64,000 bases of DNA. Origin: Mugil cephalus. Lineage: Eukaryota; Chordata; Actinopteri; Mugiliformes; Mugilidae. Where the stretch lies: the NCBI RefSeq assembly GCF_022458985.1, contig NC_061773.1, positions 4,780,001-4,844,000 of the forward strand, given 5' to 3'. Below, piece by piece: positions 1-64,000 of this stretch. The notes under the pieces were generated by a model, which was not told where the DNA came from, did no database searches, and worked only from the letters and a program-made list of their open reading frames with translations. Both the position numbers and the translations under genes were made by a program. Position 1 is the first letter of the stretch. Every line of letters starts with the position of its first letter.

Positions 1-358
1 CTGATATGTGTGGCTGTGGTTTCTAAAGCAGATCTGGAGGCCAGGACAGGGTAAAATTTTTTCCTATTCACAACTGCAATATATCTTTTATCTTTCATAT
101 TTATTTTTCCATACATAGTCTATCTATATGTGCACTGTGTGCACAGTTTGTGTGACGGTTTCCCCATTGTAGGATAAATAAAGGCATATCCTATCTTATC
201 TTATTTAAAGTAGTTTGCTTGCAGGTTTCAAATACACTGCACCAATATTTGCAGCAATTTGGGTCCAGCTATAGCAGAAGCTGTAATTATACATTTGTGT
301 ACCCGCCTACACAGAGCACAGGAAGTGTCATTTTCCAGCCAGTACACAGACTACTCAC

Positions 359-1555
359 TTGACAGTTTGGAGAGCGCAGGTCCCAGATCCGTATCGTCTT
401 ATCCAAAGATCCGGAGATAAACGTATCATCCACGGGTGACATGGAGAGGGCAATGACCCTGATACACAAACAAATTAAAGAGTGAACCATCAGTTCAGAT
501 AAAGCAGAAATAATTGCAGATTAAAAGCATTCGCAAACCTCAGAACTAATTACTTTTCCTCATAAAAGTGTCTCTGAACATCTGCATGAAACAAAAATGT
601 CTCACTTGTGCATTTATTTAGTCAAGAAAATGAATCATTTTGTAGATATCTGTGAGTTGAAAAAGCGAACTCTTGTTTCCAGTATCTGGTGTTTCCGCCT
701 TTGCAGCATCAACACCAACGTCTCCAGTATCTGCTGATCAGTCGTCTGTAGGGAGGGACCTTAGCCCATACTTCAGCACAGAACTGCTTCTGAGATGTTG
801 GTGGGATTTATGCAGAAACGCAGAAAATTCTGAGGTTCGCAAGCAAGTAAATGCAGTTGTAGATTTACCATGTTGGTAGTAGTCAGGATTGCTTTGCTCA
901 AATTCATAAAAACTATTTTATCCTGAGTCTTTGTGGTTGTCTTTACTCACCTTGCAGTGTGTCCAGGAAAATATCGTATGTACTTGTTGTCAGTGAGTGA
1001 CAGGTATCTGATGGTATCTGAGAAAACAAACCATATTATAATTTCCAAACTTTAGTTAGGCACATGTTTTTTAATTGCCTGTGTTTGGTTGGTGGATAGC
1101 AAGAAGAAAAATTGTTACCATCCAGTTTGTTTGAGCTGTACACCACCGTGTGTGCATCCCCATGTGTATAGCGGATGAGGTCCACTCCATACTTCTTGCT
1201 GTACAGGGTCCTTTTAGGTCTGAGAGAGGACAGATAATTAAAACCTGTCAACCATGGAACCACCTGAGAGCACAGGTAACAGTGGGCTGCTCTCATTCAT
1301 TCACACAGACCAGGGTAAAAATGCACGTTAGTGTGATATTAGTATTAAGTTAATCACATTATGTCTCTTTAGTGCAATAACAGTGGACACCTACTTTCCC
1401 TCTCGGATGTCATATAACACAATGCAGTCGTCGTCGCTGCTTGATACCGCATGTTCACCATTTTGGCTGAAGTCCACGCAATTGACTTTCTGTGAATTTT
1501 CTCTGTAAGTTCTTGCAACCCTGAAACTGCGCAACACACTATCTGTGATCTTCAT
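359..1555 (-). CDS. wdr82: WDR82 homologue, 5' four coding exons (gene continues past the left edge)
   Basis: Exons on the minus strand, in transcript order: 1395-1555, 1119-1219, 951-1017, 359-458. They join in frame to give the first 143 residues. The protein starts [20 protein letters not shown] and contains [18 protein letters not shown] and [19 protein letters not shown], which match vertebrate WDR82 almost residue for residue. WDR82 is a seven-bladed WD40 protein. It brings the SETD1A/B histone H3K4 methyltransferases to RNA polymerase II phosphorylated on Ser5, and also serves in a PNUTS/PP1 termination complex. The visible part covers the N-terminal strand and roughly the first three WD repeats (the GH...[12 protein letters not shown] unit lies in the fourth exon). 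All donors and acceptors are GT/AG. The remaining blades must lie left of position 1; positions 1-358 hold only intron. The start faces rpusd3 head-to-head about 0.6 kb away. Confidence 0.95.
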
Positions 1556-2169
1556 AGCTGTTTTGTTTTTTTTTTTTTAATTCAAAATGGCTTACTGTAT
1601 AAAAACAAAAATATGGAGATCTGTTCCGTTTGCAAACGGAGTTTGGAAAATTACAAATGTTTGGTCGAGTAGCGCATGGCTACTGTCCTACGAACCGCTG
1701 AAACACACTAAATTGTACATTAAAACCCCGACAACAAATAACACATTTCAAAACAAACGGAAGTTCGGTTTATTTGTCCTTAGTGGCCAAGCGGGCGGTG
1801 TCTTCTAATAACCACTACATGCTACAGCTGTAAGTGACCGGACAGTGAAAGCGGACAAAACGAGCACACCCATTGTCGTGAAGGCAGATATGACGGCATA
1901 CTACAGGAAGTTGGTTTTAGTTTTTTATTCACTGTAATAGGATTTTGTTGCTGATTAGTTTGTAAGAGAATGTTGATAATAATACAAAACACAATGGTTG
2001 ATTTGAGTTAAACAATTAAAGCAAACAACAATTAAATATTGTTTACTTTATCCGTTTTTTTCCAGAAAGGTATGACCCGGAAGTCGTTGGGCAGCGTGTT
2101 TCCTGCAAAGTTCAGGGTTATATTATATGTCCATCTCATGTGCACTGTTTAGCTGCACGCTGTGCCACA
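1556..2169. promoter_or_regulatory. Shared head-to-head intergenic region (likely bidirectional promoter)
   Basis: Only about 614 bp separate the wdr82 start codon (minus) from the rpusd3 start codon (plus). The interval must hold both 5' UTRs and both promoters. I see no TATA box at a convincing place, and two housekeeping genes this close usually share a bidirectional promoter. This is inferred from arrangement, not from a motif. Confidence 0.45.
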
Positions 2170-5100
2170 ATGAACAGCTGTAGAAGGATAGCTTGTATGT
2201 GTGACATGAACCACCTCTTCTCTCGGATCAGACCACGGGCAGACTGCCTCCGGACCCCGGCGGCAGCACTGACCCTCAGCCGGAGTCAGACCACCGCCGC
2301 CCCACACTCTCCAGGCTCTGACACCGGTGACAAGCCCCGGCTGAGAGCGATCGACCTGGCCCGGAAAATCCGGCAAAACAGGGCGAAGACAAAGACTACA
2401 GAGGCTCCTATGTCCGCCCAGCAGAAGAGGGTGTCGGAGCTGAAACGGTTCAGTCAGCAGCTACAAAATGTTCACCCCAACGTGTTGGCCAAACACCTCC
2501 ACAAGAGCGTGCTGTACCGGGACAAAGATGTAGTTGTCATCAACAAACCCTATGGTGTCCCTGTCAGAGGTAAGCAGCCAAGAGTTAAATAGAATCGCAA
2601 AACAGATCAGTTTAAAAGGAAAATAAGGACTATGATGTCAGGGTGCTGTGCTGTGAGATAAAATATTATAAAAATAAAAGTTGTTTTTTTTCCTTCCAAT
2701 GTCATAACTTCATGTTTCCCCGTTGTGTTTCATCTTACTTTAAATACTCAGTGTTTTTTTTTTTTAAGACATTTAGTTCAAAAGCACCCACATATTCAGC
2801 TTGAGAGTTTGTCTTTGTGACATAAGTTCAATAGAATGAACTCCAATCAATTCTGTCTGTAAATCAAATACTTTTTTGTTTCAGATTAACTAGACATTTT
2901 CTCTGACATGTTATAGACCCAAAGATTATTCTGCAAATGAATGAATAATGTAAACAAACATGTATTGAATCATTGTATCTGCCAACACACACAACCTGAG
3001 CCCCCTGAGCATTAGAAATGCTGTACTGTAATATCAGGTTTGTGGTTATTTGAGTTAGTAAAGTCTTTCTGCCAGCTGCATATTGGATTTTCTTTCATGG
3101 GGTTGGTCCCAGATTTAAGGAGTTTCGGAAACACTGAACACAACCTGTCATAGTCAAAGTCACTGGTATCACATTTTCCCCATGCTGTTGTGAATCAGGA
3201 TTTTTATCCACTGCACTGCTGATTGGACAAATGCACAAATAAGGTGTTGTGGAGTTCCAAGTGAGGTGCTTGATTAGTGTCAAGTCTTTATATATACACA
3301 CCTTGTGTCATTGCAGCATCAGTATTGTAGTGAGGTACTATGACAACATATTTTGGATAATATCATATATCATGCTGAAGCTTATGTTTACATTTGTTGC
3401 CCTTTCTCAGAAGACTCAAGCATCACTTCCATCTGCTCTGTGCTTCCTGTTCTCTCCAAAATGATGGATGGGATGAAGATAAATTCTGACTCTATGCTGT
3501 TCCCCACTCTGGGTCTGGAGAAGGACTCATCAGGAACTCTACTGTTGGCCAGGAGTGAAGAAGTAGCAGAGCATATACTCACCCTGGATAGAAATAACCA
3601 ATTGGAAAAGAGATACTGGTGAGATGATGGTGATAAATAAGTGTTTTTTTGTGTGTGTGTCCATGTAGTCACAATATGTCTTTCACTTCCCCGCTGTTCT
3701 TCTCCAGGGTTGTTACAGTGGGTGTTCCTGTGCCATCTGAAGGATTTATTGACATTCCTCTCATAGAGAAGGCAGTCCCAGGTCCTCAGTCACACTACAA
3801 GGTATTTCTTCTTCTATGGTTTTGTTGGTGCAATAGTTAATCAACTGAGAAAAATATCAACATTTTTTGCTGTTGTTTACACTGAGTTGTTGAACTATGT
3901 TGGTTTTTCACCACTGTCTCCAGTGTTGGTGCTGATGAACTCTTCTCAAGTCTCTTAATATTCACTTTAATTTCAGATGGCATTAAGTCCTGTTTTTAAA
4001 ATGAATGAAGCAGGCGACGGTATAACCAAAGTCCGAACCAGTCGGCAAGCCCATCCTGCAGTCACCAAGTACAGAGTCCTGGACAGCAGCAGTGGCTGCA
4101 GCCTTGTGGAGCTCCAGCCTGTTACCGGTGAGAAGACAGCTTTTGTGAACTTGTGATTATGAAATTATTTCTGGATGAATTTTCTTCACATGTCTGTTAT
4201 CTATAAAAAAAAAAAATAAAAAAAAAAAAGGTGGCAACTGGACTTGTTAAGAGTTTTCTTGTAGGCATTTCACCATCTGTCAAGTACTTTCTTTTAAATG
4301 ACTGGTGGGGAGTCTTTATTTGTTTCACAGACCAGGGTGTGAATGGGGGTGAAACCTTTTAGGAACAACTACAAGTGCCTGAAAAATATAATAATCCAGT
4401 ATTCCAGTTATATAGAGATGACTTCTTCTGCTCCTCTTATAGACCATCTTTCTTCTCTAACTAAAATGCTAAGAGTGTCACTTGTGCCTCGGGTCTAGAC
4501 GGACTGCCGAGTCCTGACCAGAGGAGCTGGCTTTCTTGTGTCAAATCATTCACCAGTGTATCGGTCTAAGCTTTCCTCAATCCACTGAACTGTATAAACT
4601 ATATTGCCTGGGGTGAGTTTCTGATACCCCAGCAATATATCTAGCGAGGTATAATATTTTCTTATTATCTGAATCTCTGTCTGTTCTGAATTTTCTATTA
4701 ATGTTTTTGACAAAAGCCCAGTTTAGCACCCACATCTTCAAGAAATCTCAACAAGTCCACTTGCTTTTGTTTTAGCCTCTTTTTATGGTTATAGTAAGAC
4801 CTGGATTACTGAGAGTCTTCGTGTCTTCCTTGTGTCCGCAGGAGTGAAGCATCAGATGAGGGTTCATATGGCGTATGCTCTGGGATGCCCCATTCTTGGT
4901 GACCATAAATATTCCCACTGGAGTAAACTGGCTCCCCAGGTAAAACACATTTACAACGATCCACAGAGAACAGGGCGACTTCAAAACAATCAGGACTGAT
5001 ATCACATTGTGGCAGATAAAGGAGGTTTCTATTACTATGTGACAAATGCTGCATTATACCTACAGAAACTATGCTGACATCAAAACCTAGACTCACTGAT

Positions 5101-5793
5101 ATTAACAATCCTAGTGCTGGTCTGTATAGTTACATACATGCATGAAGGGCCCATCACCTCTATCCCTTTGTTAGCTGTTGACAGATCAGTGCGTATGCTT
5201 CCTAATTTATGATTTAAATGTTTGGAAGCTTAATATGAGCATGAAGATAGTCTCTGTGATTTTCTTGCTGTTAATCTAATATAACTAACACAGGGGCCTA
5301 GGATGTCTTTTTACCTCCCTGACATGTAACGTCAAATTTAGGTTTGCGTTTTATTGTACACATTTAACATTCACAGCTTTTGCCTTGTTTCATCAAACGC
5401 CACCATCAGAAGCCAAACCGACCCCTTTTTTGAATCCGATCGCTCATATTCAAAGTTAATTCATTCAAATGTTAATTGTGGAATTAGAGGTTTGCTGTTG
5501 CTTATTACATATATATGGAAGGAACAAGAAGAACCACAGCTCTGCAAGTGTCTCCAATTTCGACTAAGTGGTACATTTTGATTCCACAGAAATTACCCGA
5601 ACGCGTGTTGGGAAAGCTTGGACTGGAACAGAGCAAGAGCCGTCACCTCCCTCTCCATCTGCACGCTAGACAACTAATTCTGCAGGGAACCAGCCAAGAC
5701 GACGTTAACGTGACCTGCCCGCTGCCAAAATACTTCACGCAAACACTGGGTCGATTGCATTTAATGTTTTCTGATGAAAAAGATGATAAATGA
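2170..5793 (+). CDS. rpusd3: Mitochondrial RluA-family RNA pseudouridine synthase, probably RPUSD3
   Basis: Six exons: 2170-2569, 3411-3618, 3708-3801, 3977-4127, 4842-4939, 5590-5793; 384 residues. The first in-frame ATG (2170) opens an Arg-rich, acid-poor leader that looks like a mitochondrial targeting sequence. RluA landmarks are present: [11 protein letters not shown] near residue 125, then [13 protein letters not shown] and [14 protein letters not shown], and [11 protein letters not shown] near the C-terminus. At the usual catalytic motif HRLDxxTSG the protein instead reads GLEKDSSG, so the aspartate is replaced by glutamate. Human RPUSD3, as I recall it, also lacks HRLD and shares the SSG, SGCxLVxLQP and PLPxYFxxTL stretches. 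The neighbour prrt3 also fits, since human PRRT3 and RPUSD3 both lie at 3p25. The middle of the protein resembles RPUSD4 more, so rpusd4 is the alternative. RPUSD3 and RPUSD4 act in mitochondrial RNA granules on 16S rRNA and mRNAs. A poly(A) signal (AATAAA) lies near 5980. Confidence 0.8.
4205..4230. repeat. A-rich tract in an rpusd3 intron
   Basis: An interrupted poly(A) run of about 26 bp in the intron between the fourth and fifth exons. It is a simple low-complexity repeat. Confidence 0.8.
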
Positions 5794-6876
5794 CCGTCTC
5801 CTTGGTCAAAACAATCTTATCAGCATAGTTGTGAGAAGCGATAACCATTTAAATTAAATGGGGAATTAAATGCTGCATTATTGCAGTGCTGATATGAAAC
5901 ATTATCGAGCACAGAAGCCTCTTTGTGAAGATGAAATGTTACCCAGTATGTTCTTAGAAAGCTATAAAAAAATTTCTATAAATAAACGAACTGTATTCGG
6001 ACTGTTTGTTCGTGTACGTCATTTCGTGGGAGGTATTATTTGAATAAGTAAGGCCACAACTTACACAGTGCTCATGACTTCTCCTGACATGAATCTTGAT
6101 ACAAGTATGTTGCCGTGTGCATATTCTTTTTAATAACCTACACACATACATGGAGGAATGAGTTGGCAAAAAAAAAATCCTTGATGAGTTTTCAACTACT
6201 AGCTCAACCTGAGAAAAAAATATCTCCTCAATGACTACAATATAGCACTTGACCATGTGAATATGTTGAGGTTCAACTCACTCAGAGATCCACAGGCATA
6301 AATTATGAAGTCATTTTTGAAAAAACAGGCACAAGTTTTTCAGCTTTGAACATATCAATACATGATCCAAAATGAAGCCAGAATACAAAAATTGTGGTCC
6401 CTGCAAATTGTCTTGTTTGGAGTTTAATGTTTCATAGTGGAACCTCGACAGGAACTAAGACTTGGTTAAAGGTTGGTGGGGATAAGAAGTGAAAGATTAA
6501 ATATATATATATATATATATGTATACGTGTGTGTGTCATACTGACTGTCTATTACATGAAAATGTACCTCTGCTCAGCTGAGAGGAGTTTTTAGCCAGCA
6601 GTGATGACACTCAGACCTTTTTAACTTAAAGGTTCAAAAGTTTCAGCGATTGCTTACAAAGATAGATAAAGAAACAGTCCAACTCGTTAGAGGAAAACAA
6701 ATCATCAGAGAAAAATGGCGAGTGCAATCAGGTTACTCTCACCAGAAGAAAATGATTGTGTCAGATGTTGTTCCACTTTATTTGATGGCTATTGAGGTTT
6801 ATAGAGTCAGGATGGGTACTGCATAGTCAACAAATATTGAGAACAAGTTCCCATCAGTCCAGTCAGTCCTCGCATT
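5794..6876. other. Intergenic and 3' UTR sequence between convergent rpusd3 and qrich1
   Basis: The two genes end tail-to-tail. A plus-strand AATAAA near 5980 suits rpusd3, and a minus-strand AATAAA near 6777-6782 suits qrich1. A short TA/TG microsatellite lies at about 6500-6535. No other coding signal was seen. Confidence 0.6.
6500..6535. repeat. TA then TG microsatellite
   Basis: An alternating (TA)n run passes into (TG)n between the two convergent 3' ends. Confidence 0.85.
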
Positions 6877-9800
6877 TTAGCTCACATTTTCTGGACCAGT
6901 GCAGATGATCTCCTGAATCTCTCGGATCACGAGGATGCGAGCCAGTATGTGTTCCACTTGCTGACTCGTGAGGGGCTGAGACGAGTACCACATCGGGCTG
7001 TTTGGTGCAACGACAGGCTCTGGGGTCATGTAGTATGCATCGTTACGTCCTTTGACACTCTGAGGACTGGAGCACAAGCAGTGAGGTGAGGGTTTTGCCG
7101 TAGATACCAACGGATAATTCAGTTCAGGATTTTAGCGATGAAGCTTCACTCACCATTTGAAGAGGTAAAAGTCGTACAGTTTAATGGGACAACGAAGAGG
7201 ATTATCAGGGTCCTCGATCTGCTCTTCGTACATGTCATCGTTTCCTGAAAGAGGCATCACACACCCGGTCACCAACAGTAATTTACGCCACGCTTCATAG
7301 TAAAATGTTAGCACGGCTGTAACTGTACTGAGCACCTTTTTGTCCGGCACTGTGGGAACCTTGTCCCTTGAGAAGGCGAATACTGGTTGCTTTGTCCTTG
7401 GCGTTAGCAGGGTTCTTCCTTGAGTGTCGCAAGACCTTTGAGAAAGCTACTTTCATGTGCTGTTCAGGTGTTATCAGGCGGAAATACCTGTGAAAAACAT
7501 TTTACCATATTGAGTATTTGAAATTCTTGCCTGTGTCATCAAAGATAACAAATCACCTTCATACAGAGACTTACTTAGTGTTGTAATACATTAGCGTCGT
7601 GAGCAATGTCGATGGCGAATGTGCACCGAGCTGTTTACACTCCCACAGCATCTCCTCCGTCACGTGACTTGGAATGATATAACCTGAGATGGAAGAATAT
7701 CATGAGGAATTCTTTCCACGAAACAGTTACATAGATGTGTAAATGTTGATTCTGTCTTACCTAAAGGGTGGACACTGGGTTTCCAGTCATACAGTATTTT
7801 GTATAAACTCTCACAAAAACGTGTGTAATATGGATCGGAGAAAATATCATCCACACGTCCATTTTCAGAGAGATACTGGAAAAAGAAACCAAACCAGTAA
7901 TTTAAGACAGTCTTTTTTTTTTTTTTTTTTAAATAATTTTCATGTTTGAGCATTTGATACTAACCTTCTGAATACACAAGAAAACATAGTACAGGACATC
8001 AGATGCATATTGTTCTTCCTCTGATCCTCGTGCCTCCCGAGTCATCAAGGAAAGACCCAGGTTTAGTTCAGCTACAGCACTGGACACCAAGTCCTCCTGA
8101 AAACGCAGTGGCTGACGGCCTGAATACAGACACAGAAAAGTAAGACACCGTTATGTTTGTGTTTTTACTATGAAGTGTTTATTATTTGTCTCTGTCTAAA
8201 TTACCAGCCAAGTTTACTTACGTCCTATGGGAGCAAGTTTTTCCTTTTCCTGCTTGCTTAATTCAGCATTTTTTCGCTTCACCCAAAGGCGCCACACCTC
8301 CAGGCCCTCCTCTGGCTTTAGAGAGACAGGAACCAGAATCTCTGTAGGTGGTTCAGCATGAGCCTCTGTCTCTACTTGACCCTGTACAAAATCAAAATAT
8401 AAACATCAAACTTTGTGTATTGCTCTTAGTATTTTGACCAGCTAAGTTCAAGTCATATTATTCTTGGTCAGAACAAATCATGACTGTAAAAAGAAAGTCT
8501 TTTCTAACCTGCAGATGGAGCTGCTGCTCTTGTCCCTCTTCACCTTGGCCCTGCTGTTGATTTGGGTCCCATATGTGTACCGACTGTGTAGTGTTGTAAG
8601 TCCCTCCTACAGTCTGCACTGCCAAAGGGATGTGAATGTTCCCATTCATGAACTGGGCTGGGAACAGGGTCTGTACTATTTCCTCCTGTGTTGCAGCTGA
8701 GGCCAAATGCATATCTGCAGACCTTGATGAGGGACTGGTGGACGCTTTGTCCTTGCCATTGGTGGTGGTAACTTGCACTGTGCTATATGACTCCTGTGGT
8801 ATAGCAATGTGAGTTACTCCCTGCTGCTGTGGAGTGGAGTACACAGGGATGGTCCAGGTCTCACCCGTTGGACCAGTGATCGTTCCTGTAGTGCTGTACA
8901 GTTGGGCACTGTCAACGGTGAGCAAATCTGGTCGTAGGGACACGTAACTCTGCTGCTGCCCTTGAGGGATAGCTAGAACCGTAGCCACCTGCTGTCCCTG
9001 TGGCACAGCGTAGGACACTGCTAGAGGGACATCTACCTTGCGCTTCTTGGCAGGTTGGAGAACAGTTGCGACAGTGCCAGCCCTCCTCTCTGCCTCTCTG
9101 GGAGACTCCTGTTGATGGGAAGGAGACATGGCCTCTATGGTCTGGATCTGGATCTGTTGGCCACCTTGTAACTGAATGTGTTGGCCAGCCTGAAGTTGAA
9201 TTTGCTGCCCCCCTGGCAGCTGAATATGCTGCGTTCCTTGTAACTGAATTTGTTGGCCGCTGGACAACTGGATTTGCTGTCCTCCAGCTACAGCTGCCAG
9301 CAACTGTGCCTGAATCTGTGAAGCACAGTTAGCATGGTCACAAAACAGCCATAATGGATCACCCAGATGCATATGACATGGGTGTAAATGAGTAAAACTG
9401 ATATTGGACCTGTTGTTGCTGCTCCTCTGTGAGCTCTCCCGATTGGATAAACTGGGCTGTTGAGATTCCCTGTAAGTCCTGCTGAGAGGGAGAGGCCACC
9501 TGAAGGACCTGGCCGACTGTTTGGCCCTGCTGTTCCTGAATCTGAACCTGTCACAGAGGGAGGAGTGTGGAAAAATAAACAGTAATCATGTCAAGGAATT
9601 TCTTATCTCACTGCTCACTGGTACAGTGTGAAGGCATACATTTCTTTTTCTTTTTTTATGCCGAATGAAAACTGTAAAATCTTTTTTTCGTTAAATCTCC
9701 AAATGGACCCTGGTATTCATGAAGGTGGAGTTGCAATAAAAAAAAAACTATCAATAATGTGGCATGCATTGTGACAGCTTCAAATGTCACGATAAAGAAG

Positions 9801-10564
9801 CAGTGTGGATTTTTCTGTCTTCAGTCTCAGTCTTTAGTCATATTTATACATTTAACATCAGACGGTGACAGAATCAACTGCAGCAGTGAGAGAGAACATG
9901 AGAACATGCATTAAAGAAATAGTGCATGTCAGAATCACCTAAAAGCACTGAAAAAAGACTTACTCAAATAAAGCTGAAACTCTTCTCAGCAGCAAGTGGA
10001 TCCAACAACAATGAATTTAACTTTATCTTAGTGACTCACACACCACACACCTCTTTGTTTTCCTCATGATGATGAGTAATGAAGGCATTTCTGGACCCTG
10101 GCCCCATCTGTCATGTGCAATCTAAAAAATACTGTGTATTAACTAACCTGTACTTCAAGCTGCTGTTCAGACCCTTGTTGCACAGACAGTTGGGGCGAAA
10201 TCTCTGTTGAGGTCACCTGTACCTGTAATAAACACGTATACGATTGAAGTAGAACAGGCTGCACATCACCAAACAACAGCAACAGGGCAATTCAACAACA
10301 ACCACGGTGTCTTACCGGGCAGGCCAGCTCTAGGAGCGATCCAGCCACCTCTGTGCTATCTGTGTAGATACAGTTGGCACCCTGCTGCTGGTACACCATG
10401 GCTGTAGTGGTGACGGCCCCTCCCTGCTGGCTGAACTCCTGCAGCACCTCAGGGCCCTTGGCAAGAGACTCCAGGAACTCCTTCATTCTGTGCTGAGGAA
10501 CAGTACGGGCCTTCTGCCGCACATACTCATCAAAGGACACCACACCGCTCTCCTGCTCATTCAT
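6877..10564 (-). CDS. qrich1: Glutamine-rich protein 1 (QRICH1)
   Basis: Eleven coding exons in transcript order: 10316-10564, 10148-10222, 9410-9547, 8509-9315, 8222-8381, 7965-8119, 7761-7875, 7575-7683, 7336-7487, 7154-7244, 6877-7066. They total 746 residues; human QRICH1 has about 776. The N-terminus ([20 protein letters not shown], then [19 protein letters not shown]) matches the CARD-like head. The middle is Gln-rich with KKRKVD (likely nuclear signal) and [18 protein letters not shown]. The C-terminal third carries the DUF3504 domain ([43 protein letters not shown]). QRICH1 is a transcriptional regulator of the PERK arm of the unfolded protein response. A six-unit octapeptide repeat (GGQQIQLQ-like) at 9142-9285 looks expanded relative to human. 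The donor after exon 3 (GTCCAA) is weak but needed to keep frame. An untranslated exon boundary is likely at 10575. Confidence 0.96.
9142..9285 (-). repeat. Six 24-bp coding repeats in qrich1
   Basis: On the coding strand the stretch encodes six octapeptides in a row: [48 protein letters not shown]. Human QRICH1, as I recall it, has a single GGQQIQIQ here. It is an in-frame minisatellite within exon 4. Confidence 0.9.
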
Positions 10565-11299
10565 CGTCTCTGGACCTGGAATGATGATGATAACAATGAT
10601 ATTTCCTTTAAATTTACAGAATTAAATCAAAGTTTACACTGACTGTAAACACACAAGTAGGCTTTAGACTATTCCAATGAACCCTTTACCATCTATATTA
10701 GGATAAAGGCATCATAATAAGCTAAATACTGTATTTTAAAGCACGAGAGGACATAATAATATGATTTGTTCTCATGATAAAGTGCACTTTGGTTTGGAGC
10801 TAATGCAGCAACTCAAGTGTGTTTATTTATTAACTTAAAACGTTACAGTTACAGATTAGTTCAAGTCCAAATGTGTGCAACAAATAAGGTTAAATGTTTA
10901 TGGAGCCACGGTCCAGGACGCAAACACTGTTTCTCAGACTTGGTGAATAAAGTGTGTATAAAGAGTGGCTACGGTACAACTAGTTGCTAGCATGCTAGCT
11001 TTCCAGTGTTAGCAAGGCTATGTTTTGTCACAGTCCACAAGAACCAATTGACTCTACTGTCGGATACCAATTAAATATGTACTGCAAATTATACAAATAA
11101 GCTACAACGGTTGTTCCGTATCATAAATTATTTTTAAAAAAACATCAATGCGACGCCCCGTCCATTGCAATATCCCAGTGCTAGCTAAACGCCGTGCTAA
11201 TGCTAGCTTGCTAGCTAGCTCTGGATCCTGCCATGCTACCTTAAATAAAACGAAATCCTCTCCTTTCCGCCAAGGCACGGCGTTTAAAACTAAAAAGCC

Positions 11300-11660
11300 G
11301 ATAAACGTCTCTCAGCTGCCACCAGCATGCCGTTCACCTCGCCACACTGAGCGGGTAGTGAACAAGGCTGAGGCCGGACTGCGGTGGGACGTTAACAGCA
11401 GGCGAGGTCTCTGACGTCTGCTTATTTCCAGGGCGAGCTCCGGGCTGCTCCGTCGATATGATGAAACAAGTTTACCACCTCCAGCCAAGGCAGGCGCGAC
11501 GCTTATTTATCCCAGTAGACACCACGTAGCGAACCCCCATCCATACCAAGCACGAATACACACAAACTACTGCACCGTGTTTATCTAGTGAGGTATAAAA
11601 TGACGGAAGTGTAGGCCCCGGTAACGGCGCGACTCCTCTCCAGGCTGCTCTTTCAGGTTA
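11300..11660 (-). promoter_or_regulatory. Probable qrich1 promoter and 5' UTR region
   Basis: A GC- and CpG-richer stretch than its surroundings lies 0.7-1.1 kb upstream of the first coding exon, which itself has an acceptor at 10575. A noncoding first exon should therefore start about here. The call rests on composition and position only. Confidence 0.4.
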
Positions 11661-14238
11661 CGGCCTGTCGCGTTGCCCTGATAACAGAGACCCATCCTGG
11701 GATCAACAGAAGCAACATGGTGTGACTCTCTGAAAACTGCTATATCAAAATTAAATCACTGGGAATTAACATGTAGTTAAAGGTATATTATGACAGGGGT
11801 TTCAACATTGTCTGTACAAAAGACAACCAAAATCTCTCACATCTGTATTAGGTAACTTGCAAACTTGATATGCACCTATTTATTATTTTTTATTATTTTT
11901 TTTTTCTTTTTACACTGAAAAACTAAGTGTAAAAACTCAAGTGAGGGTATGAACTGGTATGCTGACTTACACATAGATGTGAAAATGTTTTTGCTGAATT
12001 TTGCGGTTTGTTCACTTTTGTCTTTTCCCTTAGTCAAAACATATGCTGACAGCACAAGATAAAGATAATAGGGTTAATTTTCCTTGGTCAGGCTTCATTT
12101 TATGCAACTATGTCCCTAAAATGTTTGAATATAAACCAGAGACCTCTGAAAACAAAGTTGAACAATTTAAAATGAGATACATACACATGTGGAAACTGAC
12201 ACAGTGGTGAAATGCTTTTCAGGAGGTCTCTGATGAAGCCTGGTAAACATTTGAATGCATGTACCTTTAATAGAAATCTATCTTCCACAGTCTGCCTTAA
12301 AGAGCCAGGCATGCGCTGCTGAGGGCCTCCCCCTGCTCTCTCCACAACAAACTGCCTCTTGCCCTTCTTAAGGTGGACCAAGACAGATGCACTGTGTGCA
12401 TAGGCTGTGTCCTGTACACACTGGACAGGAGACAGTTAATTCCCACACGCACTGTACACTGTTAATTAAACTCTCTGGTCATACTGATGATGGTAGTTGC
12501 AGCATGTGTATATAGATATTTTTTGTTCAATAAACATACATACTAGTAATTGAAAAGTCAAGATTTATCTTATTAGTGACTACCAATAATTTTAATCAAT
12601 GATACAGTATGTGTAACATCCACTATCTTGTCAATAGTCAGTCTCAAGTTTGGAATAAGTTCATGCATACCATATAAAATGATGAGCTAGGAAGTTGGCA
12701 TGAAACAACTTCTTTGTGCTTGTGTTTGGTTGGCTTCACAGTTTCTCTTCATGTGACTTTGTGCCGTTTTAAGAATCTTAATGTAATCCTTTGGAGAAGG
12801 GATTTACCTTTAAACAGCTGTTGCAGAGAGAGACTGGTGAGACACGTGGGCTTTTTTTGACCGCAAGTTACTTGCAAAAATTATTTTATTTTAAAAGTAA
12901 ATGTTCATATATGAAGACAATAATCAGGAGGTTATTTATTTAAACAGATTTTTGTTTTGTTTTTTTAATCAAACAGATTGAGTGTTATTTTTAGGCTCCT
13001 GTTCTTTCTTTCTGCAGGTGAGATGGAATTATGCCAAGTAAGCAGCCGGTGCAGTAATAGGAATAAGACGTCAGCTTGAAGGCTGGATGACTGTGAGCAT
13101 GCCTGTAAATTCACTGTGGTCAACCCTCGCTGTGATGCTCTTTTGGATGTTAAACACTCTTGTGCTGCAGCTAGAGTGCGACCCATGAAGCGCTAAAAGG
13201 AAGCAGAGCAGAAGAAATCACAGGTACCCCTGGTCTAATATATGGTATTATTGAGCATTTCAAATTCTTATAGTATGTACAATTACAATTTAATTAATAT
13301 GAGTTGTATCCTGCTGATGGTTTAGTGAAGCTTCTCTCAAAATAATTTTGATTATGTAGCATTTCAAACCGCTTTGGATTTGAACAGTGCTAAAATGTTC
13401 AAATATATTTTTAAACTTGCATTTGATAATTCAAATTTATGTCACGCTGAAAATTATTTCTTTTATTTCTTTTAACGTTTTTCTTTTGTGTTTTTTTCTG
13501 AACATACAATGTGATACTAGTATATCCCTGAAGTGGCATTCCCAAAAAAAAAGCCAGGTCAGGCTGACTCATGCTGTGAGCTTCCACGTATTTGAGCATT
13601 GTATTTTTGCTGAGACCAACCATCCACAGATGTTATGCACTCCCTGGATTACTCAGGGGAATTATTGTTCTTATAGGATTTGAACACAAGATCAATTATC
13701 TGGGAATCTGTGTGGCTCTTAACCTCAACCTAACTTCTCATGTCTTTCTTCAGGCAACCTTTTCATAATTATAAAACAGGGCTCTGTATAAATACTTCAT
13801 AAAGTTTCAAAACATAATCAGCTCTTCCTGTTTGCTGACAGATAATGAAATACACAGTGTTCCAGCATTCATGTGAATGTAACATCAGATTAGTCATATC
13901 CGATCATGTTCTAACCACTTTATGTCCAACATTTCTTATCTGTGTTTCCTATCAGTGTTTCCTGTAGACCTGGACTGCAAAGATAGTAATAAAACAAGAG
14001 AGTATTTGTGGTTTTGTGTTAGCTATATACACGTTAAATGATACGGTAAATGGAAAGGGACTAGGAAGGGAACTTTGAATGGCTGATATGAACATGACCA
14101 AGCAGGAGCAAAGAGTAAACTATTTTAATGCAGAGAACTGATTTTAAGTTAGGGATGAATATTTGTGATCCGTCCTTTAATGCCAAATGCTAAGCTGCTG
14201 CGAAACCAAGTCAATTCTCCACTCTCCCTTCTTTACAG
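11661..14238. other. Intergenic region, qrich1 to prrt3
   Basis: No credible coding exon was found in about 2.5 kb of mostly AT-rich sequence. A noncoding first exon of prrt3 should lie here, since the prrt3 start exon begins with an acceptor near 14239. A donor-like junction near 13222 is one candidate, but the sequence alone does not settle it. Confidence 0.5.
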
Positions 14239-14261
14239 ATCTTTGGATTTTATTGTCCATA

Positions 14262-16848
14262 ATGGCGTGTTCATCTTTGCTCTTCATTACACTAACTGTG
14301 TCTCTCTCTGCACTTGGGAACCTTCTTAAAACTTCACATTCTTCAGTCCAAGTAACTCAAAGTGCAGCCGGAAACAGCAGTGACTTGGACAGTTTATTCA
14401 GCCAAGTGATCTTTCATTCAGAGAGCTCTGTGGAGGGCAGTGGACATGACGCTGGCAGTACAGCATCACGTCAACTCATTGATCGACTCACTCCTAAGGG
14501 GCCTCAGGGAGCAAGCGATGAAAACCAGTCTACGTCTGGAATCCCATTAACTACAACACGGGCACTTATTCCACAGCACTCAGAGTTTCCTGACCAAGGA
14601 GCCGACAAAGTCAGTGCTTCAATTACAGGATACACTGACTCCATTTTAAGCAAAATCTCAGATGAAGCTTTCTTGGAAGGCAGCCACATAACAACTGAGG
14701 AACACTTAAAACAGAGTCATACATCCAGTGTGAAATATGACTTTCCTACTGGTGAGTAAATTTGTCATATTTGACTGAAGTAAAATGTTCTGGTACACTA
14801 TTGATATTGAAATAATAACAATGTGAAACATATTTTCAGATGACTCAACTCTGAAATGTTTTTGGAAAGTTAATACTTTTAGTAAAACATATTGGATTTG
14901 TGGTTCCATGCACTGGTCAAACTGTACTGGTTAAAGTAGAATTGCATTTTGCTGTCTTGTTAGTCACTTTTAAGTGGTTTGTTTATCAAGAATAAAAGCT
15001 GAAATAAGGTCAAATGGACTGTAAAGGTTCTTGAAGAAATGTTTTGAGTGTTCTCCTTGTTTCAGCGTTTTTTTCTCTTTTTTTTTGTGGATCTATTATG
15101 ACCTGGGTGAATGAAAACCTCCACAGACATATGTGGCGTGTTGATGATTAGATGAGGACACAGGGTTTATACTAACAACTAATCAAATAAAAATTTGTCA
15201 TCAATTTCTCCTGCATTAAGAACCCTGTCTTTCTCTTTCAGGTTGGGACCGACCTAAAATCCATAGTCAAACCAATGTGTTTCCTTACACGACAAATCAT
15301 AATCTGTCAGGACCTGGAGTCTTTAAAAACTTTAATGGCACCAGTCTGCTCTGGGACGACATGAGGCGCACGCTGGCGTTTGCCTGGGAACTGCATGTTT
15401 TTGGATCTGCAAGTCTCTTCACACTGATGACTGGCCTGGCAGTTTTGGGAGTGGCTGGAGCGTGCACCCTTCCTAACCCCCTCTGTTCTGCCCTGACCCA
15501 GGCAAATAGTCTCTTAATTATAGGTGGTTCTTTGCGATCCTTCCTCCTTCTACTTGATCCTTATGGTACCTGCCAGGTCTTGTCTCATGCCACTCTGGCG
15601 GCATTGCATAATGTTCCTCTGGTGCTTTTTCTGTGGGCACAGGTTGCCCTCACTCTGATCTCACTCCAAGGACTAAAGTTATTACTGTTCCCATTAAAAG
15701 TGCAACGCCCATGGGTGGTTGGAGGCCTCGCTATATGGCATTGCACTGCATTACTTGTAGCTGATTTATACTCTTCAGCTTTATCCCTTGCCCTCCCTCT
15801 TTTGCTGCAGACCCTCTCCCTGTGTTGGGGTCTCCCATTCTGCTTGGGGATCCTCACTATGTCCCTTTCCCACATACATCCCTTTTTAGGATCCTCGGTG
15901 CCACAGTGGATTCCTTCACAGGGGGCTGATAGGCGTGGAAAACGAGTCACTGCAGTATGTGCCTTTTTTGGGGTGCTGTGCTGCGGCCTTCAGACGTATA
16001 GTCTCTTCTGGCTTTATGGGCTACTGGGGAACTGGAGGCGCTTTGGCTGGGGCTGGTGGCTCAGTCAGTTTTGGGCCAGAATCCTTGAGGTAGCTTGGGG
16101 ATTCTCTCTGCTTGTCCTGGGATCTTGGATCTTCTGGGCACCATCTAGAGGTAATTTAAAGGCCGATTGTGGACAGAGCAGAGGCGAAGTGCCTAGAAGG
16201 GTGGAGAGGAAAAACTTGTGGGATAGGCTCTTGGCCAGAGTACGCAAAGGCCCGCTGAGACAGTCTGAGAAAACCTGGGAAGACTTGATGCCAAATAACT
16301 GGACGAAGCATAACCTGACCAGAGCAGGTATCAGTAACAATGTAATGTGCCCATATGACGATCAGCCAACTACCATTATGCAAGAATACAGCAATGATCC
16401 TGTTAGCTGCAGCAGCTCTGACTCCCAGGCTGCATTATTGTGGCAAAAAATAGGCGAACGCGAGTGTGTTCTTTCAATTATAGAGTTTGACATGAGGCCC
16501 CCATCTCCGATCAACCTCAGGCGCAGCATTGACAATGCCCTTCATCATGGACAGCTTGTAGCAGGAGGTCTATTCACTCCTCCACCTCCCTCTTGGATTC
16601 ACACAATGGGTAAAGACACCACTGACGGAGACGGTGGTCCAACAGCATTTTGTCCAGCTTATGTGAACTATGGGTGGATGCTGGACACAGAGTCTATTTC
16701 TGCGTCTCTAGATCATTTCCAAGCCAAAGAGGCAGTACAGTCACCCACAGCTACAACTGATTATAATGGCAGCAGAGGGTCTCCAGAAGAATTCTCAACA
16801 GTGATCTGTCAGCATGACTGGTCTGATGACGACATCACAGACCTCTAG
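14262..16848 (+). CDS. prrt3: Proline-rich transmembrane protein 3-like, multi-pass membrane protein
   Basis: Two coding exons: 14262-14751 and 15242-16848; 698 residues. The start ATG at 14262 follows an acceptor at 14239 and opens a signal peptide (MACSSLLFITLTVSLSALG). Residues 25-205 form a Ser/Thr-rich extracellular region. From about residue 215 (TLAFAWELHVFGSASLF) there is a run of hydrophobic segments to about residue 460: roughly 216-238, 249-267, 286-308, 323-342, 345-370, 400-425 and 447-462. A hydrophilic tail follows. The conserved membrane core is typical of the PRRT3/PRRT4 family; prrt3 is preferred because human PRRT3 is at 3p25 beside RPUSD3. The N-terminus is much shorter than in human PRRT3 (about 980 residues). 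Molecular function is poorly known. AATAAA sites occur near 17296 and 17456. Confidence 0.82.
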
Positions 16849-18400
16849 GCTGTCCTCAACTGTGAGAGGACACAACGTCCTTCTCCAAATCAAGTGACAC
16901 TGCTTATTTCAATTGTAAGGCTTCTGCAGGACTTCAGCAAACCTGTTTCACTGGTGTAGGTCTCAATATTTCAAATATTCAGCACAGCAGCTTGCATAGT
17001 ATTTCACAAATATCCTCATTGATTTTACATGTTTTTTTTTAGAAGAGTCTTCAGCTGTATTTTCGTGTTTACATGTTTTGACACGTAAAGTGCATGACTG
17101 GAATAAGTTGGAAATGACAACACCTCATAGAGGATATTATGAACATTTGATGAGTATTTTGTTTCTTTATACCAGTGCTGTTTGTGGACAGACTTTATCA
17201 GAGTTTTCAATCAGTTTAAAATTTCCCATAGGACCACCCACAGCTCTCCCTCCCTTTGTTCCAGATATAAGGGATGCTTTCACTGTTTCATTTGTCAATA
17301 AAACAACTGAATTATCTACAACATTGACGGAGGCCATACGTAAAAATGTGAATTAATTAATGAAATGCGTGGTTCATTTTGAGTGAGGCTAAGTTTTACA
17401 TTGTTTGAATGATATTTAAATTTGTTCATATTTTTTAACTAAAAAAACAGTTTTCAAATAAACTGATTTTAGAACATATATAGTGTGGTTCTTTCTTTCC
17501 TGGGACACTATTGGATACAAGTTACATCAATTATAAGCTGATAACTTGTAGTTCTCACTCTGGACCATCATCACTGGTCTCAGGTGTTCTCTCCTCAACG
17601 TGGCGCTGATTGATTGATCAAGCAATTAAGCAGTTTTCACTGTATAGCTATGTACGACGACTCAACGAGGTCACGATCTTGGCGAGTAGCCTAACAACAA
17701 CTTTACGAAGTCACATCTCTAAAATGATCAACAGAGGTGTGATGTCTCTAAACACATACTTCACTGTGATGGCGACTCTAACGTCGTTCAAACTTTGTGA
17801 CGGATAAGACGCGGGTGCTGTTGTCCAAAGCACTGCGCCTCAGAGTACGGTTTCCGGTGGGAAACCTGAGTTTGCGGCCCCTGCACGACTCTCTTTCTTG
17901 CCTTCACGTCTCAACAGCAGGGTGACCTAAATTCGACTCGCGGTAAATCTTGACTAAGATCATCTCGCGTGATCCTTTGGTTTTGTGCCTCGGAGTTGAC
18001 ACGCATTATCTGTGAGTTAGTGGCTGGTTTATTTTTAGACCGATCGAGAAGGTAAATGAATCACACTTAGTCTAGTTTATTTATTCCCCCTGATAAATAA
18101 TGCAGTTATCTAATTCACGTTTATTTCATTTGGAGAACACAATAAAATTAAATACTTGTAGTGACGGTAATAACTCACTCTATTAATCTGGCAACTTCTC
18201 TGTAGGACTGTGTTTGAGCCTTGATTCTTGGGCCATGCTGAAGTAATCAAATCTCAAGTGAATGTGTTTTTTGTCTGTAGTTTTCGCTACATCTCAGGAA
18301 AAAAAAAGTATTTTTCGTATAAGATTTGCTGCCTTTATCCAGTGACTTGATATTAAAATTCTTAAAGTGTCTGGCGTGTGGATGCCCCTTTCATCGGCAT
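16849..18400. other. prrt3 3' UTR and intergenic sequence
   Basis: The first 0.65 kb fits the prrt3 3' UTR, with AATAAA near 17296 and 17456. At 17800-18060 the sequence becomes richer in C, G and CpG and could be a promoter for the relic that follows. No exon was recognised. Confidence 0.4.
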
Positions 18401-18417
18401 TGCTTGTGCGTTAAGGT

Positions 18418-19600
18418 ATGACAAGCCCCCTTGTGTTCAAATGTGGAGATTGCACTGTAAATATGCTTTTGAATTACTCTGTTTCCTCGGAGGATAAGGA
18501 GTATTTACTCCCTCTTTTGTCGGCAAACGTTGAGCACTCAGTTGCATGCCCTTCAGTAGGGACATACAGTTTATCACAGCAACAACTGCGCCTCCTAGTG
18601 ACAGTGGTCATGTCTTGCAGCATCTTCAGTATCCTGTGTTACCAATATTTCCACAGTATGTAATGGCAACACAGGCCTTACTACAGGTACAGTAGCACCT
18701 TAACTCCACACTTCTCTCAGTACGTCTCGTTTCCCAGACCTGCACCACAGACACAATCTTCTAAATGAACTGCTCCTCCCCCAGCCCAATTACCTCAGAT
18801 GCTGCAGTATCCAGATTCTCCTTTCCCACAATTCCCCATGGTACCTGGAATTTTCCATCCAACAACCCCTCCTCCTCCTCCACCGCCTGCCACACACACA
18901 TAGGTAACCACACCTGCTTCCACAACCAACCAAGAGAGGAAGCCTAAAGCTGCCCAACAGCCACAGCCACAAAACCCACCATGTCCAAAGGATCAAAACC
19001 AAGCAAAGGGTCCCAAACAATAACCAGAGGCTCAACATGTATCCTCAGTCTTACTACTTCCCTGTGTTGTATCACCCTCCCAAATATCCTCCTCAAATAC
19101 AAAGCACTCCTTACACCTGCCAAAACCTCAGCAATCAGTGAAACCATTATTCATAGACCTGCTGTGTAGAATCCACACCCTCTCATAGAATATAACCTTC
19201 CTCAGCAGGCTGCCATGTCTGTATTTCCTGATCCTTCAACCACTCCCCTTACAAACCCAGCTCCATGTGATCAGCATTGACCTCAGTCTGTCTGCAGTGC
19301 CATGCATCCTCTTTGCTTTTTTCCATTACCAAAAAAAAAAAAAAAACTTGCAACCTGGGAGGAAAACACATGTTTTAAACCAACCAATTATCTCTTTATT
19401 TGTTGTTTATGAGCTCTTTTTTTATCCCAATGTAAAGTTTGTATTAGGAGGATTTGAAAGAAAACTGATGCATTAGTGATTATACCATTTAATCTCATGA
19501 CTATTTTTGCATTGAAAAAAATCACATGTTCACCCCCACACCACTATCCATTTTTCTGCTATTCATTAAATAAACAGCTGGAACTGAAGTGAATTGCCAA
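18418..19600 (+). pseudogene. Eroded proline/glutamine-rich coding relic, family unknown
   Basis: One frame at 18418-18590 gives a cysteine-bearing segment (MTSPLVFKCGDCTVNMLL...). Protein-like P/Q-rich text then continues, but only by changing frame and crossing stops: TATTAPPSDSGHVLQHLQYP and LPIFPQYVM near 18575-18665, SPFPQFPMVPGIFHPTTPPP near 18810-18880, and MYPQSYYFPVLYHPPKYPPQ near 19038-19097. A poly(A) signal lies near 19568. Consecutive in-kind P/Q-rich segments split across frames suggest a once-secreted P/Q-rich protein now decayed. Teleost egg-coat or SCPP-like proteins have similar composition, but I do not claim either. The alternative is chance low-complexity coding. Confidence is modest. 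Confidence 0.35.
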
Positions 19601-20049
19601 CTTTCTTATGTTATTTCAACATAAAATATACATTATAACAGTCATGAAGCGAACAATTAGTTTAGGACTGCTATATTACAGTGCATTGATTTTCATCAGT
19701 GTACATAATGAACATGCAAGTGTGTGTATATCATTTCCCCCCTTAAAACTACATGACATATTAGATGGCATATTATCCCTAACAATTCAAATTGACTCCC
19801 ACTAGCTACCTAATGTTTTTGGAAAGTGAGTGTGTAGGCCAGATATTTTTCTTAAATTTTTTAATTTATTAAATGCAAACATTCTCATGATTTACTTCTT
19901 CTACTTGGCATTAAAATAAATGGGAAAAGTCAGAAAGTGTCTGTACTTTACTTTATTATTCATCCCTGGCGTAGACTGTAACACCTTTTAAAGCCTCCAC
20001 ATTCAAAGCATACTTTTATGGTTTAATGATTGGGGCAGATGCAGTAAAT

Positions 20050-20530
20050 AAACATCTAAGGCGGTCTCCTCCCGCAGGTCGACACGGTGCAGTCGCGCAC
20101 AGATAAACCTGCCCACCCACCGGATCACCTGCGAGGACCGGGCGGACGACTCTCTGCTCTGACGTCGAGCACGCTATTTGACGTCACCGTGGGAGTGTCC
20201 ACCATCGGGAGAGATGAACGGTCATCAACACAATCCTCTCAGCGCCCACGTAAGTTCAAACCGGCAAAACATGCGTTTTACCGACGGCTCTGTGAATGAA
20301 ATGTGTCTCAGTGCGCCGCTGTCCCACCTGCCCGGAGCTCAGGTGGACTGACGCCGGTTACCGTGTCGTCGCTGCCGCCCGCCGAGCTGCCCCGTTGGCC
20401 TGGAGCTAACCGCGGCTGAGGCGGTGCTTAGCCAGGAAGCCTAGCCAGCCGGCTAACCGACATCCTGAGTGTCCGGACGGCCAGCAAGCGCCCGATTTGC
20501 CACCCGGGATACTCGGGACGGGCGATGTCA
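20050..20530 (+). promoter_or_regulatory. CpG-rich block with candidate tmcc1 first exon
   Basis: This is the most CpG-dense stretch upstream of tmcc1. A good donor (CCCAC|GTAAGT) sits at 20249/20250. The short ATG frame starting at 20214 would run into a stop early in the next candidate exon (23539), so the exon is probably 5' UTR. Assignment to tmcc1 is inferred from strand and lack of another plus-strand gene. Confidence 0.45.
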
Positions 20531-22113
20531 AGTATATTTACATGTGGGCGATTACGAAAGGCGAATTAATCCTCAAGTTGTAAGAAGTCAGGTGTAACTT
20601 CGGGGACAACACCCAGGCCTGATTTAATGACATATTTAACGATCTCACAGGAAAACTATTAAAACTACCGTTACATTTGGCCGAAACTGAACCACCTTAA
20701 GGTTGTTGTTGATCCTTTTCTTTAATAAGAGAGGGACTAGCTCATGGTACGTGTGAGCAATAAATACGCCACCATGAAATACAAGAGTCCAAGGTGTGAT
20801 TAAGGCTGCCTGGTGGGAGTATGTGACAGATGGCCACCTGATACCTCCGATCTAAACTGGAGCTTTCACACCTGTGTGGCCCGTTTTTCTGTCGGTGCCT
20901 GTCTGTGATTCTGATGCTTTCTGCAGGAATAATGTGCAGTTTTTTTTGGTTGCATTTCACATCAGTGCACAGTTGTTGATGACAAAACATTGTCACTTGA
21001 TTTTCCAGGAATTATATGCTTGTTATTTGGGAATAACAGCTGACGTTACAGTGTGTGTTGTGTTGGTCAGCAGCAGTGAAAAATAATATTTGTATCACTG
21101 AACTGTACCTGTAGACTTAAACATCTATGGCTGTGTGGTTTATGTACAAGTGGCTGGATTTGCTGCATTGCACTGCAAGGCTTGTCATTGCCACTGTCTC
21201 ATATTACATGTTGGCCACCATCTGATTTACCCATTCAAATCAGTGATGCTGAGGTGGGCCAGGGAGCTGAACGTAAAAGCACATGAAGGTAGTGATGATG
21301 AGAGGCGATTTCTTCTGGTAATAAATATGAAAGCTATCCTCCATCCCCCGCCTTGCAGCATACAACGTCTGTAAAATAAAATCTAGCTTGTCACAGGGGA
21401 AACCTTCTCAACAGGCAGGAACAGAGATAACATGACTTCAGAGTTAGAAAGGTGTGTGTGTGCTTTTCCTGAGCTCACGTCACTTTGGGGCTGGTAGTAG
21501 GATTACACAGCAATGCCTGGAATAATAAAGCTATTATTATACTGTTGTGCTAAGTATCCGGCACACAGCCTCTAATGCTACGACCTCGCCCCGCACAGCA
21601 GCACCGGTGTACGCTGTCTAATGAAATGAACGCCCTCCGCTGCACCACGTTAGCCTCTACCGCTAGCAGCTACAGGAGCAGACAAGCTATTAAAACAGGG
21701 GCAAATGCACTTTTTGTCTCTTTCTACCAAAGCGGTTAGTAGCACCCTACAATAAAACAATAGACTACATTGATGTTTTCAGCAAATATGTTACACAGTT
21801 GTGAGTATTTTTGAACCTAGGCCTACGGCTGTTAGCTAGCGAGATGCTAATTTCATCCTCTGCTTATCTCTAGCTGACGTTAAACCGTTGGGCTCAGACT
21901 ATTTGTAGTAACATAATAACTTACTCAAACTTTGCTTGTTATCGGTTTTGATAGTGAAATTTATTACAGCAGTTTATTTTTAAGTGTTCTGGACGGACAT
22001 TGCTCCAGTTAATATTACATGTAATGACACCGACTGGACCTGTAACATACCGAGGAGCTGCATGTAATTAACCAACCAACCAGGCCAGTGCACTGATGGA
22101 GAGCGCTCTAATG

Positions 22114-22115
<2 letters not shown>

Positions 22116-22191
<76 letters not shown>
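22116..22191. repeat. (TG)n microsatellite
   Basis: About 76 bp of uninterrupted TG/GT dinucleotides. Confidence 0.98.
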
Positions 22192-22192
<1 letters not shown>

Positions 22193-23538
22193 GCAATGAA
22201 AGCTTTTGTTTCGTGAAGTAATCCTGTCAAACGAAAGTTCATTGTTTCGCCACTGGATGTTTCTTACTGAAGGAGTGGCGATGACCTCATCGAAATGCGC
22301 GATGACTGGACAGATGTTTACATGTGCACGCACACACTGCATTGCTGTGTTTACCGGTTTATGTTGTGGTTTCGTAGCCACATTAAGTTTTGTTTTTTTG
22401 TTTGTTTTTTAAATCTCAGTTTTGCCTCCATGAGATAGGCAACTGGCTCGTGTCCTGCAGATAATCCCCGGGGGGCTTTTCGGCGCTATTAATTAACATT
22501 GCACAGTTAATTAAGCTAAACGGCCTCGGAGGCCTGTACTAAACGAAACCAGTTTTCATTCTGCCATCTAGTTAGTATGTGTAGCCATGTACTTTTATGA
22601 ACCTCCCTGGGGGAAAAGGGCAGGTTTGTTTTTGTTTGGGACATGCTCATTGGTCCTTAAATGTCACATTGTATAATGGGCTGTATCATCTGCGGAGTTG
22701 GTAGCTTTATTTACTCATATAAGTTTAAAATAGCAATAAATAAATGAATATATGTAGTTTGTGATGGTACTTAACTCAGATGAACTTGACCTTTTAACCT
22801 AATGATATCAGACTGTAAACATACATTCAGTTTCTTGGAAAAGCGTAGTCCAGTATATTGAATTAAAGGTATTTATGTATCTATATAATCTCTTTTGCCA
22901 GTTCATTATGTATACTGGTGATAACAAATGCATTTTAATATAGCAGTCCCTCACTAAATCTTTGCTTTACGACTGCTATAACGTTCAGTTTATGACAAAA
23001 CAGTGTAAATAAGGTGGTAATTCAACTGTATGATCATTTTATAGGACTTAGTTTATGATGCTGTTAAAATGGATGAAATTAACACTGAAGTGTTGCTGTT
23101 TTTGAGCATAGCCACTGACTGAAATGGGGTTGTCAAAATAATAGAAACATGTGTCTGTGCAACACAATACAATTCAGTTGTCTCAGCTATTTTAAATAAA
23201 CACCAGCACCATAACCTTCATGAAGCTAATATTTAATGCGGGACTGTTATATTAGAAGGCATTTGTTTTCATTGGCGTACCTAATGAATTGGCAAGTGAG
23301 TATATAATAAGTATGCAAGTCTTGCTGCTTGTTATTGATGTTATTTTAATAAAATTGAACTAAACTGAATATGCACTTGATGAAGTCAGCATTGATTGTC
23401 TTTTTACGTTGTCTGCACACATCGCTGTGAGCTATGACTATTTTTTTAAATTGTCATGGGGTTGCACTGCATCATAATGTAGAATATGTTCGTGCACTAC
23501 CGCACTCATGCCACTTTTCTTTTGTTTTTCCTTTGCAG

Positions 23539-23717
23539 CATGTAATTTTTCTAAATGTCCACGGAAACAGCTGACTAAAGTTTGACAGCGAATCCACCAG
23601 ATTAAATTTGGGAAACAAACAGCCCACACGAAGCAGTGCTGGAAATTTGCTCGGATTATTAAGCCTTTATCTGTGTTAAGAGACACACAGATCTACTGCT
23701 GATGACCACATCTGAAG
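23539..23717 (+). other. Candidate untranslated exon of tmcc1
   Basis: It is bounded by TTTGCAG at the left and GAAG|GTACG at the right and holds stops in each frame. Positioned between the CpG-rich block and the coding exons, it fits a 5' UTR exon. A second similar candidate is 26828-26871. Confidence 0.3.
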
Positions 23718-26700
23718 GTACGATTATCTGCTGTTTTATTGATAAGACAGTTTTTGTAAGGAAGCAATATTCCTACTGTTAAACTATATGCTATATTTGC
23801 TTATAAAAACATTAGATTTGCATATTTCAGTGACATAAAGTGTTTTTATTTACTATAAGAAGAACCCTGATCAGAGTTCTTGTTTTTAAATACATTTTTC
23901 TTTCTTAAATTAAGAATAGGAAGAATAACAAGTTCTGACACTTTTTGTGTGTCTTATACCCATTACATTGCATTTTCTTTGTATTCTTATATTTAATGTC
24001 TTTTTGAGATGGATATGGTGTGGTTTTAATCGCAGTTCCTGGTAAAAAAAAAAAAAAAAATCAATGAAAGGAGACGCTTCTATACTCTGGTTTCAGTAAT
24101 TAAGCTCATGTAAATGAAATGTGAAACCAGTCACTGAGCGGTATGTCCAGATGGAGGAACTCTGAAAAAATCCACGCTGTATAAATGACCCCAGAAGACA
24201 CAGCACTTAGAGATAAAATTTGGAGTTGCTGACATTTTGCAGAAATGTTTAACGCAAGTGAAATGCTTTTAGACGGGCACAGCGCTCTGTGTAGACGGTG
24301 TGACCTTGGAGCGCTGCACGCGCAGAGAGCGATAGGCAAACGTTGGCTGACCCACTTCAGAGAGAACACTTTGCCCTCAGCCTGGAGGAATCAGATGCCA
24401 TTGTGTTTTCTCCGTAGAAGTAGGATATAGTTCCACATCTGTGTGCATTTGAATGTCGGTTTGTCTTGACTCGAGTTTCAAGCTTAAAAAGCTTCCTGCT
24501 ACATGACTCACTTGATCAGTGATTCAGAACGATGATGTGGTCGAAGAGTGCTGTTTGTCATTCCAGATCAGAGGCATCCATAGACGAAGGTCACGGTTTA
24601 ATCAGATGTCTAGGCTATAGAAGGCAGCAATCAGTGATTCTAGATGGTAATATGAGGTAATGGCGCTTTAACGAATGAGTCACTAAGATGGGCGCTGTGA
24701 AGCAGCAGCCACAAAAGCCTACAGATCTATCAGGAGCATAGATACCGTTGTGGTTTACTGTATTAAGAGAAAGCACGCAGTCTATTTATACTTACAGTGG
24801 CGCTCTTACAAAAATGATCAATTAAAATTCTCAGTTGCTTTGAGCAGTGAGCAACAGCAGCGAAGGAACCATGACTATTTAAAAGTGAAACCACCTTTAA
24901 GCGTGTTGCTCAACAACAACTGATTATGGATACTTATTGTATTCGCTGCCGCCTACGCTTTAATGCCTTCTTATCGGACGGACGGTGCAGACCTGACAGC
25001 AGGACCAGCACGTAATGAGTCACTGAGAATCACTAATGGAGCACTTCATAGGGATATCGGTGCTAGGTTGCTGCGCTGGCTTGTTAAATGATACTTTGTG
25101 TCTGTGCTGACTCATGTGATCATTTTCCTATTTGTCTGCAACATAATCCATGCACAACATGGTCAGAGCCATCACTTCAATCCTTGACTGTTTTTCTTCA
25201 GGGTTCGGTGGAGCTTGTAGCACGCTGTGTTGTGTAAAACAGCCTGTGTGGGTTACGACTAAAACCATATTCGCACGGGACTACAATTACCTGGGGACCT
25301 CTAGTCTTGTGTAGCAATGTCGGAGTGTGTCTGTGATCTTAGTTCTGTGTCATGTCTGTGGTGCCTTTGGTAATTTGTAGCGCAAAATAGAAATTACTCA
25401 GTAAATTACCCATCATGCTTTTCCAAATATAGAGGTCCTGTAATAATACTGTTATTCAGGATGGGGGGCTTTTTTCTGCCTGTTTCACTTAAAAATTATG
25501 GAGGAAAAGGAAGTTTTATGTGCACATTCAGGATGGTGTCACTGCACAACTCTGAGAGAAAAAGAAAGCTCACAACCATGATGAAATGGGTGACATGTCA
25601 GGAAGCACATTTTGAAGTGTCATTTGAACAGAATAGGGCAGAGGACCATATTAGAAACTTACTGCTGAATGTTATAGGATATTGGTTGAATTGATTGATT
25701 AATCTTGAAATCTTGATGAAAAGCAAAGGACCTCTAACTTCTAACGCTAGACCGCATGGTATCTAAACAAATCAAACTTTTTGTGTTCATTGCTGTTTGT
25801 ATGTCTCACCACCAAGAACAACCAGCATTTGCGTTGATGATTTAAGCATGTAGCAGTGCAGCAGTAAGATTTGGACTGTGTGACAAACCGATATCACAAT
25901 CAGAATCAGAGAACCTTTATTTGTCCCACAAACTTGGGAAATTACAGGGAAAAAAAGAAATGCAGAATGACATGAGGAGAGGGGAGGAGAAAGAGCAACC
26001 CCATACTGTGCAAGCAAGTGGCCATCCGTTCCTACTGCCACCTACAGCGCATCACGGCACCCTCTTGTCACACCCGCGGTAAAAGTGGCGAAGCCGTTGA
26101 GGGGTACGGGGGGTGATAGCATATCTGTCCATGTGTATGTGTGTGTGTAGTCGCTTTGCCTGAACAGATAGAAATGAGCGATTCATTCGTTTGCAGTGAC
26201 CACTTTCATTACTTTATAGCACATCTGTGACTCCAGGTTTCAGGGTTTTTGAGACAAAAGACCAGAGATACTGCACGAAGCTTGAAGCTGAAGGTCCTAC
26301 ACTGGTCCTACATTCGCATTCAGGAATAGCGGGCACATTTGTTGGCCCTTTGGCCTTGAAGCAAAGCAAGACACGAGGGATTTTTCTCAGACTGACATCC
26401 CCGCCCCCGTTTGTATGTGATAGAGATGAGCTGTGCAGTGACGTCCCATACACTCAGTTGGGTTCATGCTTTCTAGTTTGGTTTCTTGCAGTGAGGCTAG
26501 ATCTAATCATGTCATGTTTATATATCCAAGTCATTTTGTGTAAACATCATCCACACTGCATCGTACAATAGTCGCCTTTCTAATATAACACGGCTTGTCA
26601 ATATAAACTTACTGCTGGCTCTTCAGATTTTAAGCAAAGGTCCATTAGTCCGTTGACAGTTTCTCTGTGTCAGCATGTTTGAAGCTCTTAAGCTGTTTCA

Positions 26701-27774
26701 TCTGGACGTCCTTTATATAGTCATCATTACCAGTCTCTAATGAGTGGAAGGTTTGTGTTTACCTGTCTTTTTCTTTCATATTCCTAGTACCTTGAATTTT
26801 ATTTGTGTTTGTTTTTATTTCATTTAGCCAATCCTGAGTTGTGAGTCAGAAGAGGAGAAGCTGGGCTGATGGTAAGCTCTATTCAACACACTGTCTCATC
26901 TCATCTCCTCTCTTTGTTTCTTTCTCCATTTCATCACGTGTTGATAAATCAAACGTTTTGTATGCAGTATAAGCTGCCACCCGAGAGCCAAAGATATGGG
27001 ACGTCCTTTTAAATGACAAGGTTTAGCGCTTGTTGAGATGCAAACGGGAAGCCGCTGTGGATCATGGAGCACCTGACTCGGCTGAGAATTAGTCGCTGTC
27101 CCTTTAACATTTAATTTGCATTCTTTTACACTCTGTGGTTTCTTTGTTGTCATCATTTAAGCACTCTCAGTTATGTTGTTGATTACTTTTTACAATGAAT
27201 ATTTTCTGAAATGCCATAATTTAATTACTTTATTTGCAGGAATAAACTGTGTTAACTATTTAACAAACAGACGAACCAAATGACAAAGTTGGACATTTCA
27301 GAAACTGTTCATTTTGTAGACTTTGTGTTTTTTACATTACCAGGTTGACGCTGTCAGACATTCTGCATGCTGTTAAATTAAATTGGATACCTGTAAGGTT
27401 TTCATTCAGGAGAGTAAATATAAAAACAAAAAATATGTTTGGACAAAATTAACAAAGACTTGCAGACCTGCAGAAAAAGTGGTCATGTCTGTGCCAACCT
27501 GTTTTATTTTGCTTAATATTGTTTTATATTCTTCAGCTTATTAAGTTTGTCATCCACTGCTGCATGTCATAATGCATTTTATTTTCCTTTTTGTGGTAGA
27601 CAAGCATGACTTTGAGCCAAGCCACAGATCCATGCCCACTCAAAAGGCCCAACTGAGCGCCATCCCCTCTGCTTTCAACCGGCCTCTCAGGGTGGGGGGG
27701 GGGGTGTGTTGACGGGGCATAGCTAGCCTTCTGCACCCCCAAGCAGGACCTCGCTGTGAAACTGGAGGTCTCTG

Positions 27775-28759
27775 ATGGATCAGGGTAGTAGTGAGCAGAG
27801 TCCGGAGGAGCCGGACGCAGGAGGCCGAGCGGAGCCGGAGCTCGGCAGGAGGGCGTCGGAGTCAGAGCACGGCCTGTCCAAAATCACCCATAATGCCCTG
27901 GAGAACATGGGAGCGTTGGGCCATGGCCTGAAGCAGTTCTTCCAGCCACAGCGCCGACGCTCCTCCGTTTCCCCGCATGACTCCGCCTTGTCCTCCACAG
28001 GCGCCCCTGCCTCCGAACCCACTGATGTAGGGTCAGAAGTAGGGGACGCTCCTGCCTCCTCGGCCCCCCCTTTGGATTCTGACAACCCTGCCACTTCCGC
28101 CCCTCCCGCAGCTCTGAGCCGCGTTCTGCAACAGATACGAGGTGCTCCACCAATGATGAAGCGAGGCACCAGCCTGCAGAGCCGCCGCAGCAAGGCGGGG
28201 GGAACTGGGGACCCTCCCCAGAAAGGTAGCCCGCAGATCCACCGGCGCAGCACCCATGAAGCCCTGCTGCAGTCCGGACGCCCGCGCTCCTCCTCAACCA
28301 CGGATACGCCCAGCAGCCCAGCCCTAGTTGACATGCTGCTAACCTCTGGTTATCACTCCACTGAAGAGCCTGATAAGGTGAGTGTGTCAGTCCTCTGAGG
28401 TGCTCCAGTGTGAGAAGTAAACTACTGTCTTTTCACAGGTGTTACCTTGGATCAAGATCTGCTAATGGCTAATGCAATATCACAATGCGTAGTAATCGTA
28501 GTGTTTTCTTTTTAATACAGTCTGTCCTAAAACATATAGTGTACAACTCGCATAAAAAAAATATGGCATTACTTTCCAGAATTAAATCCCTGGACTTTTA
28601 GATCCAAGTTGTAATACTAACAAGCTGCTGTGCACCCGTGAGGGGGAAAAGGCTGTTGTACTTGTCTGGCATTTGGTAAATGGTCTTGCTTTTATATAGT
28701 GCTACTGGTACTGAAAGCGCTTTTACAGTCACACACACATCCACCCATTTGCTCACACA

Positions 28760-28823
<64 letters not shown>

Positions 28824-31800
28824 GGCAGTTGCACTGGGAGCAACTGGGGGTTCAGTGTCTTGCTCAGGGACACTTTGACATGTGGCACATTCTGGGGATC
28901 GAAGCGCTAAAACCCTTCGCTTCGCGAACAACCCGCTGAGCCACAGTGGCCCCATTAAGCTGTAAAAATAATAGGTTAGGGTTTTTGAAAATAAAAGTGA
29001 CTCATGCACTAATATGTGCACACAAATGTGAAAACCAAGTGAGTTTGGCAAACGTGTTAAAAGGCCATTAATGGTTTAGATGTGTGTGGATGAAGCAGTG
29101 AATGGGAAGATGAGCTGTTAGCAGTGGAAGGTCAGAGATTACCTCTGAGTGGTTGGTCACTGTGTGCTTTAAGCCTTTCTAAATTTAGTTTTTGCTGTCT
29201 GTGAGTGTACTCCAGGTCAGCTAAGGCTTGCAGGGCTAAACAAACTGAAACATGTGTGAGGATTTTTGTTGTATTTTGAATGTTCATACTAATCTGGTAA
29301 AAGATTCAAGTGAAGCTATGGGACCTGATGACCACTATATGACAGAAGAAGCTCTGGAATCACAAATCGACATTTGCTTCTCCTGCTCCTCACTGGAAGC
29401 TGGAATGAAGTTTATCAGTAGGTGTCATAAACAGGTTTGAAACATTGCACCCTCCATATACTCCTGTGTTATCTTTTGACCCATTACATGTGGGCAAAAT
29501 GCTGCTGCATTTATAGCCATGAGTCTGTAGATTCAGCCAGTAAGAAAAATCCTCCTAAGAACAGTAAATGTGTCTCTGTTGTTTACTCGGAATTCAGGCA
29601 AATAAATATCAAAAATAAAACATCAATGCAAGTAAGTGAATCTGTTTATTTCAATATATTGTTTGTGTTACTCAGTGTGTTGGATGTTTTACCACTGTAA
29701 CAGAATGGAAACATATTCCTAGGGATCTGTCAGTGCTGCTCCAACTTAAAGTTAAGATTCTGATATCAAGGTACAACAGGATCACATGTCATCATTTATG
29801 AGGTAGAACAACTGACTGGCTAAAAACAAAAATCTATATATATATAACAACTAAATTACTGGAGTTCTTTTTATTATTTATTTGTAGTTACTTCTAACAT
29901 CTGTATGTTAGATGAAGGCAGTGGATCCTTGTGATGCTAGTGTCAACACATTATCTGTTGTATTTATACTTTTCTTTGGTTGGATCTGACCATAATGTTT
30001 TGATGTTCCATTTTACCGTTACTAAAGTAAAAATAGTGGCATTTATTCCATTATCAGTAACGTCAGAGGAAACACTGAGGGAGGATGTTGGGTTGGAGAT
30101 TTTTTTCAACATTTTACATGTGTCCCTCAGTCAAGTGTTGTGCACATTATCATATAACCTCGTATTTTCCATTTAGTTCACATCATTTTGTCGGCTCAAA
30201 CATATGCTCCTCCATGTTTCCACTAGTGACTGCTTGAATTAGGCCATTTCAGTTCATTACCATCATGGAATATCTGCTTGTCTTCTTGTCTCAGGATGAG
30301 CCCAGATGCTCGATGATGTCTGTGGCATCAAGTAGAGTTTTTTGGACTTTGGTACAAATGCAAAGTTCATCATGCCAGTCATCATAACTGCTTCAGATAA
30401 CCTGGTCTCTTTTTCAGCATTTTTTCATCTATTAACCTGTCCCTGAACCTGTATCTCAGGAGCTGGAGCAATGCGGTGTGGGTCTAAAGTGTTTGTTATT
30501 TACAGGCGACGCCTACTGTTAATGTGAACTTACAGATATATTTTACCAAGTCATTTTGTATAATTCCATCAGTGCCAGACGTACCCTAAAACATGCTGCC
30601 ATGTTTTGTAATATTTTAAGGGCTTAAGAACATGTGACAGCTGAATGAAGACTTTCTTTTGTCAGACATTGACTTCAGCATATGAATGCACCACCAGGAT
30701 ACTTGTATATAAAAAGTGTCCTTTAATCAGCTTTACATAATTTGAAATAAAACCCAGACGTGTGTTTTTGGTTTTGACAAAGTACTGAAATGAATAATTA
30801 GTGCGCCCCTGGAAGTTAGGAAACATTAATTAATTTAAAGATTATAGTGTCACTTCCATTTATTGTGCAAAGGCTATTATTTAATTGGAATCACAGGATT
30901 TCTTATCTGCTCATCTATGCAGAATTACAGGAATATTCCCTTCAGTGGAAGACACAGTTTTAATATTGTTCTCTAGAAAAAAATGCAGACACCAGTCCAG
31001 CACAATAAAAATGTAAACAGATTTTTTTCTTATTCAATACTGTGATTGGGGACATGTCACCAATAAGGCAAATTAGGCTACTAGGACAAGTTTGTTCTGA
31101 TATATTTTAAAAGATTTTCTTCATTTTCTTTTTGCTTTTCTCTTTGTTCACTTTTGTTTTGCGCAGCTGGATCGTTACGATGGCTCAGTCCCCGCTGTGT
31201 CACCCAATGCCCTCCCCTATGGTGCAGACGGGTACGATGTGGTTGACAGTACCCCAGACCCCCAGCGTACGAAGCAGGCCATTGCCCAGCTACAACAGAA
31301 GATCCTCAAGCTCACAGAACAAATCAAGATAGAACAAACTGCGCGCGATGACAACGTGGCCGAATACCTGAAACTTGCTAATAACGCTGACAAACAGCAG
31401 AGTGCACGAATCAAACAGGTGTTTGAGAAGAAGAACCAAAAGTCAGCTCAGACTATCCAGCAACTGCAGAGGAAGCTGGAGCACTATCATCGGAAACTTC
31501 GTGAGGTGGAGCACAACGGCATCCCCCGCCAGCCAAAAGATGTTTTCCGAGACATGCACCAGGGCCTAAAAGATGTCGGAGCCAAGGTACGTTTGTTCTG
31601 TTTGCTTCTGCTGTTGCTCATGTTCAGCTATATTCCTTCTAATATAATGGTTCATTACGTTGCCTAGAAAAAAAAAAAGCAAATGGTATGAGCCTCATAT
31701 TAGATTCAGATTCAGATTTCAGCTGCCAACTAGTTAGTTGTAGGGCTGGTACTATATCGGATTTTCACTTCATGATGATCGTGGACAAATGAAATCACAA

Positions 31801-34800
31801 TAACAATATTATCATGATATAATAAAAATGTAAATAAAACAGCAAAATCTAGATAATGCATCTTTAACTGTATGTATGTTGTTTTCTCTCTTTTGGAAGA
31901 TGTTCAAGTGGCACTGGATCATTTACACCAGGGATGCCCAGATTCTTCCCGTGGAGGGCAAAATTAAATCCGAGGGGAGGGTCATGGGCCTTAAAATGTT
32001 TATTATGCAGTACATTTAGTTAAATATGGGTGTATATAAAGCCTGGATGTGCAAAATAAACACTATCGTAAATTCATTTTGAAAAATCATGCCACTGGTG
32101 AACTGTTTCCAGGTGAAAAATGACATCAGTCTGTATTTGTAGAGTGCATCTCATAAATGTAGCCACCATTTAAATGTTTCGAGTATACAATGGGACATGC
32201 CAAATGAGAAAGACATGATATTCAATAAATATTTGTTATTATTATTTTATCCACTTGAAACCATGCATTAGTCTATTGCGACTGTGCAGATACATTTGCA
32301 TAATACTGTCCTATTTTCATCACCCTGTCGCTGTACGGTTTTCCATTTAGTACTTAAGATTCTATGACGCTACCAAACCATTACACCACTGCAACATAAA
32401 TGTTAGTCTAAATACATGAAGTTTCATAGAGTGTAGTAGGCTAATGATGTATCGGCTAAGCAGTGTGGGGTGTGTGGTACATTGGAAACGCTACATTTTT
32501 GTAATAATGAGGCACAAGTTCCATTCCCATAGAAAACTCTTATGTTATATTCATGTATTTTATTTATAATCAGCTTTAAACCCCATAGTCATTTAGAGCA
32601 GACAAACAGCATTGTGCAAGGAAAATCAAGTCCCAGGTGTAAACCAATAAAAGACACCTTGCATTACATATTATTGTCCACTAGTTGAGCACTGCGTCAT
32701 TGACGCCTCAAGTAATGAACCATTTTTTATCATGTCTTTTATGACGTCTGAACCACTTTACTGCTTCATTCTGTATCAAAATCCTGTCCCTGGTATGGTC
32801 GTGTGTGAAGCAAATAATGACCGAGTCAAGAGAGATTTGGTTTGACAGTGTTGAATTCATTACGAATATTCTATAACACAACTAAACCGATACTAAGAGC
32901 AAATGAATATAGTTGATGTAAGTGTATAAATTAGCAAAGGTTCATTGGGTGTAGCGCTGATGTTAATCAAGAAGAACAACAAGGTAGTAGTGTGTGCGGG
33001 TCTCGTACATCGTGAAAGTGGTGGTTTTGGAGCAAGGGTTTGATTCCCGTTGAAGATGGTTATTTATTTTTTATTTAACTGTTATATGTGTACGATTTAT
33101 TTGTAATATGTGGCAAATCAAGTCCCACACAAATATGAAGCAATAAATGTACTACATTTTATTGTCCACTAAATGTCTTAAGGGCGCTAAGGGCACACTG
33201 TGTTATTGAAGTTTCAGCAATGAACCTTTTTTTGAATCACATGTGAAGGTGTCAACAAAGCCTCGATTGGCCATCACTGCCTCTTACTTACTGCTGGTGT
33301 TCTTCACCTCACAGAATTTGAGCTGGCAGGAGCTCAATAGCGCCACCCTACCATCAATGTATCGTAATCATATTCTTTGGTCAGGAGGGGAAGTGCACAA
33401 TAATATTCAGTAATATTCAAGAGATGTACTGATACTAATAATGTTCAATATTCAATGAGAGCACGGATTACGAACGCTGTCGGAGGGAAAAAAGAAAAGT
33501 ATACAGTGGACAAGGCGCGGGCCAAGTACAGTCGGTTGAAGGCCAATCCCCAACCAAGATTTACACAAAATTATCATTTGCACATTTTTAATACGATATT
33601 TAAATACATTTTTTAATACCACAATTATCATCAATACCGGTATACTGCAACAGCCCTCGTTAGTTATTTAACCCCAACTGGTGAAGTGAGTAGTTTCTCA
33701 TTTCATGTTGTTGAAAGACACGTGGTTGTGGAAAAGATGTTAGTCTGTTTGAGAAGCGTCACATCATTGACATGCATCAAGCAGAGAGAACATCTAAGGA
33801 GATTGAAGCAGAAACTACTAAAACTGGGTTAAGAACAGTCCAACGCATTATTAAAAACTGGACGGATAGTGGAGAACTATCGTCTTCGAGGAAGAAATGT
33901 GGTTGAAAAAAAATTGTCTTTATCATGTTTAAGTTGGTTGTATGTGATTAACTGAATCGCAGGAGCAGAGCTTTCCCAGTAAAGGTTTTATTTTAATGAT
34001 ATGATCAATATTATTAATTTGACTTGTCAGTGTTTTTAATCTTGTGGCTGATCGATTTGGACCATTTACTGACGTGATCTCACTCATTACAGGTGACGGG
34101 AGGCCTCTCTAGCTTCTCTCAAGCCACCCATTCAGCTGCTGGAGCTGTGGTGTCCAAACCAAGAGAAATTGCTTCCCTGATACGCAACAAGTTTGGCAGT
34201 GCTGATAACATTTCAGCCCTGAAAGACTCTTTGGATGAAACCCCGGGGGACGAGGGCGTTGGCCCTGGGGGATCTAGGACCCTTGGTACGGGACAATTGC
34301 AGTCTAGCCCAAAGTATGGTAGTGATGATGACTGTTCTAGTGCTACGTCAGGCTCTGCCGGAGCGAATAGCATGCCTGGAGCCCCTGGTGGCCCCCCGAG
34401 CTCCAGGGGCAACACCCTTGATCATGCCCAAGCCTCAGGCTTTGATGCCATACTCCATGAGATTCAAGAGCTTCGTGACAACCAAGGGCGACTTGAGGAG
34501 TCTTTTGAAAGTTTGAAAGCCCACTATCAGCGGGACTACACCATGATCATGGAGGCGCTACAAGAGGAAAGATACAGGTAGGCGCACACACACACTGGTC
34601 TGTTTGGATGGACGAATGTGTTTGTTTCTGAACTGTGCTGATGTTGCTGTTTTTCAGGTGTGAACGTTTAGAGGAGCAGCTCAATGATTTGACAGAACTG
34701 CACCAGAATGAAATTTTGAACTTGAAACAGGAACTAGCCAGCATGGAGGAGAAGATTGCCTATCAGTCCTATGAAAGGGCAAGAGACATACAGGTGAGCT

Positions 34801-35184
34801 ACACCACAATGAAACACAACTCATCTGCTTCATCAGTCACCTCACTGGTGTTTTGTCTCTGACCTGTAGGAGGCGCTAGAGGCTTGTCAGACACGTATCT
34901 CCAAGATGGAGCTGCAGCAGCAGCAGCAGCAGGCGGTGCAGTTGGAGGGTTTGGAGAATGCCACAGCACGGACTCTACTCGGAAAACTAATCAATGTGCT
35001 GCTAGCTGTTATGGCGGTCCTTCTGGTGTTTGTGTCCACAGTGGCTAACTGTGTTGTCCCCCTAATGAAGACACGCAGCCGCACGCTTTCTACTCTGCTC
35101 CTTGTTATCCTTCTGGCCTTCCTCTGGAGGCACTGGGATGCCATGTCGGAGTGTCTGCATCGCTTTCTTCTGCACCCCAGATGA
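27775..35184 (+). CDS. tmcc1: TMCC1, ER-anchored coiled-coil protein
   Basis: Five coding exons: 27775-28377, 31167-31586, 34093-34577, 34658-34793, 34870-35184; 652 residues (human 653). The coding exon appears to begin near 27600 with 5' UTR. The N-terminal third has [20 protein letters not shown] and [11 protein letters not shown]; the middle carries [20 protein letters not shown] and [14 protein letters not shown]; a second coiled coil runs about 470-575. Two C-terminal hydrophobic segments lie at about 589-612 and 621-636, in [20 protein letters not shown] and [20 protein letters not shown]1 sits in the rough ER, binds ribosomes through its coiled coil, and acts at ER-endosome contacts where actin-dependent endosome fission occurs. 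It is strongly conserved here. The third-exon intron (31587-34092) is packed with repeats. The 3' UTR runs to an AATAAA near 36198. Confidence 0.97.
28670..28955 (-). mobile_element. SINE-like fish repeat with tRNA-type promoter boxes
   Basis: Read on the minus strand, the right end has GTGGCTCAGCGGG (A-box-like) and TTCGATCCCC (B-box-like), the usual head of a tRNA-derived SINE. The text reading ...GGGGTTCAGTGTCTTGCTCA on the plus strand and TTTTATATAGTGCTACTGG is widespread in fish genomes. A (CA)n run interrupts it. Confidence 0.6.
28762..28821. repeat. (CA)n microsatellite
   Basis: About 60 bp of CA dinucleotides, inside the SINE-like repeat. Confidence 0.98.
32620..32760 (+). repeat. 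Direct repeat, left copy
   Basis: AATCAAGTCCCA is followed about 45 bp later by TTATTGTCCACTA and then AATGAACC, in the same order and spacing as at 33110-33235. The copies have diverged substantially. Confidence 0.5.
33110..33250 (+). repeat. Direct repeat, right copy
   Basis: Same order of shared words as 32620-32760. Between the copies, GGTTTGATTCCCG at about 33038-33050 resembles a tRNA B box. The pair may be a duplicated SINE-like unit or the ends of a larger element. Confidence 0.45.
33720..33910 (+). mobile_element. Tc1/mariner transposase N-terminal fragment
   Basis: The plus-strand frame reads [20 protein letters not shown] and then [15 protein letters not shown], the helix-turn-helix DNA-binding part of a Tc1-like transposase. 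It stops at TGA near 33905, with no catalytic domain, so it is a fragment in the tmcc1 intron. Confidence 0.7.
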
Positions 35185-37702
35185 CCGACCCAGGACGCGT
35201 ATTTTCATGATAAAGTGTGTGGGGCTGGTGAGTAAAGGGAGGACATTGACCCATACAGGGAGTTCAGTCTCAGCAGTCCTGCCTTTTCAAATTCTTCATC
35301 AGCTTCTCAAAACACTCAGGAGGATTGCATCGGAGGCTTTGTCACTTTACCACTTTCTGAAATGTGTTTTGAGAAGAGTAACGGGATCCAGAGAGAAGAG
35401 GCTGGATGTTTGGTATTGACTTTCTATCATTGGTGCAATTGTGGCACAAGCACATACTGTAAGAGTGAATGGAGCATGGCTGAAGGAGGGGTCGAGAGAA
35501 CTGCACACTTTCTCTCTTCTGAGTGAATTTGTTTACATGTGGAAAACGTCGCATTGTTTCTCCACTGAAGAAATTGTAATTCAGAGTTTTATTACATTTG
35601 AGCTGATTCAAGTGGTATTGTTTTGAAGTCACTGCTATTTTTAATACAGCTAATTGGTGGATTTTTATTTTATTTTAACCGTAATGAGCTGACAGTGTTC
35701 TGAAGATTGTGTTGCCCACTTTGTCTCCTTTTTCGTAAATTCTCTCTCTTCTGGCTCTTGTGATTCTGGTTATTCGGTCTGCACTTCCTTCCCTATTTAT
35801 CTTTTTAAATTCAGCTTCTGTGACCAACGCTTCCTCTTCCTGCTCACGACACTGAAGAACGGGGTGCTTGCACATCAGCTACATTGCTCTGGAATCACTG
35901 GGTTAAATACTGTAGTTGTGGGTTCTTGACTTGTTTCTTTTGGATGTATGAAGTCAATAACACTGGCTCTGCCACAACCAAGATATTTCTATCAAAAACA
36001 TTGTGTTTGGAGTTGCAACCCTGCCAACTGGATCTTGCTATCCTGGTGGCATTTCCACTGCAGATGAATAATCTATGAACGGATTTAACATACTTGAAGA
36101 GCGGTCAAACTGCTCAAAGACTCAGTGCTTCCGTACTGTTTCTATTAGTGACAATGAAATAGTAATACTTTTTAGTTGATTTTTTTATTTTTTAAAGATA
36201 AATAAATTTGCTGTTTTAAAAGGTGATTGCAAATCTCTAACTTGTCTTTTTCTTCAGTGCCTGAAGTTGAGTTGCTTCATTTGGAGCTGATTACAGTGAA
36301 GATCTGTTGGGCCAATCAAATCGTTTAAGCAGTTTTATGCGGTAATGGACAGAAGAGCAACAGCGACGTAATTATATACGTCTTCTAAGTGCCATGGACT
36401 GTCTAATCTTATGCAGAGGTACTTTCCTCTCTGTAACAGGTGAAACATTCCTGAGATGTGCCAGGCTATTACATTACAAAAACTCTTTTGGGGTCACCAT
36501 TGAGGGTTAATCAGGGAAATATCTGTAGCAGCTTATCATCTTTCAGTATGTCATCTTTCATATTGCAAAAAAAGGATTGTTAATGTGTAGGAAACTCAAG
36601 ACATTGTATTTACAGTGTGAAACCGTTGCATTCAGGTCACCTCTTTTTTTTTGTTTAATGTTATTCCTCATGCATTTCACCCACACTCATTACAGCGGGC
36701 AGTCACACATGCAGCAGCACCCTGGGCTGGTCTGTTTGCTCAGAGCACCTGTGGATGTAGGAGGGATTCAAACCACAGTGAATCTTATAGTCCCAAGGCT
36801 TTTTCTCTAACCACTCGTTCACAGCTCTCAGCTTACAGCAGAGAAAACCCTTATTATGACGTAACGACTGAAACGTAGGAAAAGTCTCTGTTTTTCTGCC
36901 ACAAGAATGACCAAAGTCACGTATTTCACATCGCTGTGATCACATCATCCCCAACTTGACCCTCAGAGGTTTAATTATCTTGAGGAAGTGCTCTATCAGT
37001 CCTTTTGGTTGAATTCAACATGAAATTACCACCCACAATCCCTTGAACAAGTCAGATAAGGTACAATAATTAAATCACCATTGATTTTCCTTCTCCGTGC
37101 AGCACCAAGGAAGTCAAGGTTGTACCAGAAACCCCTTCCCGTTTGTTTTTTTCGACTTTTTGACTTGACCCATCTTACATATAAGTCAATATGACTCAGT
37201 CTGACTCCATCACTTTTCCACTGCACTGAGTAAATTAAATAATAAGTTTAACAACTCAATGAAAATACTCCAACTCAGGATACCGATCAATTTCAAACAT
37301 TAATCTTGGTCCAGATGAGAAGTGTCAGTACATCTCTATTTGGGATATCGGAATATTTTACCGTTGCTAAGCAACACGAACACCTGAACGCTAGCTAGAA
37401 AAATGCTAACGACGGGCCAAAGCACCGATAGCTTGGACTGTTTACACAGCTAAAACAACAGAAATGCGTCCGTTTAACAAAGCCAAGTGAAAGAGTACGA
37501 TAAAAGCGAGTGGTAAATTTGTCGACATATAGTTTGTTATCGACACCTGGCACTTGAGAAACACAGCTTTCAAACGGCTTCGTTTGAGCCAGGTAAGTTA
37601 ACGTTAAGTACCTAACTTAGCTAGCAATACGACCAAGTTTATCTGAGACACTTAGTATTATCTTATTCACACTTAACATATTTCTAGACAAGGTTTATTT
37701 TT

Positions 37703-37905
37703 AATTAAATAATGGTTAGCACTGATGCCTCCCAGCGAGAAGGTCCGGGTTCGAGTCCAGCTCGGCCTTTGTGTCTTGTCAGGCAGTATGTCCTGTCCAG
37801 GTTGTACCCTGTCTCTCACCTGATGACAGCTGGGACAGGCTCCAGAAACCCTCGCGACCCTAGTGAGGATAAGTGGTAGTAGAAGATGAGATGAGTTGCT
37901 CATCT
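37703..37905 (+). mobile_element. tRNA-headed SINE-like repeat (plus orientation)
   Basis: TGGTTAGCACTGATGCC (A-box side) and GGTCCGGGTTCGAGTCC (B box) are followed by the common fish sequence GACAGCTGGGACAGGCTCCA and a GATGAGATGAG tail. This text is found many times in teleost genomes. It lies inverted to the copy at 38350. Confidence 0.7.
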
Positions 37906-38349
37906 GTGTCGTTTGAAAGTAACAGTGAATGAAGTAAAGTCACAGTAAAAACAAACTAAGTTTTGAGAACATTGACTTTGCTTTTACAGTTAAGGACTGT
38001 AGTATTAAAATGTGTTTGTGATGTAGCTTCTCCCTCACAATACCATAATAAAAACATTGGGCCTGATGTAGACTATAACATTATCAAATTATATATAATT
38101 ATATCCATGTAAATTATATTGAGATGTTTCTATTTAATACATAGTAATCGTCATACCCTCAAAGTGCGTCTCTGGCCAAGACACGACTACAGTGAGAATC
38201 CCACTCCTCTCCCACAGCTTTGCTTATTCCATTTTAATGACATAAAATGGGCATAATAATATTCAAAAATGGAATATTCAATAGTATATTTAACCAGTGT
38301 TTATTGCTGTGTTTCTTTGTATTTGAGCATGCCACAAGTCATAGTTTCA

Positions 38350-38640
38350 GTTTTATCACATCTCATCTTCCGTACCGCTTAGTCCTCACTAGGGTCGCGG
38401 GGGTTTCTGGAGCCTATCCCAGCTGTCATCAGGTGAGAGGTGGGGTACACCCTGGACAGGTCGCCAGCCTATCGCAGGGCTAACACAGAGACAAACAACC
38501 ATTCTCACTCACACTCACTCACACCTAGGGTCAGCCTAACAACCGACACAGGGAGACCATGCAAACTCCAACTCCAACTCCCGAGCTGGATTCGGACCCA
38601 GACCTTCTCACTGGAGCCGCTGTGCTGCCAGTTTCAGTTT
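38350..38640 (-). mobile_element. SINE-like repeat, inverted relative of 37703-37905
   Basis: Starts with a tail-like CATCTCATCTTCC, then TCTGGAGCCTATCCCAGCTG and GGTACACCCTGGACAGGTCG, and ends with the complement of a tRNA-like head near GGATTCGGACCCAGACC. Same family as 37703-37905, opposite direction. Confidence 0.7.
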
Positions 38641-38702
38641 TAATTTTTTATTGCAATAACCAAGTTATTCTGTGGCCTGAACTGTAGCCTATCAACCAAA
38701 TC

Positions 38703-39918
38703 ATGTCCATGACAGGTGACAGGTGGCATTTTCTTCATCCACTAATTTGTTACTGTGGTGTCCAACCAAAGGAAAGTACCCGCTCATCAGCAGCAAGTAT
38801 TGCAGCATTGAATGACTTGGATGATACCCAGCAAGATGCAGGACTCTGGTACTACAGCCTAATGAATGACATAGGTGATGAATGTTCTGCCCCTGCTAGA
38901 GGAACCTTGAGCTCCAGGGATAATTCCCCCGACAATGCACAGGCCTCAAGCTTGGATGCCTTACTCCATGAGATCCAAGAGCTTCGGGAGAACCTCGTCA
39001 AATCTGAAGAATCCTTTGAAAGCTTTAGAGCTTACTACCAACGAGAATACTCAGTAATCTGGGCAGCTGTGCAAGAGGATAAATGGAGGTACTCTACCAT
39101 TCAGTAGTCTATGGGCTGGGGAAAAAAATCCATATCTTGTTTGTGATGTGCTTCTGTTGTCATTTTGCAGGCGTGACCTTTTAGAAGAGCAGCTCAGTGA
39201 CTTGACAGAACTGTATCAGAATGAACTTTCAAACTTGAAGGAGGAACTAGCCAGCCTGGAGGATAAGATCGCTTATCGGTCTTATGACACTGCAGCAGAT
39301 TTTCATGTAAGTTGCAAACAAGTGGGCAAGTGGTCCTGAACTTGATCCTGTGATAAAGTAATTGAAATTTGATTTTTGATTGCCTATTACAAAAGCATGA
39401 CTGTTACAGGGATAATTTTGGGTCATGTTTAAGATCCTGGAGCAGCCACCTGATGTCAAACTCCTCGTTTATTGTCCATCTCTATTCTGTTCAAATTCTG
39501 AAGTAACATAGATCTTAAATACTGTGTATTTCCAAATGAATAATACATTACTACTTCAGCATAGGATAACTACGAATTGTACCATTTTGTCTGTGACCTG
39601 TAGGAGGCGCTGGGGGCTTGTCAGATGCGTCTCTTCAAGATGGAGCAGCAGCAACAGCAGCAGCATGAGAGTTTGGAGAATGCTACAGTACAGATAGCAC
39701 TGGAAAACCTGATAAATGCGCTGCTAGCTGTTATGGCGGGCCTCTTAATGTTTGTGTCTACAATAGCCAACTGTGTTGCCCCTTTGATAAAAACATCTGT
39801 CCGAGTGTTTTTTACAGCGTTACTTTCAGTCTTTTTCTTTTTCCTGTGGAGGCACTGGGATGTAATTTCAGAGTATGTCCGTTTATTCATCGCTCACACT
39901 GAAAAGGGAAAAAAATAA
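38703..39918 (+). CDS. tmcc1-like truncated duplicate (last three exons)
   Basis: Three exons: 38703-39088, 39171-39306, 39604-39918; 278 residues if the ATG at 38703 is used. They are homologous to tmcc1 exons 3-5. The second and third exons have exactly the same lengths as in tmcc1 (136 and 315 nt), and intron phases and splice sites are kept, so this is a DNA-level duplication rather than a retrocopy. The protein keeps a coiled coil ([36 protein letters not shown]) and both C-terminal membrane segments ([30 protein letters not shown]). The region matching TMCC1 residues 1-375 is missing. The first 90 nt of the duplicated exon are out of the ancestral frame and contain a stop there, so a new start must serve, if any. 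AATAAA lies near 40082. It could be a short ER tail-anchored protein or an old, still-open relic. Confidence 0.7.
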
Positions 39919-40144
39919 AATTGTTGGCATTTTCATTGACTATTGGCAGAGTCTCAGCAATTCTTCAAAGAAGTTCTTTAAAAAGTGGTCCCACGTGATG
40001 ACGATTTATCTTATGCCCCCTTCAGGCCATGCATCACCTTATGCATCCTCAGGTCCAATCTCAGTTTCTTGCCCTGTATCCCAATAAATGCCAACATTAC
40101 TTTGGGTACAGAGGAATATTTTACCAGCAACTTTGTCCAGTGGG

Positions 40145-40175
40145 AGAAGAGAAAAAAAAAAAAAAAAAAAAAAAA
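40145..40175. repeat. Poly(A) run in the 3' region of the tmcc1-like duplicate
   Basis: An uninterrupted run of about 26 A follows GAAGAG. It lies after the AATAAA near 40082 and before the h1m 3' end. Confidence 0.8.
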
Positions 40176-40452
40176 TTCATGCTACTGAAGGAATGCAGAC
40201 GAATGCATACTAGACCACCTTTAAATGTGGATCAGAGGATCTCAAATGCATCCTGGTCCTGTGTTCACACTTTAAATCATATTCCCTAGGACGAATGTTA
40301 TGCTAGGAAAGGAAAGTTCTGAACCTATAAGCTGAAATTAGCACCATTTTCTTTTAAATAGTCCTTACTGTGAATGTACACATTGTAAAAATCACACAAG
40401 ATCTCAAAAATTAAGATTTTATTGCAAATAACAGTATAAAATAGTATAAACT

Positions 40453-41634
40453 TTAGTCTGCAGCCTTCTTTGCTCGCTTCCCAGTAGCTTTAGAAGGGAC
40501 ATCACTGCCAGCTTTAGTGGCCTTGCTCTGGGATGCCTTTTCAGGCTTCCCCTCCTTTGTCTTCTTTGCAGCTTTAGTTTTGGTGCCCTCACCATCACCT
40601 CCCGCTTCAGCTTTCTTCGCTTTAGGCTTCTTTGCTGGTGCAACCTTTGAGGCAAGAGCCTCGTCATTTTTCTTTGACTTTTTAGGAGGCTTCAAGTCCT
40701 AAAACACAAAAGAAAACACTAGAGTCAATTAGTTTAATATTGGATGTGCAGTCCAAAAAGTATCAAATCTGAAAGGTCAGCTGCTCCTCTCCCACACTTG
40801 TTGCACCCGATCCTCAAACACTTTTGATGCCTTACCTTTGGTGATTTTGTTTGTTCATTTGCAGCATCTGTCTTCTTAGTGGCACCTTAAAGAGGTTACA
40901 AGCTATTAAGACAGACATGGAATAAGCTGATATTACTGGATGTTTTGTCATTTTGTTTTTACCTGCTTTTTTAGACTTTTTGGCTCCATCCTTCGTTTTG
41001 CCCTTGGCTGCTTTTGGAGATTTTTGGACATTGGGATCTGCATTCTCGCCCTTTGGCTTTGACTCTTTCACTTTTGGTGCGAGCTTAACACATAGGGAAA
41101 TATGCATGACGTCCGTTAATAACATTTAATCAGTTTGGCCGCAGCTTCACATTTAACGTCTCACCCTGAATTTCCCCGTCGCGCCTGTGGTGACACTGGA
41201 GTTTGCAGGCCGCACTAAAGTGCCATTCTCAATTCCTTTTTTCAGGGCTTTGCGGACCAAATACTTCAACCTCACCGAATCCACAGAGGGGTACTTCTGT
41301 TTAATATAATTCTGTATGGCTTGTGATGAGACTCCTTTGCGCGAGTCTAATTCTTTAAGCGCTTCTTTCACCATAATGGCAGTGGAGGGATGAGCTGCAA
41401 TTTTACGCACCGCCGCGGCACCTACACAGAGGAAAAGATGTGGAGAAAATACAGAACACTGACCACACACGGTTTACAAATTTGCTGCCTTTAAGTTCCG
41501 GGCTCAAAAGTCACGTGGCTCTGGCTTTTTAATGCCGTTTGCGTACTACCTGGCGCTTTCTCATCCGTCTCTTCCACCGCTACATCGCTTGAAGACTGTG
41601 CAGGCGCCTCAGCTGCTGACTTTTTGGGAGGCAT
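40453..41634 (-). CDS. h1m: Linker histone H1, oocyte/embryonic H1-8 (H1M) type, with introns
   Basis: Five exons in transcript order: 41550-41634, 41165-41421, 40963-41083, 40836-40885, 40453-40698; 252 residues. Residues about 34-112 form the H1/H5 winged-helix globular domain: HPSTAIMVKEALKELDSRKG, VSSQAIQNYIKQKYPSVDSV, KYLVRKALKKGIENG and TGATGKFR. The tail is Lys/Ala-rich (SPKAAKGKTKDGAKKSKKA, KKPKAKKAEAGG). Replication-dependent H1 genes lack introns; a five-exon H1 is the pattern of the maternal H1-8/H1M genes, and human H1-8 lies near TMCC1 on 3q. It would bind nucleosome linker DNA in eggs and early embryos. The minus-strand AATAAA near 40415 indicates a polyadenylated mRNA. It converges tail-to-tail on the tmcc1-like duplicate. 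Confidence 0.88.
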
Positions 41635-41749
41635 TGCTGTAGGAATATAAAAGAAAAACGAGGCACAAATAACTCAGCTTCTGTGACATCTAAAAGTGTG
41701 CAGCCTGCGCCAGGTTGCAAGCGCACCTGTCTTTATGGAGTCGCTTCCG

Positions 41750-42480
41750 GTCAAATGAGCCCAGGTTAATCACATCGCGTCAGGTGTAGTCGATTAAGGT
41801 TTGTGAATGAATGCACCACAGTGAAAGACTTTTTCCAGCTTCTGCTAGTAGACACCTGTTACAACTGAATGAGTTCTCTTTCCTCGCAGTAAGTTTATTC
41901 TCGGTATAATTACATTTATTATTATTTTTTTTAATTTTGTTTTTTATTTGGAGGGACACAATATCTTGTCAGACTTCACTGTCATCTTGTCTGGACATCT
42001 GTTTTTGATCCTCATCTGTGAGTTGAACACTTTATTTTATTTTATTTTATTTTATTTTATTTTATTTTATTACTATCACTGCTTTTTCCCTTCTTTAATT
42101 TAACTTGCCACCAAATCTTGACTTCCTTTTTTTTTTTTTTTTTTTTAAAGTAATTTGAACAGAAATACACAGTCAGGCTGTATTTGAAAGTGGATTCATG
42201 TCCTTTATGTTTTTTATGTATTTTTTTAATGTATTTTTTATTTTTTTTATTTTTATGTTTTTTATGTATCCGTTCATATCCATCTTCATTCTAGATGGTG
42301 TGGACCTGGAGTCACACAGAAATGACATTTATTAGGACCAAAAGTATATCATGCTACATATCTGAAAAAACAATATCAACACATGACTTTTACGTTCGGT
42401 ATTTTTTCAGAGAGGTTGATGTGATAGCAAGCTACAATAACTCTTTTTGCACACTTTGAAGAGGACAGCAGACAGGCAGA
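41750..42480. other. Intergenic, low-complexity T-rich sequence
   Basis: No gene was seen. It holds a (TTTTA)n run at 42031-42071, a poly(T) run near 42129-42147, and further T-rich sequence to about 42270. Confidence 0.6.
42031..42071. repeat. (TTTTA)n microsatellite
   Basis: About eight tandem pentanucleotide units. Confidence 0.95.
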
Positions 42481-42519
42481 GGGCACACTGTTAACACTAT
42501 TGGAATATACGATCACCCT

Positions 42520-43172
42520 CTCATCCTTCAGCAATGGGGCTCAGGAAACACCCAGGACTGGAAGGAGTACCAGGGAAGGTGCTGAAATCATGTGCCCATC
42601 AGCTTGCTGCAGTACTCACCAACATCTGTTGCTGCAGCAAGCCACAGTCCCCACCTCTCTGCCCCGATACGTACACCAGGATGCTGTTTGTTGACTGTTT
42701 GTTTAACTGGTCAACAAACTGCACAAACTACAGCTCAGAACCAAACTTCTGTCGGTGGATGATGGACTTCCTGACAGACAGACCTCAGCATGTTAGGATG
42801 AGCACCTCTGCATCCTCCTCCATCGTCCTCAACACAGGGGTGCCACAGGGCTGCGTCCTGAGTCCCATCCACTTCACACTTTACACCCTTGACTGCATCA
42901 CCTCCTGAGATACCAACACGGTCATCAAATTTCCTCAAATTACCACTGTGGGACTGGTCAGTGGCAGCAATGAGGCTCCATACAGGGAGGAGGTCCTGAG
43001 GCTAGTGGCCTGGTGCTGTGACAACCACCTCAACCTCAATACCAGAAAGACCAAAGAAATCATCATTGATTTCAGGTTGAGGACAATGTCGCACACAGTT
43101 CTACGGAAGAGGTGGTGGAGCAGGTCTCAGACACCTGTATGGAAGAACTGGAACAAAGTCAGTGTCCACTGA
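42520..43172 (+). mobile_element. Decayed LINE reverse transcriptase fragment (L2/CR1/Rex1 group)
   Basis: Reads GLEGVPGKVLKSCAHQLAAV, then RMLFVDCLFNW, WMMDFLTDRPQHVRM, and LNTGVPQGCVLSPIHFTLYT, the last being reverse transcriptase motif 4/B'. In a shifted frame, APYREEVLRLVAWCCDNHLN and LNTRKTKEIIIDF follow, which come after the YADD region in this group. The catalytic YADD box itself is degraded, and ORF1 and the endonuclease are missing. It is a 5'-truncated dead copy just upstream of receptor gene A. Confidence 0.85.
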
Positions 43173-43277
43173 CGTCCACTAAAACAAACTAAAACAAATG
43201 TGTTAGATGGTTTCACAGGTCTCTATTCTCAGTGGGGTTTTTTTTCGCCTGTAGATGTGACTCTCTTCTGATGCTTT

Positions 43278-43310
43278 CAGTGGTTTTCCTGTGGTGATCA
43301 TTTTCTGCTA
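43278..43310 (+). promoter_or_regulatory. Conserved ETS/RUNX-like block upstream of receptor gene A
   Basis: CAGTGGTTTTCCTGTGGTG followed by ATTTTCTGCTA about 80-110 bp before the ATG. TTCC (ETS core GGAA on the other strand) abuts TGTGGT (RUNX core). The same text stands before genes B and C. Confidence 0.5.
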
Positions 43311-43386
43311 AGTGACACGTAGGTCAGCCTTAATATAGTCAGACACTCAAGTATCTTCTTTAAGAGTCTCACTGTTCAGCTTCATC

Positions 43387-46300
43387 ATGTCTAGGCGCCT
43401 GTTGTTCATCATCCTCATGTGTAAGTTAAACCTCCTACAGATCTAGCCATTATCAGTGTGGACTTTTACAAACAAATGAAGACTCAGAACTAACAACTAT
43501 TTAAAAAGAGAAAAAACGAATCAAGTTTTAAATCTGTCCACCTTTAAAGTTATTAATATGGTATTTTACCTCTCATCATATTTTATTTCAAACAGGTTTG
43601 TTTCAAGAAACTCAAGTACAAGGTCGGTTTCTGATCTATAGCTGTGCTTTTATCACTGTGTGATTAATTGTGGTTTGTTAATTAACTATTTTCTAGCTAA
43701 TTTTACAAATATTTTTCACTACTTCACACACGTACTTGCGGTTTCTCATTTATAATCTTATGCGAACTAAGTATCTGATAAAATATGTCCGTTCTGTTGA
43801 ATTTCCAGCTCTTCCTCCAGCTACACTGACAGTGAATCCACCACTTATCACAGAGACAGACTCAGTCATGTTGAGCTGTGAGGCTCCGTCTCACATTCCA
43901 GTGTTTCAGTGTTACTTCGACATTGTGAAACAAAAACACACTTTCAAAAATTTCGAGTGTGTTCAGACACTGACAGGAACTGCCCTGCTGTTGATGTCTC
44001 ATCAGAGTTCCCCTTCTGAGGTTAACGTCAGATGTTTTTACACTGTAAAGTATGGAGATGTAGATACTCCATCTCCACACAGTGACGTATCCTCCATCAC
44101 CGTACAGCGTGAGTGACCTTTTACTGCTTTTACCTTGTTTCAACATATTGTCAGACCATCCGTAAGATAACTAACATCACTACAGTAGGACGTCTGTAAA
44201 TGTCAGTTTCACCTTTTTGCTGCGACATGCCGTAGGCTTGATTGCAGACTGTTACAAACGGTCACATCTTATTTACCGACTTTCATCATGTAGGTCAAAA
44301 ACCAGAGATGAGTCTTCAACATGCTGTAGATGTTTATGTCTTCACTTGTTCTCTGCCTGCATCTGTTGAACATGATGCTACGTGTAACCTGTACTTTGGG
44401 GAAGAGAGTCGTCCAGTAGTAACAACAACCGCCTGGAACACAAGGAGCTCAAAAACCAACCAGTTGTTCTGTCTGTTTACTGTTGACACTGATGATTTGT
44501 TGAGACGTCTGCACTCACTTCAACAAAAGGATGCCAGCTGTGATTACAGATGGGGAAGTGAACCAAACAATTTGTCTCCTCGAAGTGATGGATACAACTT
44601 GATGGGTATGTGAAAGATGCTACTTCACAGTAAATGACAACGCATTCTATGAAATAATGGACATTTTGAAAGTGAATTGCTACTGAATGTACCAATTGTT
44701 AGAAACACCGTGCAGTGTGCTTTTTGAATCTGCCTATATTTTAATACAATTTGCACTGTGATATGTGATGAGTAGTTCTCCATTACTGCCTCTTGCTGTT
44801 TTACCTCATCAGTGTACACTGAATCGGCAACATGTAATAATAACATATCTCAATAACACATTTCGCACTAAACCAGCTGATTAACAGACTTTTTTTTTTT
44901 TTTTTTTTAGAACACATTGAAAAATATATACTATATACTGCATTCGAGTCATGTATTCTCCATCCTATTATGAAGTGTGATGATGATGGTCCAGAGCATC
45001 TTAACATGTTATTTCTATAAATGTTTAGATGTCTTTTGTTTTTTTACATATATGTTTTTGAAGCAGATTCAACTTTTTGTACATCCACTGTCTTGACTCC
45101 TACCACTTCTGTGAGCACAGCATCAGGTAACAGAAGTTACAGATTGTTGTTCATGTTCTGTGTTTCAAATGACCCATTTTTGAAGCATAAGATAGAGCCA
45201 CATTTCAGCTTCAGTGTGAGTAAGTTAGAGTCTCCTGAGAGTAAAAGGAATAAAAAGCTTTTTATTCCTTTTACTCTCAGGAGACTCTGTACTGTGCTGT
45301 ACTGTAGACTCCGTATTGCAACTGCTTTGAAAATATTGGCTGCTTCGTTCATGAAAACAAGCAAAAATATAACAAATGAGCAGGTAAATTAGAGTCTTCA
45401 ATATTATCTGGCAAGTAATTATCATTCTAAAGAAAATCTCCTCTATGACTGTACAGGAAGCCAGCGGTCTCCAGGAAACACACCGGTTACCACCAGCCTC
45501 AGTAATGTGGCCACTGCAGCTGAAACAACTCTTGAACACACACCAGAAAACAATATTACTGGTGAGACTCGAATGAGTGTTTTAAAATGTAACTATGCAT
45601 CGCTGTGAATTCTATTAAATGTTTTATGTTTGTCTTATTCAACTGTCATTCAATTTATCTAAAACCCTGCAAACACTTTCATTATACACACTTTGCAGAA
45701 TGTGGAAAAAATATGTACATAAAAATATGTTCAATAACATTTAATCGTACTTCAGACACACACAGTATGTCATGTTTGAATAATGTGTGTTTCCTTGGCA
45801 GCAACACATGTTGTATAATTGCCATGCTTCTCCTCAGAGCACTGTGGGAGCACATGGGCGTCGGTATTTCAGTTAGAAGTAAAACTTCTTTGCGTCCTCA
45901 GAGAAAGTAACATCAAAATGGAAGATGATGGTAGTTGTGGCTTATTTTGGAGCAGCTGTCACCATCGTCTTATTTGTGCTGTTTCTTCTCATAGCCAAAA
46001 GGAAAAGAGGTGAGAAATATGTCAATGTATTCTCTGTCCATCATCTCCAGTGTTTTTTTGTTTGTTTGTTTTAATATTTATACATGCAGTACATGTTAAA
46101 ATATATGACTTAAATTTAACATGATGAATAAGTTTTTCTACTGAGATGTTTTACAATGCCCATGGCATTAAAATGTTTCTTGTCAGTTTGATGAGCTTGA
46201 ATTAGTTTCATTAATATGTATGAAATAATGTTTGTTGTCTAGTTTGATTTGACTTTGAGCTCATTAATTTACAATCTCTATCCTTGAAAATGATTGGACA

Positions 46301-46996
46301 TTAGCTTCCGCTGCAGAAGACTGTGTGATGAAAAACACTGACCGTGGAGGACCGGTAATTAAATATTTTCTTCTGTCAGATGAAATATTTTATTTACAAC
46401 ACGTGAACAGCAACATTAATTAAGATGAACAAATGTGTTTATGTGTTAATGTGTGTGTGTGTTTTTCCTGTTGTGTCAAGTTGCTTGATAAAACCTCCAC
46501 AGTGATCACCTCAGTACCTGCTGCTGGCTTCCCTGCTGGTGAGATGCCTTTTGCTTTTCTGATGCAGGATGAAGGACAGGTTTCATGCTTCAGTGTTGAA
46601 AAAAACAAAAACAACTATACACCAGAAATTTTTTTCTGTGTTACAGGCAAATATTTTTTGGCTTTTGTAGTTAAATAATGAAGGATGCAAACCTTTGAGT
46701 AACATTGTTGCCTTCTCTCCTAATCAACGCATAAAACAGCAGTTAAACATTTTGTGATGTAGGCATGTGACCCTACAACAATTATATGTGTGGTGTTTTT
46801 CTGTTACCTGCAGACTCTGAGAAGCCGAACAGAACAGACGTGGAACATGTAAGTGAGATCAAAGGGCACAGCTGTGAATTTCTAGCTTCGCTGATGGTAG
46901 ATTTAAAAGCGTCTCACAGTTGTTGTGTTTTATTTCTAGTCGGATATAAACGACACGTACGCCAACATCTCCGATGAGCCGGCTGCACACACATGA
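43387..46996 (+). CDS. Receptor gene A: type I membrane protein with two four-cysteine modules
   Basis: Eleven exons: 43387-43420, 43596-43622, 43809-44108, 44294-44605, 45067-45126, 45457-45561, 45902-46009, 46305-46354, 46481-46538, 46814-46848, 46940-46996; 381 residues, all in frame. It starts MSRRLLFIILMC (signal peptide). Module D1 (exon 3) has VMLSCEAP, FQCYFD, FECVQTL, VRCFYTV; D2 (exon 4) has FTCSLPASVEHDATCNLYFG, LFCLFTV, SCDYR, LSPRSD. A Ser/Thr-rich stalk follows (two exons, 60 and 105 nt), then a transmembrane exon (VVVAYFGAAVTIVLFVLFLL, ending AKRKR) and a four-exon tail ending NDTYANISDEPAAHT. I do not recognise a named family; Ig-like D1 is plausible, while D2 lacks the usual Ig DxGxYxC motif. 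The layout resembles innate immune receptors. The function is unknown. A poly(A) signal lies near 47908. Confidence 0.75.
45227..45288. repeat. Perfect 62-bp palindrome in a gene A intron
   Basis: Two 31-bp arms (45227-45257 and 45258-45288) are exact reverse complements with no spacer, meeting at AAGCTT. The arm begins AGAGTCTCCTGAGAG and ends AATAAAAAG. Beyond both ends the symmetry stops at once. Confidence 0.97.
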
Positions 46997-49207
46997 TCAC
47001 AGAAACACACTGAAATGTGGGACACCATCTTGTCATCCAATCAATTCTACGCTGAAAAAAGTGTAACCTTGCTCAATAATGATGTCCAGATATCGCATCA
47101 AAATATTTGACTTCATAGAATCTAAATCAGGTCCAATTCTTATGACCTGATTATTTTATGCTGATGTAAACAATAATACTGCACTTGACTCAACCTTAAT
47201 TCTTTGCTTTGATATATATTATTTTCTTAACATTTTAGTTAATGAACCAAACTAATAAATTTAAATTGAACCAACCTTATATATTCACTTTTAACTGAAT
47301 TATTGTTTGCATTGACACCAGTTAGTTTATTTACATAAACCCAAACTATATTTTTCGCATTTAATTTGACTAGACTTTTGTTTCCCATCTTATAAACTCT
47401 ATAAAAAGAGACACTTGGCCAACAGATTACATTAAAAGTATTTATTAGTCTTTAACATATGAACCATATGGAACATATTAACATTAGGCAATTGGCCTTC
47501 ATTTGATTTAATTATCAGCAACTGCTTTGCTACTTGCATTTATTTTTGGACGAAATCCACCCAGGACTTAATTGACGTCCACGATGTCAAATGGTGCGTT
47601 TGGCCAGCATGCTGAGAGAGAGAGCTACAGGATTAACGTGTGCTCTGAGTGTGCAATGCACAAGTAAAAATATTACCTGCAGGTCATGAAGAAAAAAAAA
47701 TTGAGAGAAATCAAACACATTGTTTTGGGTCCTTTTGGACGTATATTTAGTTCAGTATAAATCAAACTTGATGCCTCTAAATGCAAAGAGAATGAGTTTT
47801 ACAATCAAATCAATAACTTTATCCTGTTTGAAATGTCAGTTATTAGTTTGAATGAACAACTGCATGTTACACTTTTTTCAGTGTACATGTGACTTGTCCT
47901 CAAACCTAAAATAAAGAATGTTTCAGATACTGTGGGAAACATTTTGGAACTTGAACTTGTGGTTTAAGTTTTCTTTGTTGGCTCTGATGTTGTGACTGTG
48001 AACTACCCGACATGCTCAAAATATCGATAGTATTGATAAATCATATCATGTGATATTGAACTATCACCCAAAATACACAGTAACATAAGGAGGAACTTAA
48101 CTGTGTTTTCATTGTGGAGACTGTGGTTTGTAGTGCCATTCAATTGCATTGTTTTTGTGTTATTCCCACTCTTTCGTTTCAATTTATTTATTTTTTTTCA
48201 CATTTTGGTAAGTGGGCTAGAACGTTATCGCATGAAGGGGGATTAGTGCACGGCTGTTATGCTAGAATTCATTAATTTTCACAAATGTTTTTTGTGACAA
48301 AGATCTCTGTAGTTTTTTAAGCCATCAAGTTAATGAATCAAAATTAAAGGTGTATTTCCTCAAAAATGAGTCCAATTTAAAGTCTATTCTGATGGTCACA
48401 GGTTCTATTTCTGCTCATTACTGCTCGATAATCTGTAGGATAATATTAGTTTTTAATTAACACCTAGAAGTCACATTGTCTTTTACAGGGGTTTTCTTTC
48501 TGTGTTCTGTATTTTCCCACAAAGTCCCGGTTTTATCCACAGTGTCCAATCCTGAGTGTGTTCATCCTTCTCATGTCGTTCTGTGTTGTGTTACATATGC
48601 AGTTGTGTGTCTGCTTTTAATTCATGTGCAATATAATGTTTATGGTCTTGGTCTGTCTGTGAATGGGATTTTGGGAGGCCTGTTCTATTTTAGTAGTAGT
48701 AGTAGTAGTAGTATTTTAAGCGTATTTTCTTTTTAAAGCACCACTGAGATACTGAGAGGGGTATTATGCAATTTAGTTGTAACATGCATATAATGATAAT
48801 AAAGGCTTTTTACTTTGTAATTTCCAATTCATCTGTGACTGAAGTGTTGTTGTGTTTTCGCTTAATTAATCCTGCACTCTTCTCCACGTCTTCCAGTTAC
48901 AAAGAAATGTTGAATTACACACTGTACTTATTTTTAGCCAACTCTCACAACGGGACCACTTCACAGAGTGGTTAGCATGGCAGACTGCAGTCATCATGAT
49001 GTCACATCAGTTTTTAACCAATTAATAAATAAATACCTTTCATATCGAACAAATAGGGACTATGACTGTGTGAACATTTTACTATAAATGACTGCAAGAT
49101 CTTCTAAAAGAAGTTTGAATAAACTTGCAGTCATAACAGGCCCGGGTTAAAGTCAATGCATCCTAGATCAAACATTTGAATTTCAATTTATTTGCATTTA
49201 TTTTCAG
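46997..49207. other. gene A 3' region and spacer to gene B
   Basis: Gene A 3' UTR runs to an AATAAA near 47908. Another AATAAA lies near 48797 without a recognised gene before it. A (TAG)n run is at 48691-48713. No exon was seen until the relic at 49208. Confidence 0.5.
48691..48713. repeat. (TAG)n microsatellite
   Basis: About seven TAG units. Confidence 0.95.
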
Positions 49208-49340
49208 AGTGACAACAGTTGCGTCAGTTCTAGGAGATACAATGTATGGCTCTCCAATGTTTTTCTTTTGAACTTTCTCATGCATTATGGCTAATGAGTT
49301 AGATATAAAACCATGTTTTAAAGACCAAATCATTAAATGT
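49208..49340 (+). pseudogene. Relic terminal exon of a fourth receptor copy
   Basis: TTTTCAG|AGTGACAACAGTTGC at 49202-49222 matches the last exon region of gene B at 53784 (AGTGACAACAGCTGC), and similarity continues through TTTCTCATGCATTATG versus TTTCTCATGTACTATG. No other exons of that copy were found between gene A and this point. Confidence 0.6.
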
Positions 49341-49660
49341 TAAAGCGTGTTTGTATTAATATGCTTTATTTAAAATGATTCAATCTGCTCCAAACTTTAG
49401 ATGAACACGACACACAATACATGTACACCAACCAGCAAGAAAACAAAACGAAACAAAACAAGATTTATTGCAAAATATTAAAACGAAAATGGAGAAGATG
49501 AAAAACACACGGCTTGAACAGAATAATTTCGACACTAGTTATAGGGTTGAATTATAGTCACACGTATCTGACGTTAGCGTATAGTTAGTGTCCACTGAGG
49601 TTCATCAGATCTAACTAAAAATAAATGTGTTAGATGCTTTCAGAAGATTCTGTTCTTAAC

Positions 49661-49690
49661 CTTGCTGTGGTTTTCCTGTGGTGGTTGTTT
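49661..49690 (+). promoter_or_regulatory. Conserved ETS/RUNX-like block upstream of receptor gene B
   Basis: CTGTGGTTTTCCTGTGGTGG about 80-105 bp before the ATG at 49769; it has RUNX-like TGTGGT on both sides of TTCC. A TATAAA-like TTTATAAAG follows at about 49718-49726. Confidence 0.5.
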
Positions 49691-49768
49691 TCAGGTAAAT
49701 GAAACATAGGTCGACGTTTATAAAGTCACACACTCACGTCTTTAACAGTGTCTGCGTTCAGCTTCATC

Positions 49769-51299
49769 ATGGCTCAACACCTGCTCTTCATCATCCTCAT
49801 GTGTAAGTTAAACCTTCTACGGGTTTTCTCATTACTTATATTACAAACCAATGGCAACTCAGTAATAACATGTAGTGTTATTTTTTAATTGTAGATCATT
49901 TTATGTTGTGTATTTTTACAGCCTGTGTTGTTGCATATTGAGTAACTGCAGTGTGGTTATTATTACATGTATTTAACAACCTATTGACTTTTTATGTTAT
50001 TATTTCCAACAGGTTCCTTTGATGAGATTCAAGGTCAGTGTCTGACCTATTATATTTCCAGACGTGCTACTATTACTGAAGGCTTTAGTTTATTAGTGTC
50101 TGTTATTATTATCTATGTGTCTAATAGTCTATTGACTATTTTTATATCAAGTTGAAATTCTGATTTATTTATTTTTAAAGTGGAGTGCAGACTGTCACGT
50201 TATATTTGACTTATTTTTATTAATTCCCATGTAGGACAAAAACCACAGATGAGACATCAGCATTTTGAAAATGTTCATATCTTCACTTGTTCTCTGCCTG
50301 CATCTGTGGAACATAATGCTACATGTAACCTGTACTTTGGAGAAGACAGTCGTCCAGTAGTCACAACAACCACCTGGAAGACAAGGAGCTCAAAAACCAA
50401 CCAGTTGTTCTGCAAGTTTGCTGTCAAAGCTGATGATCTGTTGATACGTCTACACTCAGTTCAACAAAAAGATGTCAGCTGTGATTACAGACTGGAAACT
50501 GAACCCGTGTCTTTGTCTCCGCGTAGTGATGAATACAACCTGACAGGTAAATGCCAACATGTTCTTTGACTTTTAATAAATTCTAATAAATTTAATGAAT
50601 TCTAATAAATTGTTGCAAACATCAGTCAGTATGTTTTCACATTTGAATCCATGTTAATAAGACATTTTTCTTAATTTCAACCTCAAAGTACAAAAATCTC
50701 CCTAACAAAAACAATTCCTCCCTCTCACACTTTTCCTCACACATTTTCAGGATGGACTAAAATTGTCCCCTCCTGTCTGTAAATGTAGGGAATTAGTTGT
50801 CCATAGTTTATGGTGTATGTCATGACTTGACCATGTCTGAAAGCTTGATTCATGTCTGAAGTGTTTTATCTCCATGAAATAGTTTCTTGTGGCCTTGTTT
50901 GACTAATGCAGTTACATGTTTGTGTTGTTGTTACAGTAGCTGTATCTATGAACATTTATATCAGGTCCATTGGTGCTGGTATTATTAGAATGTGCAATAT
51001 TAAAATGAGTTTAGTCTGCATCAAAGTAATGTATGAACTGACAAACCTTTCAATTACAAATGAAATGTTCATAACATGGGTAAAAACATAGTAAAAGTCT
51101 ATTTGTGTGTGTAACATACCTGCACAAATGTCAGTTTATCTGTACAAAAATGTACTTTCTTTTACTGCAGATATTGTGGTGACAGATTCAAGTGAGATTC
51201 ACACAAAACCAACATTTACTATGACCACAGGTAGGACATGAATTACATCCAAATAACGATCCAGGACATCATCACATTTTACTTCTTTAAAAAAAAAAC

Positions 51300-51380
<81 letters not shown>

Positions 51381-53624
51381 ATGCAGCAGATTGGACTGTC
51401 TGCCCTTGCAGCGTCTCCACTCCTACCACCACTGTGAGCACCGCATCAGGTACATCATGTCATCAAGAATAAAAAAGTGTCTGTGTAAAAAGATTATAAT
51501 GAAACTCAAAAGTAAAATATAACATTTCAGCATGTCAAATGCAACTGGTTTGGATGCCTTGTTCAGTCTAAAGAAGCAGATGTGTGGACTAAAAGTTGTA
51601 GAAGGAAAATGAGCAAGTGGACAAAATATTACTGGCATCGTCACAAGAAACTTGTCTAAGCCAGCACAGAAAGCCAACGCCTTGTAGGATCCACATAGTT
51701 CTCTATTGGTAGAACCTGTGAGGACCTGGAAGGCTGCAACGTAAAGTGGAGACACATGACAGAGTTACAGGAGTAAGGGTTTATTTCATGAGACAAAAAG
51801 GCGTCAGGTGAGACCCTGTAGTTGTCTTAGGCGCCTTCATAAAGACCCTTAATTCAGTCTTCTCAGGTGTGACTGGTTAAGGTATTTAAGTTCAAGCCAA
51901 AGATGCTTCAACAGCCACTAGAGGCCAGTAGAGGTACAGAGGGAGGTACCACTGTCAACAAGGCAAGAAGATCAGATGCAAAACCCTGATAAGTCTCAGA
52001 ATCAGAAACCTGGACAGTTATGAATGAAAAATGAACCAATATTTAAAAGACCAAAAGGAGAAGTAGCACTAAAAAAAAACATTAAGTCATCATTTTGTCT
52101 GTACTTCTGTCTTATCTTGGTCACGTATGACTGAAAAATAAAGTGATGCTGGTTTTGATTGTGATTTCACTGCTGATGGATTCAGCAGGATGAATGCACA
52201 TCCATAAAGGAGCTTTATGTGTAATCACATGATGCTCTCGCTGAACGAACTTGATGAAGTGTGAATGATTCTCAGTATCTACATTTTTTGACTCTGTGTA
52301 TCAGTCCAGTTACCTCTGAAGCCATCAAATAGACTTGGTGATTATAAAGGACTACATCTCCCACACATTTATTTCTTTATTGATCTGAGCCTATTCAGTT
52401 AAACCTGATACCTGACACTTAAATGTAGCCTCTATCATTTTACTCAAAACCTTTAAACAAACAACACATTTATCTCTGCTATCACTGCATGTTCAAGTGT
52501 ATGAAACATGCAGTTCCAAGCTAAAGATTATCTTTTATAAACAGAGTCACACAGAAAGCAGACTACACCGGTACTTACTGAAACAGGTTATAATATAAAC
52601 CACTTACTGTATCTGTCTGCTTCTAAACCTGTAACTAAAAACTTAATTGTGTAACATTTCTAGTTTGTACAACATGTTTTGCTCTGTAGCAGCACAGTAA
52701 AGCAGCTCGTGTTATTTAATAATGACTCTCGTCCTATAGGAACACAGTCGTCTTTCTTTTTCAGTTAAAATAAACTAGTTTGTGTCCTCCCAAACAGAAA
52801 GTTCAAAATGGGAACTGCTAGTAGTTGTGTCTTGTCTTGGAGCAGCTGTGGTTCTGATCTTAGGGGTACTGGTACTTCTTGGAACCAAAAGAAGAAGAGG
52901 TGAGGAGATTGTGTCATTGTGTCAATTGTCATTTAACCTTGTACGTCCAAACAGACTATGTTTTAACAGTGTTAACACAGTCCAGATGTTTCATAACATA
53001 ACAAAGTGTTTATTGTCAGTTTGGGCTGGGATTACATTGAAAAAAGATACATGAGGGGATGTCAAGGAAATGGCGTGACTAAGAACCAAAGGAATTAGTC
53101 TGGAATAACTATGTTAATGTATTTGTGCAGTATATACACACTGAACATTATGTAAAGTATTTATAAATAAATGACTAATGTTACTTCCATAGCTGTAAGC
53201 ATTTCTGACACTTGTGACTGATCAGGCTTGTTCTCTACATCACTTTTATTTATACATGGATGGTTAATTTGCATTTATTTCTGAAGTTGTGCTTTGGTTT
53301 CTGTTTCAGATGATGGAAAGTATTTGGTAAGTCTCAACGATAGACAGTCCTTCCACTAACTGTCCTCACTCGCTCTTCCTTCAGTCTAACACCTTATTAA
53401 ATCATCTGCAGGCTGGCTTTGATGAAACCTACAGTATTGTCACCTATGAGTTCACAAATGGTGAGCCGTGTTTTATTTCTGAATACATAGACAGACTGTG
53501 AACAAGTACAATGAATTAATTTGCTCTGTGTTTCTCTACGTTTCTGTCTTTGTTGTGACATGTTACTACTATGCTGAATACAATGACTGTTATAGAGGAA
53601 CAACTGAAAAACACACTGAGCTGA
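49769..53624 (+). CDS. Receptor gene B: single four-cysteine module, type I membrane protein
   Basis: Exons: 49769-49802, 50013-50033, 50235-50546, 51171-51230, 51390-51449, 52798-52899, 53310-53326, 53412-53460, and a likely last one at 53596-53624; about 227 residues. It starts MAQHLLFIILMC. It has only the D2-type module (FTCSLPASVEHNATCNLYFG, LFCKFAV, SCDYR, LSPRSD). Two 60-nt stalk exons follow, then the membrane exon (LLVVVSCLGAAVVLILGVLV, ending GTKRRR). The tail is short: DDGKYL and AGFDETYSIVTYEFTN, giving three tyrosines. The 3' end is uncertain. Exon 53596 gives EEQLKNTLS and a stop; splicing instead to the gene A-like last exon at 53784 would stop after one residue. A poly(A) signal near 53926 supports a transcript through both. 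A 76-bp TG run ends 11 bp before exon 51390. Confidence 0.68.
51303..51379. repeat. (TG)n microsatellite abutting a gene B acceptor
   Basis: About 76 bp of TG. The acceptor of the 60-nt stalk exon at 51390 lies only about 10 bp downstream, so the repeat occupies the branch-point and polypyrimidine zone. Confidence 0.97.
51450..52797 (+). other. Long gene B intron before the membrane exon
   Basis: About 1.35 kb between the second stalk exon and the transmembrane exon. No further stalk exon like those of gene A or C was recognised. Confidence 0.5.
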
Positions 53625-54178
53625 TTAAATACTGATCAGCCACTTGGTGGTGCACATTCTGCTGAAAACTGCTAACGACTAGACATCCATGTTGTTGCTG
53701 GTTCAATAATGAAATGTGTGCATTATAAAATGAACATTTACACATATAAATCTAAATCATATTCATGTTTTTACTTTTCATAGAGTGACAACAGCTGCAT
53801 CAGCCCTGAGAGATAAAGCGTACAGCTTTGCAGTGTTAAAGTTCAGATGTTGTTTTTCTGGCATCTCCTCTGATTTCTCATGTACTATGTAGCTGAGTTT
53901 ATACTTTTACTGTGTTACAGTGAAAAAATAAAAACCATAAACACAAAAGTTGAAGTTCAGTGTCTTTTTTATTTGTTCACAGTGTAACACAAAACATATG
54001 CTTGTACCTGTTCTTTACATACATTTGTGGGTTCAACATAGACGTGAGAAATAGTTTACCTGTCAGAATAGTAGTTGCATAGTTATTTACAGTTGTGGGT
54101 TTAAATGTGAAGAGCTTTACACACGCACGCACTCCCTTTATGCATGTTTCTGTGGTCTGTAGATACACTTCTGATAGC

Positions 54179-54210
54179 TGTTGTGGTTTTCCTGTGAACA
54201 TTTTCTGCTA
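54179..54210 (+). promoter_or_regulatory. Conserved ETS/RUNX-like block upstream of receptor gene C
   Basis: CTGTTGTGGTTTTCCTGTGA then ACATTTTCTGCTA, about 55-85 bp before the ATG at 54264. TTCC is kept; the downstream RUNX-like word is changed to TGTGAA but an upstream TGTGGT remains. Confidence 0.5.
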
Positions 54211-54263
54211 CTTGGTCAACGTCTGCAGTCACACACTCAGTTATCTGCTTTAACAGCTTCATC

Positions 54264-57200
54264 ATGGCTGGACGCCTGTTGTTCATCATCCTCATGTGTA
54301 AGTTGAAAACTTCCTTTAGATTTAGTCAATGAGCAGCATATGTTAACATAACATCAGACATTGTGTAAATGTTAAGCCACATTTAGTCTTTTTATGGTTG
54401 ATTTTTGTATTTTTTTGCGTGCTGTTATTGTGTTCATTTGTTGAGGAAGTGCGGTGTGTCATCACAAACTAATTTCCGTAGTGAGACAAACTGTCCATTC
54501 TGTCTATAATTGTGTATTTGTTACTGTGATAAGGAACTTCACTGTTCAGTCCAAATCTTATTTAATAATTTAATAATGAGTTATTATTACATGGATTTAC
54601 ATTGTTGATATATTTTACTTCCAACAGGTTCCTTTCATAAGATTCAAGTACAAGGTCAGTCTGTGACTTATAATCTTTCCAGTTCCTTCTTGTGTAATCA
54701 AACTTTAGAAGGACAACGTGTTGCATTTAGTTTTTGTAGTTTTGTCAGTTTAACAAAACTTCATTCAGAGTAATTATTTTCATAACAGTTTAACTCGAAC
54801 ATTAAAGATGGCTCAGACGTATCACTATGATCACTATGTTGAATGTTAATTTTAAGATATAATGAGTTTGAAACTAGAACTTCTGTGAATGTCAACACAG
54901 ATTCAGACAGTTACACTTGACTTCAGATTCATGTTATATTTCCTGACTTCTAATAATCTTCATGTACGTAGGTCAAAGACCAGAGTTGAGTGGTCATCAT
55001 ACTGAAGATGATTATATCTTCACTTGTTCTCTGCCTGCATCTGTGGAACATGATACAACATGTAACCTGTACTTTGGAGAAGAGAGTCGTCCAGTAGTAA
55101 CAGCTAAAACCTGGAAGACAAGGAGCTCAAAAACCAACCAGTTGTTCTGTCTGTTTACTGTTCAGACTAATGATTTGTGGAGGCATCTATGCTCAGTTCA
55201 ACAAAAGGATGTCAGCTGTGATTACAGACTGGAATATGAAGCCAACACAACTCTGTCTCTGGCTCCTCGTAGTGATAGATACAACCTGAGAGGTAAGTCA
55301 ACGATACTAGTTTACAGTAAATGACCACATGTTCTTTGAAATTTATCAAACAAATGTCAAATCAACTGCTAATCAATTGAACAAGCACATTATTTGCATA
55401 TTAATGAGACAGTCATACAGTCAAACATGCTGAAGTCAAAATAAACTCATCTCTCTCTTACTTATTCACTTACTTTCTGTTCAATATGGACTAAAATGCT
55501 TCTCTCTTAATGTACTTGTTATAGTTTATAGAGTATCCTGTGAGTCATGACTTAGAATACTTTATTTGTTATAGTCAGTGTTTTATCTTCATAAAATTGT
55601 TACTTGTGGCCAGGTTAAGTATTGAGGCAAATAATTCTTTCTATATTCCAGATTATTTTTATTGTCATGTTTCTCTGTGTACTTGTGTACACAGGGAAAC
55701 ATTAACTCTCAGAGGGGGCTGAGTGAGCATGTATGTTCAGGGAAGGGCCTTATTCTCTCCAGTAACATATGAAACACTTCACACAGACACTGTTTTCATA
55801 CAGTATCTGTGTATTATTGTTCATATTTCTTTAATTTCCTGATACACCAGTTAGTTGATAGTTAACAACAAATATTACCACCACCAGGGTTTTGAAAATA
55901 GTTTTACAATGATGTCGTTTTGACTGCATCAGCTGTTTAGAAGCTCCAGTTTGTGTCACTGTTAAACTGAATTCATGGATTTATCATGATATTTTTTCAT
56001 TCATTCCTTCAGTTAAGCTTTTTAATAACCACATAGGAACCGCTGCCTTTATCTGTTACTTTCTCACCAAATAATCCTGGACTTTAGTTCAACATTTGTA
56101 GTTTCGATCTCACCAGATGCCCGGTAGTGGGTAGACGCCCAGTAGTGGGTCAGTTCTTCATTAACTTTTCTTTCCTGGGAACATGAACATCAGAATACAC
56201 CTATAGATGCTGAGAAATGTCACAAACGCACCTTTTCATGTCGTCTTGTTGTGAATGAACACATTTCACAACCATGTAACAATAAGTTTTTCTTCAATCC
56301 AAGTGCAATATATTATACACATACAATACCACTGTCACACTGTTTTTTAGACTATTATTTACTCTTTTACTCTAAGGATGTTTGTGTACTTTCACTGGAG
56401 GGGAGATTCTCTCTCCAATTTCACTGTATGTTGACATGGACAATGACAATGAAGTCTATTGTATTGTATTGTATGTTCTGTGTTTGTCTGGGCAGAAATA
56501 TCATCAGTGTTTATTCTTAATGCAAATCTATTTTCTTTATTGTAGACTTTTTCCAAAACGAATCAAATGAAAGACGACGTGTGACCACGATGACCACAGG
56601 TAGGAAAATATCCAAACAGATGAGAACATCTGAACTTGTTACTTTTGTAAAAGACTGCACATTGTTGTTTTGCATTAACACAGGCAGTTCAGCTGTTAAC
56701 ATGTCAAGAGACACCACTCCTACAACAACAAGACAACCTGACAACAAGATATCAGATGATGATCTGAGTAAGTTAGCATAAAATCAACCGTATTTGACAG
56801 AGCCCTTTAAACAGTGGTTTAAAAGTAACAGGACACCTGACTGTTCAGTGTTCCTTGGCTAACTCTATGTTGTTTTACAAAGCGCTCTCATGTGTGAGTT
56901 AATGGATTGTTCCCCTTTACACTAAGGTCAAGTCATGCATAAGTAAGAGGAATAAAAAGCTGACCGTGAGAAGAGATTTAATAATGAAACTGAAAAAAAT
57001 AGCAGTGTAACCTCCTGGCCCCCGACCCGGTAACCTGTATAACAGAGTGTTCCTCAGTACGGTGTCTGCAGTGGCTCATTAAACATCAGCACTAACATAG
57101 TGACTATTCTAAACACCGGAAGCCAACACATTCAATACACGTTTCACCTGAAAACAATACTGTCATGATAAGACCATGATAAGAACATCAGATAAATAAA

Positions 57201-60200
57201 ACATGAGACACAATTCTCAGAGACAGAAAGCTGCAGCTTACATAAACACACAAAAGCAAACTAGTTGCAGTTTTACGCTTCAGAAAGAAGAAGGAACACA
57301 AAAAAAGGAACACCATGACCTCACCTCTGCCTTCAAACGTGGTGCCGCTTCGGTTTTGTCTTGACCACATACGGCTGTTAGTTTTATCTGACACGCTGAT
57401 ATTTCTCAGTGACTTCATCACTAAAAGGAAGCAGAGTCATCCAGTTACTTTTGAAACCTTTTATTTAAGGACTCTGGATTTAAAAAGACAGTGCGTAGCA
57501 CACCATATTGACCTGAATCAATTTAAATTAAAGCTGATGTGTTTAAGAATAAACCAAAAAATAAAAGATGGTCATAGTGTTTAACTGTTGTCTTACACTC
57601 TTCTCTCTTTTTTTTCCTTTTACTCTTCAGACTCCACTGCTTCAACTACTGTAACAAAAGTTACATCAGGTAACAAATGTTATACTCTGAATATGACAGG
57701 AAATAGTTCAGTGCCCAAAGGTTGGTTATTATTATTATTTATTTTATTTATTTATTTATTTATTTTTACATGAAATTGACATATTTTATTCATTTTTTAA
57801 AATTGACTTCTTTCTTTGTAGATACTATGGATAATATGAACCACGCAACAGATAATAAGACCACAGGTATTACTGTTATGTTATATACAACATGTAAAAA
57901 CCAATCCACAAAATCAACTCGTATGAATTTTCATCATGTTATGAATAACTCAAGTAAAACCAAGTCAGTTTTTCTTTGTATTCACATTTTGTAATATGCT
58001 TCAGTTGCTCCATCAGGTCAGACTGAGAACACTGATAGTTCTTCTGTCTCGGTCACATCAGAGAAACCAACAACAGGTGACATGTTACGTTCTCAAAGAT
58101 TCACTTCGTTTTCTGAAAGTTTGTGATGTTAATAACTTTTGATATTTTTGTGTTTTCTATTCCTGATATAACTTAGTCATTACTCCAGATATTTTGACCT
58201 CAACTAACACAACCACTATGAATCCAGCTCCTGGTGATGTACAAACAGGTAGGGAACATTTGTATTATTTTAAGACAAAGCTGAGATGCTTTGACTGTGA
58301 GTCTGTTTGTTCCATTAACCACTCATTTATTTATTTTTCTGTCTTCAACCATCAGTCACTGCCAGTCTCAGCTCTACTACCTTTCCCAAAACAGAAACAC
58401 AGACTTGGAAGTTGATAATAGTTGTGGCTTGTTTTGGAACGGCTGTGACTGTCATCTTAGTGGTGCTGGTAATTCTTGGAACCAATAGAAGTGGTGAGAG
58501 CAGTGTGTCATATAATGTCATGTACACTGTATGTCTTTATTATATATCAGGGAATGTCACATAATTGTCTATTGGGCTGGTTTTATTTTTACGAAGTATT
58601 ATCACTTTACAATCTCTGTGCTTTACTTCTGCATTAACGTGGTTGGGTGTTTGTGATCTAGCACCTTGTGACTGTAAAGCAAAACAACTTTATTACTCAG
58701 TCTGACATCTCTCCTCTCTACTTTGTATTTCATGTTTCAGGGACGTCTTCACACACAAGGTAAAAAACTAACATATATATACATACATACAGAAGTTTAG
58801 CTTCAGGAGAAGCTCTTAATTTGTCATTAATCTTTGGGTTTTAAACTCACATAAGTCAAAGACAGAATCTGAGGACATACTTTATGTCCTTCTGACTTTG
58901 CTACTGATGTACTAATCATTTGTACATATCTGTGAGTTACAAAAGTAAATCAACCCTTGTTTGGAGGGTGTGACCCCCTTGTGCAGCAGTAACACAACTA
59001 AATGTCAGCAGCCTACAGCAGCTTGGAGGGATTTTGGGCCATTACTCAGTACAGAACTGTTTCATTTCTGAGATACAGTTAGGCCCATATACACTCACCG
59101 GACACTTTATTATGTACATCTTGCTAGTAAAAGGTTGACGTGATAGCATCACGCAGTTGCTGCAGATTTGTCGGCTGCACATCTATGATGCCGATCTCCC
59201 GTTCCACCACATCCCAAAGGTTCCTCTATTAGATTGAGGTCTGGTGACTGTGGAGGTTATTGAAGTTCAGTGAACTCATTGTCATGTTCAAGAAACCAGT
59301 TTGAGATGATATGAGCTTTGTGACTTGGTGCATTATCCTGCTGGAAGTAACCATCAGAAGATGGGTCCACTGTGTTCATAAAGGGATGGACATGGTCAGT
59401 AACAATATTCAGGTAGACTGTGGTGTTTAAATCATGCTCAATTTCTACCAAGGGGCCCAAAGTGTGCCAAGAAAATATCCCCCACACCATCACCACCAGC
59501 CTAAACCGTTGATACAAAGCAGGATGGATCCATGCTTTCATGTTGTTTACGTCAAATTCTGACTCTGACATCTGAATGTCACAGCTGAAATCGAGTCTCG
59601 TCCGACCAGACAACGTTTTTCCAATCTTCTATTGTAGTCTCAGTTTCCTGTTCTTAGCTGACATGAGTGTGTCTTCTGTGGTCTTCTACTGCTGTAGTCC
59701 ATCTTCTTCAAGGTTGGACATGTTGTGTGTTCAGAGATGATATTCTGCATTCCTTGGTTGTAACCAGTTTGTTGAGTTACTGTTGCCTTTCCATCATCTC
59801 CAACCAGTTTCACATTCTCCTCTGACCTCTCACATCAACAAGGCATTTTTGGAGTGACACAGTCTTAATGATTTGGACTACATGCTACCATATTGGATTT
59901 GTTAATTGTATATTAAACAACTAAGATGCAGTTCAAGTTGAAGCAGACTTTCAGGTTCACCAAACGCTGTGTTTCCGCCGTTGTAATGCTTTGCCAGACC
60001 GTTACTGCAGCTGTTTTAAGTTTGTTAGTCTTCCTTCCTGATCTTTGTCTGTCAGAGTTTGTTTTAAATCTCCTCCATGTGAAAACAATCTCACAGTCTG
60101 ACTGTGGATTTGAGGTTTCCTGTAGGTTTTCCTGCCCAATGAGAAAAAAAAACTCTCATTCTCAAACCTGTATATGATGCGTCTTATATTCAATCTAGGG

Positions 60201-61375
60201 CAGTCGTGGTTCACCAGTATTGACGATAATTGTAGTATCAATGAAATTTCAATATTGTGTTAAAATTGTTATTTTCAATGCAATTCATCTCCAAAAAGAG
60301 AGAAAATTACATAAAGTGGAAGATGGATTTCAGGATGCATTGTTGTTGATATCGTGATAATATCATTAACGAATTTTTTTTGCCCACGATAATCGAGAAG
60401 TGAAAATCTGATGTTGTGACAGCCCTAATTCAATCATTACAGCAGCTAACTCACCAGTTTTGATGGAACAACTTTTCTTTATTTCTTTATCTTTATTAAA
60501 ACATTTAATTTATTTCTGTACAGATCACAAGCCAATATTAAACCAGGTAACGTATAAATTATGTATAAAGTGCTGTTCATTCAAATAGTTCACTGTATTG
60601 GATTTATTTTTATTTATTAAGATTTGTGTTACTTTCTCTCGTAGACTATATATGCATGAACACTATTTGTGATGGAAGACAGGTAATTGAACCAGTTCTA
60701 CTCTCAGATGAATTATGAACATAATAAGGCCAATAAAGAGAAATTAGAGTGTCATAGAGTATTATTCATTACTTTCTCTCTTCATCTCTCTCTTTTTGTT
60801 GCCTTAAGTTGCCTGCAGGTATTGATGAAACCTACAGTGAGATCACCTCAGTACGTGATGCTGGTGTTACTGCTGGTGAGCCATTTGTTTTCCCAGACCT
60901 GAGTGTAGTGTGATGCACATTTAGAACAGGATTCATGGTGTTCATTCAATATTATGGTCAACAACTCATTTTTAGTTTATCGTCAGTGCTACTTCATTGC
61001 AAAATGGCAATAAAAGTGAAAGTGAAATTACTTTCTGATTCTTGTTAATAATTATTTTAAGCTTAATAAAGTACAGTAATAAATATGGAAACAAGTACTT
61101 AACCCGAATCCTACTGTAGTTTCAATGTGTGTGTTATATTTCATACCTGCAGGTTCTGACAAGCTGCAAAGGGAAGAGTCTCAGAATGGACATGTAAGTG
61201 AGGGAAAGGCCCATCGTTATAAATAGTTTTTGCTATGTAACTTTATTAATAGACTCTGACATTTGCTGTCTTTCTTTTCCAGTCAGACATATATCATGTG
61301 TATGCGACCATTTCAGAGGAGCCAGCTCCATCTGCCCAGCAGGATGGAGTGTACAGCCTCCTGCAGCCACACTGA
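54264..61375 (+). CDS. Receptor gene C: four-cysteine module, long mucin-like stalk, tyrosine-rich tail
   Basis: Sixteen exons: 54264-54297, 54628-54654, 54972-55292, 56546-56599, 56684-56767, 57631-57669, 57822-57866, 58005-58076, 58177-58248, 58356-58493, 58741-58759, 60524-60546, 60645-60682, 60809-60875, 61153-61193, 61283-61375; 388 residues in frame. It starts MAGRLLFIILMC, then CSFHKIQVQ. The module reads FTCSLPASVEHDTTCNLYFG, LFCLFTV, SCDYR, LAPRSD. Six phase-1 exons (18, 28, 13, 15, 24 and 24 codons) form a Thr/Ser-rich, probably O-glycosylated stalk (TTPTTTRQPDN, TSTNTTTMNPAP). The membrane segment is LIIVVACFGTAVTVILVVLV. The tail carries DETYSEITSV, SDIYHVYATISEEP and DGVYSLLQPH: Yxx[I/L] motifs suited to SH2 binding or endocytosis, but not strict ITIM or ITAM. 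A Tc1 remnant and a short DNA transposon sit in the 58760-60523 intron. The family is not recognised. Confidence 0.75.
59090..59850 (-). mobile_element. Tc1/mariner transposon remnant in a gene C intron
   Basis: On the minus strand, 59257-59613 reads VMVWGIFSWHTLGPLVEIEH, YFQQDNAPSHKAHIISNWFL, EHDNEF, which is the C-terminal half of a Tc1-like transposase with the second catalytic Asp in QQDNAP. The left margin has CACTCACCGGACACTTTATT, an end sequence common in fish. It is a broken copy opposite to the host gene. Confidence 0.85.
60190..60432. mobile_element. Short nonautonomous DNA transposon, relative of the tmcc1 intron element
   Basis: The left end (AGGGCAGTCGTGG, then CAGTATTGACGATAATTGTA) matches the reverse-complemented right end of the 31738-33658 element. 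The right end (reverse complement AGGGCTGTCACAACATCAGA, then TTTTCACTTCTCGAT) matches its left end. Both ends begin AGGGC, as for a terminal inverted repeat. Confidence 0.6.
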
Positions 61376-64000
61376 AACAGTGATCAGACATAACATTATG
61401 ACCATGCTGTTCTTCGTGCTTTTTTTAATTGTTCCTAAACTGTTTGTGTGTGTGTGTCTGTATCAGGCTGCATCCTGCTGGCGAGCGTCATTGTTATTGG
61501 GTGAGAGTGTCTGGTCTGGTCTAGGTGGATGGTACAAGTCCAAGTGACATCCACATAAATACCAGGTCCAAAGGTTTCCCAGCAGAACTTTGAATTGTCA
61601 CAAGATGGTCAATGTTATTTCTGCTGCCAGTGCTTTTAATGTTGTGACTGATCGGAGATTCATGAGGATTCTTATTGTATGTTGCTGTAACAGAATAGCA
61701 TCCTTCTTTAGCTAAGATGCAGGCCAGTCCTAATAAATAGTAACTAGAGCTACTTAAGAGGATATGTGTATATTATTGTTATTATGTTACAAATTAAATA
61801 ATTGATTAGATTTCGAGTTTTGTCAATCAATAATAAGACAACTAACAAAATGTAACCACTATATATGGTTAATTTGGCACTGTACAAATGAAATGGTCTG
61901 AATAAATGTAAAACATTTCCCTTTGACACATGAATTTATACTGTATTATGTAGGAGTGTATAGGTTCATTTAGGTTCATCTATCTAGGATTAAGTCTTGT
62001 GCTCTCTATACTGGATGACTTTAATTGAAATAAGGATTTATGCTGCTTTTCAGATTCAGAATCTTGGTTTGCATTTACAATGTATGTATGTATGTAATTT
62101 ATAAATAATCAGAAATAGTCATAATTGCACAATATCAAAGTGCAGCATAGTGCTCTGCAAATCATTGTCATCACTTAGTAATTTTCATCAAACTGACGTA
62201 CTGTATTTCAACATGTCTCTTCTCTGAGATCACAGCCAGGGGGAGCCATGGTTTCCTTGAGGGATATAAGAGACTGTGTCTGTGTTACATATACTTTAAT
62301 GTTGTTAAAGACAGTGATGCATACATACATTCACTTCCTCTGAGCATGCCACTTACTGTATCTGGACAATTCCTTAGTGCATCTCATCAGTGATAAGACA
62401 TCAGAGGTTCGACTGTGTACAACCAACTCTGACAGGGAAAAAAACAACAGTTATGTCCTCATTCCAGTGAGCACACACCCTTCTGGGCATTTCTGAGTTA
62501 TAAAAGACGTTAGCATGTGATAGAACAGACAGACACAGAGTGTTGGCAAAACTGACAATAAAGGGATGAGAATGTATTAGACTTGCACTGCCCATAGAGA
62601 GTGTGTGTAAATGTCGCTCTGATTCTCCATTAACTCCTAAGAATATTAAATCAGTGCTCCAAGTCACTTTATTATCCAGGAAATCCACTTCCCATTCTCT
62701 CATCAGCGCCTCATATGAAAACAGCACCTTTCCCCCAGCCTTTTTCAGATTGTTATTTCAGATTCTGCAGGTTTAAGATACATCACAGTTCACATGCTGA
62801 GGTTGAGGTGAGATGTTTAAAACTATTAATGCTCCAGACATTGACCCATCCACCATTAACATAAATAATAAATGACAACACAGTCAGAAGTAACAGATTA
62901 CATGTAATAGTGTTATGTAATCAGGATATAAAAGATGGTAACTGTAATCTGTTTCAGTATAGGGGAAAAATGTAATCAGATTACTGGTATGTTTTATACA
63001 AATGGGGGTTACTGGGCAGGATTACATTTTTCAAATGAAATGCAACAAGTCCCAGACAGGATAGTGCAAGCAATGCCACATTTTACAACACACTACAAAC
63101 TACGACGATCACCCGCGTCATGCTATCCATGCCACTGGACCATGCCCATGGGTCTGGCATGTACCCACACAGCCGATGCCCGTGAATCAGCATCACTGAG
63201 CGTATGACCACGGCTGATAAAACTTCGCTCTGACTAGACCCTTGATGCTACTTGGCTACTTTGCACTCTAATTAAGTCAAAAGCCTCCCATAGCAGACTC
63301 TGACATATACAACATGCAAATCTCTTTTCTCTCTTTTTGCCTAACTGAATTTGGAGCCAAGTCATGCTGGTGTGCTCTAAGGACCCAGAAAAGTATCAAT
63401 CAGTTCATTGTTCTCCGGGTGACAAGTCAGCCTCTGTACCACAACGCTGAAGAACACCTTCCCCACACTCCCTTTAGGCAGACTGCCTATGAAGGTTCTC
63501 AGTCAACCAGGTCATGGTAATCCAAAAGGCGTTAGAAGAAAGGCAACTGGATTATCTTCAAAAGAGAGCCCTTTGTCCTTTAAGTGGAGCGCCTTACCAC
63601 TTCTTGAACCTCTTTCCCCCTTGGTCGGCTGTCATAGCACTGACTGTCTATTTCCCCAACAGGTGGAAAATCAGAAGGAAGTGCCAACTTTCTAAACCTT
63701 TCCTTATCTTTATGTACCTCCTTTTAGTACTGCTCAAGTTCCTGTTCGGTACCGTCAGGCTACCAATCTTCTCTTTACCTAATAGCAACTTCACAGATCT
63801 AAATGGATCCCAACAGGATGCTATTGTAACCCGCTCTTTTCTTTTCCTAATTTACTAATATTCTCCACACTTCTTAATGCTGCCAACCAATCCTACAATC
63901 AATGCCTTTTTTCTCCTCTCCCGTCCTTTCTTCCTAGATCTAGTTTCTTATGTTTCTCACCAATAAATACACTGAGCTGATGACATCTTCTGTACGCTTT
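61376..64000. other. Right flank, no gene recognised
   Basis: Gene C 3' sequence, then unassigned DNA. 62900-63050 has CAGATTACATGTAATAGTG and related ATTACA words like a widespread fish repeat. 63490-63560 holds AAGGTTCTCAGTCAACCAGG, also a common fish repeat sequence. A short (TATG)n lies near 62082-62095. Open frames here resemble nothing I know. Confidence 0.45.

Follow-up and report, generated by a model that had tools for sequence, protein, structure and literature searches.

Three tandem genes in the window

The window analyzed is a stretch of 64,000 nucleotides of Mugil cephalus DNA (C4:4,780,001-4,844,000). Three genes, called A, B and C, follow each other in it on the + strand, and are predicted to span 43387-46996 (11 exons, 377 residues), 49769-53788 (9 exons, 219 residues) and 54264-61375 (16 exons, 388 residues), respectively. 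The size of the gene B product is a consequence of a stop met one codon into the last exon. All modelled introns have GT-AG borders and matching phase; those preceding the membrane exon, and the one directly following it, are all phase 1. The order of exons is the same in the three genes: signal, tiny second exon, D2 module, Ser/Thr stalk, membrane, and a tail of micro-exons encoding tyrosines. The signal peptide is split over two phase 1 exons, of 34 nt and of 27, 21 and 27 nt in A, B and C. Domains reside in one exon each (300, 312, 312 and 321 nt, phase 1-1), and gene A features an extra Ig-like exon, D1, missing in B and C. The exons are listed below.

43387..43420, +, gene A exon 1, signal peptide, 34 nt (gene model)
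43596..43622, +, gene A exon 2, second part of the split signal peptide, 27 nt (gene model)
43809..44108, +, gene A exon 3, D1 Ig-like four-cysteine domain (model and D1 searches)
44294..44605, +, gene A exon 4, D2 four-cysteine module (model and D2 comparisons)
45067-45126, 45457-45561, +, gene A stalk exons, Ser/Thr rich (gene model)
45902..46009, +, gene A membrane exon, helix interior lacking charged residues
46317-46354, 46481-46538, 46814-46848, 46940-46996, +, gene A tail exons, one YxxI motif
49769..49802, +, gene B exon 1, signal peptide, 34 nt (gene model)
50013..50033, +, gene B exon 2, 21 nt (gene model; compare the FCRL 30/21-bp rule)
50235..50546, +, gene B D2 module exon (gene model)
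51171-51230, 51390-51449, +, gene B stalk exons (gene model)
52798..52899, +, gene B membrane exon (gene model)
53310-53326, 53412-53460, 53784-53788, +, gene B tail exons, the last of which contains a single codon before the stop
54264..54297, +, gene C exon 1, signal peptide, 34 nt (gene model)
54628..54654, +, gene C exon 2, 27 nt (gene model)
54972..55292, +, gene C D2 module exon (gene model)
56546-56599, 56684-56767, 57631-57669, 57822-57866, 58005-58076, 58177-58248, +, gene C six stalk exons, Ser/Thr rich
58356..58493, +, gene C membrane exon (gene model)
58741-58759, 60524-60546, 60645-60682, 60809-60875, 61153-61193, 61283-61375, +, gene C six tail exons, three YxxI/L motifs

The D2 exon is found in the window as three 300-nt copies spaced 4.7-5.9 kb; identity to the first copy is 85% and 82% for the other two, levels which exclude chance. 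Word counts, D2 copies and GT-AG models thus agree with the initial annotation, which had described three genes in one orientation with a shared exon plan, and the signal, stalk, membrane and tail exons of the models with the type I receptor architecture it had proposed. Among the words reported there as shared, FTCSLPASVEH, TCNLYFGE, SSKTNQLFC, SCDYR and LLFIILMC are each found in exactly three places, one in every gene, all on the + strand; SPRSD is unchanged in A and B, and C has APRSD in its place. The residue sum given for gene C (388) was correct, that for gene A (381 instead of 377) was not.

The tails vary as had been claimed, with one tyrosine in gene A, three in gene B and five in gene C. 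No strict ITIM was found in the tails of the three genes, which feature YxxL/I/V motifs only. The helices examined contain no internal charged residue, and pairing of these copies with ITAM adaptors by the usual charged-residue route is therefore not expected. The receptors are probably inhibitory.

Size and layout of the array

Searches of the 635-Mb genome to which the window belongs detected D2 at 10 places (6 intact, 4 broken copies), and 37 D1 matches in the array. Array D1 and D2 matches reside on a single strand, and cover about 322 kb of contig C4 and some 26 loci, starting with A, B and C. The tandem growth that had been suggested is supported, the three genes representing its start: the array does not end at 61375, but continues for about 302 kb beyond the window end, to C4:5,145,785. 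D1 is carried by gene A and by 16 D1-only loci downstream. The 34-nt first exon is present in all 25 array loci examined, and the second exon was found in 15 of them; the signal-exon plan is common to D2 and D1-only loci. Gene C has a near copy at C4:5073115-5080330 (1061 of 1113 aligned exon bases and 5537 of 5873 aligned intron bases identical). Similarity being almost equal in exons and introns, the pair shows recent duplication only, and not exon constraint.

The neighbours of the array are Tmemb_cc2 and linker-histone genes; those of the mammalian leukocyte receptor complex appear to be different. Weak matches outside the array account for 8 of the 45 obtained with the D1 query of locus L011 (best E value 0.0044). 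At C4:27.8 Mb the match looks like a neural adhesion-molecule Ig domain; the start of the match at C6:28.34 Mb resembles D1. Viral contigs searched with D2 and D1 gave 47 and 2 pattern matches, respectively, and no relative was confirmed among them.

The D1 and D2 four-cysteine domains

Pfam Ig_2 was matched by 27 of 29 D1 members, in all cases below the Ig_2 cut-off. No Pfam Ig model was matched by the six intact D2 members, and the comparison of D2 to Pfam families and PDB sequences gave no credible match. The F strand reads V-x-C-x-Y in all 29 D1 and [AV]-S-C-D-Y in all 6 intact D2 members. DxGxYxC is missing in all of them, as had been noted for the module, and a strict V-domain reading was rejected for both D1 and D2.

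A cytokine-receptor reading was similarly rejected, because WSXWS and C-x-W are absent, and a C-x-Y/F type and SPxSD are found instead, in line with the early view that the module is not a classic cytokine-receptor fold. It is very improbable that the proteins are class I or II cytokine-receptor relatives, in which SPxSD would be a remnant of WSXWS: no cytokine-receptor Pfam match above cut-off was obtained for D1 or D2, no cytokine-receptor model appears in the D1 list, in which Ig_2 predominates, and each domain is encoded by a single phase 1 exon.

D1 and D2 share a four-cysteine plan, and all four cysteines align in register, though overall similarity is weak. The hhalign probability is 1.8%. 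Only the last 28 columns were aligned by hhalign when three D2 were compared to one D1. Single-sequence D1-D2 comparisons gave local z values of 0.1, 2.0 and 2.5, and end-free global z values of 1.8, 1.9 and 3.7 for A, B and C, respectively, too low to be decisive. With the D1 profile, FCRL4 was matched at E 1.4; the CEA match is a sum over repeats.

The best VIA-align matches of a low-confidence D2 structure model are LILR, OSCAR, CHIR, KIR and LAIR domains, 20 of the best 22 rows being of KIR/LILR type. Foldseek found no match to the same model at E 0.001 or better, and 1,532 matches of mixed folds at E 10 or better, the best 50 of which include no KIR/LILR-type chain. The claim that the module cannot be placed in a named family holds at the level of Pfam and PDB sequences; it is otherwise less well supported, because D1 is Ig-like, D1 and D2 have the same cysteine plan, and VIA-align favours KIR, LILR, OSCAR and LAIR. 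For the same reasons D2 is most likely, albeit not proven to be, a KIR/LILR-type Ig domain that has diverged strongly.

Relationship to known receptor families

Split signal exons, one exon per domain, phase 1 exons, stalk and membrane exons, tyrosine tails, and an Ig-like D1 sharing its cysteine plan with D2, suggest that the tandem array headed by genes A-C, which is partly young and has a single orientation, rather probably encodes type I surface receptors of the KIR/LILR/FcR kind, members of the Ig superfamily with a plan like that of the leukocyte receptor complex. Membership in the KIR/LILR/FcR family is not proven by sequence. The array domains have no significant sequence match to KIR, LILR, OSCAR, LAIR and CHIR domains, and differ from them by an F strand lacking G-x-Y, two extra cysteines per domain, a Ser/Thr-rich multi-exon stalk and non-canonical tail motifs. 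SPxSD at the domain end resembles the SxPSD of LILR and KIR. The exon plan of A-C matches the leader/Ig/stem/membrane/tail plan of these receptors, exemplified in PMC8562567 by KIR3DX (leader on two exons, a single exon for each Ig domain, then stem, membrane and several tail exons).

FcR and FCRL genes, including Xenopus XFL, share with the array, according to PMC2413239, a split signal peptide, the phase 1 rule, dozens of loci, YxxL/I/V tails with an uncharged membrane helix and, in gene B, the 21-bp second exon of the FCRL 30/21-bp rule. In contrast, the first exon of the array is 34 nt, not 30, the second is 27 nt in A and C, and similarity does not reach the FCRL level.

The genes could alternatively belong to a separate fish receptor family with an Ig- or FN3-like beta-sandwich unrelated to KIR, LILR and FcR, the gene plan being convergent, and exon shuffling having brought D1 next to D2 in gene A. 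This seems unlikely, given the register of the D1 and D2 cysteines, the prevalence of KIR/LILR-type domains among the best VIA-align rows, and the signal exons common to D2 and D1-only loci.

Teleost LITRs are likened to the array by description: they are multi-gene, with FcR-like and KIR-like Ig domains and tyrosine tails (PMC2413239 and PMC4810170), and are called LILR-related in PMC8562567. That A-C are members of this catfish-type family, diverged in this fish lineage, is a quite improbable reading, which overlaps that of a KIR/LILR/FcR-type array since LITRs are themselves held to be LILR relatives. The inhibitory IpLITRs described in PMC4810170 carry canonical ITIMs, which genes A-C lack; yet in the same paper the ITIM-less proximal tail region of IpLITR 1.1b still blocked killing, and non-canonical tails can therefore inhibit.

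NITR and NILT are type I receptors of the Ig superfamily that have expanded in fish and carry tyrosine tails, and NILT domains are V-type, unlike D1 and D2. The same description applies to CD300/CLM, DICP and pIgR-like receptors; their domains, as those of NITR, are V-type.

Within the KIR/LILR/FcR-type interpretation, the array may tentatively be seen as a leukocyte receptor complex counterpart in fish, with some 26 loci, exon swapping between loci, a distinct four-cysteine Ig subtype with a second-bridge cysteine in place of the core tryptophan of the third strand, and a D2 branch diverged beyond recognition by the profiles tried. Each protein would be anchored at the leukocyte surface, a mucin-like stalk carrying one to three of these Ig-like domains, with the usual B-F bridge between the first and last cysteines and the second bridge between the middle two. 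Upon ligand contact, Src-family kinases would phosphorylate the YxxI/L/V motifs, and SH2 phosphatases, once recruited, would damp activation.

No description of such an array or family was found in the literature searched, in agreement with the initial suggestion of a possibly undescribed family. Fish relatives of KIR and LILR have been described mainly from catfish (LITR); to our knowledge, which receptors set leukocyte activation thresholds in other fishes is largely an open question. A compact, partly young array combining the KIR/LILR gene plan with a definable domain provides concrete receptor candidates, a profile for searching other fish, and a place where gene content may differ between individuals. 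The domain subtype would illustrate how much an Ig domain can change under a fixed gene plan.

Genes A, B and C and their surroundings

The features listed below lie in the window, and the receptor array starts with genes A, B and C.

31101-35184: Tmemb_cc2-type gene (Pfam matches for the frames at 31101 and 34078)
38688-39918: apparent second Tmemb_cc2-type copy, adjoining the first (71-89% identity over three stretches)
41153-41473, minus strand: linker-histone gene (PF00538, E 6e-25), adjoining the array and a useful synteny anchor for it
42495-42908, plus strand: reverse-transcriptase-like fragment just upstream of gene A (RVT_1, E 2e-4, below the cut-off)
43387-46996: gene A, with its D1 exon at 43809-44108
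49769-53788: gene B
54264-61375: gene C

The three receptor genes of the initial annotation are present as described, small corrections aside, and five shared words that it had read are exact in all three. The exon encoding the common four-cysteine module (D2) is a direct repeat of 300 nt in three copies, identity to the first being 85% for the second and 82% for the third. Splice-consistent models have 11 exons and 377 aa for gene A, 9 exons and 219 aa for gene B, the last exon of which reaches a stop after one codon, and 16 exons and 388 aa for gene C. The length formerly proposed for gene C is thus retained, that for gene A (381 aa) is not. Modelled introns are GT-AG throughout, and all those from the start of a gene to the one directly following its membrane exon are of phase 1. 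All three models include a membrane exon encoding a helix free of internal charged residues, and stalks are Ser/Thr-rich (39-45% S+T). Gene A carries one additional domain exon, encoding the Ig-like four-cysteine domain D1. Neither a fourth D2 nor a second D1 was found in the window by profile search in six frames. A minus-strand frame within a gene C intron (59257-59628), lacking a Pfam match, reads like the end of a Tc1/mariner transposase.

Extent and content of the array

The M. cephalus genome was searched (634.8 Mb in 24 contigs; the window is C4:4780001-4844000), and all counts from this search are lower bounds. A search with gene A D1 gave 37 matches (E 1 or better), some being two pieces of one broken domain, and all 37 fall on the plus strand of C4 at 4.824-5.146 Mb. 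Another D1 hits the array region in 37 of 45 cases (E 5 or better), the other 8 being weak (best E 0.0044). Thirteen of the 17 matches to gene C D2 (E 1 or better) mark 10 places in the array, 6 intact, 1 with an in-frame stop, 3 split over two frames; the remaining 4, outside, are weak, and the best (E 0.005) has three stops. Grouped matches define about 26 loci spanning about 322 kb, 25 examined as DNA plus one D2 locus (4901011) known from the genome search. D2 alone is found in 9 loci, D1 and D2 in gene A only, D1 alone, in one to three domains, in 16.

The array loci are one family. Signal exons in 25/25 examined loci, as matched by pattern, are alike and 34 nt long (MAGRLLFIILM, MAGNLQLLILM, MTGHLLFIVLI or close); a candidate second exon of 21 or 27 nt was matched by a strict pattern in 15/25. 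Membrane exons with an uncharged helix interior reside in 5 of the 11 D1-only stretches scanned, some ending early; several other candidates were discarded as repeat artefacts. In some D1-only loci, tail exons are similar to gene C tail exons (SEVYHVYDVIPEEPAAVALDSNAYSTVMKH vs. SDIYHVYATISEEPAPSAQQDGVYSLLQPH).

Outside the array, a frame starting SLVLSVGGHFVSPEDSVEVTCSPPSSSSTSSCDFYRGD in C6:28339801-28340400 (positions 221-340) resembles D1 (SV-x-V-x-C-x10-C-x-FY). Matched by a D1 query at E 0.35 only, this sequence may point to a further family built on this type of domain.

Duplication and probable exon exchange

Twenty-nine D1 domains form two main groups in a midpoint-rooted tree (97/91 each), gene A D1 sitting on a long branch of unsure placement. 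Domains of locus C4:4930941-4932184 are split between both groups, a signal exon and first D1 of the MAGN type being followed by two D1 of the MTGH type (classes named after the start of the signal exon), which points to a probable exon exchange between receptor types. Exons of gene C and of a near copy are about 95% identical and their introns about 94%, so that this part of the array is young. D2 pairs have dN/dS values of 0.54-0.93 (NG86) and 0.71-0.98 (YN00), denoting weak constraint or mixed selection; diversifying selection is unproven. C4:5070643-5071286 is a partial B-like copy, with membrane and tail exons 94% and 100% identical to those of gene B; profile and genome searches found no D2 exon upstream.

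Relationships and predicted signalling

FcR/FCRL and KIR/LILR genes, as described in PMC2413239 and PMC8562567, have the same gene plan as the array genes, which by this plan would be KIR/LILR/FcR-type receptors, membership by sequence being unproven. According to PMC4016189, FcRL-like and LRC-like genes appear with bony fish, in which FcRL genes are few and LRC-type genes, the catfish ones named among them, many. Among described fish groups, catfish LITRs come nearest, as judged from their description in PMC4810170, PMC2413239 and PMC8562567. Canonical ITIMs are absent from genes A-C. For this reason, and because sequence membership is unproven, the family is filed under none of FcR/FCRL, KIR/LILR and LITR. 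A text search of the open-licence literature found no published description of it, which does not prove absence.

Tails of genes A, B and C contain 1, 1 and 3 YxxL/I/V motifs, none a strict ITIM, ITSM or ITAM; the total of 5 compares with 1.2 expected by shuffling, and is reached in 41 of 20,000 shuffles. Gene C also has YICM, a PI3K-type motif, and gene A YAN, a Grb2-type one. Xenopus FcR-like receptors of the inhibitory class are described in PMC2413239 as having YxxL/I/V tails and an uncharged membrane helix, and tails and membrane helices of genes A-C fit this description. A catfish LITR tail region lacking ITIMs is reported as inhibitory in PMC4810170. On both grounds, an inhibitory or threshold-setting role on leukocytes is the favoured prediction for the array receptors, and YICM and YAN may leave room for other signals.
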